A stretch of DNA of 64,000 bases. It comes from Bordetella sp. 02P26C-1. GTDB taxonomy: Bacteria > Pseudomonadota > Gammaproteobacteria > Burkholderiales > Burkholderiaceae_B. Position 1 is the first letter of the stretch. Every line of letters begins with the position of its first letter. The stretch lies in the NCBI RefSeq assembly GCF_009763255.1, contig NZ_WSJB01000004.1:62001-126000 (forward strand), written 5' to 3'. A program made the position numbers and the translations under genes. The notes beneath the pieces are model-generated. The model was not told the DNA's origin. It worked only from the letters and a program-made list of their open reading frames with translations, and did no database searches. Below are positions 1 to 64,000 of the stretch, in pieces.

Positions 1-1065
1 GGCCGTACGGGCAATGACCTGCACTATCGTGGCTACGACATTCTCGACTTCGCGGGTGAAGCCGAATTCGAAGAAATCGCGCACCTGCTTGTGCATGGCA
101 AGCTGCCGAACAAGGCGGAACTGAAGGCGTATAAGGACAAGCTGCGCTCGATGCGCGGTCTGCCGGCGCAACTGCAAACGGCTTTGGAAGCCCTGCCCGC
201 CTCCAGCCACCCGATGGATGTGATGCGCACGGCGGTGTCGGTGCTGGGCTGCGTGCTGCCCGAGAAGGATGACCACAACATCCCGGGCGCGCGCGATATT
301 GCTGACCGCTTGATGGCAAATCTGGGTTCGGCGCTGCTGTACTGGTATCACTACAGCCACAACGGCCACGTGATCGATGTGCAAACGGATGATGACAGCA
401 TTGGCGGTCATTTCCTGCATCTGCTGCACGGTGTGAAGCCTTCGGATGAGTGGGTGCGTGCGATGCACACCTCGCTGATCCTGTACGCGGAGCATGAGTT
501 CAATGCGTCCACGTTCACCTGCCGCGTGATCGCGGGTACGGGGTCGGACATGTACTCGGCTATCGCCGGGGGGATCGGCGCGCTGCGTGGGCCGAAGCAT
601 GGTGGCGCCAACGAAGTGGCGTTCGAGGTGCAAAAGCGTTACGACAGCCCGGACGAAGCAGAGGCCGATATCCGTCGCCGCGTGGAAGCCAAGGAAGTCA
701 TCATCGGCTTTGGTCATCCGGTCTACACGGTTTCGGATCCGCGCAACAAGGTCATCAAGGAAGTGGCTCGCAAGCTTTCGAAAAAAGCCGGTACGACCAA
801 GATGTACGACATCGCCGAGCGGTTGGAGACGGTGATGTGGGAAGTCAAAAAGATGTTCCCGAACTTGGACTGGTTCTCGGCGGTGAGCTATCACATGATG
901 GGCGTGCCGACGGCAATGTTCACGCCGCTGTTTGTGCTGGCACGTACGGCGGGATGGTCGGCGCACATCATTGAGCAACGAGTGGATAACAAGATCATTC
1001 GTCCTACGGCTAATTATGTGGGGCCGGAGGATCAGGAATACGTGCCGCTTTCTAAGCGGAAGTAA
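1..1065 (+). CDS. prpC: 2-methylcitrate synthase PrpC (5' end cut by window)
   Basis: Condenses propionyl-CoA with oxaloacetate to 2-methylcitrate, the first step of the methylcitrate cycle, in the cytoplasm. The frame is open from base 1 ([14 protein letters not shown]...), so the true start lies left of the window and only the last 354 residues are seen. Citrate-synthase signatures are present: [16 protein letters not shown] around the substrate histidine, [13 protein letters not shown], and the C-terminal arginine-rich region before PLSKRK. PrpC is preferred over housekeeping citrate synthase because of its length, the short-form sequence and the prpF/acnD/prpD genes 14 kb downstream. A strong terminator follows at once. 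Confidence 0.93.
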
Positions 1066-1100
1066 GGCTACGTGCGTTCTTGAATGCTGCGTTTTGAAGG

Positions 1101-1132
1101 GAACTCACTGCCGGCGGCAGTGAGTTCTTTTT
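1101..1132 (+). terminator. Rho-independent terminator of prpC
   Basis: A perfect 12-bp stem (GAACTCACTGCC / GGCAGTGAGTTC) with a GGC loop is followed directly by TTTTT. It starts 35 bases after the prpC stop and closes the prp transcription unit before the accessory block. Confidence 0.93.
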
Positions 1133-1477
1133 CGCGGGTACGCTCAGACAGGACCCGGCCAACACGCTGTGGGCAGGCATGGCTCGCAGAAACACTTAAC
1201 TGGGCGAAGTCGGCCCACCCCTATCCAAACTCGACGAGCCCGGATTTTCGATCTCTAGGCGAGCGAACCTGCCGCCTATATCCGTCCGCCAAGCAGCATC
1301 AAGAGGCCATCCTCCGGTTTCCTTGGAGATATTAGCTCGGAGTGCGTTCTGCAGATGAGGTTGGCTGACTTGGCATAGTGCGGCCTCTGGGTCGGGGTTC
1401 GGGAGTTGAGATATTTGTTGCGCGGGCCGAGTCCAACGGGGCGCTTCCTACCGTGATGAAGGGAGTGTGTATTCCAT
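1133..1477. other. Intergenic stretch, no gene seen
   Basis: About 345 bases between the prpC terminator and the stop of the leftward thiol dioxygenase. The short open frames here have no recognisable domain and poor start contexts. It is the left junction of the accessory block; I found no integrase, direct repeat or tRNA end in it. Confidence 0.5.
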
Positions 1478-2086
1478 TTATTTCAACGTCAGGCGCACTT
1501 CGGCAGAGCGGTCCCAAAGGTTCGGGACATGGGCGGAAGAATATCCGGAGACAAATGGTTTAGTCTGTCCGGTGTCGGGATCGAACACATGGCGTGCGAT
1601 CGCGCCTATGTTGCCTCCATACAGGTGAATGCTGATCGACACCGCGTCTTCGCAGGCATTCCAGACGCGATGAATATCTCCCCCGAGGGGGGAGAGGACA
1701 TCAATCTGGCCCGGCTGCAACGCGGTGGGCGCACCATCTGGAACGCAAGCGGAAGCAGTTTTGAGGTAACGCTGGCTGAACTCGCTGCCGCGCAACATAG
1801 CGACGTAGCCCCAGACTGCGTGGTCGTGTACAGGCGTGGACTGGCCCGGTCCCCATACGAAACTCACTAAGCTAAAGCGTTCTAGCGGATCGCAGTGTAG
1901 TAAATGTTGCTGGTAGTACTCAGGGTGTGGTGCTGCGCAGGATTCTGGCAGCCAATCGTCGTGTGCCACGAGGTCTGCCAAAGCCGCCTGCAATGTCGGC
2001 CCGGCCATGCCGCTAGAACCGTGACGATCAGCGAGAAGCGTCGCCTCGGCAACGAAGGCACGCAGGCGGCCTAGGTTGGCAAACAT
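1478..2086 (-). CDS. mdo: Thiol dioxygenase, probable 3-mercaptopropionate dioxygenase
   Basis: Predicted mononuclear non-haem iron cupin oxidising a thiol to a sulfinate. Of 202 residues, iron ligands read as H87 and H89 (TPVHDHAVWG) and H139 (GGDIHR). The outer-sphere triad S152-H154-Y156 (SISIHLY) is present. Known family facts: mammalian cysteine dioxygenase has an Arg that binds the cysteine carboxylate and a Cys-Tyr crosslink. Here Gln60 stands at the position that is Gln in bacterial 3-mercaptopropionate dioxygenase, and a Gly (G93) replaces the crosslink Cys, both pointing to the 3-mercaptopropionate subtype. The start codon overlaps the stop of the acuI-like gene by one base (TAATG), so the two are translationally coupled. 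Substrate is inferred. Confidence 0.8.
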   Translation of the reverse strand: MFANLGRLRAFVAEATLLADRHGSSGMAGPTLQAALADLVAHDDWLPESCAAPHPEYYQQHLLHCDPLERFSLVSFVWGPGQSTPVHDHAVWGYVAMLRGSEFSQRYLKTASACVPDGAPTALQPGQIDVLSPLGGDIHRVWNACEDAVSISIHLYGGNIGAIARHVFDPDTGQTKPFVSGYSSAHVPNLWDRSAEVRLTLK

Positions 2087-3075
2087 TATTGATCCTCTAC
2101 CTTGATTAACACTCGGCCATGCAACAATTTACCGGCTAGCAGCGGCTCGGCATACCTTACCGCCTGGTCTAGCGGTACTTCCTCAGCCATGGTGTCGATA
2201 ATTTCACCGGGAAGGCTGGCACCTAGGTCTGCCCAAGCCACATGACGCTGAGCCATGGGCGCGTAGACACTGTCGACGCCTGCCAGCGTCACGCCGCGCA
2301 AAATGAACGGTGCGACGCTGGCAGGCAGGTCCATGCCTTGCGCCAAGCCGCAAGCGGCGACCACACCACCATAACGCATGGCCGCGCATGCATTGGCCAA
2401 CGTATGGCTTCCCACACTATCTACGACTCCTGCCCAGAGCTCCTTTTGCAGGGGCTTTCCAGGCTCGGATAATTGGGCGCGGTCGACAATGCGCGTCGCC
2501 CCTAGTGCCTGGAGCCGAGCATGAGAGTCGACGCGGCCCGTGCTGGCCACCACCTCATAGCCTCGGCGCGCGAGCAATGCGATAGCAGTACTTCCCACGC
2601 CACCGTTCGCGCCTGTGACCAGCACTGGACCAGTGTCGGGCTTGAGCCCCAGAGCCTCAAGTCGGTGCACGCACAACATAGCCGTATAACCAGCAGTTCC
2701 CAACATCATGCTGCGCCGGGTGGTCAGTCCCTCAGGGACGTGCTGCAACCATTTGGCAGGCACGCGTGCATATTGCGCCAGGCCACCCCATCGAGACTCG
2801 CCCAGCCCCCAGCCATTTAGCAGAACGGCATCACCAGGAGCGAACTCGGGGTCGTCAGAGTGTGCGACCACACCAGCAAAGTCGATACCGGGCACCATCG
2901 GAAACTGCCGCACGACCGGTGCTTTGCCGGTGATGGCTAACGCATCCTTGTAATTTAGTGTAGAGAACTGCACCCTAACCGTGACCGAGCCTTCCGGCAA
3001 TTGATCATGATTGACCTGGGTCAGTTCGGCATGGGTCACTTCATCTCGTTGCAGAAGTAAAGCTGAAAAAGTCAT
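2086..3075 (-). CDS. acuI: Acryloyl-CoA reductase / MDR quinone oxidoreductase (AcuI/YhdH family)
   Basis: NADPH-dependent medium-chain reductase of 329 residues; characterised AcuI enzymes reduce acryloyl-CoA to propionyl-CoA. Seen: GroES-like N-terminus with the family string LNYKDALAITGK, PGIDFAGVV, and the nucleotide-binding GANGGVGSTAIALLARRG. No zinc-ligand cysteine set is visible, as expected for this family. I chose the internal ATG at 3075 because AGGAGG precedes it, rather than the upstream ATG at 3156. It ends in the start of the dioxygenase gene. The neighbouring CoA ligase and crotonase make a CoA-thioester substrate plausible. Confidence 0.83.
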   Translation of the reverse strand: MTFSALLLQRDEVTHAELTQVNHDQLPEGSVTVRVQFSTLNYKDALAITGKAPVVRQFPMVPGIDFAGVVAHSDDPEFAPGDAVLLNGWGLGESRWGGLAQYARVPAKWLQHVPEGLTTRRSMMLGTAGYTAMLCVHRLEALGLKPDTGPVLVTGANGGVGSTAIALLARRGYEVVASTGRVDSHARLQALGATRIVDRAQLSEPGKPLQKELWAGVVDSVGSHTLANACAAMRYGGVVAACGLAQGMDLPASVAPFILRGVTLAGVDSVYAPMAQRHVAWADLGASLPGEIIDTMAEEVPLDQAVRYAEPLLAGKLLHGRVLIKVEDQ

Positions 3076-3162
3076 AGTTCCCTCCTGGTTACTGCGAGGA
3101 TCTCTACGCGGTACGAGCGCGATGCCGGTGACGGCGCGTCTCGGCCCTCGATCCATTGCGTT

Positions 3163-3909
3163 CTAGCGTCCTTCGAATCGAGGTTCGCGCTTACTGCGAA
3201 AACTGTCCAGCCCTTCCTGATAATCGGCGCTGGAGAAAACCCGTTCGGTTTCTCGCCATGCCAAGCCGGCTGTTTCGACGGGGCTTTGCGCGATAGTCGC
3301 CGCCGCGAAGCGTTTAAGCATAGCCATCACCAAGGGGGCGTTACCAGCCAAGCGGCGAGCAAGCTTCATCGCTTCTTCCAAATGCTCACCGGGCTCTGCC
3401 AGACGATTGACCAGCCCGACCTCGTAAGCGCGCTGGGCGTCGACTACGTCGCCTAGCAACATCAATTCCATGGCAACCTTATGCGGAATGCGGGCCGCCA
3501 GCGATGCAATCATTCCTCCGGCGAAACCCAGCTTGGGCTCGGGATAAGTGAAACGCGCGTCGCGCGTGGCCACGCACAGATCGCACATCGCGACCAGTAC
3601 CAGGGCACCGCCGACGCACCAACCGCTCACCGCGGCGATCAAAGGCTTGTCCAGAACCACCCCGACGTTCGGTGTAAAGCTACGATAGTCAGGCGGGCTC
3701 TGAGCATCGCGGTCGCGGCCTGAAGAGAACGCCTTGGTGCCCGCCGCCGTCAGAATACCTACGCGATCCTCGGGGCTGTTATTCAACCGAACCCAGGCTT
3801 GTTGCAGCCCAGCTTCCACCTCTGGGCCGATTGCATTCAGGCGGTCGGGACGATTGATCGAAATGATAGCAACGCCGTCGCGCGATTCATAAGTCACTGC
3901 TTCGCTCAT
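3163..3909 (-). CDS. Crotonase-superfamily enzyme (enoyl-CoA hydratase/isomerase-like)
   Basis: A 248-residue crotonase-fold protein that should act on an acyl-CoA. The oxyanion-hole segments are visible (AFSSGRD; SGWCVGGALVL). Canonical hydratases carry two catalytic glutamates: the second is kept (YPEPKLGFAGG), but the first, normally within GGGCELAMMCD, is replaced (GGALVLVAMCD). A simple hydratase reaction is therefore doubtful; elimination, isomerisation or hydrolysis are alternatives. The start overlaps the ligase stop (ATGA) and AGGAG-like GGAGA precedes it. An 87-base gap separates it from acuI. Confidence 0.8.
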   Translation of the reverse strand: MSEAVTYESRDGVAIISINRPDRLNAIGPEVEAGLQQAWVRLNNSPEDRVGILTAAGTKAFSSGRDRDAQSPPDYRSFTPNVGVVLDKPLIAAVSGWCVGGALVLVAMCDLCVATRDARFTYPEPKLGFAGGMIASLAARIPHKVAMELMLLGDVVDAQRAYEVGLVNRLAEPGEHLEEAMKLARRLAGNAPLVMAMLKRFAAATIAQSPVETAGLAWRETERVFSSADYQEGLDSFRSKREPRFEGR

Positions 3910-5417
3910 AATAAGTCTCCAAGTTGTTTTAACAATTGTGGTTTGAGGACCTTGCCATTCGGCGCGACCGGTAGTGCCGTGACAAACAGGATAAGGGTCG
4001 GCCGTTTGTAAGGCGACAAGCGTTCAGCTAAGTGTCCTCGTAATATGGCTTCCTGCAATTGGGCATCAGACACGGGTTCGACGACGGCGATGATTTCTTC
4101 GTTGCCCGCTCGCGTATGACCGAATACGGCGGATAACTGAACATCGGGATGGCTGTTGAGCGCTGTTTCCACCTCTAACGGCGACACATTAAAGCCGGAG
4201 CGAATAATCAAATCCTTGCTTCGACCCGTAATCTCGATGCGACCGTCGGGCAGACGGCGCGCCAAGTCCTGCGTATTGAACCAGCCATCCGGTCCAAGCA
4301 CGGTCGCCGTGATGTCGGGCGCACGGAAGTAGCCCAACATTACGTTGGGCCCTCGTAACCATAACTCGCCCACGAGTCCATCTGCCAAATCGTGCCCTGC
4401 GGCGTCACGTATACGTAGCTCCACACCGGGTGTCGCGGGACCGACGGAGGTGCCAGGGTCGAGGTCTTCCAGGCGAGTCCAGCAAGTGGCGGAAGCTTCG
4501 GTCAAGCCGTAGCCATTGTGCAGCGGCAGCTTGAACACCGCCTGTGCTTGCGCTTGTAGCGTCGGATCCAGTGGCGCCCCCCCCGCGGCGATAAATCGTA
4601 ATTGAGGCGCATGAATACCATTAGGTGCAGCCTGCATCAGGCGTGCGAACATCGCGGGAGCGCCTTGCAAAATGCTTATGTGCTCATGAGCCAAGGCCGC
4701 CAGGCAGTCTTGCGAATGAAACCGCGCTACCAGCCGAATGTGTGCCCCCGACGACAAGGTGCCAATCAGGCCTGACGAAAGCCCCATGACGTGCGTGATG
4801 GGCAGGACACCGTACACACGGTCGCTGGGCGTGACCTGGCGCAAGGTTCGCATCAGATTGCCGATGTGCAGCAGATTGGCGTGGGTGAGCATGACTCCTT
4901 TCGGGGTCCCCGTGCTGCCAGTGGTATATATCAGCGCGGCGACTTGCCGGTGAGACTCAGGGTACACGGGCTCCGCCATGCTGGAATGGTCCTCCTTGCC
5001 TACCGCTACGGTACCGAATGACCTGGTCTCTTGAACGGCGCCATGTCGCTGCGCATGAACGGCCGCATCGGCCGAAGCATCCAGCACGTACAGCACGCGC
5101 CGGGGCTGCGCCAGACTTATCACCGCGTCAACCTCGAGCACCGCACGACGGGCATTTTCCATCACGGCCCATAAATCGAGTTTGCCCGCCGCCAAAACCA
5201 GGGTGGCCAGTGCCGCGCTGTTTTCCCCAACGAGCATGACGCGCTGGCCGGGTTTCAGGCCCAGCTCGCACAGAAACGCCTTCGCGTCCTCAACGCGCTC
5301 GGCCAGCGCGGCATAGGTCCAGGCTACCTTTGCATCCGACAGGGCTAGCTGCGTGGGTCTAACCCGCGCCCAATGCACCAGGCAATCGGCTAGTCGGTTT
5401 AATGCGGGCGCGCTCAT
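3906..5417 (-). CDS. Acyl-CoA synthetase (AMP-binding, class I)
   Basis: Activates a carboxylic acid to its CoA thioester through an acyl-adenylate. The 503-residue protein shows the P-loop IYTTGSTGTPKG near residue 160, the GYGLTEAS motif, WFNTQDLARRLPDGRIEITGRSKD and the C-terminal catalytic lysine in LPVAPNGKVLKPQ. The ATG at 5417 is chosen because it overlaps the upstream Bug gene stop (ATGA) and follows a GAAGGTGG ribosome site; the ATG at 5456 lies inside the Bug gene. Substrate unknown; a short organic acid delivered by the Bug protein and then processed by the coupled crotonase is inferred. Confidence 0.88.
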   Translation of the reverse strand: MSAPALNRLADCLVHWARVRPTQLALSDAKVAWTYAALAERVEDAKAFLCELGLKPGQRVMLVGENSAALATLVLAAGKLDLWAVMENARRAVLEVDAVISLAQPRRVLYVLDASADAAVHAQRHGAVQETRSFGTVAVGKEDHSSMAEPVYPESHRQVAALIYTTGSTGTPKGVMLTHANLLHIGNLMRTLRQVTPSDRVYGVLPITHVMGLSSGLIGTLSSGAHIRLVARFHSQDCLAALAHEHISILQGAPAMFARLMQAAPNGIHAPQLRFIAAGGAPLDPTLQAQAQAVFKLPLHNGYGLTEASATCWTRLEDLDPGTSVGPATPGVELRIRDAAGHDLADGLVGELWLRGPNVMLGYFRAPDITATVLGPDGWFNTQDLARRLPDGRIEITGRSKDLIIRSGFNVSPLEVETALNSHPDVQLSAVFGHTRAGNEEIIAVVEPVSDAQLQEAILRGHLAERLSPYKRPTLILFVTALPVAPNGKVLKPQLLKQLGDLL

Positions 5418-6382
5418 TGCGGCACCACCTTCATCTCGTCCATCAGCCTTTTCCACCGCTGCAGCTCGGACTGGACATATTGGCCAAACGCCTCAGGAGT
5501 AGAACCCGCCGCCTCGGCGCCAAGCGTCGTCAGAGTTTTGCGCACGCCCTCGGTCTTGAGCAACTCGTTGATTTCGGCACTGACGCGATCCACGATAGGT
5601 TTAGGGGTGCCGGCTGGCGCCCATACTCCGTACCAGGCCGTCACGTCATAGCCGGGAAGGGTTTCGCCAATGGTCGGCACGTCAGGCAGATAACTGGATC
5701 GTTTCGATGTCGTCACACCAAGCACGCGCACTTGATCGGCGGTGATGTATGGCAGCGCCTCGTTCGAAAAGAACATCGTCGTTTGGTCGCCCAGCACGGC
5801 TTGGATTGCTTCGGTGCCACCCTTAAATGGCACATTGACGATCTTTGCGCCGGACATCACTTTCAAAAGCTCGCACGAGAGATACGGCGATGACCCAATA
5901 CCAGAAGTCGAACAGCTCAGCGCTTCGGGGTCACGCTTGGCCAGCACTATTAACTCGGCGACGTCTTTAACGGGTACTTTCTTACCAACAGCCAGATAAT
6001 TGGGTATCGTAATGACCTGAGCGACGGGCGCTAGATCTGTACTCAGGTTGTATAGGGGCTCTTTATAAAAGAACGTGTTGAGCACGTTAGAGATACTGCC
6101 CAGCAAGAAGGTATAGCCATCGGGATCCGCACGCGACACGAATTGGGAGCCCAGCATGCTGCCCGCACCCGGTTTATTCTCAACGACGACGGTCTGTTTC
6201 AGGCTCGTGCCCAGACGCGCGGCAATCATGCGTCCTAATGTGTCCGAAGCGCCTCCCGCCGAGTAAGGCACGATCATCCGAATGGGCTTGTCATTTGGCC
6301 AAGCGGCCTGCGCCTGAAACGGGGCTAGGGCCATCAGCATGAGAGACGCAAACAGGCCGCTAGGGCGTATGTGAAAGCTCAT
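5414..6382 (-). CDS. Bug/TctC family periplasmic solute-binding protein
   Basis: Binds a small carboxylate in the periplasm, usually for a tripartite tricarboxylate transporter. It has 322 residues, a signal peptide (hydrophobic LFASLMLMALAPFQAQA, cleavage likely after AQA) and the family strings WPNDKPIRMIVPYSAGGASDTLGR and VVENKPGAGSMLG. No TctA/TctB membrane genes adjoin it, which is common in Alcaligenaceae where Bug proteins are greatly expanded. GGAGGAG precedes the ATG. It sits between the AhpD-like and CoA-ligase genes in the leftward unit, so it probably senses or imports the pathway substrate. Confidence 0.9.
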   Translation of the reverse strand: MSFHIRPSGLFASLMLMALAPFQAQAAWPNDKPIRMIVPYSAGGASDTLGRMIAARLGTSLKQTVVVENKPGAGSMLGSQFVSRADPDGYTFLLGSISNVLNTFFYKEPLYNLSTDLAPVAQVITIPNYLAVGKKVPVKDVAELIVLAKRDPEALSCSTSGIGSSPYLSCELLKVMSGAKIVNVPFKGGTEAIQAVLGDQTTMFFSNEALPYITADQVRVLGVTTSKRSSYLPDVPTIGETLPGYDVTAWYGVWAPAGTPKPIVDRVSAEINELLKTEGVRKTLTTLGAEAAGSTPEAFGQYVQSELQRWKRLMDEMKVVPQ

Positions 6383-6448
6383 GTTTTATCTCCTCCACCC
6401 CGGTCATGCGGGGTGAGTAATTTTCTTAGTGATGGATGGCCCGCGCGA

Positions 6449-6790
6449 TCAGCGCTGGAATTCCCCGAATGCCTCGAGTGCGCGTGCCGAATACACATAG
6501 GCCGCGCCCGCGTTCAGGGCAATGGCGGTACCGAGCGCTTCGGCGACTTCTTCTTTCGTCGCACCGGCTTGGTGTGCCGCCGCTGCATGAGATGAAATGC
6601 ACCCGTCACAGCGCGTCGTCACTGCCACGGCGAGGGCAATCAACTCGCGCGTTTTGGCGTCCAGCGCTTGGCCCTTAGCCAGCGCCTCGTTAAGCCCGCG
6701 GTACGCGGCGACGACGGGCGGGTTAGATTCGGCAAGAGCCCCGGCTGCTTTGCGCAGGTTGGTCAGGGTGTCGGTCCAGTTATTCATCAT
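6449..6790 (-). CDS. Carboxymuconolactone decarboxylase / AhpD-like protein
   Basis: Small helical CMD-family protein of 113 residues. The AhpD-type redox motif is present: CDGCISSHAAAAHQAG, with the CxxC pair and a following histidine. Family members are either peroxide-reducing AhpD-like enzymes or decarboxylases lacking the cysteines; the CxxC favours the redox type. It lies between the Bug gene and the enolase-superfamily gene in the leftward unit. Its job in the pathway is unclear; protection from peroxide or persulfide by-products is only a guess. Confidence 0.85.
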   Translation of the reverse strand: MMNNWTDTLTNLRKAAGALAESNPPVVAAYRGLNEALAKGQALDAKTRELIALAVAVTTRCDGCISSHAAAAHQAGATKEEVAEALGTAIALNAGAAYVYSARALEAFGEFQR

Positions 6791-6843
6791 GATCTAGCTC
6801 CTTGGTGCTGGTTGGCAAAGTGGCGGCGAATACCGCCAGGGAC

Positions 6844-8046
6844 TCAAGCGCGCGCGCGTGGCTGAATCAGCCCCCCGCCCGATTTGGACGGATGGGCGCG
6901 CAGTGCATCTTCGATAGGGTCGGTTCCCCAACCAGGTCGGTCAGGGAGGATCAAATATCCGTCCTGGTATTGGGGAGCATGTGTAAACAGTTCATCGTCC
7001 CAAGCCAGGCGGTCAATGTCGGTTTCCATAATGCGGAAATTCGGCACCGCGCAAGCAAAGTGCGCGTTCATGAACGTGCACAGGTGGCCATAAAAATTAT
7101 GAGGAGCCACGTTCACTTCATGGGCCTCGGCCAAGTCGGCGATCTTCATCGACTGCCATACCCCATTCCAAACAGCATCGACAATGCCTACATCGATGGC
7201 GTTGGCCCGCAGATAGGGCATGAACTCTCGCGCGCCAAACAATGTTTCGCATGAACTTATTGGGTGAGGGCTATGCTGACGGATATACGCAAGAGCATCC
7301 GGACTGTAGCTGTCGATCTCCACCCAAAACAGATCGTGGTCAGCGATACTGCGCAACAGTTTCAGATAGCCCTCAGTTTTGGCGTTGAAGTTAAGGTCAA
7401 GCAAGATATCCATGTCGGGACCCGCACCGTCGCGCAGGGCTTCGAGGCTGTCGCGCAGATTGCGTATCAATCTGCGCTCAACGTTGAGCTCGGGGTAAAA
7501 CGGGGCGGAAAAACCAGGGCGCCAAGCATGTGCTGGCCCATCGTCGAATAGAAATAAGTTCGTTTTCAGGGCAGTGAAGCCACGCTCTCGTGCGAGTCCG
7601 CCCATGGCTTTCACGCCGTCCAGGTCCGTGACGGGGGGGCCGAAATAAGTCGGATGATTAATGCGCCAGGCTGGGCAGTGTGACCAGTAGACTCGCAAAC
7701 GGTCGCGTACCTTTCCCCCCAGCAGCTCGTAGCAGGGCACCCCTAACGCTTTGGCCCGTACGTCAAGCAAGGCGTTCTCCAGCGCTCCGATCCCCTCGCC
7801 GACCACGCCGCCGGCAGCCGGCCGAGTGCGGCTGTATGCCTCGGCGAAAAAACGTTGCGGCCCCGGCACGGGCTGACCGACCAATCCGCGTGCCAGTTGT
7901 TCGATAACAGCGGTCACGCCTGGTGACCCGAACCCCTCGTCGTACTCGCTCCATCCCACGATGCCTTCATCGGTCTGAACTTTCAAGAAATGGTAATTGC
8001 GCCAACCGGCGTCACACGCCAGAGTCTCGATAGCGGTAATTTTCAT
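6844..8046 (-). CDS. Mandelate racemase/muconate lactonizing enzyme family protein
   Basis: Enolase-superfamily enzyme of 400 residues that should abstract the alpha proton of a carboxylate. Visible ligands: Asp in ILLDLNFN, Glu in FWVEID, Glu in SSCETLFG, and the Asp/His dyad typical of the mandelate racemase subgroup (His in NVAPHNFYGHL). The usual KxK on strand two reads K-T-N (FTALKTNLF), a pattern known in some sugar-acid dehydratases such as galactonate dehydratase. That favours dehydration over racemisation. The ATG at 8046 follows AAGGA; the upstream in-frame ATG at 8118 lacks family homology. Substrate unknown. Confidence 0.85.
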   Translation of the reverse strand: MKITAIETLACDAGWRNYHFLKVQTDEGIVGWSEYDEGFGSPGVTAVIEQLARGLVGQPVPGPQRFFAEAYSRTRPAAGGVVGEGIGALENALLDVRAKALGVPCYELLGGKVRDRLRVYWSHCPAWRINHPTYFGPPVTDLDGVKAMGGLARERGFTALKTNLFLFDDGPAHAWRPGFSAPFYPELNVERRLIRNLRDSLEALRDGAGPDMDILLDLNFNAKTEGYLKLLRSIADHDLFWVEIDSYSPDALAYIRQHSPHPISSCETLFGAREFMPYLRANAIDVGIVDAVWNGVWQSMKIADLAEAHEVNVAPHNFYGHLCTFMNAHFACAVPNFRIMETDIDRLAWDDELFTHAPQYQDGYLILPDRPGWGTDPIEDALRAHPSKSGGGLIQPRARA

Positions 8047-8108
8047 CAAAAAGTCCTTAAGTCCTGAAATATGGGATGAGACTTCTTTAATTCGGGATTT
8101 CTTGAATA

Positions 8109-8135
8109 GTACGCGCAAAATTTTTTCCGTACAAC
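8109..8135 (-). promoter_or_regulatory. Possible promoter and inverted repeat of the leftward catabolic unit
   Basis: On the minus strand TTGTAC and TACTAT are separated by 17 bases, upstream of the enolase-superfamily gene at 8046. Overlapping it is GTACG-N14-CGTAC. The match to the sigma-70 consensus is moderate only, so this is a weak call. Confidence 0.35.
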
Positions 8136-8297
8136 GGTTTGAACTCGTTGTGCCGAAATTGCGGATTCGAGCGCTGGCTCAGCCAGGACCGCAGGGTGCG
8201 AGCGTGGCTGTGCGAACATGGTGCGTGGGGGAGAATGCGGGCGTTACCCGCATCGAGGCATGGCGCCCACAGCCGTGGGCACTGCAAGGGTGGACCG

Positions 8298-9098
8298 CTA
8301 TGCGGATTGAGCGGGGAAGTAAGGGCCGGTGTAGCCCAGCTGACGCGAGATGGCTTCGGCGGCTTCAAGGAGGAGCGGCACACACTCCGCCATCTTGACT
8401 GAAGTCAGCCGATCTAACGGCCCCGAGATGCCTAGTGCCGCTACCGGTCGTTCCAATCCGCTGAAAATAGGTACCGCTACGCCGCCGATGCCGTCGCGCC
8501 ACTCTCCGCGATTGATGGCGTACCCCACGCGTGCGACCTCGGCCAGTTCCTGCTGCAAAACCGCTTCGGTAGCGCGCGTGGTAGGGGTATGCGAATGGAG
8601 TTGGCTCCGGTAGTGCGACAGGTAATCGGTTGGCTGAAAAGCGAGCAAGGCTTTTCCGGTCGCCACAGCATAGGCCGGTGCACGCCCACCAATCGCCGAG
8701 TAAGCCCGTATGGGCTGAGGGCTGTCGATCTTGTCGATGTACACCACGTCTACTCCGTCGAGCACAGACAAATGAACTGTCTCACCCGTCTTCTGCGCGA
8801 GCGAACGCATCTGCGCCGGCGCGTAGGCTCGAACATCCATGTTCGACAACTGCCGAGCACCAATTTCAAACATTTTCAATGTACAACGGTAGCGGCCGGT
8901 TTTTTTGTCGCGGACCATATAACCGGCGTGAGCGAGCGTCTGCAACGTGCGGTGGGTATTGCTTCGTGCCAGTCCGCAAGCCTCGGCGATGTCATCCAGG
9001 GTATTCGCGCGGCCCTCAAGCTGGCTAACGGTCTCCAGCACCATCAGGCCCTTCAGTAGTGTCTTATCCATAGCGGAACCAAGTTGCAACGCCGACAT
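8298..9098 (-). CDS. IclR family transcriptional regulator
   Basis: DNA-binding regulator of carbon-source genes. The N-terminal winged helix-turn-helix is clear (TLDDIAEACGLARSNTHRTLQTLAHAGYM) and the C-terminal effector domain shows PAYAVATGKALLAF and the closing GGVAVPIFSGLERPVAALGISGP. The start is uncertain: ATG 9098 (MSALQLGSAMDK) or ATG 9071 (MDKTLLKGL); neither has a strong ribosome site. The ATG at 9161 is rejected because it lies beyond the operator-like repeat at 9131-9147. It is divergent from the CoA-transferase gene and probably controls both arms of the accessory block. Confidence 0.9.
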   Translation of the reverse strand: MSALQLGSAMDKTLLKGLMVLETVSQLEGRANTLDDIAEACGLARSNTHRTLQTLAHAGYMVRDKKTGRYRCTLKMFEIGARQLSNMDVRAYAPAQMRSLAQKTGETVHLSVLDGVDVVYIDKIDSPQPIRAYSAIGGRAPAYAVATGKALLAFQPTDYLSHYRSQLHSHTPTTRATEAVLQQELAEVARVGYAINRGEWRDGIGGVAVPIFSGLERPVAALGISGPLDRLTSVKMAECVPLLLEAAEAISRQLGYTGPYFPAQSA

Positions 9099-9130
9099 TA
9101 TAGATGTGCTCGACGTCAGCCAACGATGAA

Positions 9131-9192
9131 ATCCTATTAAATAGGATATCTTATATAACATTTGATATTTACATACGTTAGATATAAGATCC
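9131..9192. promoter_or_regulatory. AT-rich divergent promoter with operator-like inverted repeats
   Basis: The region between the IclR gene and the CoA-transferase gene is strikingly AT-rich. It holds a perfect repeat ATCCTAT-TAA-ATAGGAT (9131-9147) and a larger imperfect one with arms at 9144-9159 (GGATATCTTATATAAC) and 9177-9192 (GTTAGATATAAGATCC). Placement between a regulator and its divergent neighbour suggests IclR operators; binding is inferred. Confidence 0.55.
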
Positions 9193-9235
9193 GGACGTTG
9201 TCCTAACCGTGTCGACAGCGATCTAAGGAACGTAA

Positions 9236-10396
9236 ATGAAGCAAGAATCCACCCTGACAGGCGTGAGGGTCATCGAAATCTGCAATGTCGCGGCCGGCCC
9301 TTTTTGCGGGATGCTGCTGGCGGATATGGGTGCCGATGTCGTTAAGATCGAGTCCCCCGGTAGCGGCGACACCTTAAGAAGCTGGTCGCCCATCACCGAC
9401 GGCTACAGCGAAAATTTCGCATCTCTCAATCGCAACAAACGTTCGGTTACGCTGAATCTGAAAGACCCTGCCGATAGGGAGATCGCCGTACAGTTGATCG
9501 CGGATGCTGATGTGTTGATCGAGAATAATCGGCCGGGCGTCATGGATCGCTTGGGGCTGGGATATGCGCAAATGGCAGAGCGCAATCCGCGTCTCGTGTA
9601 CTGCTCGATTTCTGCATATGGCCAAAGCGGTCCACGTAGCCAGGAAGGCGGTTTCGACCTCACTCTACAAGCCATGAGCGGTCTGATGAGCGTGACTGGT
9701 GAACCTGAGGGTGCTCCAGTGAAATGCGGGGTCCCGGTCTGTGATTTCACGGCCGGGTTATACGGGGCCTTTTCCGTCGTCTCCGCGTTACGTGCGGTCC
9801 AGATGGACCAGCCAGGGACACATATCGATGTGTCGATGCTGGGCGCAACGCTGGGTATCGCTGCACTGCAAACGTCGCAATTTTTCGGAACGGGCGTGGA
9901 CCCGGTCAAGCTTGGCTCCGCACATCCTCGCAATGCACCGTACCAAGTCTTTCGCTGCCGAGATGGCTATTTTGGCATGGCAGCAGGCAACGACTCGCTA
10001 TGGAAATCGGTGTGCGAGGTGGTGGGGCGGCCCGACTTGTTCAACGACGTACGTTATGGCAGCACCACCTTACGTGCGGCAAACCAAGACAGTTTGCGCG
10101 AGACCCTCGAAAACATCTTTGCCGGTGAGGATGCGGAGACTTGGCTGACGCGTTTTCGCGCGGCGGGTGTCCCTTGCGCACCCATCAACCGTTATTCCGA
10201 GGTGCTGGTCGATCCCCAGGTCGATCACATGCAATGGGTACAAGATCTGACGCTGCCCAATGGCGCGCATACGCGAACGTTCGTCTCGCCAATCCGCTTT
10301 GATGCGCGACCGGCGAGCGTGATACGTCGTCCGCCGGGATTGGGCGAGCATAATGCCGAGATTTTCGAAGAACTCCGCGCCCGTTTAGCCTCGTGA
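9236..10396 (+). CDS. Class III CoA-transferase (CaiB/BaiF family)
   Basis: Moves CoA between carboxylates without ATP. The 386-residue protein has the N-terminal GVRVIEICNVAAGPFCGMLLADMGADVVKIE, LNLKDPADRE, and the catalytic aspartate (about residue 198) in THIDVSMLGA, equivalent to the nucleophile Asp169 of formyl-CoA transferase. C-terminal PPGLGEHNAEI is also family-typical. GGAACGTA precedes the ATG. It is followed after 7 bases by a second crotonase-like gene. A separate CoA activation route to the ATP-dependent ligase on the other arm is implied. Confidence 0.9.
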   Translation: MKQESTLTGVRVIEICNVAAGPFCGMLLADMGADVVKIESPGSGDTLRSWSPITDGYSENFASLNRNKRSVTLNLKDPADREIAVQLIADADVLIENNRPGVMDRLGLGYAQMAERNPRLVYCSISAYGQSGPRSQEGGFDLTLQAMSGLMSVTGEPEGAPVKCGVPVCDFTAGLYGAFSVVSALRAVQMDQPGTHIDVSMLGATLGIAALQTSQFFGTGVDPVKLGSAHPRNAPYQVFRCRDGYFGMAAGNDSLWKSVCEVVGRPDLFNDVRYGSTTLRAANQDSLRETLENIFAGEDAETWLTRFRAAGVPCAPINRYSEVLVDPQVDHMQWVQDLTLPNGAHTRTFVSPIRFDARPASVIRRPPGLGEHNAEIFEELRARLAS

Positions 10397-10403
10397 GCTG
10401 TTG

Positions 10404-11123
10404 ATGTCAGATACGTTACGCATCGAGAAGACCGCCGTCGCATGGACTTTTACGCTCAATCGCAGCGAGAAACGCAACGCGCTCTGCGCCGAGCTGGTCG
10501 AGGCGCTCATTGCGGGTGTAGAGGCGGCACACGTTCAACAAGTGCCGCTATTGGTGTTTCGCGGAGCCGGAAAAAACTTGAGCGCCGGCTTCGATTTCAC
10601 GGACTACGAAACGCAGAGTGAGGGTGATCTACTGCTGCGCATGGTGCGTATTGAGACACTTCTGCAAATGGTAGCCAGCTCTCCTAGCCTCACCCTGGCT
10701 CTGGCGCATGGGCGCAACTTTGGGGCAGGCGTGGACCTGTTTGCCGCTTGCAAGCTGCGTCACTGTAGTGCCGACGCCACCTTTCGCATGCCCGGATTGA
10801 AGTTCGGCCTAGTGCTGGGCTCGAGGCGGTTTCGCACTCTAGTCGGAACGGCTAAGGCAATATCAATATTGGGCGAAGCCCGTACTTTCGGCGCGGACGA
10901 AGCTCGTGAGATCGGCTTTGTTCTTCAGGTGTCGCCCGAAAACGATTGGCCGGCACTCACGCAGCAGGCCGCCCAAACCGCGACGACTCTCGAGCCTGAC
11001 GTGCGCGTCAGCCTGTACTCGACGCTGGAATTCAATAACCATGACGCTGACATGGCCGCGCTGGTGAGGTCTGCCGCGCGACCCGGGATCAAGGACCGAA
11101 TAGCGCAATACCTATCCGCATAA
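10404..11123 (+). CDS. Divergent crotonase-superfamily protein
   Basis: A 239-residue crotonase-fold protein directly after the CoA-transferase. Oxyanion-hole regions are readable (NLSAGFDFTDYE and AHGRNFGAGVDLFAA), but both catalytic glutamate positions differ from canonical hydratases: Asp in GAGVDLFAACK, and Gly in the segment MPGLKFGLVLG where PE is usual. A plain hydration activity is unlikely. The ATG at 10404 is preferred to the TTG one codon earlier. Partner and substrate are probably those of the neighbouring CoA-transferase. Confidence 0.75.
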   Translation: MSDTLRIEKTAVAWTFTLNRSEKRNALCAELVEALIAGVEAAHVQQVPLLVFRGAGKNLSAGFDFTDYETQSEGDLLLRMVRIETLLQMVASSPSLTLALAHGRNFGAGVDLFAACKLRHCSADATFRMPGLKFGLVLGSRRFRTLVGTAKAISILGEARTFGADEAREIGFVLQVSPENDWPALTQQAAQTATTLEPDVRVSLYSTLEFNNHDADMAALVRSAARPGIKDRIAQYLSA

Positions 11124-11268
11124 CGGGGTGCGGTGGCACCAATGACTGGCTTGTCTAAAGGTGTGCATGTACGCACGGTTCGGACGCAGGTAAGGTATTT
11201 CCGTACAAGGCGCCGAGATCCTTGCGGCTCCGGTCTTCATTCGAGGACCGGCACGGAAGCTTTTAACC

Positions 11269-12180
11269 ATGCAAATTAAAGACCTCCAGTGGTTTATCAG
11301 AACCGTCGAACTGGGCAGCATACACAGTGCCGCGCGCGAGTTGGAAATTTCGCAGCCTGCCTTATCCAAATCGTTACAGCGCTTAGAGGCGATGCTCGGG
11401 GTACGAATTCTGGAACGGACACCCAAAGGCGTGGAGGTCACTGAAGTCGGTCTGGCCTTGGTGGAACGCGCGCGTATGCTAGAGGACTGGCTTCGCGGCA
11501 CCCGCATGCTGGTGGAAGACTACAAAGCGGGCGCAGCCGGCGAACTACGCATTGGCGCAGCGCCGACGATCGTTGATCCGATGCTGTCCGGTGTACTGGC
11601 GACTTTTGTGCTCGAGGGCCCTCCGGCAAGGTTCTACACTAACGTTCAACTGACACAGCACCTATTGCAGCAGCTAGAAACCGGCGACCTGGATTTTGCG
11701 ATTGGGTCTATCATGCCCGGTCAAATGCCTGCGGCGTTGAACCATATCAAGCTCGGGCTGCAACGGCATTATATTGTTGGACGGGAAGGACACCCACTGA
11801 TGCGACAATCGTTCACGATTGCTGACCTCCAAGAGCAGCCTTGGGTGGTGTCTTCCAACTCCACGCTGCGGGGGTGGGTAGAAAACATGTTCCACCAGCA
11901 AGGCTTGGCGATGCCGCGCGTATTTATTCAGTCAGATGTTTCGCCAGGCTTGTTCTCGTCCTTATTCGAGCGCTCGGACGTCTTGACCTTGATGACGACG
12001 GATTCGTTGAACGGCTCGCTGGGTAAGGGCCTGCGGCCCCTACCAAAACCCGCCCCCACTTGGTCCCTGCAGTTGGGGTTGTTTTGGCGCAGAAGCGCAT
12101 ACTTTTCCAATTTAAAAGAACTGTTTCGGCGGCGGGTGATAGAAGCGTTTGACGCCCGCCCCCGCGAGCCTGAGGTTTGA
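11269..12180 (+). CDS. LysR family transcriptional regulator
   Basis: A 303-residue LTTR. The N-terminal helix-turn-helix spans roughly residues 18-37 (GSIHSAARELEISQPALSKSLQRLEAMLGVRILER), followed by the periplasmic-binding-like effector domain (GELRIGAAPTIVDPMLSGVLATF). It reads in the same direction as the CoA-transferase pair but after a 145-base gap, and converges on the second Bug gene. It may serve the flavin monooxygenase/Bug unit to its right. Effector unknown. Confidence 0.9.
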   Translation: MQIKDLQWFIRTVELGSIHSAARELEISQPALSKSLQRLEAMLGVRILERTPKGVEVTEVGLALVERARMLEDWLRGTRMLVEDYKAGAAGELRIGAAPTIVDPMLSGVLATFVLEGPPARFYTNVQLTQHLLQQLETGDLDFAIGSIMPGQMPAALNHIKLGLQRHYIVGREGHPLMRQSFTIADLQEQPWVVSSNSTLRGWVENMFHQQGLAMPRVFIQSDVSPGLFSSLFERSDVLTLMTTDSLNGSLGKGLRPLPKPAPTWSLQLGLFWRRSAYFSNLKELFRRRVIEAFDARPREPEV

Positions 12181-12213
12181 CGCCTGCAGGATGACTCCCG
12201 CTGCATCAAACCT
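12173..12213. other. Hairpin between convergent genes, weak terminator candidate
   Basis: Arms AGGTTTGA (12173-12180) and TCAAACCT (12206-12213) enclose a second stem TGCAG/CTGCA. It lies between the convergent LysR and Bug genes. There is no T-tract on either side, so termination by it is uncertain. Confidence 0.35.
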
Positions 12214-12236
12214 GTCGGAACCGCCGACTGTACCTC

Positions 12237-13217
12237 TTAGTCTGCCTCTATATTGGATCGTTTAGCTATCGACTTCCAGGTTGCAATATCGCTATCGATA
12301 AAGTTTTCAAACTCGGCCGATGTCGAAGAAGCCGGGATTAATCCCATCGAGCTAAACTTCTGCTGTACGTCCTGCAGATTCAAAGCCTGTTGAAATTTCT
12401 CGTTCAGCGTGCCGACCACCCGGGGCGGTAGATTTTTTGGCCCCACAACGCCGTACCATCCCGGAAGATCCGTTGGAAACCCTACCTCGGATAGCGTCGG
12501 CACATCGGGGAAATTCGGCGAGCGTTCGGGCGACGTAACGACCAAGGCACGGATCTGCCCGCTTTGGATAAACGGCGCTGCGGTCGATAGTTCCATCAAG
12601 CCGATCTTGACCTCCCCTGCAATCAAGGCATTGGCGAGAGGCCCACTGCCCTTATAAGGCACCTGAGTCATGGGCACATCCGAATGCGACTTCATGTATT
12701 CGCCCGCAAAGTGCGCTCCGGACCCAAAGCCATAAGTGCCATAAAAATGGCCGTCTTTGGGACTGCGCTTCAATAGCTCAACAAATTCTGCATAGGAATC
12801 TACCTTCAGGCTGGGATGCACGGCAAGCACGATAGGCGTAAATGCGACCAACGTTATGGGCGTAAAGTCCTGGGGTATTTTGTACGGTAGTTTTACCCCC
12901 AACGCTGCGGGACCCGAGATCGTACTGTTGGTGACTAAGGCCAAGGTATAGCCATCGGGCGCAGACTGCGTCAGTTGGCTGGCAGCCACGCTTCCATATG
13001 CGCCCGGCTTATTCTCTACGACAACGGTCTGACCGAATATTTCTCCCAATGGCTTGGCCAACAACCGGGCAATCGTGTCGGAGCCTCCGCCTGGGGCGAA
13101 CGAGACGATGAATCGGATTGGTTGGCTGGGAAACTCCTTTGCCTGAACTACCGGCACGATACTCGTGATCATTGTCAACAATAGACTGCCATAGATATAA
13201 GCCCCCTTACGTATCAT
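12237..13217 (-). CDS. Bug/TctC family periplasmic solute-binding protein
   Basis: Second Bug receptor of the block, 326 residues. The signal peptide (GAYIYGSLLLTMITSIVPVVQA) is followed by FPSQPIRFIVSFAPGGGSDTIARL and TVVVENKPGAYGSVA, both family-typical. The start at 13217 has AAGGAG upstream; the ATG at 13247 would add a poor extension. No TctAB partner is present. It stands alone between the LysR gene and the flavin-reductase gene, with a short palindrome just upstream. Confidence 0.9.
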   Translation of the reverse strand: MIRKGAYIYGSLLLTMITSIVPVVQAKEFPSQPIRFIVSFAPGGGSDTIARLLAKPLGEIFGQTVVVENKPGAYGSVAASQLTQSAPDGYTLALVTNSTISGPAALGVKLPYKIPQDFTPITLVAFTPIVLAVHPSLKVDSYAEFVELLKRSPKDGHFYGTYGFGSGAHFAGEYMKSHSDVPMTQVPYKGSGPLANALIAGEVKIGLMELSTAAPFIQSGQIRALVVTSPERSPNFPDVPTLSEVGFPTDLPGWYGVVGPKNLPPRVVGTLNEKFQQALNLQDVQQKFSSMGLIPASSTSAEFENFIDSDIATWKSIAKRSNIEAD

Positions 13218-13249
13218 TCCTTGTCTCCTTTTCCTATGGGTAGACATTA

Positions 13250-13262
13250 GACCTTTAAGGTC
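13250..13262. promoter_or_regulatory. Short palindrome upstream of the Bug gene
   Basis: GACCTT-T-AAGGTC, a perfect 6-1-6 palindrome 33 bases before the Bug start codon; a possible operator or part of its promoter. Confidence 0.3.
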
Positions 13263-13394
13263 GAATTATTTTGAGCAATTGCCGTAACCGGCGTCTGTCT
13301 CTCGTGGCACTTAAAACAAAGCAGTATCCAATCCCAATGCCTCAGGCATGGACGCCAGATTCATTTTTTCTTAGAAGAAGAAACAGGCCAGCAG

Positions 13395-13919
13395 TCACGC
13401 CAGCACGCGTATGAACTTCCCTGCTCTCATGACGAGAGGTTCGTCTTCCAGGAAATCCGCCGACTGAGCCGCCCCGACGATGATCGTGTGGTCGCCACCG
13501 GGATAGTGCGCCCACAATTGACACGTGATGCTAGCAACTGAGCCGTCTATGAGAGGTGCCTCGTCGCCCTCAAGCCGATAGCTCACGCCCCGAAACTTTT
13601 CGGCCGACTTAGAGGCAAAGACTTCGGCAATGGTGCGCTGTTGGGCAGAAAGTATATTGATTGCGAATGCGTCCGACTGCAGAATCGTGGCTAAAGTGTT
13701 GGACGTATTGGCCAAACACACCAGATAAAGCGGCGGCTCCAATGAAAGGCAGGTGACGGCGTTGACCGTGGCACCGACCAGATTTCCGCCCTCTTTCGAG
13801 GCGGTGACGACGGCAACGCCGGTCACGAAGCGGCCCGCGGCCTGCCGTAGCTGGGTGGACTCGACCCACTGCTGAATGCGCGAGGTGCCTACAGGAGGAT
13901 GTGTAGTGATCGACATCAT
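13395..13919 (-). CDS. Flavin reductase domain protein (FMN-binding split barrel)
   Basis: A 174-residue protein of the HpaC/SsuE-like flavin reductase domain family; it would supply reduced FMN to a monooxygenase. Seen: LRQAAGRFVTGVAVVTA at the N-terminus, GATVNAVTCLSLEPPLYLVCL in the flavin-binding part and the closing GDHTIIVGAAQ. It begins 16 bases after the stop of the flavin-dependent oxidoreductase gene, so the two are almost certainly cotranscribed as a two-component system. Confidence 0.88.
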   Translation of the reverse strand: MMSITTHPPVGTSRIQQWVESTQLRQAAGRFVTGVAVVTASKEGGNLVGATVNAVTCLSLEPPLYLVCLANTSNTLATILQSDAFAINILSAQQRTIAEVFASKSAEKFRGVSYRLEGDEAPLIDGSVASITCQLWAHYPGGDHTIIVGAAQSADFLEDEPLVMRAGKFIRVLA

Positions 13920-13935
13920 GGCTTGACCTTGAAAC

Positions 13936-15030
13936 TCAGATGACGGGTTCGAGCTGGCTCTTTGCGCGATCCCGCTCCAGGGCGCCCTGACGTAGACGGG
14001 GAATCAACTCCCGGCCGAACTCTGTGACGTCCCTCTCCACTTCGAAGCCGCGAATCAAAATGGAATGCACACCGAGGTCGTAATACTTGAGGATGGCTTC
14101 GGCCACTTGCTCCGGCGTGCCTACCAGGCAGGTTGTGTTGCCATAGCCCCCAGTGGCTGCTGCGATCGGCATCCAGAGCCGCTCGTCGTGCACCTCGCCT
14201 TTGGCGGCGATTTCCGCCAGCCTGTGATGAGATTGGCTGCCCGATACATATTCCTTGTTGGGGAGATAGACCGAGTTCTTCGTTTGTTCTAGAAAGAATT
14301 TTGCTTTATCCCAAGCCTCTCCCTCGGTGTCTGCAATGATGGGACGAAAAGAGACGTTGAACCCCGGGGTGCGCCCGTAAACCTGACACCGAGCCCTGAA
14401 GTCTGCAATGCGCTCAGCCGTTTCTTTCAGCGGTTCGCCAAACATGGCGAAGACATCACAATGCTGCGCGCCCATAGCTAGCGCCCCTTCAGAGGATCCG
14501 CCAAAAAGCAATGTGGGATGTGGTTTTTGATAGGGTTTGACGCTGGAACGGGCGCCCGCCACCTGGTAGAAGCGCCCTTCATAGTCGACAGGCTCAGGGG
14601 CGGTCCAGATGCGTCGCATGATATCCAGGTACTCCGCCCCGCGGAGATAGCGTTCCTCTTTCGAAGTGAAATCGCCTTCTTCATGCTGCTCGGCATCGCT
14701 GCCGCCGATGATGATGTGCATGGACACACGGCCCTGCAGGAGGCGATCGACTGTGGCAATTTTGCGTGCCGCCAGCGCGGGCAGAATGCGTCCCGGCCGA
14801 TGCGCGATCAGAAAAGATAGGCGCTCGGTATGGCATCCCGCGTACATCGCTACACTGAAGCCCTCTGCAGAGGCGGAGTGATAGCCAATCAGTACTTCGT
14901 CAAAGCCGGCCATCTCGTGTTCTCTCGCGTTCTTCACGATCCAGTCACGGGCTAGGTCGCCCGATATGATGTGTACCGTTTGCTTAGCTGGAGGAGAAAC
15001 TCCGATCATTCCAAGGACTCGAATGGGCAT
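13936..15030 (-). CDS. LLM-class flavin-dependent monooxygenase, SsuD-like
   Basis: Luciferase-like TIM-barrel oxygenase of 364 residues using reduced FMN. It resembles alkanesulfonate monooxygenase SsuD: EMAGFDEVLIGYHSASAEGF, FLIAHRPGRILPALAARK, RVSMHIIIGGSDAEQHEEGD and ERYLRGAEYLDIMRRIW. The ATG at 15030 is preferred (AGGAAC upstream) over the in-frame ATG at 15078. Paired with the flavin reductase. Oxidative desulfonation would fit the thiol dioxygenase nearby, but other LLM substrates cannot be excluded. Confidence 0.88.
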   Translation of the reverse strand: MPIRVLGMIGVSPPAKQTVHIISGDLARDWIVKNAREHEMAGFDEVLIGYHSASAEGFSVAMYAGCHTERLSFLIAHRPGRILPALAARKIATVDRLLQGRVSMHIIIGGSDAEQHEEGDFTSKEERYLRGAEYLDIMRRIWTAPEPVDYEGRFYQVAGARSSVKPYQKPHPTLLFGGSSEGALAMGAQHCDVFAMFGEPLKETAERIADFRARCQVYGRTPGFNVSFRPIIADTEGEAWDKAKFFLEQTKNSVYLPNKEYVSGSQSHHRLAEIAAKGEVHDERLWMPIAAATGGYGNTTCLVGTPEQVAEAILKYYDLGVHSILIRGFEVERDVTEFGRELIPRLRQGALERDRAKSQLEPVI

Positions 15031-15054
15031 GTTTGTTCCTATCTGACGTTGGTT

Positions 15055-15075
15055 AAAACCACGAAATGTGGTTTT
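15055..15075. promoter_or_regulatory. Perfect inverted repeat upstream of the LLM monooxygenase
   Basis: Arms AAAACCAC (15055-15062) and GTGGTTTT (15068-15075) with a 5-base spacer, 25 bases before the start codon. Size and position fit an operator, for instance of a LysR-type protein (T-N11-A is contained). Confidence 0.45.
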
Positions 15076-15410
15076 CAATAGCCATGCGAGTCCATTCTAG
15101 GAAGGTCTACACGGATAGAGTAGACAGCGCTAACGAATATGGTGATAACAGATAGGAATAGGCAAATGGCGGCGAGGGGAGTGGCCGTTCAGAAGTTCGG
15201 CAAGCGCTGTGGTTGAGCCGGAACGACAGTGCGGCTGGACCCGGTTTGGCCGTGTATCGGCGAAACCCATGGGGGGCGGAGAACACAGAAAAGATGGCAT
15301 GAGCGGGACAGACCTTGCCTTGCAATGTGTACCGACCCAAAACACCCGTCAATCCAACCATCCCATGCGGGCGTCAAGATGACTCCGTGGCGCCCGCTGG
15401 ACTCTCCCCC
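15076..15410. other. Intergenic stretch, no gene seen
   Basis: About 335 bases between the monooxygenase promoter and the prpF stop. Open frames here are short and show no known domain. This is the right junction of the accessory block; no repeat matching the left junction was noticed. Confidence 0.45.
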
Positions 15411-16610
15411 TCAGCCAGCTGGTTTCGGCGCCCACGGCACTTTCACCCATCCTTCCATCAAGACACGCGCACTGCGCGACATGATCGCTTTCGTGACCGT
15501 CCACTCGCCGTCGACGAGTTTGGCTTCGGCGCCAACTTGCAATGTTCCGGAGGGATGACCGAAGCGCACACCCGTCCGTTCACCGCCGCCTGCGGCGAGA
15601 TTCACCAAGGTTCCCGGAACGGCCGCAGCCGTTGCTATGGCAACCGATGCAGTACCCATCATGGCATGGTGCAGCTTGCCCATGGAAAGCGCGCGCACCA
15701 GCAGATCCACGTCCTTCTCGCCGATGGCTTTACCGCTGGACGCGGTATAGGCGCGTGGTTTGGACACGAATGCGATCTTGGGCGTATGTTGACGGGCAGC
15801 CGCCTGCTCGGGCGAGGCGATCAGACCCATACGCACGGCGCCATACGCACGGATTTTCTCGAAGCGCGCGAGCGCGGTGGGATCACTGTTGATGGCGTCT
15901 TGTAATTCGGTGCCGGTATAGCCCAGGGCTTCCGCATCCAGAAAGATGGTCGGAATTCCCGAGTTAATGAAGGTCGCGCGAAATGTGCCTTCGCCCGGTA
16001 CCTCGAAGTCGTCCACGACGTTACCCGTAGGAAACATCGAGCCGCCCTCGCCTTCGCCTTCGTCAGCCGGATCGAGAAACTCAACCTTGATCTCGGCAGC
16101 CGGAAAGGTCACGCCATCCAGTTCAAAATCCCCGGTCTCTTGCACCTGACCGTTGGTGATGGGGACATGATTCACGATGGTCTTGCCGATATTGGCTTGC
16201 CAAATGCGCACAGTCGCAATGCCGTTCTCGGGGATACGATCAGCATCGACCAGACCATTCGCAATGGCGAACGGACCCACCGCGGCCGACAGGTTGCCGC
16301 AGTTGCCACTCCAATCCACGAAAGCCTGATCGATAGACACCTGACCGAACAGATAATCGACATCGTGATCGGGACGGCTGCTCTTGGACAAGATCACCGT
16401 CTTGCTGGTGCTGGAAGTCGCACCGCCCATACCGTCGATTTGTTTGCCATAGGGATCGGGACTGCCGATGACTCGCATGAGGAGCGAATCGCGATCCGGC
16501 CCGGCTACCTGCGCGGCCGGAGGTAAGTCGGTGAGCTTGAAGAAAACGCCTTTACTCGTACCACCGCGCATATACGTCGCGGGGATTTTGATTTGTGGTG
16601 CGTGCGTCAT
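15411..16610 (-). CDS. prpF: 2-methylaconitate cis-trans isomerase PrpF
   Basis: Isomerises the trans-2-methylaconitate made by AcnD so the methylcitrate cycle can proceed. The 399-residue protein of the diaminopimelate-epimerase fold shows IPATYMRGGTSKGVFF, DPYGKQIDGMGGATSSTSKTVIL and SGNCGNLSAAVGPFA. The ATG at 16610 matches the family start; the longer frame to 16763 runs into the acnD end. It lies 35 bases after acnD in one leftward operon. Confidence 0.95.
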   Translation of the reverse strand: MTHAPQIKIPATYMRGGTSKGVFFKLTDLPPAAQVAGPDRDSLLMRVIGSPDPYGKQIDGMGGATSSTSKTVILSKSSRPDHDVDYLFGQVSIDQAFVDWSGNCGNLSAAVGPFAIANGLVDADRIPENGIATVRIWQANIGKTIVNHVPITNGQVQETGDFELDGVTFPAAEIKVEFLDPADEGEGEGGSMFPTGNVVDDFEVPGEGTFRATFINSGIPTIFLDAEALGYTGTELQDAINSDPTALARFEKIRAYGAVRMGLIASPEQAAARQHTPKIAFVSKPRAYTASSGKAIGEKDVDLLVRALSMGKLHHAMMGTASVAIATAAAVPGTLVNLAAGGGERTGVRFGHPSGTLQVGAEAKLVDGEWTVTKAIMSRSARVLMEGWVKVPWAPKPAG

Positions 16611-16645
16611 GAAGGATCCTGATCTGTCTATTGTCGATTGATTGC

Positions 16646-19261
16646 TCAGCCCGCCTGACTGGTTGCGGTGGCGGACGAGGCTTCGAGAAAGTCTTGCGCG
16701 AAGCGCTGCAACACGCCGCCCGCTTCGTAGATGGAGACTTCTTCGGCGGTATCGAGGCGACACGTGACCGGCACTTCGATCGCGCTTCCATCGCGGCGAT
16801 GCACGATCAGTGTCAGATCGGCGCGCGGCTTACGCTCGCCCACCACGTCATAGGTTTCCGTACCATCGAGCGCCAGCGTTTTACGGTTGGTCCCCGGCTT
16901 GAACTCCAGCGGCAGTACGCCCATGCCGATCAGGTTGGTGCGGTGAATGCGCTCGAAGCCTTCGGCCACAATGGCTTCGACACCGGCCAGACGCACGCCC
17001 TTAGCCGCCCAGTCACGCGAGGAGCCCTGTCCATAGTCCGCCCCCGCCACGATGATAAGGGGCTGCTTGCGTTGCATATAGGTTTCGATGGCCTCCCACA
17101 TCCGCATGGTCTTGCCTTCTGGCTCGACACGCGCGAGTGAGCCTTGTTTGACGCTGCCGTCTTCGTTGCGGACCATCTCGTTATAGAGTTTGGGATTCGC
17201 GAACGTCGCGCGCTGCGCGGTCAGATGGTCGCCGCGATGGGTGGCGTAGGAGTTGAAGTCTTCCTCGGGCAAGCCCATTTTGGCGAGGTATTCGCCTGCG
17301 GCGCTATCGAGCAAGATCGCATTCGAGGGCGAGAGATGGTCCGTGGTGATGTTGTCGCCCAGGACGGCAAGCGGACGCATGCCTTTCAACGTGCGCTCGC
17401 CAGCCAGTGCGCCTTCCCAGTAAGGAGGACGACGGATATAAGTGCTTTGAGGGCGCCATTCGTACAAGGGACTCACGGACTCGCGTCGTGCATCGCGGAT
17501 GCCGAACATCGGTGCGTAGACCTTGCGGAATTGCTCGGGCTTGACGGCCGCGGCCACGACGGCGTCGATCTCTTCCTCGCTGGGCCAGATATCCTTCAGA
17601 CGAATATCGTTGCCTCTCGCATCCTTGCCCAGCACATCACGTTCGATATCGAAACGAATGGTGCCTGCGATGGCGTACGCCACTACCAATGGCGGCGAAG
17701 CAAGGAACGCTTGTTTGGCATAGGGGTGAATCCGCCCATCGAAGTTGCGGTTACCCGATAGCACTGCCGTCGCATACAAATCACGGTCGATGATTTCTTG
17801 TTGGATCTTGGGGTCCAACGCACCAGACATGCCGTTGCATGTGGTACAGGCGAACGCAACGATACCGAAGCCAAGCTTCTCGAGCTCGCTGGTTAGTTGC
17901 GCTTCGTCGAGATAAAGCTCGACGGCCTTGGATCCAGGCGCGAGCGAAGTCTTCACCCACGGTTTGCGAGTCAGTCCCACGCGGTTCGCGTTGCGCGCCA
18001 GCAAGCCCGCGGTGATGACGTTGCGCGGATTGCTGGTGTTGGTGCAGCTCGTGATCGCGGCAATGATGACAGCGCCATCGGGCATCAAGCCGGGCTCATT
18101 TTCCACCACGCCCGCGATACCGCGCTCGGCCAGATCCGACACCGGCAAGCGGCGATGGGGGTTCGACGGTCCCGCGAGCGTGCGCACCACGCTGGAAAGA
18201 TCGAAGCGCAGCACGCGTTCGTATTCCGCATTCTTCAAGCTGTCCGCCCACAAACCGGCCTGCTGCGCATACGTCTGCACGAGCTGTACTTGCGCGTCCT
18301 CGCGGCCGGTGAGCTTCAGATAATCGATCGTCTGTTGATCGATGAAGAACATCGCTGCCGTCGCGCCGTATTCGGGCGCCATATTCGAAATCGTCGCGCG
18401 GTCGCCCAAGGTGAGGCTGGATGCGCCCTCGCCATAGAACTCCAGGTACGCACCCACCACGCGCTCTTTGCGCAGGAACTCGGTGAGCGTCAACACGATA
18501 TCGGTCGCGGTGATACCCGGCTGCGGTTTACCCGTCAGCTCAACGCCCACGATATCGGGCAAGCGCATCCACGACGCGCGGCCCAACATCACGTTCTCGG
18601 CTTCCAGACCGCCCACGCCGACCGCGATCACGCCCAAAGCGTCGACGTGCGGTGTGTGACTGTCGGTGCCGACCAATGTGTCGGGAAACGCCACGCCATT
18701 CTGCGCATGGATAACCGGCGACATGCGTTCCAGATTGATCTGGTGCATGATGCCGTTACCCGGCGGCACGACTTCGACGTTATGAAACGCCTCGCGCGTC
18801 CAATCGATAAAGTGAAACCGGTCGTCGTTGCGGCGATCTTCGATGGCGCGGTTCTTCGCAAAGGCATCCGGTTCATAGCCGGCGTGTTCCACGGCCAGCG
18901 AGTGATCCACAATCAGCTGCACCGGGACAACGGGACTGACCTTGGCGGGGTCGCCGCCCATATCAGCGATGGCATCACGCAGACCCGCCAGATCCACCAG
19001 CGCAGTTTGGCCCAGAATGTCATGGCACACCACGCGCGCGGGAAACCACGGGAAATCCAGATCGCGGCGGCGCTCGATCAACTGACGCAGCGCATCGTTC
19101 AACAAGGCCGGATCGCAGCGGCGCACCAGATTTTCCGCGAGCACACGCGAGGTATAAGGCAAGCGGTCATACGCACCTGGCGCGATCGCATCGACCGCGG
19201 CGCGCGCATCGAAATAGTCCAGCTCGGTGCCGGGTAAGGGCTTGCGAAATTGAGAATTCAT
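16646..19261 (-). CDS. acnD: Fe/S-dependent 2-methylisocitrate dehydratase AcnD
   Basis: Aconitase-like enzyme dehydrating 2-methylcitrate; 871 residues, the usual AcnD length. The [4Fe-4S] cysteines are in AAITSCTNTSNPRN and FACTTCNGMSGALD; other signatures are GTDSHTPHVDALGVIAVGVGG, LGDNITTDHLSPSNAI and GADYGQGSSRDWAAKGVRLAGVEAIVAEGFERIHRTNLIGMGVLPL. The next gene, prpF, is the obligate AcnD partner. The start codon overlaps the GntR stop (ATGA), so regulator and enzyme are in one transcription unit. Confidence 0.96.
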   Translation of the reverse strand: MNSQFRKPLPGTELDYFDARAAVDAIAPGAYDRLPYTSRVLAENLVRRCDPALLNDALRQLIERRRDLDFPWFPARVVCHDILGQTALVDLAGLRDAIADMGGDPAKVSPVVPVQLIVDHSLAVEHAGYEPDAFAKNRAIEDRRNDDRFHFIDWTREAFHNVEVVPPGNGIMHQINLERMSPVIHAQNGVAFPDTLVGTDSHTPHVDALGVIAVGVGGLEAENVMLGRASWMRLPDIVGVELTGKPQPGITATDIVLTLTEFLRKERVVGAYLEFYGEGASSLTLGDRATISNMAPEYGATAAMFFIDQQTIDYLKLTGREDAQVQLVQTYAQQAGLWADSLKNAEYERVLRFDLSSVVRTLAGPSNPHRRLPVSDLAERGIAGVVENEPGLMPDGAVIIAAITSCTNTSNPRNVITAGLLARNANRVGLTRKPWVKTSLAPGSKAVELYLDEAQLTSELEKLGFGIVAFACTTCNGMSGALDPKIQQEIIDRDLYATAVLSGNRNFDGRIHPYAKQAFLASPPLVVAYAIAGTIRFDIERDVLGKDARGNDIRLKDIWPSEEEIDAVVAAAVKPEQFRKVYAPMFGIRDARRESVSPLYEWRPQSTYIRRPPYWEGALAGERTLKGMRPLAVLGDNITTDHLSPSNAILLDSAAGEYLAKMGLPEEDFNSYATHRGDHLTAQRATFANPKLYNEMVRNEDGSVKQGSLARVEPEGKTMRMWEAIETYMQRKQPLIIVAGADYGQGSSRDWAAKGVRLAGVEAIVAEGFERIHRTNLIGMGVLPLEFKPGTNRKTLALDGTETYDVVGERKPRADLTLIVHRRDGSAIEVPVTCRLDTAEEVSIYEAGGVLQRFAQDFLEASSATATSQAG

Positions 19262-19974
19262 GATGCCTCCGTGCGCTGCAAGGTGTTGTGCGCGATCTGA
19301 TGTTCAATGTTGAGACGGGATGCGCGGATATGTCTGCGCATTAAAAGTTCTGCGAGCTCGCCGTCGCCGTCGGCGATCGCATCGAGAATACGGTGATGCT
19401 CGGCAAACGCCTGCCGGGGTCGATGCGGCGTATCCGAGTATTGAATGCGGTACATGCGGGCCAGCTGATAGAGCTCATCGCACAGCATGCGAATCAGCAT
19501 CTGATTGCCGCTGGCCTGGACAATCTTGTAGTGAAAGTCGTAATCGCCCTCTTGCTGGTAGTAACCGCGCCCGGCCTGAAAGGCCTCGTCCCGCTCGTGG
19601 GCCTGCAATACGCGCCGCAGTTCGTCCACCTCCGCCGCCGTCATGCGCGCGGCCGCCAAGCGGCACGCCATGCCTTCGAGCGACTCACGGATTTGATAGA
19701 GCTCGCACAGCTCTTGCTGACTCAGCGAGACGACGCGTGCGCCCACATGCGGCACGCGCACCACCAGGCGTTGACCCTCGAGACGGTGAATCGCCTCGCG
19801 CAGCGGCCCACGGCTGATGCCATAGGTACGGGCAAGCTCAGGCTCGGAAATCTTGCTGCCCGGCGCGATGTCGCCCTTGATAATGGCGGACTGGATGTCG
19901 CGGAAAACCTGCTCGGAAAGCGTTTCCGTTTCACCGGTCGAGGGTTCGACCAGGGCAAGGACTTTTTCTGTCAT
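19258..19974 (-). CDS. GntR family regulator (FCD type) of the methylcitrate genes
   Basis: FadR/VanR-type regulator. The winged helix is seen ([46 protein letters not shown]), and the C-terminal all-helical FCD domain carries the metal/effector residues in [16 protein letters not shown] and [11 protein letters not shown]. Two starts are possible: ATG 19974 (MTEKV...) and ATG 20034 (MAIQT...); I use the first because the longer form abuts the operator at 20035-20046. It is coupled to acnD and divergent from prpD, so it likely represses both. Confidence 0.88.
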
Positions 19975-20046
19975 GTCGACAATCGCGAGGAAAATGTGCG
20001 CTAAATTATATCCATACCGCGTTTGGATCGCCATATTGTCAACAAT
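19973..20046. promoter_or_regulatory. GntR-type operator sites between gntR and prpD
   Basis: ATTGTCAACAAT (20035-20046) matches the TTGT-NN-ACAA pattern known for FCD-type GntR proteins, 41 bases before prpD. A second element, TGTCGACA (19974-19981, perfect palindrome), overlaps the regulator start region. Autoregulation plus control of prpD is inferred. Confidence 0.5.
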
Positions 20047-20087
20047 CTGGCGTGTGTAGCTGGCACGCCCATTTGGGAGACTGCCGT

Positions 20088-21539
20088 ATGTCTACTCACC
20101 TACCCTCCTCGCGTCCCGAGCCGGACCAGGTGCTGACCGATATCGTCGACTATGTGCTGGACTATCAGATCGACAGTCAGCTGGCCTACGACACGGCACG
20201 TTATTGCCTGATCGATACGTTGGGCTGCGGTCTGGAGGCGCTGCAATACCCGGCCTGCCGCAAGCTGCTCGGACCCATCGTCCCCGGCACCATGGTGCCC
20301 AACGGCGCGAAGGTACCCGGCACGCCCTATCAGCTTGATCCCGTTCAAGCCGCATTCAACATTGGCGCGATGATCCGCTGGCTGGATTTCAACGACACCT
20401 GGCTTGCGGCGGAATGGGGACATCCTTCGGATAATCTCGGCGGCATTCTGGCTACCGCCGACTGGCTGTCGCGCACCGCCGTTGCCGCCGGCAAATCGCC
20501 GTTGACCATGCGCGATGTGCTGACGGCGATGATCAAGGCGCACGAAATCCAGGGCTGTATCGCGCTGGAGAATTCCTTTAACCAGGTCGGCTTGGATCAT
20601 GTGGTGCTGGTGAAAGTCGCCTCGACCGCGGTCATCGCGCAGATGCTGGGCCTGACGCGCGAGGAAATCATCAATGCCGTATCGCTGGCATGGGTCGATG
20701 GTCAGAGTCTGCGCACATATCGCCACGCCCCCAACACCGGCAGCCGAAAAAGCTGGGCAGCGGGCGACGCGACCAGCCGCGCCGTGCGGCTCGCGCTTAT
20801 CGCCAAAACGGGCGAGATGGGTTACCCATCGGTGCTGACGGCCAAGACCTGGGGCTTTTACGATGTGTCCTTCAAGGGGCAACCCTTCAAGTTTCAACGG
20901 CCCTATGGCAGCTATGTGATGGAAAACGTGCTGTTCAAGATCTCGTATCCGGCCGAATTTCATGCCCAGACCGCGGTCGAGTGCGCAATGACGCTGTACC
21001 AGCGCCTGACTACCTTGGGCAAAACCGCCGAAGACATCGAACAGATCACTATCCGCACCCATGCGGCCTGCCTGCGCATCATCGACAAGAAAGGCCCGCT
21101 GAATAATCCCGCCGACCGCGATCATTGCATTCAGTACATGGTGGCCGTGCCCCTGCTATTCGGACGCCTGACCGCCGCCGACTATGAAGACGACATCGCG
21201 CAAGACCCGCGCATCGACACCTTGCGCGCCAAAATCGTCTGCGTCGAGGACCCCGCCTACACGCTCGACTATCATGATCCCGACAAACGATCGATCGCGA
21301 ATGCCCTGACCGTGACCTTGCAAGATGGAACGCAGCTGGACGAAGTCGTCTGCGAATATCCCATTGGCCACAAACGTCGCCGCAGCGAAGGCATGCCATT
21401 ATTGGAGTCGAAATTCCGCACGAATCTGGCACGTGTGTTCGCCGCCAAGCAACAGCGGCGAATTCTTGAAGCCTCGCTGGACCAACCTACGTTGGAGGCC
21501 ATGCCCGTGCACGAGTATGTCGATCTCTACGTAACCTAG
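20088..21539 (+). CDS. prpD: 2-methylcitrate dehydratase PrpD (MmgE/PrpD family)
   Basis: Fe/S-independent dehydratase of the methylcitrate cycle, 483 residues. Family strings: [64 protein letters not shown] and [34 protein letters not shown]. The ATG at 20088 follows GGGAGA; the upstream ATG at 20052 lies next to the operator. It is divergent from gntR-acnD-prpF, so this genome has both dehydratase systems side by side. Confidence 0.95.
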
Positions 21540-21605
21540 CGTGCCCGGCAGCTTTACCCCGGGCCGACTACAATCCAGCTATTCACCACCTGCCATTCCC
21601 CTGCT

Positions 21606-22034
21606 ATGTCTTACCTCTGGGTCAAAGCCTTTCACATCGTGTTCGTCACGGCCTGGTTCGCCGGCCTGTTTTATCTGCCGCGAATCTACGTGAATCTGGC
21701 GCAGGCGACCGATGCCGCCGTGAAGACCTGTCTGATCGGCATGGCGCGCCGGCTGTTCCGGTTCACCACGATACTGGCGGTCATCGCCGTGTTGCTGGGG
21801 CTGTGGCTGTATATCGGTTTTGGCGTCGGCATGGGCCCGGGCAATGGCTGGATGCACGCCAAGCTGTTCTTTGTCGTGCTTATCATCGGCTACCATCACG
21901 CCTGCGGGGTGATGTTGCGCAAATTCGAACAGGGCCGCAACACCCGTACGCATAAGTTCTACCGCTGGTTTAACGAAATTCCCGTCTTATTGCTGGTGGC
22001 GGTGGTGCTGCTGGTGGTGCTTAAACCTTTCTGA
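21606..22034 (+). CDS. hemJ: Protoporphyrinogen oxidase-like HemJ / CopD family membrane protein
   Basis: A 142-residue inner-membrane protein with four predicted helices. It starts MSYLWVKAFHIVFVTAWFAGLFYLPRIYV, with the conserved histidine near residue 10 and a downstream arginine, typical of HemJ, which oxidises protoporphyrinogen IX in haem synthesis. The YHHACGVMLRKF segment and the FNEIPVLLLV C-terminus also fit. It begins 66 bases after prpD and 31 bases before the methyltransferase gene. Activity is inferred from family membership. Confidence 0.82.
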   Translation: MSYLWVKAFHIVFVTAWFAGLFYLPRIYVNLAQATDAAVKTCLIGMARRLFRFTTILAVIAVLLGLWLYIGFGVGMGPGNGWMHAKLFFVVLIIGYHHACGVMLRKFEQGRNTRTHKFYRWFNEIPVLLLVAVVLLVVLKPF

Positions 22035-22064
22035 CCACATTGCCCGGCTTAAGCCAGGATCCGT

Positions 22065-23624
22065 ATGTCTTCTGATGATCAAGGCCGTCGTAAAACACTG
22101 ACGGTCAAAAAAACGGCGCGTGACGCCCACGCGGCTGCGAGCGAAACGCCGCGCAAGCGTAGCGGCGCCCGCGCGCGCACGGCCGCGCTGATTGAACGCT
22201 CGAAAGAGCAGGTGCAACGTTTGCGCCAGGACGAGGCCCCGGCTGCGCCCGCACGTAAATCACCGTCTAAATACCGTAGTGATTCGCCTCGGGAAGATGG
22301 ATCATTCTCCCGCCGGGGCGCGCCGCGCGACGGCGATCGTTTTGCAGATAAGCGTGGGCGCGCGGCCGAGCCCGATCTGGGCCAAGGTCTCGGCGATCAA
22401 GATGACTTCCCCGCCGAGGTGGAATGGGCCGCCGAACCCGAAATCCGCAAGCGCGCGCCGCGCTGGCTGCGCGATGCGGAGGTTTTCCCCGTGTTTGCGC
22501 CCTGCCCCCAGGGACTGGAAGAGGCCTTGACCGCAGAGATGCAGGCGCTGGGCTTCGAGGACGCGCGTGTGGGCCGTGCGGGCTGTCATTTCAGCGCGGA
22601 CTGGTCCGGCATTCAACGCGCGAACCTTTACTCGCGGCTGGCCACGCGCATTCTGGTGCAGGTCGCCCACGAAACGATCTCGCACGAAGACGACATCCAG
22701 GATGTCGCATACAACGTGCCTTGGGAACGCTGGTTCGGCGCCGAGCACACCTTGCGAGTCGATACCTCCGCCGTGAAAAGCCCGGTGCAAAGCCTGCAAT
22801 ATTGCAATCTGCGCGCCAAGGACGGGATTTGCGACCGTCTGCGCGACCGCGAAGGCGCGCGCCCCAGTATCGATACCGTCCGACCCGACGCCCGCGTGCA
22901 CCTGTTTCTGACGGGCAACACCGCCACGCTCTATCTGGATACGTCGGGCGAGTCGCTCTTCAAACGCGGCTGGCGTCTGGACAAGGGCGAAGCGCCATTG
23001 CGAGAAAACCTCGCGGCCGGCATGCTGGCACTGGCGGGCTGGGACCCGGCGGCACCCTTGCTCGACCCGTTCTGCGGCAGCGGCACCATCCTGATCGAAG
23101 CGGCCTGGATCGCGCTGGGCGTGCCCGCCGGCATTTCGCGTCCGCTCGGTTTTGAACGCTTGCGCGACCACGACGCGCGGCGCTGGCGCGATCTGAAGGA
23201 CGACGCCCGTGCCCGCATCCTGCCCAAGCTCGACGCACCGCTGGTTGGCTACGACCTGGACCCGCAAGCCGTGGAATTCGCGCGTAATAACGCCGAGCGC
23301 GCCTGGCTGACCGCCGACACGATCCGATTCGAGGTTGGTGACGCCCGCGAGGTGCCCCCGCCCGCTGAGCAAGGCTGGATCGTGACGAACCCGCCTTACG
23401 GCGAACGGCTGCCAACCGACGACACGGAGCTCTGGCGCGCCTGGTCCGCGAACCTGAAGCGCTCCTACGCGGGCTGGCAATTGCATGTCATCACGAGCGA
23501 TCGGGACCTGCCGCAGCGCCTGCGCCTCAAACCGTTGCGCCGTATTCCGCTGCATAACGGATCGCTGGACTGCCGTTTGTTCGGATTCGAACTGGTGGCA
23601 GCGAGCTACCGCGACCCGGCTTGA
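22065..23624 (+). CDS. THUMP-domain 23S rRNA (guanine-N2)-methyltransferase, RlmL/RlmK-like
   Basis: SAM-dependent RNA methyltransferase, 519 residues. The first ~135 residues are a basic, low-complexity extension rich in Lys/Arg/Ala, probably disordered. Then come the THUMP domain (FAPCPQGLEEALTAEMQALGF), and the UPF0020 catalytic domain with LLDPFCGSGTILIEAAWIALG and the NPPYGERLPTDD motif that binds the target base. The C-terminal second methyltransferase domain of enterobacterial RlmKL is missing, as is usual in betaproteobacteria, so only the m2G activity of the RlmL half is expected. Confidence 0.86.
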   Translation: MSSDDQGRRKTLTVKKTARDAHAAASETPRKRSGARARTAALIERSKEQVQRLRQDEAPAAPARKSPSKYRSDSPREDGSFSRRGAPRDGDRFADKRGRAAEPDLGQGLGDQDDFPAEVEWAAEPEIRKRAPRWLRDAEVFPVFAPCPQGLEEALTAEMQALGFEDARVGRAGCHFSADWSGIQRANLYSRLATRILVQVAHETISHEDDIQDVAYNVPWERWFGAEHTLRVDTSAVKSPVQSLQYCNLRAKDGICDRLRDREGARPSIDTVRPDARVHLFLTGNTATLYLDTSGESLFKRGWRLDKGEAPLRENLAAGMLALAGWDPAAPLLDPFCGSGTILIEAAWIALGVPAGISRPLGFERLRDHDARRWRDLKDDARARILPKLDAPLVGYDLDPQAVEFARNNAERAWLTADTIRFEVGDAREVPPPAEQGWIVTNPPYGERLPTDDTELWRAWSANLKRSYAGWQLHVITSDRDLPQRLRLKPLRRIPLHNGSLDCRLFGFELVAASYRDPA

Positions 23625-23726
23625 GGGTTGTTGTAAATACACCGCAGTTTCCTCCCGAGCTGTGACGGTTCAAAATATGAATTGATTGCAACGTTCGGGC
23701 GGAAACAGGCATGATGATCAGAGAAC

Positions 23727-23755
23727 TTGCACTCTTTCAGGGTTAACCCTAGAAT
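23727..23755 (+). promoter_or_regulatory. Candidate sigma-70 promoter of a structured RNA
   Basis: TTGCAC and TAGAAT are separated by exactly 17 bases. Inside and beside it are the 12-base palindrome AGGGTTAACCCT (23739-23750) and the overlapping hairpin CCCTA-GAA-TAGGG (23747-23759). The expected start of transcription is near 23762. Confidence 0.45.
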
Positions 23756-23928
23756 AGGGCCTAGCATGATTGCGAAGTAGCCGGCATAGAACTTGCGCTG
23801 GCTATGCAAGCCCGGATTCAAGATGCTGAGTATCGGCATTCAACAGGGCCACGGTTTAACCCCGCCAGACCAGGACGCGACAGTTGCGCGGTCGGCGGTG
23901 AATGTGGCCCTACGACGATTTCCCCTTG

Positions 23929-23949
23929 GGGGCTGCTATAGCCCCTTTT
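23929..23949 (+). terminator. First of two tandem terminator hairpins
   Basis: GGGGCT-GCTAT-AGCCCC followed by TTTT. The GGGG arm can also pair with the CCCC just upstream (CCCC-TT-GGGG at 23922-23931), giving mutually exclusive structures. Confidence 0.6.
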
Positions 23950-23952
23950 AAG

Positions 23953-23982
23953 GCCCACCGACCAATCGGTGGGCTTTTTTTT
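23953..23982 (+). terminator. Strong Rho-independent terminator
   Basis: GCCCACCGA-CCAA-TCGGTGGGC, a perfect 9-bp stem, followed by eight T. It ends the candidate RNA (or the methyltransferase transcript) before the RDD gene. Confidence 0.92.
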
Positions 23983-24017
23983 GCCTGCCGTGGCGATGGT
24001 CGGGATAATAGCGCTCC

Positions 24018-24545
24018 ATGACTGCTGCCCAATACCCGACCGCCAGCCGGCTACGCCGGTTCGCCTGCATGATGTACGAAGCCGTGCTGTTGTTTGGCGT
24101 GGTGTTTCTCGCGGGCTATCTATTCGACACGTTGACGCAGAGCAAGCACGCCCTGACCCTGCGGCATGCGCGCCAGGCTTGGCTATTCGTCGTGATCGGC
24201 ATCTATTTCATCCTGTGCTGGCGGCGCAACGGTCAGACGCTGCCAATGAAGACCTGGAATATCCGGCTGATAGACCGTCATGGCCAGCCGCCTTCGGTGG
24301 GCAAGCTGATCATGCGTTACCTGCTGATCTGGCCGCTCGTCCTGTGTGCCGCAGCCATTGTCTCTGCCGCCTCGGTGGCCACCGGGTGGCGGTCGGTCGA
24401 TATGTTCATTGTGGTCGCGCCGTTCGCGATTTTCATTTGGTCCTGGTTTGATCGGGATGGGCAGTTCCTGCATGACCGTTTGCTAGGGACCCGGCTGTGC
24501 GACGTACCCGCCGCGCCCAAAAGACGCCAAAACGCGCATGCGTAA
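24018..24545 (+). CDS. RDD family inner-membrane protein
   Basis: A 175-residue membrane protein with about four hydrophobic segments (VLLFGVVFLAGYLF, WLFVVIGIYFILCW, LLIWPLVLCAAAIV, VAPFAIFIWSWF). The RDD signature is present: an Arg in ASRLRRFACMMYEAVLLFGVV and the aspartates in RDGQFLHDRLLGTRL. GQTLPMKTWNIRLIDR is also typical. Function of the family is poorly known; some members act in ion exchange or stress tolerance. It may be governed by the structured RNA directly upstream. Confidence 0.85.
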   Translation: MTAAQYPTASRLRRFACMMYEAVLLFGVVFLAGYLFDTLTQSKHALTLRHARQAWLFVVIGIYFILCWRRNGQTLPMKTWNIRLIDRHGQPPSVGKLIMRYLLIWPLVLCAAAIVSAASVATGWRSVDMFIVVAPFAIFIWSWFDRDGQFLHDRLLGTRLCDVPAAPKRRQNAHA

Positions 24546-24687
24546 TAACCCTTATATGTCCCCGCTATCGACACGCGCATATTGCAGATCGCGGCCCTCT
24601 AGGTCATGCTTGCACTTGTAGGGGGCATTCCGGCCCCCGGGCGGGCATCCCTCGGGATGATCGCCAGCGCGCTTAAAACATAGGGCC

Positions 24688-26361
24688 ATGGACGACCAAT
24701 ATCAGTCGCTCTACCAATCATTCCGCTGGCTAGTTCCGACCCAATTCAACATTGCGGAGGTCTGCTGCCACCGTTGGGCCGAAAGCACCGCGGATGCCCG
24801 ACGCATTGCCATTTACCACGAAGACGAGGCCGGTAACCGCGAGGTCTGGACCTACGCCCGCCTGGGCGAAGCCGTCAATCAGCTCGCCAATGGGTTGATC
24901 AAGATGGGCGTGGAACGCGGCGATCGCGTGGGTGTGGTTTTAGGACAACGACCGGAAACCGTGGTCGCGCACATGGCGATCTACAGCGTGGGCGCGGTCG
25001 TCGTGCCGTTATCGCCGCTTTTCGGGCCCGAGGCGCTGGAGTCGCGCCTGCGAGACTCGGACGCGCGCATTGCTATCGTCGATCCGGCCTCCCGTATCAA
25101 TGTGTTGGCTGTCAGCGACGACTGCCCGAATCTGAACCAGATTATCGGCATAGGCTTTGTGGACGAACGGGTGCTGCCCTGGCGCAGCCTGCTAGCCCGT
25201 CAGCCGTCGCAATTCAAACAGGTCGCCACACTCTGCTCGGACCCGGCGATACTGATGTACACGTCGGGCACGACGGGCGCGCCCAAAGGAGCGCTACTGC
25301 CTCATAGCGTACTTATTGGCAATCTGCCGGGCTTTGTCGCCTCGCAAAACTGGTTTCCCAAGCCGAACGATGTCTTCTGGTCGCCGGCGGACTGGGCATG
25401 GACGGGCGGCTTGATGGACGCGCTGCTGCCCACTTTGTATTTCGGACATGCCATCGTGGGCACGCGCGGGCGTTTCTCGCCCGAGCGCGCGTTTGAACTG
25501 ATGGAGCGTTACCAAGTCACCAATGTGTTCGTCTTCCCCACAGCGCTGAAGATGATGATGAAGTCGGTGCCCGAGCCGATGACGCGCTATCGCCTGTCGC
25601 TGCGCGCCATCATGAGCGCCGGGGAAAGCGTGGGAGAAACGGTATTTCGCTGGTGTCAGACCGCGCTGGGCATTACGCCCAACGAAATGTTTGGCCAGAC
25701 CGAGATGAACTATATCGTCGGCAACAGTTGTCACCGCTGGCCGGCGAAGCCGGGCAGCATGGGGCGCCCCTACCCTGGACATCGGGTCGCGGTGATCGAT
25801 GAGGCGGGGCAGCCCGTGCCAGTCGGCGAAGTCGGTGAGATCGCGCTAAATCGGCTCGATATTGCCGGATTTCCCGATCCAATCCTGTTTCTGGGTTATT
25901 GGCGCAACGAAGCGGCCACGCAGGCAAAATTCACGGGCGACTGGTGCCGCACGGGCGATCTGGCGCGCGTCGACGAAGACGGCTACCTCTGGTATGCGGG
26001 ACGCGCCGACGATGTATTTAAATCCGCCGGCTATCGTATCGGCCCGGCGGAAATCGAAAGCTGCCTGATCGGTCACGAGGCCGTGGCGAATGCCGCGATC
26101 GTGCCCAAACCCGATCCCGAGCGAGGCGCGGTGGTCAAGGCCTATGTCGTGCTAACCCCCGAGTACGCCAGCCACGATCCTGCCGAGGTGACGCTCCAGT
26201 TACAGAACTATGTACGCGAACGGCTCGCGCCGTACGAGTATCCCAAAGAGATTGAGTTCATCGACGAACTCCCTATGACAACAACCGGCAAAATCCAGCG
26301 CCGTGTCCTGCGCCTGCGCGAGCAGACCCGGGCGGCGATACCCGCCGGACACCCTGAGTGA
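24688..26361 (+). CDS. Acyl-CoA synthetase (medium-chain/acetate-type AMP-binding enzyme)
   Basis: Adenylate-forming ligase of 557 residues. P-loop ILMYTSGTTGAPKGALLPH, the WSPADWAWTGGLMDALLPTLYFG segment and GQTEMNYIVGN typify the MACS/acetyl-CoA synthetase group. WCRTGDLARVDEDGYLWYAGRADDVFKSAGYRIGPAEIES is the hinge region and LPMTTTGKIQRRVLR holds the catalytic lysine. It is followed 12 bases later by a gamma carbonic anhydrase gene. Substrate not evident; short or medium-chain fatty acids are likely. Confidence 0.9.
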   Translation: MDDQYQSLYQSFRWLVPTQFNIAEVCCHRWAESTADARRIAIYHEDEAGNREVWTYARLGEAVNQLANGLIKMGVERGDRVGVVLGQRPETVVAHMAIYSVGAVVVPLSPLFGPEALESRLRDSDARIAIVDPASRINVLAVSDDCPNLNQIIGIGFVDERVLPWRSLLARQPSQFKQVATLCSDPAILMYTSGTTGAPKGALLPHSVLIGNLPGFVASQNWFPKPNDVFWSPADWAWTGGLMDALLPTLYFGHAIVGTRGRFSPERAFELMERYQVTNVFVFPTALKMMMKSVPEPMTRYRLSLRAIMSAGESVGETVFRWCQTALGITPNEMFGQTEMNYIVGNSCHRWPAKPGSMGRPYPGHRVAVIDEAGQPVPVGEVGEIALNRLDIAGFPDPILFLGYWRNEAATQAKFTGDWCRTGDLARVDEDGYLWYAGRADDVFKSAGYRIGPAEIESCLIGHEAVANAAIVPKPDPERGAVVKAYVVLTPEYASHDPAEVTLQLQNYVRERLAPYEYPKEIEFIDELPMTTTGKIQRRVLRLREQTRAAIPAGHPE

Positions 26362-26373
26362 GACTGTTGCAGT

Positions 26374-26895
26374 ATGCCTATTTATCAGCTTGATGATCAG
26401 ACCCCTCAAATCGACCCCAGCGTCTATGTGGCAGACAGTGCGGACATCATTGGCAATGTGACCCTGCACGAGGGGGTGAGCATATGGTCCCATGTCGCAA
26501 TCCGTGGCGATAATGCGCCGATCATCATCGAACGCGGCACGAACATCCAGGAAGGTTCCGTCTTGCATGTGGATGAAGGCTGCCCCATGACCATCGGGCC
26601 AAACGTCACGGTGGGCCATCAAGCCATGTTGCATGGCTGCACGATCCAGGAAGGCGCCCTGATAGGCATGCAAGCCATCATTTTGAACCGTGCGGTTATC
26701 GGGCGAAACTGCCTGATCGGCGCGGGCGCCATCATCGCCGAAGGCAAAGTGATTCCCGATAATTCGCTGGTGATCGGTGTGGGCAAAGTGGTACGCGAAT
26801 TGTCCCCGGAAGAAATCGCCAATATGCACGGGAATACCCACCATTATCAGGAGCGCGCGCAACACTACAAGCGCGCGCTTAAACGCATCGGTTAA
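26374..26895 (+). CDS. Gamma carbonic anhydrase family protein (YrdA/PaaY-like)
   Basis: Left-handed beta-helix trimer protein of 173 residues built of hexapeptide repeats (NVTLHEGVSIWSHVAIRGDNAPIIIERGTNIQEGSVLHVDEGCP...). The metal-binding histidines are visible in SVLHVD, VGHQAMLHGC, as in gamma carbonic anhydrases. Closest by eye to the YrdA/PaaY group, whose members include thioesterases. Cotranscribed with the preceding acyl-CoA synthetase (12-base gap). Confidence 0.88.
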   Translation: MPIYQLDDQTPQIDPSVYVADSADIIGNVTLHEGVSIWSHVAIRGDNAPIIIERGTNIQEGSVLHVDEGCPMTIGPNVTVGHQAMLHGCTIQEGALIGMQAIILNRAVIGRNCLIGAGAIIAEGKVIPDNSLVIGVGKVVRELSPEEIANMHGNTHHYQERAQHYKRALKRIG

Positions 26896-26944
26896 TTCGG
26901 CGGGTGGCGATGGCACCTTGCGCGTCATCGGCTAACATTCACGT

Positions 26945-27862
26945 ATGACTGATCAACTCAAGAAATTCCTTTTCGAAGATCGCTCGGTGCGCGTGCAGGC
27001 CGTCCGGCTGCACGAGACCTGGCTGCACGCACAAGAGCATCATGATTACCCGCCCGCCATTCAGCGCCTGCTAGGCGAACTCATGGCGGCCGCCGCGCTA
27101 CTGGCGGCGAACATTAAGTTCGAAGGCTCGCTGGTTCTGCAAATCCAAGGCACGGGCCCTGTCGCGCTATTGGTCGTCGAATGCCAGTCCGACCTGGGCA
27201 TGCGCGCCACGGTCAAGATCCGCGAGGGTCAGGAAGTGCCGCCGGATGGCACGATGCAAAGCCTTTTGAACACCAATAACGAGGGCCGTTTCATCGTCGT
27301 GCTGGATCCGCGCCGCAAGGTTCCCGGCCAGCAAGCCTATCAAGGCATTGTGCCGTTGGAAGGCGATACGGTGGCCGAGGCTTTGCAGCACTATATGAAG
27401 GCATCCGAACAGCTCGACACCCGTCTCTGGCTGCAAGCTGACGGGCAGCATGCCGCCGGGCTCTTGATCCAGCGCCTGCCGGACCACGGCGGCACGGCCG
27501 CGAGCGAAAGCGGGGCCAACACCCTCGAACACGCTATCGTCATGGCCGAAACGATCAAGCCCGACGAGCTGCTAAATAGCGATATCGATACGATCATCCA
27601 TCGTCTGTATTGGGAAGACACGATGATCGGTTTCGAGCCGTCCCAGGTCCGCTGGCATTGCCCCTGCACGCGCGAGCGCGTCGGGAATATGCTGCGCACG
27701 CTGGGCGAGCAGGAAGTCAATGAGATTCTGGCCGAGCAAGGCTCCGTACAGATCACCTGCGATTTCTGCGGCAAGCCTTATGCGTTCGACCCAGTGGATT
27801 GTTCGGGTTTGTTTACGGACAGCCGACCCATGCCGGAACAGGATCCGCCGACGGTGCATTAA
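26945..27862 (+). CDS. hslO: Redox-regulated chaperone Hsp33
   Basis: Holdase activated by oxidative unfolding in the cytoplasm; 305 residues. The zinc-binding redox switch is seen as C239-x-C241 (WHCPCTRERV) and C272-xx-C275 (CDFCGKPY). N-terminal FLFEDRSVRVQAVRL and the GEVP-region equivalents (GFVVLDPRRKVPGQQAYQGIVPLEG) fit the family. A strong terminator lies about 140 bases after the stop. Confidence 0.96.
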   Translation: MTDQLKKFLFEDRSVRVQAVRLHETWLHAQEHHDYPPAIQRLLGELMAAAALLAANIKFEGSLVLQIQGTGPVALLVVECQSDLGMRATVKIREGQEVPPDGTMQSLLNTNNEGRFIVVLDPRRKVPGQQAYQGIVPLEGDTVAEALQHYMKASEQLDTRLWLQADGQHAAGLLIQRLPDHGGTAASESGANTLEHAIVMAETIKPDELLNSDIDTIIHRLYWEDTMIGFEPSQVRWHCPCTRERVGNMLRTLGEQEVNEILAEQGSVQITCDFCGKPYAFDPVDCSGLFTDSRPMPEQDPPTVH

Positions 27863-28001
27863 GTCTCTGCGCGTGCGGGCTTAGCTATTTGTCCGCTTGC
27901 GCGGGATGCCTCCTACCGTGAACCGACTGCGTCCAAAGTATCATCCTCGGCCCCATAGGATTCGTCGCAATTTTGGGGCAGACTATCGTTAGCTTCTGAA
28001 G

Positions 28002-28048
28002 ATCGGCATATCTCAAGCACAGTCTTGGATATGCCGATTTTTTCTTTT
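28002..28048 (+). terminator. Terminator of hslO transcript
   Basis: ATCGGCATATC (28002-28012) pairs perfectly with GATATGCCGAT (28028-28038); the loop closes further as CAAG/CTTG. The stem runs into TTTTTTCTTTTT. It also argues against the upstream start (28025) of the next gene, which would lie inside the stem. Confidence 0.88.
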
Positions 28049-28063
28049 TACGCTGGGGAAGCG

Positions 28064-28645
28064 ATGGTGAGCACCGGCGATCGCTTACGTCAACGGGGCG
28101 CAACGCTGGTCGAATTCGCGCTCGTCGCGATTTCGCTGCTGTTGTTCGGTACGCTGATCGTCGAAGCCGCGCACTGGCAGATGTTGCGGCAAATGGCCTA
28201 TGTCGCGCTATTGGACAGCGCACGGGTCGGCGCCACGCATCCTGATCGCGCCGAGGCCATGCAGCGTGGATTCGTTGCCGCATTCCTGCCGCCGTTGGTC
28301 GCCGGCAAACATGCCGCGCAGAACAGACAGGCGGAAATCTGGGCCGCCATCCAAAATAAAACAGGCATGCCTGCGTGGCGGATAGAAATTCTGCAGCCGC
28401 AAGACGTGCAGATCCTGCATACGCGGCTGACTTATCTTCATGAACCACTATCCCCGATGACACGCGCCCTGCTCCGGGCGTTTGGGCAAGAGCAGGGAGA
28501 TTGCATGCGCAAAGCATGGGCCCACGGCATGCTGCCCATACGGTTAACGCTGGATATCGAAACGCATGCCCGGGCTTCACCGAAAGCAACGCCGACGGCG
28601 AACGTAGTCTATGGCGATTGGGACTGCACCAAGGCGGCGACTTAG
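28064..28645 (+). CDS. TadE-like pseudopilin/pilus-assembly family protein
   Basis: A 193-residue protein with the TadE-type N-terminus: basic RLRQRG, then ATLVEFALVAISLLLFGTLIVEAAHW, a type IV-like transmembrane helix with the conserved Glu. ATG 28064 follows GGGGAA; ATG 28025 lies in the terminator stem. C-terminal half has no recognisable domain. TadE proteins usually accompany a tad pilus locus; none is seen here, so this is an orphan. It converges on ftsB with only 7 bases between stops. Confidence 0.8.
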   Translation: MVSTGDRLRQRGATLVEFALVAISLLLFGTLIVEAAHWQMLRQMAYVALLDSARVGATHPDRAEAMQRGFVAAFLPPLVAGKHAAQNRQAEIWAAIQNKTGMPAWRIEILQPQDVQILHTRLTYLHEPLSPMTRALLRAFGQEQGDCMRKAWAHGMLPIRLTLDIETHARASPKATPTANVVYGDWDCTKAAT

Positions 28646-28652
28646 CGCCGGC

Positions 28653-29024
28653 TTAACGACGTTGCGTGGCGGGTGGCGCGGTGCGTGCGGGTGCTTGATT
28701 AGACGGACGGGAATGAACGGCGCCCGGCACCGAGTTCGTTGGCAAGGGACTGTCGGCCGGCAGGATATGCACGAAGACTTCGCCTTCGCGCATCATGCCG
28801 AGCTCGCTGCGGGCGCGTTCTTCGATCGCGCCCGAACCGGTTTCCAGGTCTCGCACCTCGGCTTCCAGCGCGGCATTGCGCGCGCGCAGGCCTTCATTGA
28901 CCTCGTGCTGCGCCGCGATCTGTTTCTGCAGGTCCCAAACGGTGAACCAGCCGCCCTTACCTAACCAAAGCGGATACTGGATCAGCGCCACCAACGCCAG
29001 CAGCACCAAGAACAGCAGGCGCAT
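28653..29024 (-). CDS. ftsB: Cell division protein FtsB
   Basis: Small bitopic divisome protein that bridges FtsL and FtsQ. It has 123 residues: N-terminal transmembrane helix ([20 protein letters not shown]), the [38 protein letters not shown] coiled coil and the conserved [18 protein letters not shown]. The Pro/Ser/Arg-rich tail of about 30 residues is a longer extension than in enterobacteria. It follows eno, the usual gene order in betaproteobacteria. Confidence 0.95.
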
Positions 29025-29069
29025 ATACGAGAGCCCTTCAGGGATAGCCTATAAATGGCGACCGACCTC

Positions 29070-29095
29070 ATGCCGGGCGCGTGAGCGCCCGGCAT
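29070..29095 (-). other. Strong hairpin between eno and ftsB
   Basis: ATGCCGGGCGC-N4-GCGCCCGGCAT, a perfect 11-bp stem just after the eno stop. There is no T-tract, so it more likely stabilises the eno 3' end or attenuates read-through into ftsB than fully terminates. Confidence 0.5.
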
Positions 29096-29104
29096 GCAGT
29101 CCGA

Positions 29105-30433
<1,329 letters not shown>

Positions 30434-30446
30434 TCACCGGGCCAGT

Positions 30447-31300
30447 TCAGACGAACTGATTTTCGATGAAACCGTTGCGTTTGGTGACGCGATCGAGCTC
30501 GACCAGCGACTCGAGCAGCGCGGGCATCAGGTCCAGCGGCACGGCGTTCGGGCCATCGGACAAGGCGCAAGCCGGATTGGGGTGGGTCTCCATGAAGAGA
30601 CCGGATACGCCCACGGCCACCGCTGCACGCGCCAGCACTGGCACGAACTCGCGCTGCCCGCCCGAAGACGTGCCCTGCCCGCCCGGCAACTGCACCGAGT
30701 GAGTAGCATCGTAAACGACAGGACAGCCCGTTTCCCGCATGATAGCGAGCGAACGCATGTCGGACACCAAGTTGTTGTATCCGAAAGAAGCACCGCGTTC
30801 GCAGACCAGGATGTTGCTGCCGTCGCCACCGGCCTCGATGGCGGCGTCGCGCGCTTTCTGCGCGACCTGCACCATATCGTGCGGGGCGAGGAACTGGCCT
30901 TTCTTGATATTGACGGGCTTGAGCGAGGCCGCGCAGGCGCGGATGAAATCGGTTTGCCGGCACAGGAAGGCCGGCGTCTGCAGCATATCCACCACCGCCG
31001 CCACGGGCTCGACCTGCTCGGTTTCGTGCACGTCGGTGAGCACGGGCACGCCGAGCTGATCGCGCACGTCAGCGAGGATCTTCAGCCCCTCGTCCATTCC
31101 CAGGCCACGAAACGACTTGCCAGAACTGCGATTGGCTTTGTCGAACGAGCTCTTGTAAATGAACGGGATGCCCAGCGCGGCGGTGATTTCCTTTAGCCGG
31201 CCGGCGGTATCGAAGGCCAGTTCGCGCGACTCGATGACGCACGGGCCCGCAATGAGGAAAAACGGGTGTTCCAGACCAATATCGAAACCGCAAGCTTTCA

Positions 31301-31301
<1 letters not shown>
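30447..31301 (-). CDS. kdsA: 3-deoxy-8-phosphooctulonate (KDO8P) synthase
   Basis: Makes KDO-8-phosphate from arabinose-5-phosphate and phosphoenolpyruvate for lipopolysaccharide core. 284 residues with [47 protein letters not shown] and [29 protein letters not shown]. The start overlaps the pyrG stop by one base (TAATG), so the genes are translationally coupled. Confidence 0.98.
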
Positions 31302-33088
<1,787 letters not shown>

Positions 33089-34900
33089 TCACGATACCAG
33101 CAATGGCTCGGTATGGGCATGCAGCCAGGCCAGTGCCTCGCCTTCGACGCGCGGCGAAAGCCGTTCGCGCACCATGCGATGGTAGTCATTCAGCCAGGCG
33201 ATTTCGTCTTCGCGCAACAACGTCACGTCGATGCACCGGACGTCGATCGGACACAGGGTGAGGGTTTCAAAACACACGAATTCGCCGAACTCGCCATCGA
33301 GCCAGGGACGGTTGGCCACCAGGTTTTCGATGCGCACGCCCCAGCGGCCGGCGCGGTAAATGCCGGGTTCGTTGGAGGTGATCATGCCGGGCTCCATGGC
33401 TGTGTGCGGGCCGGGCGCAGCACGATAGGAGATGACTTGGGGGCCTTCGTGCACATTGAGGAAGTAGCCCACGCCGTGGCCCGTGCCATGGCCGTATTCC
33501 ACCCCACCCTGCCAGATCGGCGCACGCGCGATCGCGTCCAGCATCGGCGATGGCGTGCCGCGCGGAAAGGACGCGCGCGACAGCGCAATCATGCCCTTGA
33601 GCACCAGCGTGAAGTCGACTTTTTGATCGGCGCTCGGGGTGCCGACGGCCACTACGCGGGTGATGTCGGTCGTGCCGCTCAGATATTGCGCGCCGGAATC
33701 GATCAATAGCAAGCCGTCGCCCTCGATGACCGCGTGCGACTCGGGCGTGGCGCGGTAGTGAGGCATGGCGCCATTGGCGTTAAAGCCCGCGATGGTGGCG
33801 AAGCTGGGCGACACATAGTCGGCTTGTCGGGCCCGGGCGGCCGTGATTTGTTCGTCGATCGTCAGTTCGGTGACGGGCTCGTCTCGTTCGCCACCGTTGA
33901 CAGCACGCTCATACCAGGCGAAGAACTCGCACAGCGCCGCGCCGTCCTGCTCCATCGCGATGCGTACCTGCGCCAGCTCGGCGTCGGTCTTGCGCGACTT
34001 CAATAGCGTGGACGGATTGATATCCTCGATGCGGGGTACCTCGGGGTTCATCGCATGGAACACGCCGCAGGTCACGCGCGACGGATCGATCAGCAAGGTC
34101 TGGTCCAGTTCCAGCGAACCCAGGGCTTCGGAAACCTGATCGTAGGAGGCGACATCGACGCCGTCGGTGGCTAGGACGGTTTGCAATGCCTCGTCGATCT
34201 TGCCTTCACCGACAAACAGCGTGGCGTTGTCCTCGGTGATCAACGCGAACGCAAGAAAGACGGGGTTATAGGAAACATCGGCGCCACGCAGATTAAAGAG
34301 CCATGCGATGTCGTCCAAAGTGCATAGAAAATGCACATCCGCGCGCTTGGCGCGCATGGCTTGCCGGACCTGCGCCAGCTTGTCCGCGCGCGAGACGCAG
34401 GCATACGGGGCGGTGTGTTCGGTAATTGGAGCCTCAGGCAATGCCGGACGGTCGGTCCAGATGTCGGACAGCGGATCCGCCTGGATATCCAGAGCGATGC
34501 CACGCGGCGCGAGCGCGGCCGACAAAGCCCGAAATGCCGCCAGACCCAGGACCTGCCCGTCTACGCCCACGCGTTGCCCGGACGATAGTTGCTGCGCCAA
34601 CCAATCTACATGGCTGGGCGTCGCGGCCGCGCCCATTTTCATCAGTTGCACGCAGGAGCCGGACAATTGCGCCTCTGCCTGCACCCAATAGCGGCTATCC
34701 ACCCACAGCCCGGCGAAGTCCGCCGTCACGACCAACGTACCGACAGACCCGGTGAAACCGCTCAGCCACTGGCGTCCCTGCCAACGCTCGGGCAGGTATT
34801 CAGACAGATGGGGGTCAGCGGACGGCACAATGCAGGCATCCAACGCCAGTCGGCGCATGGCCTCGCGCAGTTGGGCAATGCGGGTGTCAGTACTAGACAT
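33089..34900 (-). CDS. Aminopeptidase P family protein (Xaa-Pro aminopeptidase)
   Basis: Cytoplasmic M24 metallopeptidase removing an N-terminal residue before proline. 603 residues with the long N-terminal creatinase-like domains of eukaryote-type APP1, then the pita-bread domain. Metal ligands seen: Asp pair in LLIDSGAQYLSGTTDITR, His in HGTGHGVGYFLNVHEGPQ, Glu in TSNEPGIYR and Glu in VCFETLTLCPID. It ends the leftward peptidase cluster, 8 bases after the M55 gene. Confidence 0.92.
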   Translation of the reverse strand: MSSTDTRIAQLREAMRRLALDACIVPSADPHLSEYLPERWQGRQWLSGFTGSVGTLVVTADFAGLWVDSRYWVQAEAQLSGSCVQLMKMGAAATPSHVDWLAQQLSSGQRVGVDGQVLGLAAFRALSAALAPRGIALDIQADPLSDIWTDRPALPEAPITEHTAPYACVSRADKLAQVRQAMRAKRADVHFLCTLDDIAWLFNLRGADVSYNPVFLAFALITEDNATLFVGEGKIDEALQTVLATDGVDVASYDQVSEALGSLELDQTLLIDPSRVTCGVFHAMNPEVPRIEDINPSTLLKSRKTDAELAQVRIAMEQDGAALCEFFAWYERAVNGGERDEPVTELTIDEQITAARARQADYVSPSFATIAGFNANGAMPHYRATPESHAVIEGDGLLLIDSGAQYLSGTTDITRVVAVGTPSADQKVDFTLVLKGMIALSRASFPRGTPSPMLDAIARAPIWQGGVEYGHGTGHGVGYFLNVHEGPQVISYRAAPGPHTAMEPGMITSNEPGIYRAGRWGVRIENLVANRPWLDGEFGEFVCFETLTLCPIDVRCIDVTLLREDEIAWLNDYHRMVRERLSPRVEGEALAWLHAHTEPLLVS

Positions 34901-34908
34901 GAATTTCC

Positions 34909-35739
34909 TTAACGCAACATGGATGACATGGCCGACAGGCTATTGAGCGTACGGATAGCGGCCTGCATGCTGTCTACCGTAAAGCGCAGCATGACGCCGT
35001 CCACGCGCTCGAGCGTGGGCCACATGCAGAACAGATCCGCCAAGGCAGAGGATTGTGTCTGCAGCCGGCATTCTATCGGTCCAGCGATGCGAAAGGGTGT
35101 CACGCCATCGATATTGTCGCGTCGCGCCTGCACGGCCAGGCGAGCTGCCTGGGCGATAGCCTGGCGGGCAGCCTCTGGAGAGAGGGTGATACCACTGCCC
35201 TGCCCGTGTGCGATCTTGGTCTGTACCCATTGCGCATTCGGGTACAGCGGCTGGGTTTCCTCGATGAACACGTCGTCGCCACTGGCGAGGATGACGGGCA
35301 CGCCCAGTTCGCCAGCTAGCGCGCCGTACAGGCCGGCCTCGCCGAGTTCTTGCCCGTTGATCAGCACCCGCGCAAAGGCGAAGCTGTTGATGGTGTGAGC
35401 AAGGATGCCGCGACCTTGTGCGCGCGAGTGATAGCCGACCAGCATCACCGCGTCGCAGGCTTCCTCCAGCCCGCCCATCATGCCGAGATAGCGGGGCTTG
35501 CCCAGCACGAGTCGGGCGCGCGGATCGATCTGGTCGGGCAGCAGATTACGGAAGCCGCCATGCGAATCGTTGACCAGCACTTCGGTCGCGCCGCCTTCGA
35601 AGGCGCCCTGGACGGCGGCGTTGGCCTCGCCCGTCATCCAGACGCGCGCGCGCTCGTATTCGCCGTTGCCGGGGCGGACTTGCTCAGCATGAAAGACGCC
35701 GGCCACGCCTTCGATGTCGGTGGAGATGAGGATCTTCAT
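34909..35739 (-). CDS. M55 family metallopeptidase (D-aminopeptidase DppA-like)
   Basis: Zinc aminopeptidase of the B. subtilis DppA family, 276 residues. Zinc ligands: Asp8 and Glu10 (ISTDIEGVAGV), His in VNDSHGGFRNLL, His in LVGYHSRAQ and Glu in INGQELGEAGLYGALAG. The family cleaves D-Ala-containing dipeptides, for example from murein turnover. Together with the upstream Gsi-type importer it suggests uptake and hydrolysis of short, possibly D-amino-acid peptides. A 120-base gap separates it from the P1 peptidase gene. Confidence 0.9.
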   Translation of the reverse strand: MKILISTDIEGVAGVFHAEQVRPGNGEYERARVWMTGEANAAVQGAFEGGATEVLVNDSHGGFRNLLPDQIDPRARLVLGKPRYLGMMGGLEEACDAVMLVGYHSRAQGRGILAHTINSFAFARVLINGQELGEAGLYGALAGELGVPVILASGDDVFIEETQPLYPNAQWVQTKIAHGQGSGITLSPEAARQAIAQAARLAVQARRDNIDGVTPFRIAGPIECRLQTQSSALADLFCMWPTLERVDGVMLRFTVDSMQAAIRTLNSLSAMSSMLR

Positions 35740-35859
35740 GTTTAAACGAAAGAAGTGATTGGAATGAATGCGCTTGCGCGGGCGTGGTCGGGTTATAGGG
35801 ATCTAACTCAGTTGGATATGCCTGCTCCAGCATCAACGCTACGTCAGGTCAGATCTATC

Positions 35860-36915
35860 TCAACGAGTCAACCATTCCCGCCAATCTGGTATGGCTTCCG
35901 TAATGGCCTGCCGGACATGGCCATCGCGGCCGTGAACGGTCTCGGCGCGCCAAAGGGCGGCGATGATGGCTTGCTCGCAGGCCTCGGCCGCCGCCTCGAA
36001 AAGCTTGTCAATACGGGCTTCATGCAGCATCGCGATTGCAGGCATCGCGCGTTCGGCTTCGTGAGGAACGGTGTAAGCGGTCGAAAACGCCATGGCGATG
36101 TCGCCGCTGCCGTGGCCAAACACAGAGCCGGTACGAGCCAGGCCCGCCGCCGCGCGCAGAGATAAACGTTCCAGCTGACGTGAGTCGAGCGGTGCGTCGG
36201 TTGCCAGCAATAGAATGATGGACCCTTTCTCGGGGCCACTTTCGTCAGTTTGAGCGGCGAGGTATCGCTGGCCTAGTGCATGGCCCGCGATCGTCATCAA
36301 AGGCAGTCGTCCGAAATTCGACAACACCAATGCGCCAACGGTATAGCGTTGATCTGCGTGGACCTGGGCGATACGCGAGGCCGAGCCGATCCCGCCTTTA
36401 AACGAAAAGCAGGACATGCCCCGGCCCGCACCCACCGCGCCCTGCGCGAATTCCACATCGGCGGCGTCATAAGCAGTGAAGTAATCGGCCTCGGCTATCG
36501 GCATCGCCTGGATATCGTTCAAATACCCGTCATTGCATTCGAAGACCAAGGGATTGACCGTGGGCCACTCGCGGCCGATCCGCGGGTTCGCGGCGATGGC
36601 CTGACGGATTTGCGCGTTCGCGACTGTGCCCACCCCAAAGGTATTGGTTAACGCGATAGGCGTTTCAATCACGCCCAGCTCGCGCACTTGCACCAGGCCT
36701 ACGCTCTTGCCAAAACCATTGATGACGCTGGCAGCCGCGGGCACCTTGTCGGTGTAGATATTGCCCGCATGCGGGCGCACCACGGTGACGCCCGTTTGGC
36801 AATCCCCCCTGGACAAGGTGGTGTGACCCACGGTCACGCCAGCGACGTCTGTGATGGCATCACGCGGCCCACTGAGAAGCTGGCCCACGCGCGGCATGAA
36901 AGATTCAGAATTCAT
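35860..36915 (-). CDS. P1 family peptidase (DmpA/BapA-like aminopeptidase)
   Basis: Self-processing N-terminal-nucleophile hydrolase of 351 residues. The expected autocleavage Gly-Ser lies in SVFGHGSGDIAMAFSTA, which exposes the catalytic serine; other strings are GPRDAITDVAGVTVGHTTL, NGFGKSVGLVQVRELGVIETPIALTNTFGVG and GAVGAGRGMSCFSFKGGIGSASR. Relatives cleave N-terminal L- or D-Ala or beta-amino acids. It follows gsiD, but a terminator-like hairpin stands between. Confidence 0.92.
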   Translation of the reverse strand: MNSESFMPRVGQLLSGPRDAITDVAGVTVGHTTLSRGDCQTGVTVVRPHAGNIYTDKVPAAASVINGFGKSVGLVQVRELGVIETPIALTNTFGVGTVANAQIRQAIAANPRIGREWPTVNPLVFECNDGYLNDIQAMPIAEADYFTAYDAADVEFAQGAVGAGRGMSCFSFKGGIGSASRIAQVHADQRYTVGALVLSNFGRLPLMTIAGHALGQRYLAAQTDESGPEKGSIILLLATDAPLDSRQLERLSLRAAAGLARTGSVFGHGSGDIAMAFSTAYTVPHEAERAMPAIAMLHEARIDKLFEAAAEACEQAIIAALWRAETVHGRDGHVRQAITEAIPDWREWLTR

Positions 36916-36989
36916 GTCTGGTCCTTACTATTGCCGTATGAGAACGGCAGACTTGCATACGTCGAACAACGCGCGATTCGCGCGGATGG

Positions 36990-37018
36990 CAAAAAGGGCA
37001 CGGTGTCTGCCGCGCCCT
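36990..37018 (-). terminator. Terminator or attenuator after gsiD
   Basis: On the minus strand AGGGC...GCCCT with an inner CGG/CCG pairing is followed by TTTTT. It separates the importer genes from the peptidase genes; read-through would give lower peptidase expression. Confidence 0.6.
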
Positions 37019-37045
37019 CTTCTCTTTCATAGACTCACGGCCTGC

Positions 37046-37945
37046 TTAGCGCCGGTCGATCTTCGGGTCCAGAGCGTCGCGCAATCCATCGCCCAACAGG
37101 TTGAACGCCAACACCGTCAGGAAAATCGCCAAGGCAGGGAAGATCGCCACGTGCGGCGCCAACACCATGTCGGCGCGCGCCTCGTTTAGCATCGCGCCCC
37201 ATTCCGGCGTCGGCGGCTGCGCACCCATACCAAGAAACGACAAACTGGCCGCGGTGATGATGGAAGTGCCGATACGCATCGTCCCGTAAACCACGATAGG
37301 CGAAATCGTACCCGGCAAAATATGACGCATGATGATGGTCCAGTCAGAGGCGCCGATACTGCGCACCGCCTCGACATAGGTCATCTGCTTGATCGCCAGC
37401 GTATTGCCACGAACCAACCGGGCAAACGCGGGCACGCTAAAGACGGCCACGGCAACGATCACGTTGACCATGCTGGATCCCAGAATCGCCACCACGCCAA
37501 TCGCGAGCAGCATGCCCGGGAAAGCCAACAACACGTCCGAGATACGCATCGTAATGCGTTCCCACCAGCCCTGGTAGTAGCCCGCCATCAGACCCATCAA
37601 CGTACCCACAACGGCACCCATGGCCACTGACAGAAAGCCGGCAGCCAACGAGATCTGCGCGCCCATGAGGATGCGGCTGAAGATATCTCGGCCCAACGAA
37701 TCCACGCCCATCCAGTGCGCCCACGATGGCCCGGCGTTGATCGCGTCGTAATCGAAATAGTTTTCCGGATCGTAGGGAACGATCCATTGCGCAAACACCG
37801 CGACGATGACCAGCAGCAGCACAAAGAGCCCTGCACCCACGGCGAGATGTTGCTTTTTAAACTTGCGCCAGAATTCCGTGGCGGGCGTGCGCACGTCGTT
37901 CTGTTTGGCGGCCGAGACGGTCGCGGCGGTAGTCGTATTGCTCAT
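37046..37945 (-). CDS. gsiD: ABC transporter permease GsiD/DppC type
   Basis: Inner-membrane permease of a glutathione/dipeptide ABC importer, 299 residues. N-terminal cytoplasmic tail, then helices starting [27 protein letters not shown], the [21 protein letters not shown] signature and the EAA loop ([28 protein letters not shown]). ATG 37945 is chosen as the family start. It is 7 bases after gsiC. Confidence 0.92.
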
Positions 37946-37952
37946 GCCCGCC

Positions 37953-38873
37953 TCACTTATAACGGATACTGGGATTGATGACGCCATACAGCACGTCCAC
38001 AATCAGGTTGATCAAAATGAATTCCAGCGAGAACAGCAATACCAGGCCCTGAATGACCGGATAGTCGCGCTGTGTCACGGCATCGACCAGCAACCGGCCA
38101 AGGCCGGGCCAGTTGAACACCGTCTCGACCACGATAGAGCCGCCGAGCAAAAAGCCGAACTGCAAGCCCATCATCGTGACCACGGGAATCAAGGCATTAC
38201 GCAGCGTGTGTTTGATCACCACACGATTCTCAGTCAGCCCTTTGGCGCGCGCTGTGCGCACGAAATCTTCCTGGATCACTTCAACGAACGATGCCCGCGT
38301 GAACCGCGCCATCACGGCAGCGACCGCGGCACCCAAGGTGATCGAGGGCAGGATGTAATGCTTCCAGGTCGATGCACCCACCGTCGGCAGCCAACCGAGA
38401 TCCACCGAGAACACTTGCATCAGCATCATGCCCAGTGCGAAGGCGGGAAACGAAATCCCCGACACCGCCAAGGTCATCAGCACGCGATCCGGCCACCGAT
38501 TACGCCACACCGCCGAGACGATACCGAAGATCATCCCGAATGCGACGGACCACACCATACTGACCACCGTCAACCACAGCGTGGGCATGAAGCGTTCGGC
38601 GATTTCGGTGGACACCGGGCGCTTGGTGCGCAACGAGTTGCCCAGGTCGCCTTGCAGCAGGTCGCCGAAATACCGCACGAACTGCTGTGGCAGAGGCAGA
38701 TCCAGCCCCAGTTCCTGGCGCACCAGCTCGACGGTAGCCTGGTCGGCATCCTGTCCCGCAGCGAGGCGCGCGGGATCGCCCGGCAGCATGTGCACGAACA
38801 AGAACACGACCACCGAGACCAGCAACAGGGTCGGGATCATGCCCAATAAACGTTTGACGATGTAGGTCAGCAT
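37953..38873 (-). CDS. gsiC: ABC transporter permease GsiC/DppB type
   Basis: Partner permease, 306 residues, exactly the length of E. coli GsiC. Signatures: [35 protein letters not shown] at the N-terminus and the EAA loop [33 protein letters not shown]. It lies between gsiB and gsiD. Confidence 0.92.
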
Positions 38874-38889
38874 TGAAATTCCTGAGACA

Positions 38890-38916
38890 TCGGCGAGCGC
38901 CCCATGCGCCCGCCGA
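38890..38916 (-). other. Hairpin between gsiB and gsiC
   Basis: TCGGCG...CGCCGA with inner GCGC/GCGC pairing, no T-tract. Such hairpins after binding-protein genes often protect the upstream mRNA, giving more binding protein than permease. Confidence 0.5.
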
Positions 38917-38930
38917 GCCTATGCTTGCGA

Positions 38931-40481
38931 TTACTGCTTCAGATCGATGTCACCGAACCAGAACGAGGTGTCGGGTTCGACATACACGCCGGTCAGGTTC
39001 TTCGACTTCACATACACGTTGTTCTGGGTCACGAGGAAGGCCCACGGGGCGTCATTCCAGATGGTTTCCTGAACCTTGTTGTAGATCTCGGTCTTCTTGT
39101 CGCGATCGACCGTGGCCAAGGCTTCGGCAATGCCGTCATCGACCGACTTGTTCGAGTAGTACGACACGTTGTTCAGCACGGGCGGGAAAGCGCCGGTGGT
39201 CAACAAGGGACGCAGACCCCAGTCAGCCTCACCGGTCGAGGACGACCAGCCCGCATAGTACAGACGGACCTTGGCGTCTTCAGGCTTTTGGACCTGCTGC
39301 ACACGTTGCACCCGTTGACCCGATTCCAGCACTTCGACCGAAGTCTTGATGCCGACCTGGGCGAGCTGCTGTTGCAGGAACTGCACCACCTTGACCGAGG
39401 TGCCATCGTTATAGGCCGACCACAGCTGAGTCTCGAAACCCTTTTCGTAGCCCGCTTCCTTCAGCAGCTGGCGCGCCTTGGCGGGATCGTAAGGCCACGG
39501 GCCGGTCTTGTGTGCGTAGTCCACGCCTGCCGGCACCACGCCGTCGACGACCGTGGCGTAGCCGTTGAACGCGACCTTGGCCAACGCTTCTTTGTTGATC
39601 GCGTAGTTAATGGCCTGACGAACCTTGGGGTCGTCGAACGGCTTGACCATCGTGTTCATCGACAGATAGCGGGCCATGATCGAGTTCTTGTGATCGACCA
39701 CGTCGAGCTTGTCGTTTTTCTCCAGACGAGCAGCTTGCTCAAACGGCACGGGGAAGGCGAAGTGCGCTTCGCCCGTCTGCACCACGGCGGCACGGGTATT
39801 GTTGTCGGTCACGGTACGGAACGTGATCGAGTCAACCTTCGGCTTGCCCTGGTTCCAGTAACCGTCGAACTTCTTGACCTTCAGGTATTCGGCCGGCTTC
39901 CATTCGACGAATTCGAACGGGCCCGTGCCCACGGGGTGAAAGCCAATGTCCTTGCCGTACTTCTTGAGCGCGGCGGGCGAGATCATCATCGCGGCGGGGT
40001 GAGCCAGCGCGTTCAGGAATGCCGAGAACGGCTTTTTCAGCGTGATCTTGACGGTCAGCGGATCAACGACATCAACGTGATCGATCACGTTGAACTGAAT
40101 GTAGCGCGACAGGCGGTTGTCCGGATTCGCGGGCCGGTCGAAGTTGATCTTCACTGCCTCGGCGTTGAAGTCCGTGCCGTCATGGAACTTGACGTTCGGG
40201 CGCAGCTTGAAGGTGTAGACCAGACCGTCGTCGCTGACTTCGTAGTCGGTGGCCAGGACTTTCTGAATCTTCAGGTCTTTGTCGAATTCGAGCAGACCTT
40301 CGTAGTAGGCCTTTCCGACAGCCTGGTTCAGCGTGCTGTTGGTGTTATACGGGTCGAGCGTTTCGAGCGCGATCGACACGGCAAAGGTCACGTCTTTGCT
40401 GGCCTGAGCCAACGGCGACGCGAGCACGCCAAAGGCCACCGCGGCGGCGGCCATCAGCTTGGTAGGATGCAGTACTTTCAT
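38931..40481 (-). CDS. gsiB: Periplasmic glutathione/peptide-binding protein GsiB type
   Basis: Family 5 extracellular solute-binding protein of 516 residues, close to E. coli GsiB in length. Signal peptide: MKVLHPTKLMAAAAVAFGVLASPLAQA; then KDVTFAVSIALETLDPYNT. The SBP5 pattern is seen in GLVYTFKLRPNVKFHDGTDFNAEAVKINFDR. ATG 40481 follows AGGAG; the frame upstream to 40670 is not conserved. Glutathione is inferred from operon order, other peptides are possible. Confidence 0.9.
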   Translation of the reverse strand: MKVLHPTKLMAAAAVAFGVLASPLAQASKDVTFAVSIALETLDPYNTNSTLNQAVGKAYYEGLLEFDKDLKIQKVLATDYEVSDDGLVYTFKLRPNVKFHDGTDFNAEAVKINFDRPANPDNRLSRYIQFNVIDHVDVVDPLTVKITLKKPFSAFLNALAHPAAMMISPAALKKYGKDIGFHPVGTGPFEFVEWKPAEYLKVKKFDGYWNQGKPKVDSITFRTVTDNNTRAAVVQTGEAHFAFPVPFEQAARLEKNDKLDVVDHKNSIMARYLSMNTMVKPFDDPKVRQAINYAINKEALAKVAFNGYATVVDGVVPAGVDYAHKTGPWPYDPAKARQLLKEAGYEKGFETQLWSAYNDGTSVKVVQFLQQQLAQVGIKTSVEVLESGQRVQRVQQVQKPEDAKVRLYYAGWSSSTGEADWGLRPLLTTGAFPPVLNNVSYYSNKSVDDGIAEALATVDRDKKTEIYNKVQETIWNDAPWAFLVTQNNVYVKSKNLTGVYVEPDTSFWFGDIDLKQ

Positions 40482-40557
40482 CTTTGCAACTCCTGAAATC
40501 GGAAAGGAGAAACGTTTGGTGGACAAAGCAGATCGATGACGCGAGCCATCAATCGGG

Positions 40558-42444
40558 TTAATACGCGCCACCCACTGCATGGCGCGCGACAAAATGCCCC
40601 GGGCCGACCTCCACCAAAGGTTGAACGACAGGTTCGTCGCCCACCTTACGGATCGGACTCGGGATTTCATCTGACAACAAGGCTCGCTTCAGATGGCGGC
40701 GCGTCGGATCAGCGATCGGCACCGCGGACATCAGCTTCTTGGTGTACGGATGTTGGGGGTTCTCGAAAATCGCGCGACGCGGACCGATCTCCACGATCTG
40801 GCCCAGATACATCACGGCGACACGATGGCTGATGCGTTCGACCACCGCCATATCGTGCGAGATAAACAGGAACGACACGCCGAGATCGCGTTGCAGATCG
40901 ATCAGCAGATTGACAATCTGCGCCTGGATCGACACATCCAATGCGGACACGGACTCATCGGCGATAACGACTTTGGGATTCAGGGCCAATGCGCGCGCGA
41001 TACAGACACGCTGACGTTGGCCACCGGAGAATTCATGCGGATAGCGTTGCGCCATTTCGGGCGCGAGGCCGACACGATCGAGCAATTCGGCGACGCGTTT
41101 TTCAGCTTCCTCGCGTGAGCACACCCCATGCACGAGCAGCGGTTCCATGATGGAAAAGCCCACGGTCACACGCGGATCGAGCGAGGCAAACGGATCCTGG
41201 AACACAAACTGAATATCCCGGCGCAGCGCTTGCAGCTCGGTGTTCTTCAGCTTGACGATATCGCGCCCCCCAAACAGGATCTGCCCGCTTTGACTATCGA
41301 CCAGGCGCAGCAACGAACGTCCCGTCGTGGATTTGCCGCAACCGGATTCGCCCACCAGCGACAAGGTTTCGCCAGGGTAAAGATCGAAGCTAACTTTTTC
41401 GACCGCATGCACGCGGCGTTGGACGCGGCTCAAAATGCCACCGCGCAAATCGAAGCGTGTGACCAGTTCGCGCACGCTCAACACCGGCTCGCGCGGTTCG
41501 CGCGGCACTTCCTGTGTACTCGCGGCGCCCTCCTCGGCCACCGGCTGCGCGCGTCCATCGACTTGCAGCAGCGGGAAGCGCGCCGGGACATCGGTGCCTT
41601 GCATCGCGCCTAAACGCGGGACGGCGGATAGCAGTGCCTGCGTATAGCGATGCTTAGGCTCGGCAAAGAGCTGTTCGGACGGACCTTCTTCGACCTTGTC
41701 GCCGCGATACATAACAAGGACGCGATCGGCGACTTCGGCCACCACACCCATATCGTGCGTGATGAAGACCACGCCCATCTGCATTTCTTGCTGCAGTTCG
41801 CGGATGAGCTGCAGAATCTGCGCCTGAATCGTTACGTCCAGCGCCGTGGTCGGCTCATCGGCGATCAATAGCGCTGGTTTACAGGCCAGCGCCATGGCGA
41901 TCATCACACGCTGACGCATGCCGCCCGACAACTGATGGGGATAGCGATCCAGTACGGATTTGGCTTCGGGAATACGCACCTGCTCCAGCATGCGCAGCGC
42001 TTCCGCACGCGCGGCCGATGCGCTCTTGCCTTGGTGCAGGCGAATGGTTTCCGCGATCTGATCGCCAGCCGTGAAGACCGGATTCAGCGAGGTCATCGGC
42101 TCCTGGAAGATCATTGCCATATCGGCGCCACGCACGCTGCGCATGGTGCGATGCGAGGCACGCGCGAGGTCAACGACGGAATTATCGCGACGACGCAGCG
42201 CCATCTGTCCTTGTGCGATGCGACCGCCGCCATGTTCGATCAGTCGCATCAGCGACAATGACGTCACCGACTTACCCGAACCCGATTCGCCCACGATGGC
42301 CAATGTCTCGCCGCGATCGACGTGGAAAGACAGATTGCGTACTGCCTCCACCGTCCGCTCGGAGGTCACAAAGCGCACTGTCAGATCATCGACCTGGACT
42401 ACGCGGTTTTCCGGCAGCGCGAGCGTCTGAGTGCGATCAACCAT
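40558..42444 (-). CDS. gsiA: Duplicated ABC ATPase GsiA type
   Basis: Energises the importer. The 628-residue protein fuses two ATPase domains. Domain 1 has [23 protein letters not shown] and [12 protein letters not shown]; domain 2 has [23 protein letters not shown] and [12 protein letters not shown]. Each ends in an oligopeptide-type C-terminal extension. Single-chain fusion and length (E. coli GsiA is 623) separate it from split DppD/DppF. Confidence 0.93.
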
Positions 42445-42504
42445 ATTGAATTCCGTTCCTGACTAATACTGAAGCTCGACGATCCCAGCCCGAGGCCTTG
42501 CGGG

Positions 42505-43485
42505 TCATCGATAGATGGCGACGACAGGGTCCTCGCCGACTCGGCCGTAGCCGCGATACATGCCTTCGGTGTTAAAGGGCAGCGTCACATTGCCTTGCGC
42601 ATCCACCGCGATCAACCCGCCCTTGCCGTCGATGGTGGGTAGCTTTTCCATCACCACGCGCTCGGCCGCCTCGACCAGCGAAGCGCCCTGATACTCCATC
42701 AATGCAGATACATCGTAGGCGGCGACCATGCGGATGAACATCTCGCCCGTGCCGGTGGTGGATACCGCGCAGGTGCGGTTGTTGGCATAACAACCGGCGC
42801 CGATCAGCGGCGCGTCGCCAACACGGCCCACCTGTTTGTTCGTGATGCCGCCCGTGGAGGTTGCAGCGGCGACGTTGCCTTGCGCGTCCACGGCCACGGC
42901 CCCCACGGTGCCGAACTTGCGATCGGAATCCAGGGGATCGGCCGGCGCGGGCTGCCCCTTGGCCACCATGGCCTGACCATCGTGGTCGAGCACGGCGGCT
43001 TCGGGATTTTCACGCTGTACGCGCAGCAGCTGTTCGCGGCGGGCGTCGGTGGAAAAATACGAGGGGTCGACGATTTCCACGCCTTGAGCACGCGCGAAGT
43101 CCACCGCGCCCTGTCCGACGAAGAACACGTGTTTGCTGTTTTCCATCACCTTGCGCGCGGCCAGCACGGGGTTACGCACGCAATCGACATTGGCGATCGC
43201 GCCGGAACGCAATGTGGCGCCATCCATGATGGAAGCATCCAGCTCATGCGTGGCCGCACTGGTGAACACCGCGCCATGGCCCGCGTTGAACAACGGACAG
43301 TCTTCCAAAAGTCGAACCGCTTCGGTGACTGCATCCAGGGCGCTGCCACCCTTAGCCAGCACGGCTTGCCCGGCCTGCACGATGCCGCGCAAGGCCTGCA
43401 GGTATTCCTGCTCCTTTTCCGGCGACATCGCGGCACGCGACATGGCTCCTGCTCCGCCATGGATGGCGATCACTGGCTGAATCAT
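42505..43485 (-). CDS. iaaA: Isoaspartyl peptidase / type III L-asparaginase
   Basis: Ntn-hydrolase of 326 residues that cleaves beta-aspartyl dipeptides and asparagine after autoproteolysis. The nucleophile threonine is in KFGTVGAVAVDAQGNVAAATSTGG; N-terminal VIAIHGGAGAM and NAGHGAVF are also typical. The start at 43485 overlaps the RpiR stop (ATGA); the long upstream extension to 43677 lies in the RpiR gene. In E. coli iaaA also heads the gsiABCD operon, so the layout is conserved. Confidence 0.95.
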   Translation of the reverse strand: MIQPVIAIHGGAGAMSRAAMSPEKEQEYLQALRGIVQAGQAVLAKGGSALDAVTEAVRLLEDCPLFNAGHGAVFTSAATHELDASIMDGATLRSGAIANVDCVRNPVLAARKVMENSKHVFFVGQGAVDFARAQGVEIVDPSYFSTDARREQLLRVQRENPEAAVLDHDGQAMVAKGQPAPADPLDSDRKFGTVGAVAVDAQGNVAAATSTGGITNKQVGRVGDAPLIGAGCYANNRTCAVSTTGTGEMFIRMVAAYDVSALMEYQGASLVEAAERVVMEKLPTIDGKGGLIAVDAQGNVTLPFNTEGMYRGYGRVGEDPVVAIYR

Positions 43486-44363
43486 CTTTTTCCTGCTCCT
43501 GCACCATGAAACAGCCACGGCATGACGGATTGGGTCACGCCCGCCGCGGCTTGGATTGAATTCTTGGACCGATGCGCCACCGCCGCAGCGAGCCCCTCGA
43601 TCAGTCCTAACGCAGCCGTCTCCGAGTTCGACGACAACTGCCGCGCAGAATGCGCATACAACGCCACCGTCGCACACGGCGCGAGTGGCGAGGTGGCTTT
43701 ATCCGTCAGCACCAACACCGGCACACCGGCCTGGTTCGCCGCCTGGCTCAGCGTCACCGTATCGGCCAAATAGCGCGGAAAGCCGATCGCGATCACCAGA
43801 TCGCGCGGCGTCATGCGTGCCATCTGCCGCGCCGCGTGCGATACCCCGCCGGGGCCCGCGAGCGATTCGCAAGCTTGAAGGTGCATGCACAGGCTGCGCT
43901 GCAGCAGGCCGGCAAGAAAACCGCTCGCGCCAAAGCCGATGATGAACACACGCTCGGCGCCCAGGATGCTGTCGACCGCACGTTCGCAGGCTTGGGCGTC
44001 CAGTTCTTGCAACGTACGCTGTGCATTGCGAATGTCTTCTTCCAGTGCAGCGGCCATGACCTGCGCGGCCGTGGCCGAATGGGCCAGTTCTATACGCAGC
44101 TTTTCGACAGGCTCGAGCGCGGCCTCAAAGCCCCGCGCCAGCTCCGCCCGAAATTGCGGATATCCCGGCAGACCCAGTGCGCGTGCGAAGCGATTCGCCG
44201 AGGCAACCGAGACCCCCGCTGCGGCGGCGAACTCATCGATCGTCATCGTCGCGACGCGAAACTGATGGGCGAGCACGTACTCGGCCATGCGGTGCTGCAT
44301 GCGACTGAATGTGGGTTGAGCCTGCGCGATACGGGCGGCGACATGGGAACGAGCCTGCGACAT
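43482..44363 (-). CDS. MurR/RpiR family transcriptional regulator
   Basis: A 293-residue regulator with an N-terminal HTH_6 domain (YVLAHQFRVATMTIDEFAAAAGVSVASANRFARALGLPGYPQFR) and a C-terminal SIS domain that binds a phosphosugar-like or other effector (RVFIIGFGASGFLAGLLQRSL, DLVIAIGFPRYLADTV). First gene of the importer/peptidase operon and divergent from the Hint-domain gene. It is absent from the E. coli gsi operon. Likely local regulator acting on the palindromes at 44406-44484. Confidence 0.9.
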   Translation of the reverse strand: MSQARSHVAARIAQAQPTFSRMQHRMAEYVLAHQFRVATMTIDEFAAAAGVSVASANRFARALGLPGYPQFRAELARGFEAALEPVEKLRIELAHSATAAQVMAAALEEDIRNAQRTLQELDAQACERAVDSILGAERVFIIGFGASGFLAGLLQRSLCMHLQACESLAGPGGVSHAARQMARMTPRDLVIAIGFPRYLADTVTLSQAANQAGVPVLVLTDKATSPLAPCATVALYAHSARQLSSNSETAALGLIEGLAAAVAHRSKNSIQAAAGVTQSVMPWLFHGAGAGKR

Positions 44364-44405
44364 GAGGGGATTTGAGTGGCGTGGACGACGAATGAGTGAT
44401 AGGCA

Positions 44406-44484
44406 ATGTAAATAAGTTTACATCGTCACGACGGGCACGAAAATTAATTTTCAGACCGGGTTTACCCTGTGATGAGTCACAGGG
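44406..44484. promoter_or_regulatory. Cluster of three perfect inverted repeats in a divergent promoter
   Basis: Within 79 bases lie ATGTAAATAAGTTTACAT (44406-44423, 7-4-7), GAAAATTAATTTTC (44439-44452) and CCCTGTGATGAGTCACAGGG (44465-44484, 8-4-8). The first two resemble known RpiR-family operators; the third has CRP/FNR-like half-sites with a 4-base spacer. They lie between the RpiR gene and the Hint-domain gene. Confidence 0.6.
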
Positions 44485-44605
44485 CCGGAAAATGTTGACA
44501 TTCTTTTTAAATCTGCAACGTTGTGTTTTCGCACAGCCTGACTACCCACGCGCCCGCGCCAAGTAAAGTGACCCACAAAATAGTTAACAACGAAAGGGAC
44601 AGATC

Positions 44606-45493
44606 ATGGCGCAGTACACAGGGAATTTCGCATATAGGCTGACACCGCAAGGCGGCCAGTACTTAGTAGGAGCGCGTCAGGGAACGCCCACCACGTTCAC
44701 AGGTCCTGATGGTGAGTGGGAGCCGGGGTCCACCGTCGTGACATTTGTCTCTGACGGCTGGCCCATAGACGAGATTTTCGCTGGCTTCACCGATGACGGC
44801 ATTGTGACCCTGTCGCAGAATAACAATACGCTGTATCTCACCACCGATAACGCCGATTATGCGGGGAAGGTGATCTCCTACACTGTCGCCCCCTACCCCG
44901 TCTGTTTCGTCAAAGGCACCCTGATCGAAACCGCCCGCGGCGCCGTCCCAGTTGAATCGCTAACGGTGGGCGACACAGTCCTCGGGTCCACCGGTCTACG
45001 CACGGTCAAATGGATAGGGTGGCGCCACTACGATGCCGTCGCTTTGCGCCCGCGTGAAGAGCGCCGCGCGTGTCAGCCAATACGCATACTCGCCGGCGCG
45101 CTCGCCCCAGACCTGCCCAGCAGCGATCTACGGGTTTCGCCATGGCATCATATTTTTGTCGATGGCGTTTTGGTCAGAGCGAAAGATTTGGTCAATGAAC
45201 GATCCATCTTTCAGGAATCCAGCGCCAGTAAGTTCAGCTACTACCACGTCGAACTTGATACGTTCGACGTTATCCAGGCCCACGGCGTGTTCTCGGAATC
45301 CTGGGCCGATGGGGGCAACCGCGATTTCTTCCAGAACGTCGATGTAACCTCACTGCGCCCCGAAGACAAAGTGCGTCGGCGCGCGGATCGCCCGGGTTTC
45401 AAGGTATTGAGAAAGCCCGCGGACATCGCGCCGATCCACGCCCGCATTGCGCAGCGGGCCGAGGAACATTTCGCGACGCAAGCCGCGGCGTAA
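44606..45493 (+). CDS. Hint-domain (intein/hedgehog-type) protein
   Basis: A 295-residue protein with no signal peptide. Residues 1-97 are a Gly/Thr-rich beta-sheet-like segment of unknown family. The Hint_2-type domain starts at Cys100 (CFVKGTLIETARGAVPVESLTVGDTVL), continues with VKWIGWRHYDAV, RVSPWHHIFVDG (block B-like histidine) and ends near FDVIQAHGVFSESWADGG. About 60 charged residues follow. Such domains can self-cleave after the N-terminal segment. GAAAGGGA precedes the ATG. Role unknown; possibly maturation of the N-terminal part. Confidence 0.85.
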   Translation: MAQYTGNFAYRLTPQGGQYLVGARQGTPTTFTGPDGEWEPGSTVVTFVSDGWPIDEIFAGFTDDGIVTLSQNNNTLYLTTDNADYAGKVISYTVAPYPVCFVKGTLIETARGAVPVESLTVGDTVLGSTGLRTVKWIGWRHYDAVALRPREERRACQPIRILAGALAPDLPSSDLRVSPWHHIFVDGVLVRAKDLVNERSIFQESSASKFSYYHVELDTFDVIQAHGVFSESWADGGNRDFFQNVDVTSLRPEDKVRRRADRPGFKVLRKPADIAPIHARIAQRAEEHFATQAAA

Positions 45494-45621
45494 ACCATCC
45501 AGACGAGCGAATCACTGCCCCGTGCGTTTGCTTTCGTTCTCTGCGAGCTTGCCCTCGACTTTCGTCGCGGTACACAGCGTCTGGACACGAGCGAACATCA
45601 CATCCGCGTACGCGTGAGATG

Positions 45622-45665
45622 AAACGAAAAGGGCTGACTTCCGCGCAAACCGGAACCCAGCCCTT
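45622..45665 (-). terminator. Terminator of the CoA-transferase operon
   Basis: AAGGGCTG pairs with CAGCCCTT (outer) and TTCCG with CGGAA (inner); on the minus strand TTTTCGTTTC follows. It lies about 75 bases after the scoB stop. Confidence 0.8.
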
Positions 45666-45737
45666 ACTACTCGCCATTGATACAACATCACGGCCTCGCG
45701 CAACGGCAAGCCCGCTACGAAACGCGCCCTGTCGCGC

Positions 45738-46391
45738 TCAATTCACGCCGGAAACATCCAGTTTAGCCAGCGTCTTTTCCTGGATTTCCTGAACCGTCAC
45801 GCCGGGTGCCAGCTCGATGAGCTTCAAGCCATTGTCAGTGACTTCCATCACGCCCAGATCCGTGATGATGGTGTTGACCACACCCTTGCCGGTCAGCGGC
45901 AGCGTGCATTCAGGCAGCAGCTTGATATCGGTCGTGCCGTCTTTCTTTTTGGCGACATGTTCCATCAAGACGATCACCCGGCCCACGCCCGCGACCAGGT
46001 CCATCGCGCCGCCCATGCCCTTGACCATCTTGCCCGGGATCATCCAGTTCGCCAGGTCGCCTTTTTCCGACACCTGCATGGCGCCCAGGATCGCCAGATT
46101 GATCTTGCCGGCGCGGATCATCGCGAACGAGTCCGCCGACGAGAAAATCGACGAACCCGGCAACGTGGTGACCGTCTGCTTGCCCGCGTTAATCATATCG
46201 GCATCGACCTGATCCTCGGTCGGGAACGGACCGATGCCAAGCAAACCGTTTTCCGATTGCAGCCAAACCTCGATGCCGGCTGGCACATGATTGGCCACCA
46301 GCGTAGGCAGACCAATCCCGAGGTTCACATAAAAGCCGTCTTGCAGCTCGCGCGCGGCGCGTGCCGCCATTTCATCGCGTGACCATGCCAT
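45738..46391 (-). CDS. scoB: 3-oxoacid CoA-transferase subunit B
   Basis: Beta subunit of succinyl-CoA:3-ketoacid-type CoA-transferase, 217 residues. The catalytic glutamate is in [12 protein letters not shown]; other strings are [20 protein letters not shown] and [25 protein letters not shown]. It forms a heteromer with the preceding subunit, 12 bases upstream. Acetoacetate activation is the usual role; related AtoDA or PcaIJ functions cannot be told apart by eye. Confidence 0.93.
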
Positions 46392-46403
46392 GTCATGTCC
46401 TCC

Positions 46404-47102
46404 TTAGGCCGGGCGAGTGGTGCGTTGTTCGATACGTTTTTCCGGGCTCGCATTCAACACGATGCGATGCACATAGATGCCCGGCAAATGAATCTGATCG
46501 GGATCCAGCGCGCCCGTCTCAACGATCTGCTCGACTTCCACGATCGTGATCTTGCCCGCCATCGCGACGTTCGGATTGAAGTTGCGCGCGGTCTTGCGGA
46601 ATACCAGATTGCCGCTGCGATCGGCGATATGGGCTTTAACCAGCGAGACATCCGGCACCAGCGAGCGTTCCATCACATATTGCTGGCCGTCGAATTCGCG
46701 GATCTCTTTGCCTTCGGCCACGATGGTGCCCACACCCGTGCGCGTGAAAAACGCTGGAATACCCGCGCCACCCGCGCGCAGTTTTTCCGCCAGCGTGCCT
46801 TGCGGCGTGAATTCAAGCTCCAGTTCGCCAGCCAGATATTGACGTTCGAATTCTTTGTTTTCGCCTACGTAAGACGCGATCATCTTGCGCACCTGGCGCG
46901 TGTTGAGCAACTGACCCAAACCGAATCCGTCAACACCCGCGTTATTGCTCACGCAGGTCAGATTCTTCACCCCGGAATCGCGCAACGCAGCGATCAAGGC
47001 TTCCGGAATGCCACATAAACCAAAGCCCCCTACGGCAATCATCTGATCGTCTTTGACGACTCCCGCGAGCGCTTCGGCGGCGCTTGCATACACTTTGTCC
47101 AT
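46404..47102 (-). CDS. scoA: 3-oxoacid CoA-transferase subunit A
   Basis: Alpha subunit, 232 residues: GGFGLCGIPEALIAALRDSGVKNLTCVSNNAGVDGFGLGQLL, ELEFTPQGTLAEKLRAGGAGIPAFFTRTGVGT and EGKEIREFDGQQYVMERSL. First gene of a two-gene leftward operon ending in a strong terminator. Confidence 0.93.
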   Translation of the reverse strand: MDKVYASAAEALAGVVKDDQMIAVGGFGLCGIPEALIAALRDSGVKNLTCVSNNAGVDGFGLGQLLNTRQVRKMIASYVGENKEFERQYLAGELELEFTPQGTLAEKLRAGGAGIPAFFTRTGVGTIVAEGKEIREFDGQQYVMERSLVPDVSLVKAHIADRSGNLVFRKTARNFNPNVAMAGKITIVEVEQIVETGALDPDQIHLPGIYVHRIVLNASPEKRIEQRTTRPA

Positions 47103-47225
47103 CTCTCCGACTCCTAACAGACACTGAGAACATGAGGGTGCGGCAAATTCAGCGTGGCCCCCGGCATTTGGTGATTGCTCCGTAATCCTGGCGAATTGTA
47201 GCGGCTCGTCAATCTCGACCCGTAC

Positions 47226-47696
47226 TTACACCGCCCTCGGTGGTGCGAACTGCGAGGCAAGCGCGGCGAGAGCGCCATCCGGTATAGGCATTGAAGCATT
47301 GGAGGGGTAATCGATCCATACCATTACGGTACGCCCTTTCGCATACAGACCCGACGCATCGCCCGCCTTTTCCAAAAGGAGTTCCGTGTCCAGGCTCGAG
47401 CGGCCAACACGCGTGATTTTATGCGTGACCACGACTTCGCAGGGATAGGTGAAAGAGCGCAAAAAATCACATGACGCATGCGCCAGCACAAAGCCTTGCT
47501 CCGCCGGCACTTGCAGGCCGCTGCCCTGCAGAAAGCGCATGCGCGCCTCCTCAAACAAGCGGAAGTACACAGTGTTGTTCATGTGGTTCAACGCATCTGC
47601 ATCGCCCCAGCGCATCGGCAACACCACTTGATGGCAATCACCGATTTGCAACGTTCGGCCCGCCAGTTTTTCTGAATCCACGATACCCAGCTCCAT
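47226..47696 (-). CDS. Hotdog-fold acyl-CoA thioesterase (4HBT family)
   Basis: A 156-residue single hotdog domain. The 4HBT/YbgC-type active-site segment is present: MRWGDADALNHMNNTVYFRLFEEARMRFL, with the Asp and His/Asn expected for thioester hydrolysis. SLDTELLLEKAG and TVMVWIDYPSNASMPIP complete the fold. It stands alone between the CoA-transferase pair and the divergent ETF-QO gene. Substrate unknown, probably short or medium acyl-CoA. Confidence 0.88.
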   Translation of the reverse strand: MELGIVDSEKLAGRTLQIGDCHQVVLPMRWGDADALNHMNNTVYFRLFEEARMRFLQGSGLQVPAEQGFVLAHASCDFLRSFTYPCEVVVTHKITRVGRSSLDTELLLEKAGDASGLYAKGRTVMVWIDYPSNASMPIPDGALAALASQFAPPRAV

Positions 47697-47932
47697 TAAA
47701 GTTTGGCCTCACGCCGACCAGGGCCGGCTATCCCCGACCGCCCGACTCCTGCCTCGGTTGGCCGACCCCAGCTGTCCTAGCGTCGCCCGGAGATCAGGCA
47801 TCCCCCAAAGTCCTGCCGGTGCCCGGCGGTCCCCAGGCGTATTCCGCCCCAAATCGCTCCCCGCTGCATTGCAATACAATCGCTGATGATACTTCCTTGC
47901 AACATCAGAAAGCACCTTAGGGGACTGGATTA

Positions 47933-49579
47933 ATGTCTGAACGCGAGTCAATGGAATATGACGTGGTCGTGGTGGGCGGAGGGCCTGCCGGCCTGGCCGC
48001 CGCGCTGCGTCTGAAGCAACTGGCCACGGAGAAAAATCATGACCTGAGCGTCTGTGTGCTGGAGAAAGGCGCCGAGATCGGCGCACACATCCTGTCCGGC
48101 GCGGTCATGGACCCTCAGGCGCTCACCGAGCTGATTCCGGACTGGAAGGAAAAAGGCGCGCCGTTGAACGTGGCCGTCACCGAAGACCGGTTTCTGTTTC
48201 TGACCCAGACGGGCGCGCGCAGCACGCCGAACTGGCTGCTGCCGGCCTGTTTCCAAAACCACGGCAACTACATCGTCCGCCTGGGTGATGTCGTGAAATG
48301 GATGGGCGAGCAGGCCGAAGCGGCCGGCGTGGATATCTTCCCCGGTTTTGCGGCAGCCGAAATTCTTTACGACGAGAACGGCGCTGTCCGTGGCGTGGCC
48401 ACCGGTGACATGGGCGTTGCCCGCGACGGCTCGCACACCGCGCATTACCAGCCCGGCATGGAATTGCTGGCGCGCTACACCATCTTCGCCGAAGGCGCGC
48501 GCGGACAATTGGGCCGTCAGCTGATCGAGCGCTTCAAGCTCGACCAAGGCCGCGATCCGCAGTCCTACGGTATTGGCCTGAAGGAAATGTGGGAAGTCGA
48601 TCCTTCCCAGTCGCGTCCTGGCCTGGTCGTGCACACGGCTGGCTGGCCGCTGGATGCCGATACCTATGGCGGCTCGTTCCTCTATCACCTGGACAACAAC
48701 CTGGTGGCGGTTGGCATGGTGGTGGGCCTGGATTATGCCAATCCCTGGCTGTCACCGTTTGACGAATTCCAGCGCTATAAGACGCACCCCTCGATTCGCG
48801 GCACCTTCGAAGGCGGCAAGCGTATCGCTTACGGCGCGCGCGCGATCACCGCTGGCGGCCTGCTGTCGCTGCCCAAGCTCACCTTCCCCGGTGGCGCATT
48901 GGTGGGATGTGAGGCCGGCTTCCTGAACGCCTCGCGCATCAAGGGCAGCCATGCCGCCATCAAGACCGGCATGCTCGCCGCCGAAGCCACGTTCGACGCG
49001 GTGGTGGCCGATCGCAAACAGGACGAGCTTACCGCCTACCCGGCCGCGTTCGAATCGTCTTGGCTGCATACCGAGCTCAATAAAGCGCGCAACTTCAAGC
49101 AATGGTTCAAGAAGGGCCGCACCGTCGCCACCATCATGACGGGGATCGAGCAGTTGGTGCTCAAGGGCAACATTCCCTGGACGATCCATCGCACCAAGCC
49201 GGACCATGCCTGTCTGCAGCCCGCCTCGCAGTGCGCGCGCATCGATTATCCGAAGCCCGACGGCAAACTGACCTTCGACAAGCTGAGCTCGGTGTTCATC
49301 TCGAACACCAACCACGATGAGAACGAGCCTATCCACTTGACGCTCAAGGATCCGACGGTGCCCGTCGCGGTCAACCTGGCCAAATACGGTGGCCCGGAAG
49401 CCCGTTACTGCCCGGCCGGCGTTTACGAGTTCATCAAGGACGATCACGGCGAGGACCGTTTGCAGATCAATGCGCAAAACTGCGTGCATTGCAAAACCTG
49501 CGACATCAAGGACCCGACGCAAAACATCGTCTGGGTGGCGCCGCAAGGTGGCGAAGGCCCCGTCTACAGCGGGATGTAA
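47933..49579 (+). CDS. Electron transfer flavoprotein-ubiquinone oxidoreductase
   Basis: Membrane-associated FAD/[4Fe-4S] enzyme passing electrons from acyl-CoA dehydrogenases via ETF to ubiquinone. 548 residues. FAD motif YDVVVVGGGPAGLAAALRLKQ, LEKGAEIGAHILSGAVMDP, and the C-terminal ferredoxin-like cluster cysteines in CPAGVYEF and NCVHCKTCDIKDPTQNIVWVAPQGG. AGGGGA precedes the ATG. An SDR gene follows after 3 bases. Confidence 0.96.
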   Translation: MSERESMEYDVVVVGGGPAGLAAALRLKQLATEKNHDLSVCVLEKGAEIGAHILSGAVMDPQALTELIPDWKEKGAPLNVAVTEDRFLFLTQTGARSTPNWLLPACFQNHGNYIVRLGDVVKWMGEQAEAAGVDIFPGFAAAEILYDENGAVRGVATGDMGVARDGSHTAHYQPGMELLARYTIFAEGARGQLGRQLIERFKLDQGRDPQSYGIGLKEMWEVDPSQSRPGLVVHTAGWPLDADTYGGSFLYHLDNNLVAVGMVVGLDYANPWLSPFDEFQRYKTHPSIRGTFEGGKRIAYGARAITAGGLLSLPKLTFPGGALVGCEAGFLNASRIKGSHAAIKTGMLAAEATFDAVVADRKQDELTAYPAAFESSWLHTELNKARNFKQWFKKGRTVATIMTGIEQLVLKGNIPWTIHRTKPDHACLQPASQCARIDYPKPDGKLTFDKLSSVFISNTNHDENEPIHLTLKDPTVPVAVNLAKYGGPEARYCPAGVYEFIKDDHGEDRLQINAQNCVHCKTCDIKDPTQNIVWVAPQGGEGPVYSGM

Positions 49580-49582
49580 GCG

Positions 49583-50422
49583 ATGGGCGAGCGTGTGCTG
49601 CTGGCAGGTTGTGGAGATCTCGGCCTGCGAGTGGCGCAACGCTTGCTGGCGCGCGGCGCCGAAGTCTGGGCGCTGCGCCGCCACCCGCCGCTGGCCTCCG
49701 AGAATTCACTGGGTATACAGTGGATTCAAGGCGATTTGACGCGGCCTCATACGCTGGACGACGCGCTGCCTCAAAACATCACCCACGTTGTCTACCTTCC
49801 CGCACCCGATTCGCGTCAGCCTGACGTTTATCGCGCCGTGTTCGAGGAAGGCTTGCGCGGGCTGACGGCAGCTTTAGACACGACGTCACTGACTCGCGTA
49901 CTGTTCGTCTCATCCAGTGCGGTATATGGCGATCATCACGGTGAATGGATCGACGAATCGACGCCGCCCGCTCCCATGGGTTTTAACGGCCGCATATTGC
50001 TGCAAGCCGAACAAGCGCTGTCTGATCTGCCCTGCACGACGATCAGCCTTCGCTTAGCCGGCTTATACGGACCAGGCCGTCTACAACTGATCGAACGTTT
50101 ACGCGCCGGTACCGCGCGAGCGCCCCGCCATCCGGCGCACTGGGCAAACCGGATTCACATCGATGATGCGGCCGCCGCCGTGGATCATTTGCTGACGTTG
50201 CCGGACCCTGACAACATTTATTTGGGTTGCGACGATACACCCCTGCCCTTGCATACCCTGTATGCGCACCTGGCTCAACTCGTTGCCGCGCCCGAGCCCG
50301 CCGATGGCCCGGCGCCTGCGAACATCGGCAGCAAACGGCTAAGCAATGCCCGCCTGCGCGCAAGCGGCTGGACACCGCGTTGGCCCGATGCTCGCGAAGG
50401 TTACGCCGCGCTATTGGGCTAG
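49583..50422 (+). CDS. NAD(P)-dependent epimerase/dehydratase-like SDR protein
   Basis: Extended/atypical SDR of 279 residues. N-terminal Rossmann motif reads VLLAGCGDLGLRVAQRLLARGAEVWALRR (GxGxxG type), a SSSAVYGDHHGEWIDE segment lies where the active-site Ser/Tyr region is expected, and GFNGRILLQAEQAL follows without the classical YxxxK tyrosine. It resembles YeeZ-like proteins. Cotranscribed with the ETF-QO gene; substrate unknown. Confidence 0.82.
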   Translation: MGERVLLAGCGDLGLRVAQRLLARGAEVWALRRHPPLASENSLGIQWIQGDLTRPHTLDDALPQNITHVVYLPAPDSRQPDVYRAVFEEGLRGLTAALDTTSLTRVLFVSSSAVYGDHHGEWIDESTPPAPMGFNGRILLQAEQALSDLPCTTISLRLAGLYGPGRLQLIERLRAGTARAPRHPAHWANRIHIDDAAAAVDHLLTLPDPDNIYLGCDDTPLPLHTLYAHLAQLVAAPEPADGPAPANIGSKRLSNARLRASGWTPRWPDAREGYAALLG

Positions 50423-50428
50423 GCACAT

Positions 50429-51445
50429 TCAGCAGCTGGCGAAATAGCCTTTGACGGCCGCCACCACGCGGCGGATATCGTCAGGCGTGACATCCAGATG
50501 CGTGACCATCCGCGTCGCCCCGCCATAAACCGCGCGGATCATGATGCCCTGCTTGCGCAGATCGGCAGAGAGCTTGTCGCTATGCGCAGCCGGAAACTCG
50601 GCAAACACCATATTCGTATCCTGCGCCAGCACGTTGACCGCATCGATCTCGCGCAAGCCATCCGCCAACATGGCCGCGCTCTCATGATCCTGCGCCAGAC
50701 GGTCCACATGATGCTCCAGCGCATACAGACACGCCGCCGCGAGCACCCCAGACTGGCGCATGCCGCCGCCCAGCACCTTCCGCCAACGGCGCGCTTCGTC
50801 AATGATTGCCTTGGAGCCCACGAGCACCGATCCGACTGGCGCGCCCAGGCCTTTGGAGAAACACACCGACACGCTGTCGAATGGCTCACACACTTCATGC
50901 ACTGCCCGGCCCGAGGCGACCGATGCGTTAAATACACGCGCACCATCCAGATGCAAACCTAATCCATGCTCACGCGCGAAAGCCGCAGCGTCCTCGATAT
51001 AGTCGGCGGGAATCACTTTGCCTTGAAACGTATTTTCCAGCGCCAGCAATCGCGTGCGCGCGAAGTGCGGATCGCCTTTCGGCTTGACAGCCGCGCGCAA
51101 CTTTTCCAGAGGTAGCGTCCCATCCAAGGCGTGCTCGATTGGCTGCGGTTGAATACTGCCCAACACCGCGGCGCCGCCGCCTTCGTACTTATAGGTATGT
51201 GCGAGTTGGCCAACCAGGTATTCATCGCCGCGCCCGCAATGCGCCATCAGCGCTGCCAGATTGCTCTGCGTCCCCGAGGGGAAAAACAGGCCCGCTTCCT
51301 TGCCCACGCGCTCGGCCAATGTCTGCTGCAAGCGTTGCACGGTGGGATCATCGCCCATCACATCATCGCCGACAGCGGCGTTCGCCATCGCCTGCATCAT
51401 CGCCGGCGTCGGGCGCGTGACGGTATCACTGCGCAAATCGATCAT
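50429..51445 (-). CDS. ltaE: Low-specificity L-threonine aldolase
   Basis: PLP enzyme splitting L-threonine/allo-threonine to glycine and acetaldehyde; 338 residues. Starts IDLRSDTVTRPTPAMMQAM, with GDDVMGDDPTVQRL and the PLP lysine in VSVCFSKGLGAPVGSVLVG. The ATG at 51445 is the family start; the upstream frame to 51541 overlaps the transporter gene. Converges on the SDR gene with 6 bases between stops. Confidence 0.95.
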   Translation of the reverse strand: MIDLRSDTVTRPTPAMMQAMANAAVGDDVMGDDPTVQRLQQTLAERVGKEAGLFFPSGTQSNLAALMAHCGRGDEYLVGQLAHTYKYEGGGAAVLGSIQPQPIEHALDGTLPLEKLRAAVKPKGDPHFARTRLLALENTFQGKVIPADYIEDAAAFAREHGLGLHLDGARVFNASVASGRAVHEVCEPFDSVSVCFSKGLGAPVGSVLVGSKAIIDEARRWRKVLGGGMRQSGVLAAACLYALEHHVDRLAQDHESAAMLADGLREIDAVNVLAQDTNMVFAEFPAAHSDKLSADLRKQGIMIRAVYGGATRMVTHLDVTPDDIRRVVAAVKGYFASC

Positions 51446-51494
51446 CAGTTGCTCCAGAAGGAACCAGCCACGTGCATGATTGCTCGGGCCAAAG

Positions 51495-52376
51495 TTATCG
51501 GCCGTCAGCGCGACCTTTACGGCTGACCACCACCAAGCCAATCATAATCAAGGCAAGGCCAGAAATCTCGGACCATGTGGGATATTCGTTTAACAATAGC
51601 CACGCCAGGAAAGTCGCAACCAGCGGAACACCCAGACTGGACAGCCCGGCAATCGAGGCCGGCAGTCGCCGCAGTACCAACAACCACAACAACCAGGCCG
51701 CCGCCGTGGCGATCAACGCCGAATAGAGCAAGGCCAACGTCAGCGGCCATCCCCACAGGACCGGCGGCTGCGGCACCCAGATCGCGGCAGGCACCGCGGC
51801 CATGCCGCCCAACAGCAATTGCCAGGCCGTGAACGTCATGACATCGGGCGCATGCCGATCAAACATCCGTTTGGACAGCACGGTGCCCAGCCCCCAGCTC
51901 AATCCGGCCCCAACTGCCAAGGTCGCTGACAACCAGTTGCCCAGGCCATGCCACGGCTCCAAAAAGCAAATCAGGCCAGCGGCGGCGAACGCGAACGCGA
52001 CGCCTTGACGCGCCCCCGGCCGTTCCCCCAGTATCATCCACGCAAAAATAATGACCCAGAACGGCATCGTATAGGCCAGACCCGCGACCTTGCCCACGCC
52101 ACCCTGCGTTAACGCCAGCTGGACCAGCACCTGGAAACCCGCCGTCTGCGTCACGCCAATCAATAGCGTCATCTTCCATGGCGGTATGCCCAGCGGACGG
52201 CCCGTGACGAGCAGCACGGCAAACAGCGCGGCCGCCCCTAATAAAAATCGCGAGGCGGTGATCTGAAACGCGCCCATATACGGCACCATCACCTTCATCG
52301 CGATCCAACTACCCGCCCACGCGACGATCGTGGCGACCAACAACACCAAGCCTTTTCGATCGAAGCTGCTACCCAC
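51495..52376 (-). CDS. DMT-superfamily (EamA) transporter
   Basis: Ten-helix inner-membrane exporter of 293 residues, made of two EamA repeats (LVLLVATIVAWAGSWIAMKVMVPYMGAFQITASRFLLGA ... and FTAWQLLLGGMAAVPAAIW ...). It uses a GTG start at 52376 with AGGA 10 bases upstream. It follows the acs terminator, so it likely has its own promoter. Substrate is not deducible; amino acids or other metabolites are usual. ltaE begins 50 bases after its stop. Confidence 0.88.
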   Translation of the reverse strand: MGSSFDRKGLVLLVATIVAWAGSWIAMKVMVPYMGAFQITASRFLLGAAALFAVLLVTGRPLGIPPWKMTLLIGVTQTAGFQVLVQLALTQGGVGKVAGLAYTMPFWVIIFAWMILGERPGARQGVAFAFAAAGLICFLEPWHGLGNWLSATLAVGAGLSWGLGTVLSKRMFDRHAPDVMTFTAWQLLLGGMAAVPAAIWVPQPPVLWGWPLTLALLYSALIATAAAWLLWLLVLRRLPASIAGLSSLGVPLVATFLAWLLLNEYPTWSEISGLALIMIGLVVVSRKGRADGR

Positions 52377-52390
52377 GACTATCTATTCCT

Positions 52391-52427
52391 AAAATAAAAA
52401 TGCCCGTTCCCTGATGGAAACGGGCAT
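52391..52427 (-). terminator. Terminator of acs
   Basis: AATGCCCGTTTCC/GGAACGGGCATT (one A bulge) on the minus strand, followed by TTTTTATTTTA. Confidence 0.88.
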
Positions 52428-52527
52428 TCATCTACCTAGCCAGGCCGGTCACCATAGACGGCCCGATCGCAACGAGCCGCGCGCGTATGCCACGCTACGT
52501 ATGGCATATCGGCGCACGGATCGTTTG

Positions 52528-54507
52528 TCACACGGGTTTGGCGAGCTGCTCAAGAATCGCCGGGTTTTCCAGCGTGGACACGTCCTGAGTGACTTCCTCG
52601 CCCTTGGCCACCACGCGCAGCAATCGGCGCATGATCTTGCCCGAACGCGTCTTAGGCAGGTTGTCACCGAAACGAATGTCCTTAGGCTTGGCGATCGGGC
52701 CGATCTCCTTGCCCACCCAGTCGCGCAATTGCTTCGCGATGGCTTGCGCCTGTTCGCCTTCCGGGCGCGCGCCCTTTAGCACCACGAATGCGACCACGGC
52801 CTCGCCCGTCGTATCGTCTGGTCGGCCCACGACAGCGGCCTCGGCCACCAATTCATGCGCGACCAGCGCCGATTCGACTTCCATCGTACCCAAGCGGTGA
52901 CCAGACACGTTCAGCACGTCATCGATACGACCCATGATCCAGAAATAGCCATCGGCATCGCGCTGCGCGCCGTCTCCGGCCAGATAGCAGCCATTGAGCT
53001 CGGGCGGGAAATAGCTCTTCTTGAAACGCTCCGGATCGCCCCAGATCGTACGGATCATGGATGGCCACGGACGCTTGATTGCGAGGAACCCGCCATTGCC
53101 CGGCGCCACTTCGTTACCCGTTTCGTCCACGATGGCAGCGGCAATACCCGGCAGCGGCAAGGTGCATGAGCCCGGCTTGGTCGGCGTCGCGCCAGGCAAG
53201 GGGTTGATCATGTGCCCGCCCGTCTCGGTCTGCCACCACGTATCGACAATCGGGCAACGCTCCTGCCCGACGTTCTTGTGATACCACATCCAGGCTTCGG
53301 GATTAATGGGCTCGCCCACCGTGCCGATCAAGCGCAGGCTGGACAAATCATAGTTGCGCGGATGCGTCGACGGCGTCGCCTCCGAAGCCTTGATCAGCGA
53401 TCGGATCGCGGTAGGCGCGGTGTAGAAAGTCGTCACCTTGTGACGCGCGATCATGTCCCAGAAACGGCCCGCATCGGGATACGTGGGCACGCCTTCGAAG
53501 ACCACCTGCGTCAAGCCCGCGGCCAGGGGGCCATACGTGATGTAGCTATGACCCGTTATCCAGCCCACGTCCGCGGTGCACCAATAGACATCATCCTCGC
53601 GCGCGTCGAAGGTCCACTTCACCGTCATCTTCGCCCACAGCAGATAGCCCGCGGACGAGTGCTGCACGCCCTTGGGTTTGCCAGTCGAACCCGAGGTGTA
53701 GAGGATAAAGAGCGGGTGCTCGGCATTGACTGGCACAGGCTCGCATGTGTCGGCCTGTTCGCTCACGACATCGTGCAGCCAGACATCGCGACCCTCGGTC
53801 CACGCCACGTCGCCACCCGTGCGGCGATACACGATGACCTTGCTCACCGCCTCGCATCCGCCCATCGCGATCGCATCATCGACCGCGGGCTTCAGCGGTA
53901 TCGTTTTGCCGCCACGGATCTGCGCATCCGCCGTGATCACCAACGAAGCGCCAACATCACAAATGCGTTCCTGCAAGCTCTTGGAGGAAAAGCCGCCAAA
54001 CACCACGGAATGCGTCACCCCCAGGCGCGCGCAAGCCTGCATCGCCACGACTGCCTCGATCGACATGGGCAGATAGATAATGGCGCGGTCGCCTTTCTTG
54101 TAGCCCAGCGACTTCAGCCCGTTGGCAAAGCGGCAAACGCGAGCCAGCAGCTCGCGATAGGTCACCTTGGTGACCGTGCCGTCATCGGCCTCGAAAATAA
54201 TCGCCGTCTTGTCGGCATTGCCATTGGTCAAATGCACATCCAGGCAATTGGCCGAGACATTCAGTTCGCCATCACCGAACCAGCGATAAAACGGTGCATT
54301 CGATTCGTCTAGCACCTGCGTAAAAGGCTTGGTCCACTGCAGATTCTCGTTGGCATGGCGCGTCCAGAAGCCGTCATGGTCTTGCTCGACCTCCTGGCAA
54401 AGGGCGCGATAAGCTTCCATGCTGTCGACCCGCGCGCCCTTTTTCGCCGGCTCCGGCGGCGGGAATACGCGCGTTTCGACCAGGACGGACTCGATATTGT
54501 TGGACAT
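52528..54507 (-). CDS. acs: Acetyl-CoA synthetase
   Basis: ATP-dependent activation of acetate; 659 residues. P-loop [52 protein letters not shown], the WWQTETGG substrate-pocket motif and the acetylatable lysine in [23 protein letters not shown] with the pocket Trp is typical of acetate rather than propionate. Its 5' region has a long inverted repeat; it ends at a good terminator. Confidence 0.97.
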
Positions 54508-54539
54508 GAAAGTCTCCGGATTGCTAATAATTCGAATGG

Positions 54540-54578
54540 AAGAGCGTCATCGATACGGAACCGTATCGCCGTGCTCTT
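54540..54578. promoter_or_regulatory. Long interrupted inverted repeat upstream of acs
   Basis: CGATACGG-AA-CCGTATCG (54551-54568) is nested within AAGAGC/GCTCTT (54540-54545 with 54573-54578). It lies 33 bases before the acs start and lacks a T-tract, so an operator or leader structure is more likely than a terminator. Confidence 0.5.
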
Positions 54579-54698
54579 ACGGGCACCTTACGCGGCGGCC
54601 ACTTATCGGCCGGCCGCGGCGTCACCGCATTGCCAAGGCTGTATAGCGTTAGGATACCAGCCGGAAACGCCGCCTTTTTTCGCAGCGCAGCATGGTTG

Positions 54699-56042
54699 CT
54701 AGGTCAACCGTCTCGCGATGCCACGCTGCATATCGACGCGCGCCAAGAGCAGCAACCCCAACACAAAGAACACCCCCGTCACCAAGATGGCCAGGCGATG
54801 GTTACCCATCGTCAACCAAGTGACCAACCCATAGGTCAGCGGCCCCACCACGGCCGCCAGTTGCACCGCAAAAGTCCATAACGCGAAGAACTCGGCCAGG
54901 CGCTTCGCGGGCGCAAATGCCCCCACCATGGCGCGCCCCGCGCTCTGGCTGGTGCCCATACACAATCCCGCCAGCGTGGCCGCCACCCAGAACACCGGCA
55001 CGGTCACCGCCGAATAGGCGACCAGGACCATCACAATCCAGCCAACCAAAGTCAGCGCCAGCGCGCGCTTATGTCCAATACGATCCTGGACATAACCAAA
55101 ACTGAACGCGCCTATGGCCGCGCCGATATTGACGGTAAACACCAGTAGCATGATCTGCGACATGGTGAACCCCATCACCTGATCCGCATACACTGCGGCC
55201 AAGGTCACGACCACCGCGATACCCGCCTGATAACAGGCCCCACACATCAATAGCCGGCGAAACTCGGGATAATGCACCCCCGTGTCACGCCATTCGGCCG
55301 CCAGGCGGCTAAGCATGCCGGGGCTTTTCAAGCTTTCCGTATGTGGCATCGCGCGTTCGCGCAACATGAAAAACGACGGCAAGGCCGCCAGCGCAAACAC
55401 CGCGCTGGTGATGACGATCACCCAGGGCACATATTCAGTGGCCGCCAGTCCACGTGATTCCCCAACCGTCACGGCCGCCAGGGACAAGCCCAACGTCAGC
55501 ATGCCGCCGCAATATCCAAAGCTCCATCCCCATCCGGAGACACGGCCCAACGCATCGGGCCGCGCGAGCTCGGGCAGAAACGCCGCCACAACCGATTCGC
55601 CTATGCAGTAGCAATAATTCGAGATCGCTAAAGCGGCGAGCGCCAGCCACACATCGCCGGGCCCGGCTTGTGTTAACACCAGCGTGGCGGCCACACAGCC
55701 CAGTGTGCTGGTATAGAGCAGACGGCGCTTGGCCGCGCGCGCATCCGCCCGCGCCCCCAGCCCGGGCATGGTCAGCATGATAAGCAGATAAGACAATGAC
55801 AGCGCCGCCGTCCAGGCCAATGTCGCCCAAGGCGCACGCTGCCCCACCACACTCACGAAGTAAGTGCTGAACACCGTCGTCAGAATCACGGTGGTATAGC
55901 CCGAGTTGGCGAAGTCATACATCGCCCATGCCCAGACTTCACGTCGTTGGACGCCGGGATTTAACGCGCCCGGCGCGAGTCCGGGCATTTCCAGTGCACT
56001 CGCGGGCGGCGCCGCCGGTGCGTCACGATTTGCGGTCGTCAA
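54699..56042 (-). CDS. MFS transporter, UMF1 family
   Basis: Twelve-helix membrane carrier of 447 residues. The family start VWAWAMYDFANSGYTTVILTTVFSTYF and FCYCIGESVVAAFLPELA-like region place it in the UMF1 (Atg22-like) group. I infer a TTG start at 56042 because GGGAGG lies 6 bases upstream and this avoids overlap with the preceding gene; the ATG at 56111 would overlap it by 44 bases. Cotranscribed with the HbpS-like and prpE genes; propionate or other organic acid transport is a guess. Confidence 0.82.
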   Translation of the reverse strand: MTTANRDAPAAPPASALEMPGLAPGALNPGVQRREVWAWAMYDFANSGYTTVILTTVFSTYFVSVVGQRAPWATLAWTAALSLSYLLIMLTMPGLGARADARAAKRRLLYTSTLGCVAATLVLTQAGPGDVWLALAALAISNYCYCIGESVVAAFLPELARPDALGRVSGWGWSFGYCGGMLTLGLSLAAVTVGESRGLAATEYVPWVIVITSAVFALAALPSFFMLRERAMPHTESLKSPGMLSRLAAEWRDTGVHYPEFRRLLMCGACYQAGIAVVVTLAAVYADQVMGFTMSQIMLLVFTVNIGAAIGAFSFGYVQDRIGHKRALALTLVGWIVMVLVAYSAVTVPVFWVAATLAGLCMGTSQSAGRAMVGAFAPAKRLAEFFALWTFAVQLAAVVGPLTYGLVTWLTMGNHRLAILVTGVFFVLGLLLLARVDMQRGIARRLT

Positions 56043-56067
56043 GACACACCTCCCGCGCCGCCAGACA

Positions 56068-56475
56068 TCACAGACCCAGGGCCGCGATCCCGGCGCGGGC
56101 GATTTCCACATCCTCGTTCGACTTCACGCCCGAGACGCCCACCGCGCCGACCACCTCGCCTTCGGCCACCACGGGCACACCGCCTTCGAGCATGCCTTCA
56201 AGCAAGGGCGCCGACAGAAATGCCACGCGCCCCTTATTGATGAGGTCCTCGTACGTGCTCGACTCGCGACGGCCCAACGCTGCTGTCTTGGCCTTGGCGG
56301 GTGCGATATGGCTGGACACCGGCGGCGCGCCATCCAGGCGCAACATGCCTAATGCATGCCCCCCATCGTCGACCACCGCGATGGTCACTGCCCAGCTGTT
56401 CTTTACCGCATGCGCTTCAGCGGCAGCCAGGATTTTCTTCACGTCTTCGGCGGTCAACACGGGTTTGCTTTTCAT
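56068..56475 (-). CDS. GlcG/HbpS family (haem-binding-like) protein
   Basis: A 135-residue protein of the GlcG/HbpS/PduO-C family: LTAEDVKKILAAAEAHAVKNSWAVTIAVVDDGGHALGMLRLDGA and the Gly-rich end EGGVPVVAEGEVVGAVGVSGVKSNEDVEIARAG. Members bind haem or corrinoid, or act in glycolate and propanediol loci. The start overlaps the prpE stop (ATGA), a strong sign of shared function with propionyl-CoA synthetase. No signal peptide. Precise role unknown. Confidence 0.87.
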   Translation of the reverse strand: MKSKPVLTAEDVKKILAAAEAHAVKNSWAVTIAVVDDGGHALGMLRLDGAPPVSSHIAPAKAKTAALGRRESSTYEDLINKGRVAFLSAPLLEGMLEGGVPVVAEGEVVGAVGVSGVKSNEDVEIARAGIAALGL

Positions 56476-58361
56476 TGCAATGCATCCTTTATTTGTTCAA
56501 GGGACGAAGGGTCTTCGATGGTGGTGAGATCACCGGGGTCGCGACCTTCGCAGATCGCGACAATCGCACGCCGCAGCACCTTGCCCGAACGCGTCTTGGG
56601 CAGAGCCGCCACGAACCGGATACGAGCTGGGCGCGCTACCGCGCCCAGCTGATCCTCGACTACGCGCATGATATCGCCTTCCACCGCGCGCGCGTCCTCG
56701 GGACGCTCGGCGAGCGCGGGATTTTTCAACACAGCAAACGCCATGGCGACCTGTCCCTTCAAGCTGTCGGCCACCCCCACCACCGCACATTCCGCGATGC
56801 CACTATGACTGTTGATGGACTCCTCGATCTCGCGCGTGCCCAGTCGGTGGCCAGCCACGTTGATCACATCATCGGTCCGCCCGAGGATGAACCAATAGCC
56901 GTCTTCGTCCACGCGCCCCCAATCGAAGGTCGAATACAGCTGCCGCCCAGGAATCGACGTAAAGTAGGTCTGCACAAAACGATCGTCATCGCCCCAGATC
57001 GTCGACATGGCGCCCGGCGGCAGTGGCGGCACGATGGCCACCACGCCTTTCTCGCCGGCGGGCAGGTCCTCGCCCGTCTGCTCGCTGACAATGCGCGCAT
57101 CGAAGCCATAGACGGGAAACGACGGGCTGCCGAATCGTGTCGCTACGCGTTCGACCCCTGGCTGCGCGGACAGAATCGGCCAGCCTGATTCTGTCTGCCA
57201 GTAGTTGTCGATGATGGGCTTGCCCAGCCCTTCCGAAATCCATTGCGCGGTAGGCTCGTCCAGCGGTTCCCCCGCCAGATAGACGGCGCGCAGCGTGGAA
57301 AGATCATGTCGGGAAAGCAATTCCGGCGCTTGCCGCTTGAGCACGCGGACCGCCGTCGGCGCCGAAAACAAGGTGTTGACGCGATGCTGCTCGACCAATT
57401 TCCACAGGATCGCGCCATCGGGCCGCACCGGCGTGCCCTCGTACAAAATCGTCGCCTGCCCGCCGATCAAGGGCCCGTACACGATATAGGAGTGCCCCAC
57501 GACCCAGCCAATATCGCTGGTGCAGAAGAAGGTATCGCCCGGCTTGCCGTCGAACAAATACTCCATCGACGCGGCCAGCGCCACGGCGTAGCCGCCAACA
57601 TCGCGTTGCACGCCTTTGGGCTTGCCCGTGGTGCCCGAGGTATAAAGAATGTAGCTGGGCTCCGACGACTCCAGCCATTGCACCGGCACCCGTGCGCCTT
57701 CGTGACGTTCGCGCAGCGCCTGGTAATCGAGATCACGCCGCGGCTCCAGACCGCAAGGCGCGAGGCCCCGGTTCAATACGATCACCGATTTGGGAGGATG
57801 GGCGCACAGGCTCAAGGCCTTGTCGAGCAGTGGCTTATACGGCACCACCTTGCCGGCGCGCGAGCCCGCGTCGGCCGACACAATCACCTTGGGTGTGGCG
57901 TCATCGATGCGCTGCGCCAGATTCACCGACGCAAACCCGCCGAACACCACGGAATGCACCGCGCCCAAACGCGCGCACGCCAACATCGTGAACACCGCCT
58001 GCGGCACCATCGGCATATAAAGCAGCACACGATCGCCCCGGCCCACGCCCTGCTCGCGCAGCATCGCGGCCACCGCGTTGACCTCGTCGAACAGTTGTCG
58101 GCGCGTGTAGGTGATTTCCTGATCGACCTCGGTGGACACCCAGATCAGCGCGGGCTGCTCGCCTTGCGACTCGACCCACCGGTCGACCGCGTTGAAACAC
58201 AGATTCGTCTGCCCCCCGACAAACCAGCGAGCGAAAGGCGGCCGAGAAAAATCCAGCACCTCGGCAAATGGCGTGTCCCAAAGTACACGCTCGGCTTGCT
58301 CACGCCAGAAGGCATCGCGGTCCGTGATCGAGCGGCGGTGAAACTCGCGGGTCTTTTGCAT
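56472..58361 (-). CDS. prpE: Propionyl-CoA synthetase
   Basis: Activates propionate for the methylcitrate cycle; 629 residues. P-loop [27 protein letters not shown] (the RDxGG tail is typical of PrpE, unlike acs), DIGWVVGHSYIVYGPLIGGQATILYEG, YWQTESGWPIL and the C-terminal lysine in [15 protein letters not shown]. Heads a three-gene leftward operon with the HbpS-like and MFS genes. It is far from the other prp genes in this window. Confidence 0.95.
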   Translation of the reverse strand: MQKTREFHRRSITDRDAFWREQAERVLWDTPFAEVLDFSRPPFARWFVGGQTNLCFNAVDRWVESQGEQPALIWVSTEVDQEITYTRRQLFDEVNAVAAMLREQGVGRGDRVLLYMPMVPQAVFTMLACARLGAVHSVVFGGFASVNLAQRIDDATPKVIVSADAGSRAGKVVPYKPLLDKALSLCAHPPKSVIVLNRGLAPCGLEPRRDLDYQALRERHEGARVPVQWLESSEPSYILYTSGTTGKPKGVQRDVGGYAVALAASMEYLFDGKPGDTFFCTSDIGWVVGHSYIVYGPLIGGQATILYEGTPVRPDGAILWKLVEQHRVNTLFSAPTAVRVLKRQAPELLSRHDLSTLRAVYLAGEPLDEPTAQWISEGLGKPIIDNYWQTESGWPILSAQPGVERVATRFGSPSFPVYGFDARIVSEQTGEDLPAGEKGVVAIVPPLPPGAMSTIWGDDDRFVQTYFTSIPGRQLYSTFDWGRVDEDGYWFILGRTDDVINVAGHRLGTREIEESINSHSGIAECAVVGVADSLKGQVAMAFAVLKNPALAERPEDARAVEGDIMRVVEDQLGAVARPARIRFVAALPKTRSGKVLRRAIVAICEGRDPGDLTTIEDPSSLEQIKDALQ

Positions 58362-58668
58362 GGTTTGTCTCCGGTATGTGCGGTCGTCAGCGACGATGCG
58401 ACTTATTTTTTCCAGATCTTATTGTCGCGAGCGAAGCTTGCATCAGTCTTTCGCGGCCCCCTCGGGAAATCCCCTAGAAAAAAGATGAATTTCCCGCAAA
58501 GCCAGCAATACCGGGCCTCTCCAACCAATTTGGCCTGCGAATCCGTCTGAAATGCGGCCCTAAGCCGCTGTAACAGGGATGACGAGGTGTGAGTGTTTGA
58601 TAGAATCGCTGCACTTCAATGCCAACCCTCTATCGCCAACCGGCGGTCTTCCAGCTCATAACGTATCT
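58362..58668. other. Divergent intergenic region prpE / NlpC-P60 gene
   Basis: About 307 bases that must hold the prpE promoter and that of the lipoprotein gene. I found no clear long repeat or convincing promoter pair by eye. Confidence 0.4.
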
Positions 58669-59313
58669 ATGACGCGCGCGAACCCCACGCCTAGCGAAGT
58701 CTTTAGTTTCCGTATCCCGGGTCTGATGATTGCCGCTTGCTGCCTGGTGTTAGCAGGTTGCGCGGCGCCGCGCCAGAGCGCTGATGTGTTCATCATCGAT
58801 GACCAAGATATCGCGCTCGCCTCGTTATCAAACGATCCAATAGGCGCACTGACCAAGAGCGCTGGCAAGCACGGTATCTCGCGTCAGCCAGTAGCAATGG
58901 CAGGGGCAAGCAACGCACTGATCGACGAGGCGCTGGAGCTCATCGGCATTCGCTATCGATATGGCGGCTCATCGCCCGAGACGGGGTTTGACTGCAGTGG
59001 CTTCGTGGCCTACACCGCCCAGCGCGCGCTCGGCTTGAAATTACCGCGTAACGCGGCGGCCATTGCCTCGATTGGCGCGAACGTCGACCAAAAGCAGCTG
59101 CAGCCTGGGGATCTGGTGTTTTTCAACACGCTGGGCCGCCGCTATTCCCACGTCGGCATCTATCTAGGCGAAAACCGTTTCGTGCATTCGCCCAGCGCCG
59201 GCGGCGCGGTGCGTATTGAAAGCATGACCATGGCCTATTGGTCCAAACGCTATAACGGCGCGCGCCGCTTGGACGGCAACTACGTCGCTGCGGCCGGTTC
59301 CGCCAGACGTTAA
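58669..59313 (+). CDS. NlpC/P60 (C40) family lipoprotein, putative peptidoglycan endopeptidase
   Basis: A 214-residue cell-wall hydrolase, probably cleaving D-Glu-Dpm type bonds. Lipoprotein signal: GLMIAACCLVLAGC, with lipid Cys31. The C40 domain has the catalytic Cys109 in TGFDCSGFVAYT, His in RRYSHVGIYLG and a third polar residue near FVHSPSAGG. The ATG at 58669 is preferred; the frame open upstream to 58579 only adds residues before the signal peptide. Converges on the DUF2325 gene. Confidence 0.92.
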   Translation: MTRANPTPSEVFSFRIPGLMIAACCLVLAGCAAPRQSADVFIIDDQDIALASLSNDPIGALTKSAGKHGISRQPVAMAGASNALIDEALELIGIRYRYGGSSPETGFDCSGFVAYTAQRALGLKLPRNAAAIASIGANVDQKQLQPGDLVFFNTLGRRYSHVGIYLGENRFVHSPSAGGAVRIESMTMAYWSKRYNGARRLDGNYVAAAGSARR

Positions 59314-59325
59314 CCTGCGGTCCCG

Positions 59326-59652
59326 TTAACCCGCGGACCCGCAGTGCCTGCCGCAAAGGCCGCACTGCTGCAGCGCCTGTTGCATGCTACATACCGAGCG
59401 CCGGCACGCCACGACCCGGATTCCTCCGCGCTGCGCCGCATTACGAAACGTCTTCATGACGTTATGGCCCAGAAAATCCGTCAGCAAAATAACCAGTTGC
59501 GTCCCCGAGGGTAATTGCAAGGTTTTCTTCTGATGCGACGGGTCGCGCCCACTGATGTGATGCGTGATTGAAATATTGTGGCCTTTGAGCAGATCCGGAA
59601 TATTTCCCAGCCGGTCCGCGCCTACCACCACCGCACTTAGCGCTGCTGTCAT
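59326..59652 (-). CDS. DUF2325 domain protein, probably iron-regulated
   Basis: A 108-residue protein of the DUF2325 family (ALSAVVVGADRLGNIPDLLKGHNISITHHISGRDPSHQ, then PSGTQLVILLTDFLGHNVMKTFRNAAQRGGIRVVACRRS). The C-terminal part is cysteine-rich (CRRSVCSM...CGLCGRHC), suggesting metal binding. ATG 59652 has GGAG 8 bases upstream; ATG 59658 and GTG 59661 are alternatives. A Fur-box-like sequence stands 31 bases upstream. Function unknown. Confidence 0.82.
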   Translation of the reverse strand: MTAALSAVVVGADRLGNIPDLLKGHNISITHHISGRDPSHQKKTLQLPSGTQLVILLTDFLGHNVMKTFRNAAQRGGIRVVACRRSVCSMQQALQQCGLCGRHCGSAG

Positions 59653-59683
59653 GATCATCACTCCAGAGGTTTAAACGATTGGT

Positions 59684-59702
59684 GTTAATGATAATTATTC
59701 CC
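59684..59702. promoter_or_regulatory. Fur box-like site
   Basis: GTTAATGATAATTATTCCC agrees with the 19-base Fur consensus GATAATGATAATCATTATC at 15 positions. It is in the promoter region of the DUF2325 gene, in an AT-rich stretch. Confidence 0.65.
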
Positions 59703-59846
59703 ATTCTTTTGGGCAACTTAAATGAGATCGGTTCTTATTTAATTATTTAATCAGGTCTGCTATTGGGATAGCGGCATGCGGGAGTTCCGGACCGACTTGC
59801 CGGCCGAAGCCCACACCATGCCGTCTGCCGTATATTGAAGGACATG

Positions 59847-59870
59847 AAAAAACCCGGCTTTGCGCCGGGT
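59847..59870 (-). terminator. Terminator of cysB
   Basis: ACCCGGC-GCAAA-GCCGGGT on the minus strand followed by TTTTT, about 35 bases after the cysB stop. Confidence 0.9.
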
Positions 59871-59905
59871 CAAGAAATCGTCATTCGCTATCTGCCACGC
59901 CTGCA

Positions 59906-60850
59906 CTAAGGGCGTCGACTCTGCACGGCCTCCGTCACCACCTCGCGCGTCAACGCCGGAGCCATCATTTCCAGGAACGTATAGACATAATCGCGCAGAA
60001 AAACCCCCGCCTTCACGCCCACGCGGGTGGTATGCGTGCCGAAGAGGTGCCCCACCGGCAGCCCAATCAGGTTGCCATCGCGGCGCGGATCATAGGCTAC
60101 GCCCGCGATAATGCCGATGCCCAAGCCCACATCCACATAAGTTTTGATCACGTCGGCGTCGATGGCTTCCAGCACGATATCGGGATGTACGCTCTGGCTC
60201 GCAAAAACCTCGTCGATCGTGCTACGGCCGGTAAATGCGCGGTCGTACGTGACGATGGGATATTCGGCCAGTTGCGTCAGCGTGATATTACGCGCCTCGC
60301 TGGAGGTCAGATCCGCCAAGGGATGGTCCGGCCGCACCACCACCGTATGCTCCCAGGTGTAGACCGGCAAGGTAGCCAGCCCAGGCGTGAGCGCGAGCGA
60401 CTCGGTCGCCAAGGCCAGATCCGCCTGTTCATGCAGCACCATTTCGGCCAATTGCGCGGGGCTGCCCTCGGCCAAAGACAGGTGGACTTTCGGAAACTGC
60501 TGTCGAAACGCGGGGATGACACGCGGCAATAGATACCGGGCCTGGGTGTGGGTGCAGGCAATCACCAGTCCGCCCTCATCCCGGCGCGCGAATTCGTCGC
60601 TGACTTTTTTCAGGTTATCGACTTCGCGCATGATGCGGTCGATCACCTGCGACACGGCTAAACCGGGCTTGGTCAGGCCCTTGATGCGCTTGCCATGACG
60701 CTCGAAGATCTTGATACCGAGCTCGTCCTCAAACTCAATGATCGCTTTAGACACCCCCGGCTGGGAGGTGTACAACATACGCGCGGCTTCCGTCAGGTTG
60801 AAGTCGCGGCGTATCGTTTCTCGCACAAAGCGAAACTGCTGAAGATTCAT
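59906..60850 (-). CDS. cysB: CysB-type LysR regulator
   Basis: LysR activator of sulfate assimilation and sulfur-source genes. 314 residues; starts MNLQQFRFVRETIRRDFNLTEAARMLYTSQPGVSKAIIEFEDELGI, which is characteristic of CysB/Cbl. ARYLLPRVIPAFRQQFPKVHLSLAEGSP, and TYDRAFTGRSTIDEVF with the effector-site Thr/Arg also match. It responds to acetylserine in relatives. Cbl is an alternative. Relevant to the organosulfur genes at the other end of the window. Confidence 0.9.
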   Translation of the reverse strand: MNLQQFRFVRETIRRDFNLTEAARMLYTSQPGVSKAIIEFEDELGIKIFERHGKRIKGLTKPGLAVSQVIDRIMREVDNLKKVSDEFARRDEGGLVIACTHTQARYLLPRVIPAFRQQFPKVHLSLAEGSPAQLAEMVLHEQADLALATESLALTPGLATLPVYTWEHTVVVRPDHPLADLTSSEARNITLTQLAEYPIVTYDRAFTGRSTIDEVFASQSVHPDIVLEAIDADVIKTYVDVGLGIGIIAGVAYDPRRDGNLIGLPVGHLFGTHTTRVGVKAGVFLRDYVYTFLEMMAPALTREVVTEAVQSRRP

Positions 60851-61025
60851 GATGGCCCCGTATATGTCGGAACCATTATAGGTAATATAGAAGGCGATCT
60901 ATATTACTTATTGGAATTTGTAAATTTAGAGCAAGCGCGCCCTGCCGCATGGGGTAGACGCCACGCGCCCGCGCAGGCAAGCGCATGGCTTCTTGCGGCC
61001 TGCGCTGCGCGGACACCCTCCTCGT

Positions 61026-62519
61026 TCAACGCATAGAAATGGTCGTATTCACCGTCCGGCCATGCGCGGACCAGCGCGCCGTAACCGTCTTGGTTTGCGT
61101 CCAGAACTGCACGGCCTGTTTGCCATTGGGCCCCAGGTCACCCAGTTTGGATCCTCGCGAACCCGTGAAGCTGAACCAAGCGACCGGCACCGGAATGGGG
61201 ATATTGATGCCCACCTGCCCGACATCGATATTGTTCTGGAAATAACGCGCCGCGCCGCCATCCTGAGTAAACAGCGCCACGCCGTTTCCGTTCGGATTGC
61301 GGTTGATAAACGCCACCGCCTCTTCCAATGTATCGACTCCGACCACGCACAGAACGGGGCCAAAGATTTCCTCTTTATAGACGGCCATATTTTCCGTCAC
61401 CCCGTCGAAGACTGTCGGCCCGACGAAATTGCCTTGTTCGTATCCCGCGATGCTTGGATTGCGGCCATCGAGCAGCAGTTTCGCCCCCTCCTCTATGCCT
61501 TGCTGAATCAGGCTTTCTACACGCTTTCTGGCTTGTGGCGATACCAGTGGCCCCAGATCGGCCTCGCGGTCCGTGCCGGCATTGACTTTCAGCTTCTTCG
61601 CGCGCTCGACAAAATCAGGCAGCCAGTTGCGCGCCTCGCCCACCAGCACGGCGACCGAGGCGGCCATGCAGCGCTGCCCGGCCGCGCCGAACGCCGCGCC
61701 CAGAAGTTGGTTCAACGCGACCTCCGGATCCGCATCCGGCAAGATCACGCAGTGGTTTTTCGCGCCCATCATGGCCTGACAACGCTTGCCCGCATCCGAA
61801 GCGCGCCGATAGATCTCGGTGCCTACGCGCGTGGACCCGATGAATGAAATCGCCTTGATATCGGTATGATCGCAAATCGCGTTAGCGATGTCGGGGCCGC
61901 CATGCACGACGTTCAACACACCCGGCGGCAATCCGGCTTCCAGCGCGAGTTGCGCGAGAAACAGCGACGAGGTGGGATCTTGCTCGGACGGCTTGAGCAC
62001 GAACGTGTTTCCGCAGGCCACGGCGATCGGGAACATGAAGCAAGGCAACATCACCGGGAAGTTAAACGCGGTAATACCCGCGCATACCCCCAGCGGCTGG
62101 ATCAGCGTATACACATCGATGCCGCCCGCGGCATTCTCGGCGTATTCGCCCAGCTGCAACGAGGCGATCGAGCAGGCATGTTCGACCACTTCCAGGCCGC
62201 GCCCGACTTCGCCTTCCGCATCGGGCAAGGTTTTGCCATGCTCGCGGGTAATCATTTCCGCTAACTTGGTCGTGTTCGCTCGCAGCAGTTCTTGCAGCTT
62301 CAGCATGACGCGCATGCGGGTACCTTGCCCGCTGTTGCGCCAGGTCTGAAATGCCGCTTTGGCACTGGCTACGGCCCGGTCCAGCTCTTCACGCGTGGCG
62401 AATGGCACACGCGCTACGACTTCTTGGGTCGCGGGATTGATGACATCGCGCCATTCGCTGGTCTGCGACTGCACGAGTTGGCCATCGATCAATAGCGGTA
62501 CGCGGGGGACTTCACTCAT
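61026..62519 (-). CDS. mmsA: CoA-acylating methylmalonate-semialdehyde dehydrogenase
   Basis: Oxidises methylmalonate semialdehyde to propionyl-CoA (valine degradation) or malonate semialdehyde to acetyl-CoA. 497 residues. Catalytic Cys in GAAGQRCMAASVAVLVG; GITAFNFPVMLPCFMFPIAVACGNTFVLKPSEQDP and HGKTLPDAEGEVGRGLEVVEHAC are MmsA hallmarks. It follows a branched-chain-amino-acid-type binding-protein gene after about 120 bases, fitting valine or beta-alanine catabolism. Confidence 0.95.
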   Translation of the reverse strand: MSEVPRVPLLIDGQLVQSQTSEWRDVINPATQEVVARVPFATREELDRAVASAKAAFQTWRNSGQGTRMRVMLKLQELLRANTTKLAEMITREHGKTLPDAEGEVGRGLEVVEHACSIASLQLGEYAENAAGGIDVYTLIQPLGVCAGITAFNFPVMLPCFMFPIAVACGNTFVLKPSEQDPTSSLFLAQLALEAGLPPGVLNVVHGGPDIANAICDHTDIKAISFIGSTRVGTEIYRRASDAGKRCQAMMGAKNHCVILPDADPEVALNQLLGAAFGAAGQRCMAASVAVLVGEARNWLPDFVERAKKLKVNAGTDREADLGPLVSPQARKRVESLIQQGIEEGAKLLLDGRNPSIAGYEQGNFVGPTVFDGVTENMAVYKEEIFGPVLCVVGVDTLEEAVAFINRNPNGNGVALFTQDGGAARYFQNNIDVGQVGINIPIPVPVAWFSFTGSRGSKLGDLGPNGKQAVQFWTQTKTVTARWSAHGRTVNTTISMR

Positions 62520-62642
62520 ACTGGCTCCTTATGGGAGAAGGAAACACCATGCCGGCGGGATGCCGGTCAGTGATACCGGTCTACGGCGACTGCGCTCGTC
62601 ACGCGCATGGGCTGGCGATCGCGCCGCCGTATCAACAGCGAT

Positions 62643-63860
62643 TTACTGCTTGAGTAATGGACAAGTCGATTCCGACAGCGGCTGGAATGCCTCGGCCGCT
62701 GGAATGGTGGCGATGAGCTTCGAATAGTCCCACCCGCCTTTGGACTCGTCGGGTTTCTTCACCTCGTACAAGTACATGTCGTGGATCACACGCCCGTCGG
62801 GACGAATGCTGGCGTTGCGCATAATCGGGTCCTGGATCGGCAACTCGCGCATCTTGTCGGCGACGACTTTGCCCTGCGTGCTACCCGTGGCGGCAACGGC
62901 GCGCAGATAGTGCAGCACGCTGGAATACACGCCCGCCTGCGTCATGGTTGGCTTCAAGCCGCGAAAGGCTTTTTCAAACCGCGCCGACCAGTCGCGCGTG
63001 GCGTCGTCATAGTCCCAATAGAAACCATCGACGTACGAAAGCCCCTGCGCATTGTCCAGCCCCAACGCACGCAGATCCGAGAGGAAAATCAGCAGCGACA
63101 CCAAACGCTGGCCGCCTTCGACGATGCCGAATTCGCGCGCCTGTTTGACCGCATTGACCGTGTCTTGTCCGCCGTTGGCCAAGGCCACTACCTGGGCCTT
63201 GGAGCTTTGCGCTTGCAGCAGGTAGGAGGCAAAATCCGGCGCATTCAAGGGATGGCGCACCGAGCCCGCGACGGTTCCACCCAGCGCTTTAACGGCTTTG
63301 GCCGTATCGGCCTCCAGTGAATGGCCAAACGCATAGTCTACGGTGATGAAATACCAGGACTTGCCGCCCGCGCGTACCGTCGCTTTGGCGCCGCCGGCGG
63401 ATTGGGAATAGGTGTCGAACATCCAATGAAAACCGACCGGCGAGCATTCTTTATTGGTCAGCGCCGTGGTTGCCGGACCCGAGAACATCACGACTTTGTC
63501 TTTTTCGCGCGCGATGCCCTGCACCGCCAGCGCCACGGCCGAGTTCGTCAGGTCGGCAATCGCCGTGACACCGTCCCGATCGAACCATTCGCGCGCGCGA
63601 GCCGCGCCCACATCCGCTTTATTCTGATTGTCGGCCGAGACAAGCTCGATTTTCATGCCTTTGCATTCGGCGGCCAGACAATCGTCAATCGCCATCTGGG
63701 CAGCGGCGACAGACCCTGGTCCGCCCATCGCGGCGTACGTGCCTGACATATCCGTCAGCACCCCGATCTTGACCGGCGGCTTATCGGCCGCCCAAGCTGA
63801 ACCGCAAAAAATCGCGCCCAAACACCAACCAGCGGCCAAGCCGCGAGCGTAGCGTGTCAT
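62643..63860 (-). CDS. ABC transporter substrate-binding protein, branched-chain amino acid type
   Basis: Periplasmic type I binding protein (LivK-like, Peripla_BP_6), 405 residues. Signal peptide MTRYARGLAAGWCLGAIFCGSAWA, then KPPVKIGVLTDMSGTYAAMGGPGSVAAAQMAIDDC. CLAAEC holds a cysteine pair that could form a disulfide. No permease or ATPase genes are in view to its left; upstream (right of 63860) lies outside or at the window edge. Ligand unknown; amides, short acids or valine-related compounds are possible given mmsA. Confidence 0.9.
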   Translation of the reverse strand: MTRYARGLAAGWCLGAIFCGSAWAADKPPVKIGVLTDMSGTYAAMGGPGSVAAAQMAIDDCLAAECKGMKIELVSADNQNKADVGAARAREWFDRDGVTAIADLTNSAVALAVQGIAREKDKVVMFSGPATTALTNKECSPVGFHWMFDTYSQSAGGAKATVRAGGKSWYFITVDYAFGHSLEADTAKAVKALGGTVAGSVRHPLNAPDFASYLLQAQSSKAQVVALANGGQDTVNAVKQAREFGIVEGGQRLVSLLIFLSDLRALGLDNAQGLSYVDGFYWDYDDATRDWSARFEKAFRGLKPTMTQAGVYSSVLHYLRAVAATGSTQGKVVADKMRELPIQDPIMRNASIRPDGRVIHDMYLYEVKKPDESKGGWDYSKLIATIPAAEAFQPLSESTCPLLKQ

Positions 63861-64000
63861 GATGGTTGTCTCCGGTGATTATTATGATCGTCGTGGACCC
63901 TATGCACCGTCGGTCCGACGACCTAGTGTAGAGGGGCGATCTTCATCCGGCAACCCTGGGAATTACGCGTCTTTGGGTGCCTTTACCCGCAAACGCCGCC
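63861..64000. other. Upstream region of the binding-protein gene, cut by window end
   Basis: About 140 bases to the right edge; probably the promoter region of the LivK-like gene. No gene or clear site seen. Confidence 0.35.

Follow-up and report, generated by a model that had tools for sequence, protein, structure and literature searches.

A 3-mercaptopropionate dioxygenase homologue in a Bordetella operon without an Acd desulfinase: a possible two-part route from 3-thiopropionate compounds to propionyl-CoA

Gene content of the locus

The window analysed here is a stretch of 64,000 nt from Bordetella sp. 02P26C-1 (NZ_WSJB01000004.1, positions 62,001-126,000, forward strand). All five genes named in the initial annotation, for a thiol dioxygenase (mdo), an acryloyl-CoA reductase (acuI), a crotonase (ech), an acyl-CoA ligase (acl) and a Bug binding protein, are present on the minus strand (Table 1). 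They are as tightly coupled as had been claimed, with a TAATG overlap between acuI and mdo, an ATGA overlap between ligase and crotonase, and an 87-base gap from the crotonase stop to the acuI ATG. A further ATGA overlap lies at the Bug/ligase junction, the likely start of acl being the ATG at 5417, which overlaps the Bug stop. An AhpD gene and an enolase-superfamily (mandelate racemase-like, MR) gene also fall inside 1478..8046, and were not named in the earlier reasoning. The MR gene ends at 6844 and starts at either ATG 8046 or TTG 8118, of which we take ATG 8046 in delimiting the parts of the locus.

Table 1. Predicted genes of the locus, in window coordinates
Gene	Position	Strand	Predicted product	Basis
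prpB	further left than prpC (L002)			NCBIfam, 532.7 > 353
prpC	91..1065	+	2-methylcitrate synthase; 5' part left of window	NCBIfam, 614.2 > 550
mdo	1478..2086	-	putative 3-mercaptopropionate dioxygenase homologue, thiol to sulfinate	PDB matches, three His, SHY motif, Arg168 equivalent
acuI	2086..3156	-	acryloyl-CoA reductase (NADPH)	NCBIfam acrylyl_AcuI
ech	3163..3909	-	crotonase, proposed 3-thioether acyl-CoA eliminase	Pfam ECH_1
acl	3906..5456	-	AMP-forming acyl-CoA ligase	AMP-binding domain
Bug	5414..6382	-	Bug/TctC-type periplasmic binding protein	Pfam TctC
ahpD	6449..6790	-	AhpD-core protein (CMD family)	domain matches
MR	6844..8118	-	enolase-superfamily (mandelate racemase-like) enzyme	PDB 2oo6 kinship
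iclR	8298..9161	-	IclR-family regulator, between two units	domain match
caiB	9236..10396	+	class III CoA-transferase, candidate 3-sulfinopropionate activation	Pfam CoA_transf_3
ech2	10401..11123	+	second crotonase, candidate Acd substitute	Pfam ECH_1, PDB 3isa kinship
prpF	15411..16763	-	2-methylaconitate isomerase; true start probably downstream of the ORF start	747.7 > 440.55
acnD	16646..19261	-	Fe/S-dependent 2-methylisocitrate dehydratase	1802.6 > 1419.85
prpD	20052..21539	+	2-methylcitrate dehydratase	905.4 > 575

The AcuI assignment is borne out by the NCBIfam equivalog acrylyl_AcuI (495.2 bits against a cut-off of 440); the profile aligns from residue 30 onward, which makes the ATG at about 3075 the likely start. 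The crotonase and the ligase reached no NCBIfam cut-off among the best 25 of 71 and 107 rows, respectively. The proposed passage of propionyl-CoA into adjoining methylcitrate genes also agrees with what we found: prpB and prpC lie to the left and prpF, acnD and prpD to the right, all above their NCBIfam cut-offs.

Mdo, the Acd equivalog and conservation across the family

In phmmer searches of the PDB, Mdo matched entries named 3-mercaptopropionate dioxygenase (3MDO; 3uss/4tlf at 2e-65 and 4wvz at 4e-64), together with 4qma (8e-68) and 6xb9 (6e-66), both deposited as cysteine dioxygenase (CDO) type I; 6xb9 we take to be Av3MDO. Matches to mercaptosuccinate dioxygenase (Msdo), at 1e-7, and to CDO type 1, at best 9e-5, were weaker, so that by PDB E-values (the Mdo tree held Mdo rows only) Mdo is nearer to 3MDO than to CDO or Msdo. 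The 3-mercaptopropionate-type residues listed in the initial annotation were all found, and with R165 added the set (Q60, H87, H89, H139, S152, H154, Y156 and R165) is invariant across 19 Mdo rows, including the Mdo beside act-acd from the presumed Advenella mimigardefordensis genome. H87, H89, H139, Y156 and R165 lie three positions before H90, H92, H142, Tyr159 and Arg168 of Av3MDO, whose Arg168 is reported to bind the substrate carboxylate (PMC8050391). The features described for 3MDO are three His iron ligands, a Ser-His-Tyr triad and the Arg168 carboxylate ligand (PMC8050391, PMC10966181); Mdo has the iron-ligand histidines, the SHY triad and the Arg168 equivalent. Judged from its sequence, Mdo is a 3-mercaptopropionate dioxygenase homologue.

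To our knowledge, Acd is the sole enzyme known for the final sulfur-removing step to propionyl-CoA. With the equivalog for this 3-sulfinopropionyl-CoA desulfinase (NF042439, cut-off 600 bits) we found no Acd in the 100%-complete genome: the best of its 16 acyl-CoA dehydrogenases scored 269.7 bits, and two of the 16 gave no NF042439 row at the E-values used. A search of this genome (G000) at 1e-130 also found no Acd, and the best identity to the Acd of an Advenella-like act-acd cluster (L131) was 36%. The absence of a desulfinase, claimed for the locus, thus holds for the whole genome by equivalog search.

We surveyed 268 genomes of the family and counted as operon genomes those with an Ech of at least 72% identity. 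Sixteen of the 268 carry the operon MR-AhpD-Bug-ligase-crotonase-AcuI-Mdo, not always complete, in loci that spanned 18-19.5 kb (for the window, the first 24 kb). Ligase, Bug and AhpD are each found in all 16 loci, MR in 15, AcuI in 14, IclR in 13 and Mdo in 14, these 14 including one split mdo (G047) and one that lies 8 kb away (G208). This association of genes is more than chance. All 16 genomes carry Mdo and Ech2; 14 are without the Acd equivalog and two have it.

Mdo is found in 163 of the 268 genomes, 147 of which have no Ech at 72% or more; the Acd equivalog is absent from 141 of the 163, and 88 of these 141 carry Ech2. A sister genome of the same genus (G095, locus L100) keeps Mdo-AhpD-IclR and, beyond IclR, CaiB-crotonase2; in place of the window's AcuI-crotonase-ligase-Bug, a gap of about 70 bases separates Mdo from AhpD. 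No Ech match at 1e-50 and no Acd were found in G095, and MR is missing at the locus. Since mdo, ahpD, iclR, caiB and ech2 are kept there, the AcuI-Ech-Acl-Bug block appears separable from thiol oxidation, which suggests that Mdo, putatively active in G095, does not need the ligase-crotonase-AcuI block.

Two crotonases with different acidic residues

Enoyl-CoA hydratase, AcuH and DmdD share two acids, Glu144 and Glu164 of rat ECH. Ech has only the second: E124 corresponds to the C-alpha glutamate E164, and V104 stands in the place of E144. In two overlapping alignments every row (44 of 44, 30 of 30) keeps E124 and none has an acid at position 104, and the AlphaFold model (pLDDT 95.5) has a crotonase fold. 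With no E144-type acid, Ech is probably no hydratase; in the acryloyl-CoA hydratase AcuH both glutamates are described as essential (PMC5651017). This bears on a reading in which the locus encodes a 3-hydroxypropionate/acrylate reductive route (ligase, dehydratase, AcuI) with mdo co-transcribed by chance. Ligase, crotonase and AcuI do have the shape of the reductive 3-hydroxypropionate route described in PMC6572756, but the missing E144-type residue, and the presence of Mdo in every operon genome and mostly within the locus, make such a route very unlikely. We read Ech instead as an eliminase that would act on a 3-thioether acyl-CoA to give a thiol and acryloyl-CoA. Crotonases do not cleave thioethers by default, as DmdD, which keeps both glutamates, is reported not to free methanethiol from MMPA-CoA, a saturated thioether ester (PMC3660561).

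The initial annotation had the ligase activate 3-sulfinopropionate and Ech eliminate sulfinate or sulfite from the CoA ester, leaving acryloyl-CoA for AcuI to reduce. Its dioxygenase for a C3 thiol, AcuI, methylcitrate link and lack of Acd all stand; its key step finds little support. The coupling of Acl, Ech, AcuI and Mdo where Acd is absent, and the retained C-alpha base that elimination requires, speak for that step. However, a sulfinate that undergoes alpha,beta-elimination loses sulfoxylate (S +II); only a sulfonate would release sulfite. In addition, Mdo is retained without this block in G095 and, in the 147 genomes above, without an Ech at 72% or more, and operon genomes include two with Acd and 16 of 16 with Ech2. 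We regard the step as quite improbable; the annotation had also overlooked Ech2, which has CaiB beside it and is the crotonase found most commonly with Mdo.

Ech relatives of 43-53% identity occur together with Mdo and a protein of about 700 residues in L095, L096, L109, L110, L114 and L115. In L096 this protein combines CoA-binding, Succ_CoA_lig and ATP-grasp domains, as ADP-forming ligases do, and the same crotonase is thus paired with a different type of CoA ligase. The ADP-forming-type ligase reference also matched in the named loci L178 and L210, and a CaiB of 60-68% identity accompanies the Ech relative in L096, L109, L110, L178 and L210. Such pairing would be left unexplained if the MR-like enzyme cleaved the C-S bond, by beta-elimination of the thiol from a Mg-stabilised enediolate of the free acid. 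The acrylate so formed would pass through ligase and AcuI in a PrpE-AcuI type route, Ech having a side role. Enolase-superfamily members perform beta-eliminations, and MR, a close relative of PDB 2oo6 (E 7e-219), is present in nearly all operon loci and has relatives near Acd in L249 and L293. The sources consulted gave no substrate for the 2oo6 family, and MR lies near Ech but on the opposite strand in LB400 (L148) and P. heleia (L149); we hold this alternative to be unlikely.

Mdo lies inside only 8 of the 80 named Ech loci, many of them short stretches, so the wider Ech family has other uses. These many contexts with no Mdo nearby, and 53 Mdo-bearing genomes with neither Acd nor Ech2, would suit an operon that degrades some other, non-thioether acid while Mdo acts on a general thiol such as cysteine or cysteamine, or in detoxification. 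This too is improbable, given the Arg168 equivalent and SHY motif retained in Mdo and the Bug, CMD-family, class III CoA-transferase and prp genes that also surround mdo-acd in Advenella.

Ech2, a close relative of PDB 3isa, likewise departs from the two-acid pattern of the hydratases, having an aspartate (D112) at the E144 position and a glycine (G132) at that of E164; all 27 Ech2 sequences aligned, with identities as low as 34%, retain both residues. It occurs in 108 of the 268 genomes (103 with Mdo, five without), at least 67 of 110 Ech2 loci lie within 12 kb of a listed mdo, and it is the crotonase that accompanies Mdo most often. CaiB stands beside Ech2 in 35 of the 36 loci examined and shares 35% identity with the Act-like gene of L131 across 389 residues, both belonging to one superfamily. 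In other genomes CaiB-Ech2 is accompanied by two further CoA-transferase-family genes and a different ligase.

CaiB and Ech2 together are the best candidate for an Acd substitute. As they occur in Mdo-free genomes and other gene contexts, they may have another primary role, and since Acd occurs without Ech2 in seven Mdo-bearing genomes and together with it in 15, while 53 contain neither, Ech2 is not a strict replacement for Acd. Loss of SO2 from C-beta needs a carbanion that a thioester does not stabilise, so the mechanism of Ech2 would be unproven chemistry.

A possible route and its known counterparts

We propose tentatively, with a probability of roughly 40%, a two-part catabolic system that would convert 3-thiopropionate compounds into propionyl-CoA without Acd. 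The sequences show the gene families, the absence of the Acd equivalog, the conservation of the clusters and the catalytic residues; its substrates, and its reactions beyond the general chemistry of the Mdo and AcuI families, we infer. In the first part (acl, ech, acuI) the ligase would make the CoA ester of a 3-thioether acid, with 3,3'-thiodipropionate (TDP) as model substrate; E124 of Ech would take the alpha proton and the thiolate would be expelled from C-beta, giving 3-mercaptopropionate (3MP) and acryloyl-CoA, which AcuI would convert to propionyl-CoA. In the second part (mdo, caiB, ech2) Mdo would oxidise the thiol to 3-sulfinopropionate (3SP), CaiB would transfer CoA onto it, and Ech2, with D112 near C-beta and no C-alpha base, would replace Acd and release sulfite. 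The methylcitrate genes on both sides would consume the propionyl-CoA.

In a further reading, rather doubtful on present evidence, the two crotonases each keep the half of the hydratase active site that the other lacks and divide the C-S chemistry between them. With its C-alpha base alone, Ech would be a lyase of thioether acyl-CoA that yields acryloyl-CoA and 3-mercaptopropionate, and Ech2 (3isa family, C-beta acid only) would serve as a flavin-free 3-sulfinopropionyl-CoA desulfinase in place of Acd across many of the family's genomes that bear Mdo. The MR-like gene has no place in the two-part model, which counts against it. TDP may not be the substrate, since the operon occurs in the presumed genome of A. 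mimigardefordensis DPN7T, a strain described for DTDP, and TDP users are few, V. paradoxus TBEA6 being one (PMC6370202).

The DTDP cluster of DPN7T is given as prpB-prpF-acnD-prpC-xre-lysR-act-acd-mdo-ahpD-tctC-tctC (PMC5373536). It has in common with the window Mdo, a CMD/AhpD-type gene, TctC/Bug, a class III CoA-transferase, methylcitrate genes and the same presumed end product, whereas the window lacks acd, adds acl-ech-acuI, MR and ech2, and has a CaiB only 35% identical to Act. The CMD-family gene after mdo in the Advenella-like cluster (L131:3382-4071, 229 aa) is longer than the window's AhpD and no close relative, AhpD having no match at 1e-10 in L247. In the presumed DPN7T genome the act-acd-mdo cluster (L247) exists alongside a copy of the window operon (L092).

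The TDP cluster of TBEA6 is described with acdA, act, ech-20 and ech-30 (VPARA_05520/05530), crotonase 05510 and mdo; the two ech genes of the mdo/act/acdA cluster are reported to be needed for growth on TDP and not on 3SP, Ech-20 was stabilised by TDP-CoA and showed no activity in the first assay described, and one of the variants proposed is a beta-elimination to acrylyl-CoA (PMC6370202). Both loci join mdo to crotonase genes, with a CoA-activated cleavage to 3MP proposed for TBEA6. There acdA and act are present and acrylyl-CoA is thought to go to 3HP-CoA, whereas the window has AcuI reduction and no Acd; its crotonases are likened to Ech by published description.

The DMSP lyase DddX is reported to perform CoA ligation and then C-S cleavage to acryloyl-CoA (PMC8163506). 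It thus resembles the proposed route in its CoA ligation, C-beta sulfur leaving group and product, but a single acyl-CoA synthetase-superfamily enzyme does both steps there, on a sulfonium, whereas the window encodes the ligase and the crotonase as two proteins and its Mdo suggests that the product is a thiol. DmdD and AcuH share with the window crotonases the fold and the use of CoA esters in C3 sulfur/acrylate metabolism (PMC3660561, PMC5651017); they are described with two catalytic glutamates, of which Ech keeps one, whereas Ech2 has just an aspartate at the E144 position.

For each of the two missing C-S cleavages the window offers a small and concrete candidate, Acl with Ech for one and CaiB with Ech2 for the other. 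Functions could follow for two families with solved structures and only putative names, those of 3isa and 2oo6, and the proposed system bears on the breakdown of industrial thioether acids and polythioester precursors.

The dioxygenase gene set and its conservation

Seven genes on the minus strand are transcribed in the order MR (enolase superfamily, mandelate racemase-like), AhpD-core, Bug, Acl (acyl-CoA ligase), Ech (crotonase), AcuI and Mdo (dioxygenase), with methylcitrate genes on both flanks of the set. The genome holding the window is 4.1 Mb in size and given as 100% complete. Gene overlaps are as the initial annotation gave them, with a further ATGA at the Bug/ligase junction; a promoter and terminator scan gave chance-level numbers (5 vs 3.4; 6 vs 8.0).

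Features of the window (window coordinates)
Feature	Position	Strand	Remark
Enolase-superfamily gene (MR)	6844-8118, ATG at 8046	minus	
AhpD-core	6449-6790	minus	
Bug	5414-6382	minus	
AMP-forming acyl-CoA ligase (Acl)	3906-5456	minus	
Crotonase Ech	3163-3909	minus	
AcuI	2086-3156	minus	
Mdo	1478-2086	minus	
IclR gene	8298-9161		upstream of the minus-strand operon
Class III CoA-transferase CaiB	9236-10396	plus	divergent from operon
Second crotonase Ech2	10401-11123	plus	after CaiB; LysR-like ORF next
Bug, flavin reductase, LLM-class FMNH2-dependent monooxygenase	12237-15078		between CaiB-Ech2 and prpF
prpB (locus L002), prpC	left flank		above NCBIfam cut-offs
prpF, acnD, prpD	right flank		above NCBIfam cut-offs
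Acetate--CoA ligase	52528-54507		992 vs cut-off 725
Propionate--CoA ligase PrpE	56472-58361		1105 vs cut-off 955

The dioxygenase matched PDB entries named 3-mercaptopropionate (3MP) dioxygenase, 3MDO (3uss/4tlf, 2e-65; 4wvz, 4e-64), as well as two that bear the name cysteine dioxygenase type I in the PDB (4qma, 8e-68; 6xb9, 6e-66), with values of 1e-7 for mercaptosuccinate dioxygenase and 9e-5 or worse for CDO type 1. Judged by its sequence, it is therefore a 3MDO homologue and not a CDO. The 3MP-type residues proposed initially held up, every catalytic position being invariant in 19 rows; so was the equivalent of Arg168 (numbering as in the available text of PMC8050391), which that list had lacked. 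At E 0.001 the genome has no CDO_I match other than Mdo. In a tree of 54 Mdo rows, the five Acd-linked rows (Acd, 3-sulfinopropionyl-CoA desulfinase) formed one clade (98/91), and rows labelled operon and CaiB-Ech2 were intermingled, several rows being partial tblastn segments. One Mdo, that of G047, is split across two tblastn segments (L090:9690-10275).

Ech was found at 72% identity or more in 16 of 268 family genomes (ten candidates in each genome were scored, from matches at 1e-50). The fetched loci of these genomes all contain the ligase, Bug and AhpD (16/16 each); MR is present in 15, Mdo and AcuI in 14 each, IclR in 13, and CaiB and Ech2 in 6. The G110 locus is without MR, AcuI and Mdo, that of G076 without AcuI and that of G048 without Mdo, and in G208 ~8 kb separate Mdo from Ech. 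Mdo and Ech2 occur somewhere in every one of the 16 genomes, 14 of which are without Acd. One genome, G050, is taken to be Advenella mimigardefordensis DPN7T; its locus L247 matches the order published in the available text of PMC5373536 (prpF-acnD-prpC...act-acd-mdo...TctC-TctC) and has a CMD-family gene after mdo. It has two mdo genes: the first accompanies act-acd (L247), and the second belongs to L092, where the window operon recurs. This second mdo goes unmentioned in the available texts.

MR, which is kept in the operon, is closely related to PDB 2oo6, a family of five entries with no more than a putative name, and was also found near Acd in L293 and L249; MR as the lyase was considered and not kept as the best reading. 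The LLM monooxygenase scored 191 of 518 bits with the SsuD model and 152 of 383 with the SfnG model, and with its Bug and flavin reductase neighbours possibly forms another organosulfur C-S cleaving set. L100, a locus of G095 from the same genus, also has an LLM relative (56%) close to its CaiB-Ech2 pair.

Desulfinase Acd and the CaiB-Ech2 pair

The initial observation that no desulfinase accompanies these genes extends to the whole genome. Among its 16 acyl-CoA dehydrogenase places (PF02771), the best scored 269.7 against the cut-off of 600 of NF042439, the NCBIfam model for 3-sulfinopropanoyl-CoA desulfinase, and identity to the Acd of locus L131 was 36% or less; the idea that an Acd is hidden at some other place in the genome was rejected on these values. 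Mdo occurs in 163/268 family genomes, among them all 22 that exceed the NF042439 cut-off. A gene like Act, the CoA-transferase partner of Acd, lies within ~2 kb of Acd in all 11 loci examined of the 22 (67% or more to L131 Act), and in 6/10 loci of a second Acd set (74-78%; missing from L293, L307, L309 and L311). G199 encodes an Acd-like protein (L245:7026; 43% to L131 Acd, 480.5 bits vs 600), with no Act-like match in that stretch.

The second crotonase, Ech2, is present in 108/268 genomes, 103 of them Mdo-positive, and in at least 67/110 Ech2 loci a listed mdo is no more than 12 kb away. CaiB stands beside Ech2 in 35/36 loci examined (the window, 12/12 and 22/23, the miss being L235). This arrangement of CoA-transferase, putative cutter and Mdo repeats that of Act-Acd-Mdo. 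Among Mdo genomes, Acd and Ech2 are both missing from 53 and both present in 15, and 7 have Acd alone. Fisher p values for these counts take no account of common descent and do not serve as proof here.

CaiB as a plain Act orthologue was not supported (35% identity). Two loci, L241 and L242 (L242:6099-9163), contain IclR-CaiB-Ech2, two CoA_trans-family genes, a second acyl-CoA ligase and then Mdo, and L227 and L238 carry this set with no Mdo within the stretch. The first CoA_trans gene of L241/L242 resembles glutaconate CoA-transferase subunit A (5mzw, 5e-29), its matches in the window genome reaching just 28% and 27%; neither CoA_trans gene matched an NCBIfam model at 1e-10. Loci of the L241/L242 type thus suggest a longer pathway. 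Given these longer operons, the five Ech2 genomes without Mdo, the above counts of Acd and Ech2 among Mdo genomes and the distance of CaiB from Act, Ech2 counts as a candidate desulfinase rather than an established one.

The proposed sulfinate elimination and the crotonase active sites

The initial annotation had Ech eliminating sulfinate or sulfite from 3-sulfinopropionyl-CoA, giving acryloyl-CoA for reduction by AcuI. Its observations were confirmed and its interpretation is partly supported, but this step is disfavoured and was not kept as the best reading. Alpha,beta-elimination from 3-sulfinopropionyl-CoA expels sulfoxylate; sulfite is released by hydrolytic desulfination, as by Acd, or from a sulfonate. 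Moreover, G095 (L100) retains Mdo-AhpD-IclR and CaiB-Ech2 with no Ech at 1e-50 and no Acd; its matches to Mdo and AhpD are ~70 bases apart, the window having AcuI-Ech-Acl-Bug in this interval, and MR is absent at that place. Finally, it is Ech2 that accompanies Mdo across the family. A reductive 3-HP route was likewise considered and not kept as best.

Ech was aligned to 3trr and in two overlapping sets, A1 (30 rows) and A4 (44 rows). A glutamate occupies the place of rat ECH Glu164 in all rows of both, and the Glu144 place is never acidic (A1: V 29, T 1; A4: V 27, T 5, C 4, I 3, L 3, S 1, M 1). In the available texts, acryloyl-CoA hydration by AcuH needs both glutamates (PMC5651017), and DmdD loses all activity in E121A and nearly all in E141A (PMC3660561). 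A hydratase role for Ech is thus unlikely, and its identification with DmdD or AcuH, both of which have two glutamates, was rejected. We infer that its lone C-alpha base would suit an E1cB elimination in which the leaving group, for instance a thiolate, departs without acid help. Ech2 reverses this pattern, with D112 in the Glu144 place and glycine in the Glu164 place, and keeps R80, E85 and R120, in 27/27 sequences checked; its close relative 3isa is a solved structure with a putative name. A fold search returned generic crotonases.

More distant Ech relatives (43-53%) occur with Mdo and a ~700-residue protein in L095, L096, L109, L110, L114 and L115, and a relative of the L096 protein is also found in L178 (Advenella alkanexedens) and L210 (Ottowia thiooxydans). 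The L096 protein, the one scanned, combines a CoA-binding, a Succ_CoA_lig and an ATP-grasp domain, the make-up of ADP-forming acyl-CoA synthetases. In these Ech loci the predicted type of CoA ligase varies while that of the crotonase stays. CaiB (60-68%) is nearby in L096, L109, L110, L178 and L210. Paraburkholderia xenovorans LB400 (L148) has AcuI-Acl-Ech, MR-Bug and Ech-ligase together with CaiB-Ech2, and its Mdo match lies ~12 kb past L148, also on chromosome 2. The crotonase family is very broad (581 confirmed in named genomes), and Mdo was within the stretch in only 8 of the best 80 of these 581 loci; the wider Ech family therefore has other uses. A search of 12 named genomes chosen from the 80 found Mdo in all 12, six of them with Mdo already in the locus.

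A proposed route from thioether acids

We propose that Acl would convert a thioether acid to its CoA ester, which Ech would cleave to a thiol and acryloyl-CoA, the latter being reduced to propionyl-CoA by AcuI. Mdo would oxidise the thiol to a sulfinate, CaiB would form the CoA ester of the sulfinate, and Ech2 would release propionyl-CoA and sulfite from it. PrpE could be a further activator of acrylate or propionate.

In the parts available of the relevant papers, DddX offers a precedent for ligation followed by release of a sulfur leaving group and formation of acryloyl-CoA (PMC8163506), and in Variovorax paradoxus TBEA6 two ech genes are required for 3,3'-thiodipropionate (TDP) and not for 3-sulfinopropionate (3SP), Ech-20 binding TDP-CoA with acrylyl-CoA as one product proposed (PMC6370202). 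Yet Ech-20 was inactive in a first assay (PMC6370202), and DmdD frees no methanethiol from MMPA-CoA (PMC3660561). The TBEA6 sequences were not located, searches giving Acd genes of other genomes; no tandem Ech-like pair beside act-acd was found in 20 stretches around 10 Acd loci. The substrate need not be TDP, since the presumed DPN7T genome has the operon, yet the texts available do not describe that strain as using TDP.

By title and abstract start in the open-access literature, with subscription papers mostly outside this scope, we found neither a crotonase described as a 3SP-CoA desulfinase nor an Acl-Ech-AcuI route from thioether acids. The analysis puts forward two testable candidate enzyme pairs, Acl with Ech and CaiB with Ech2.
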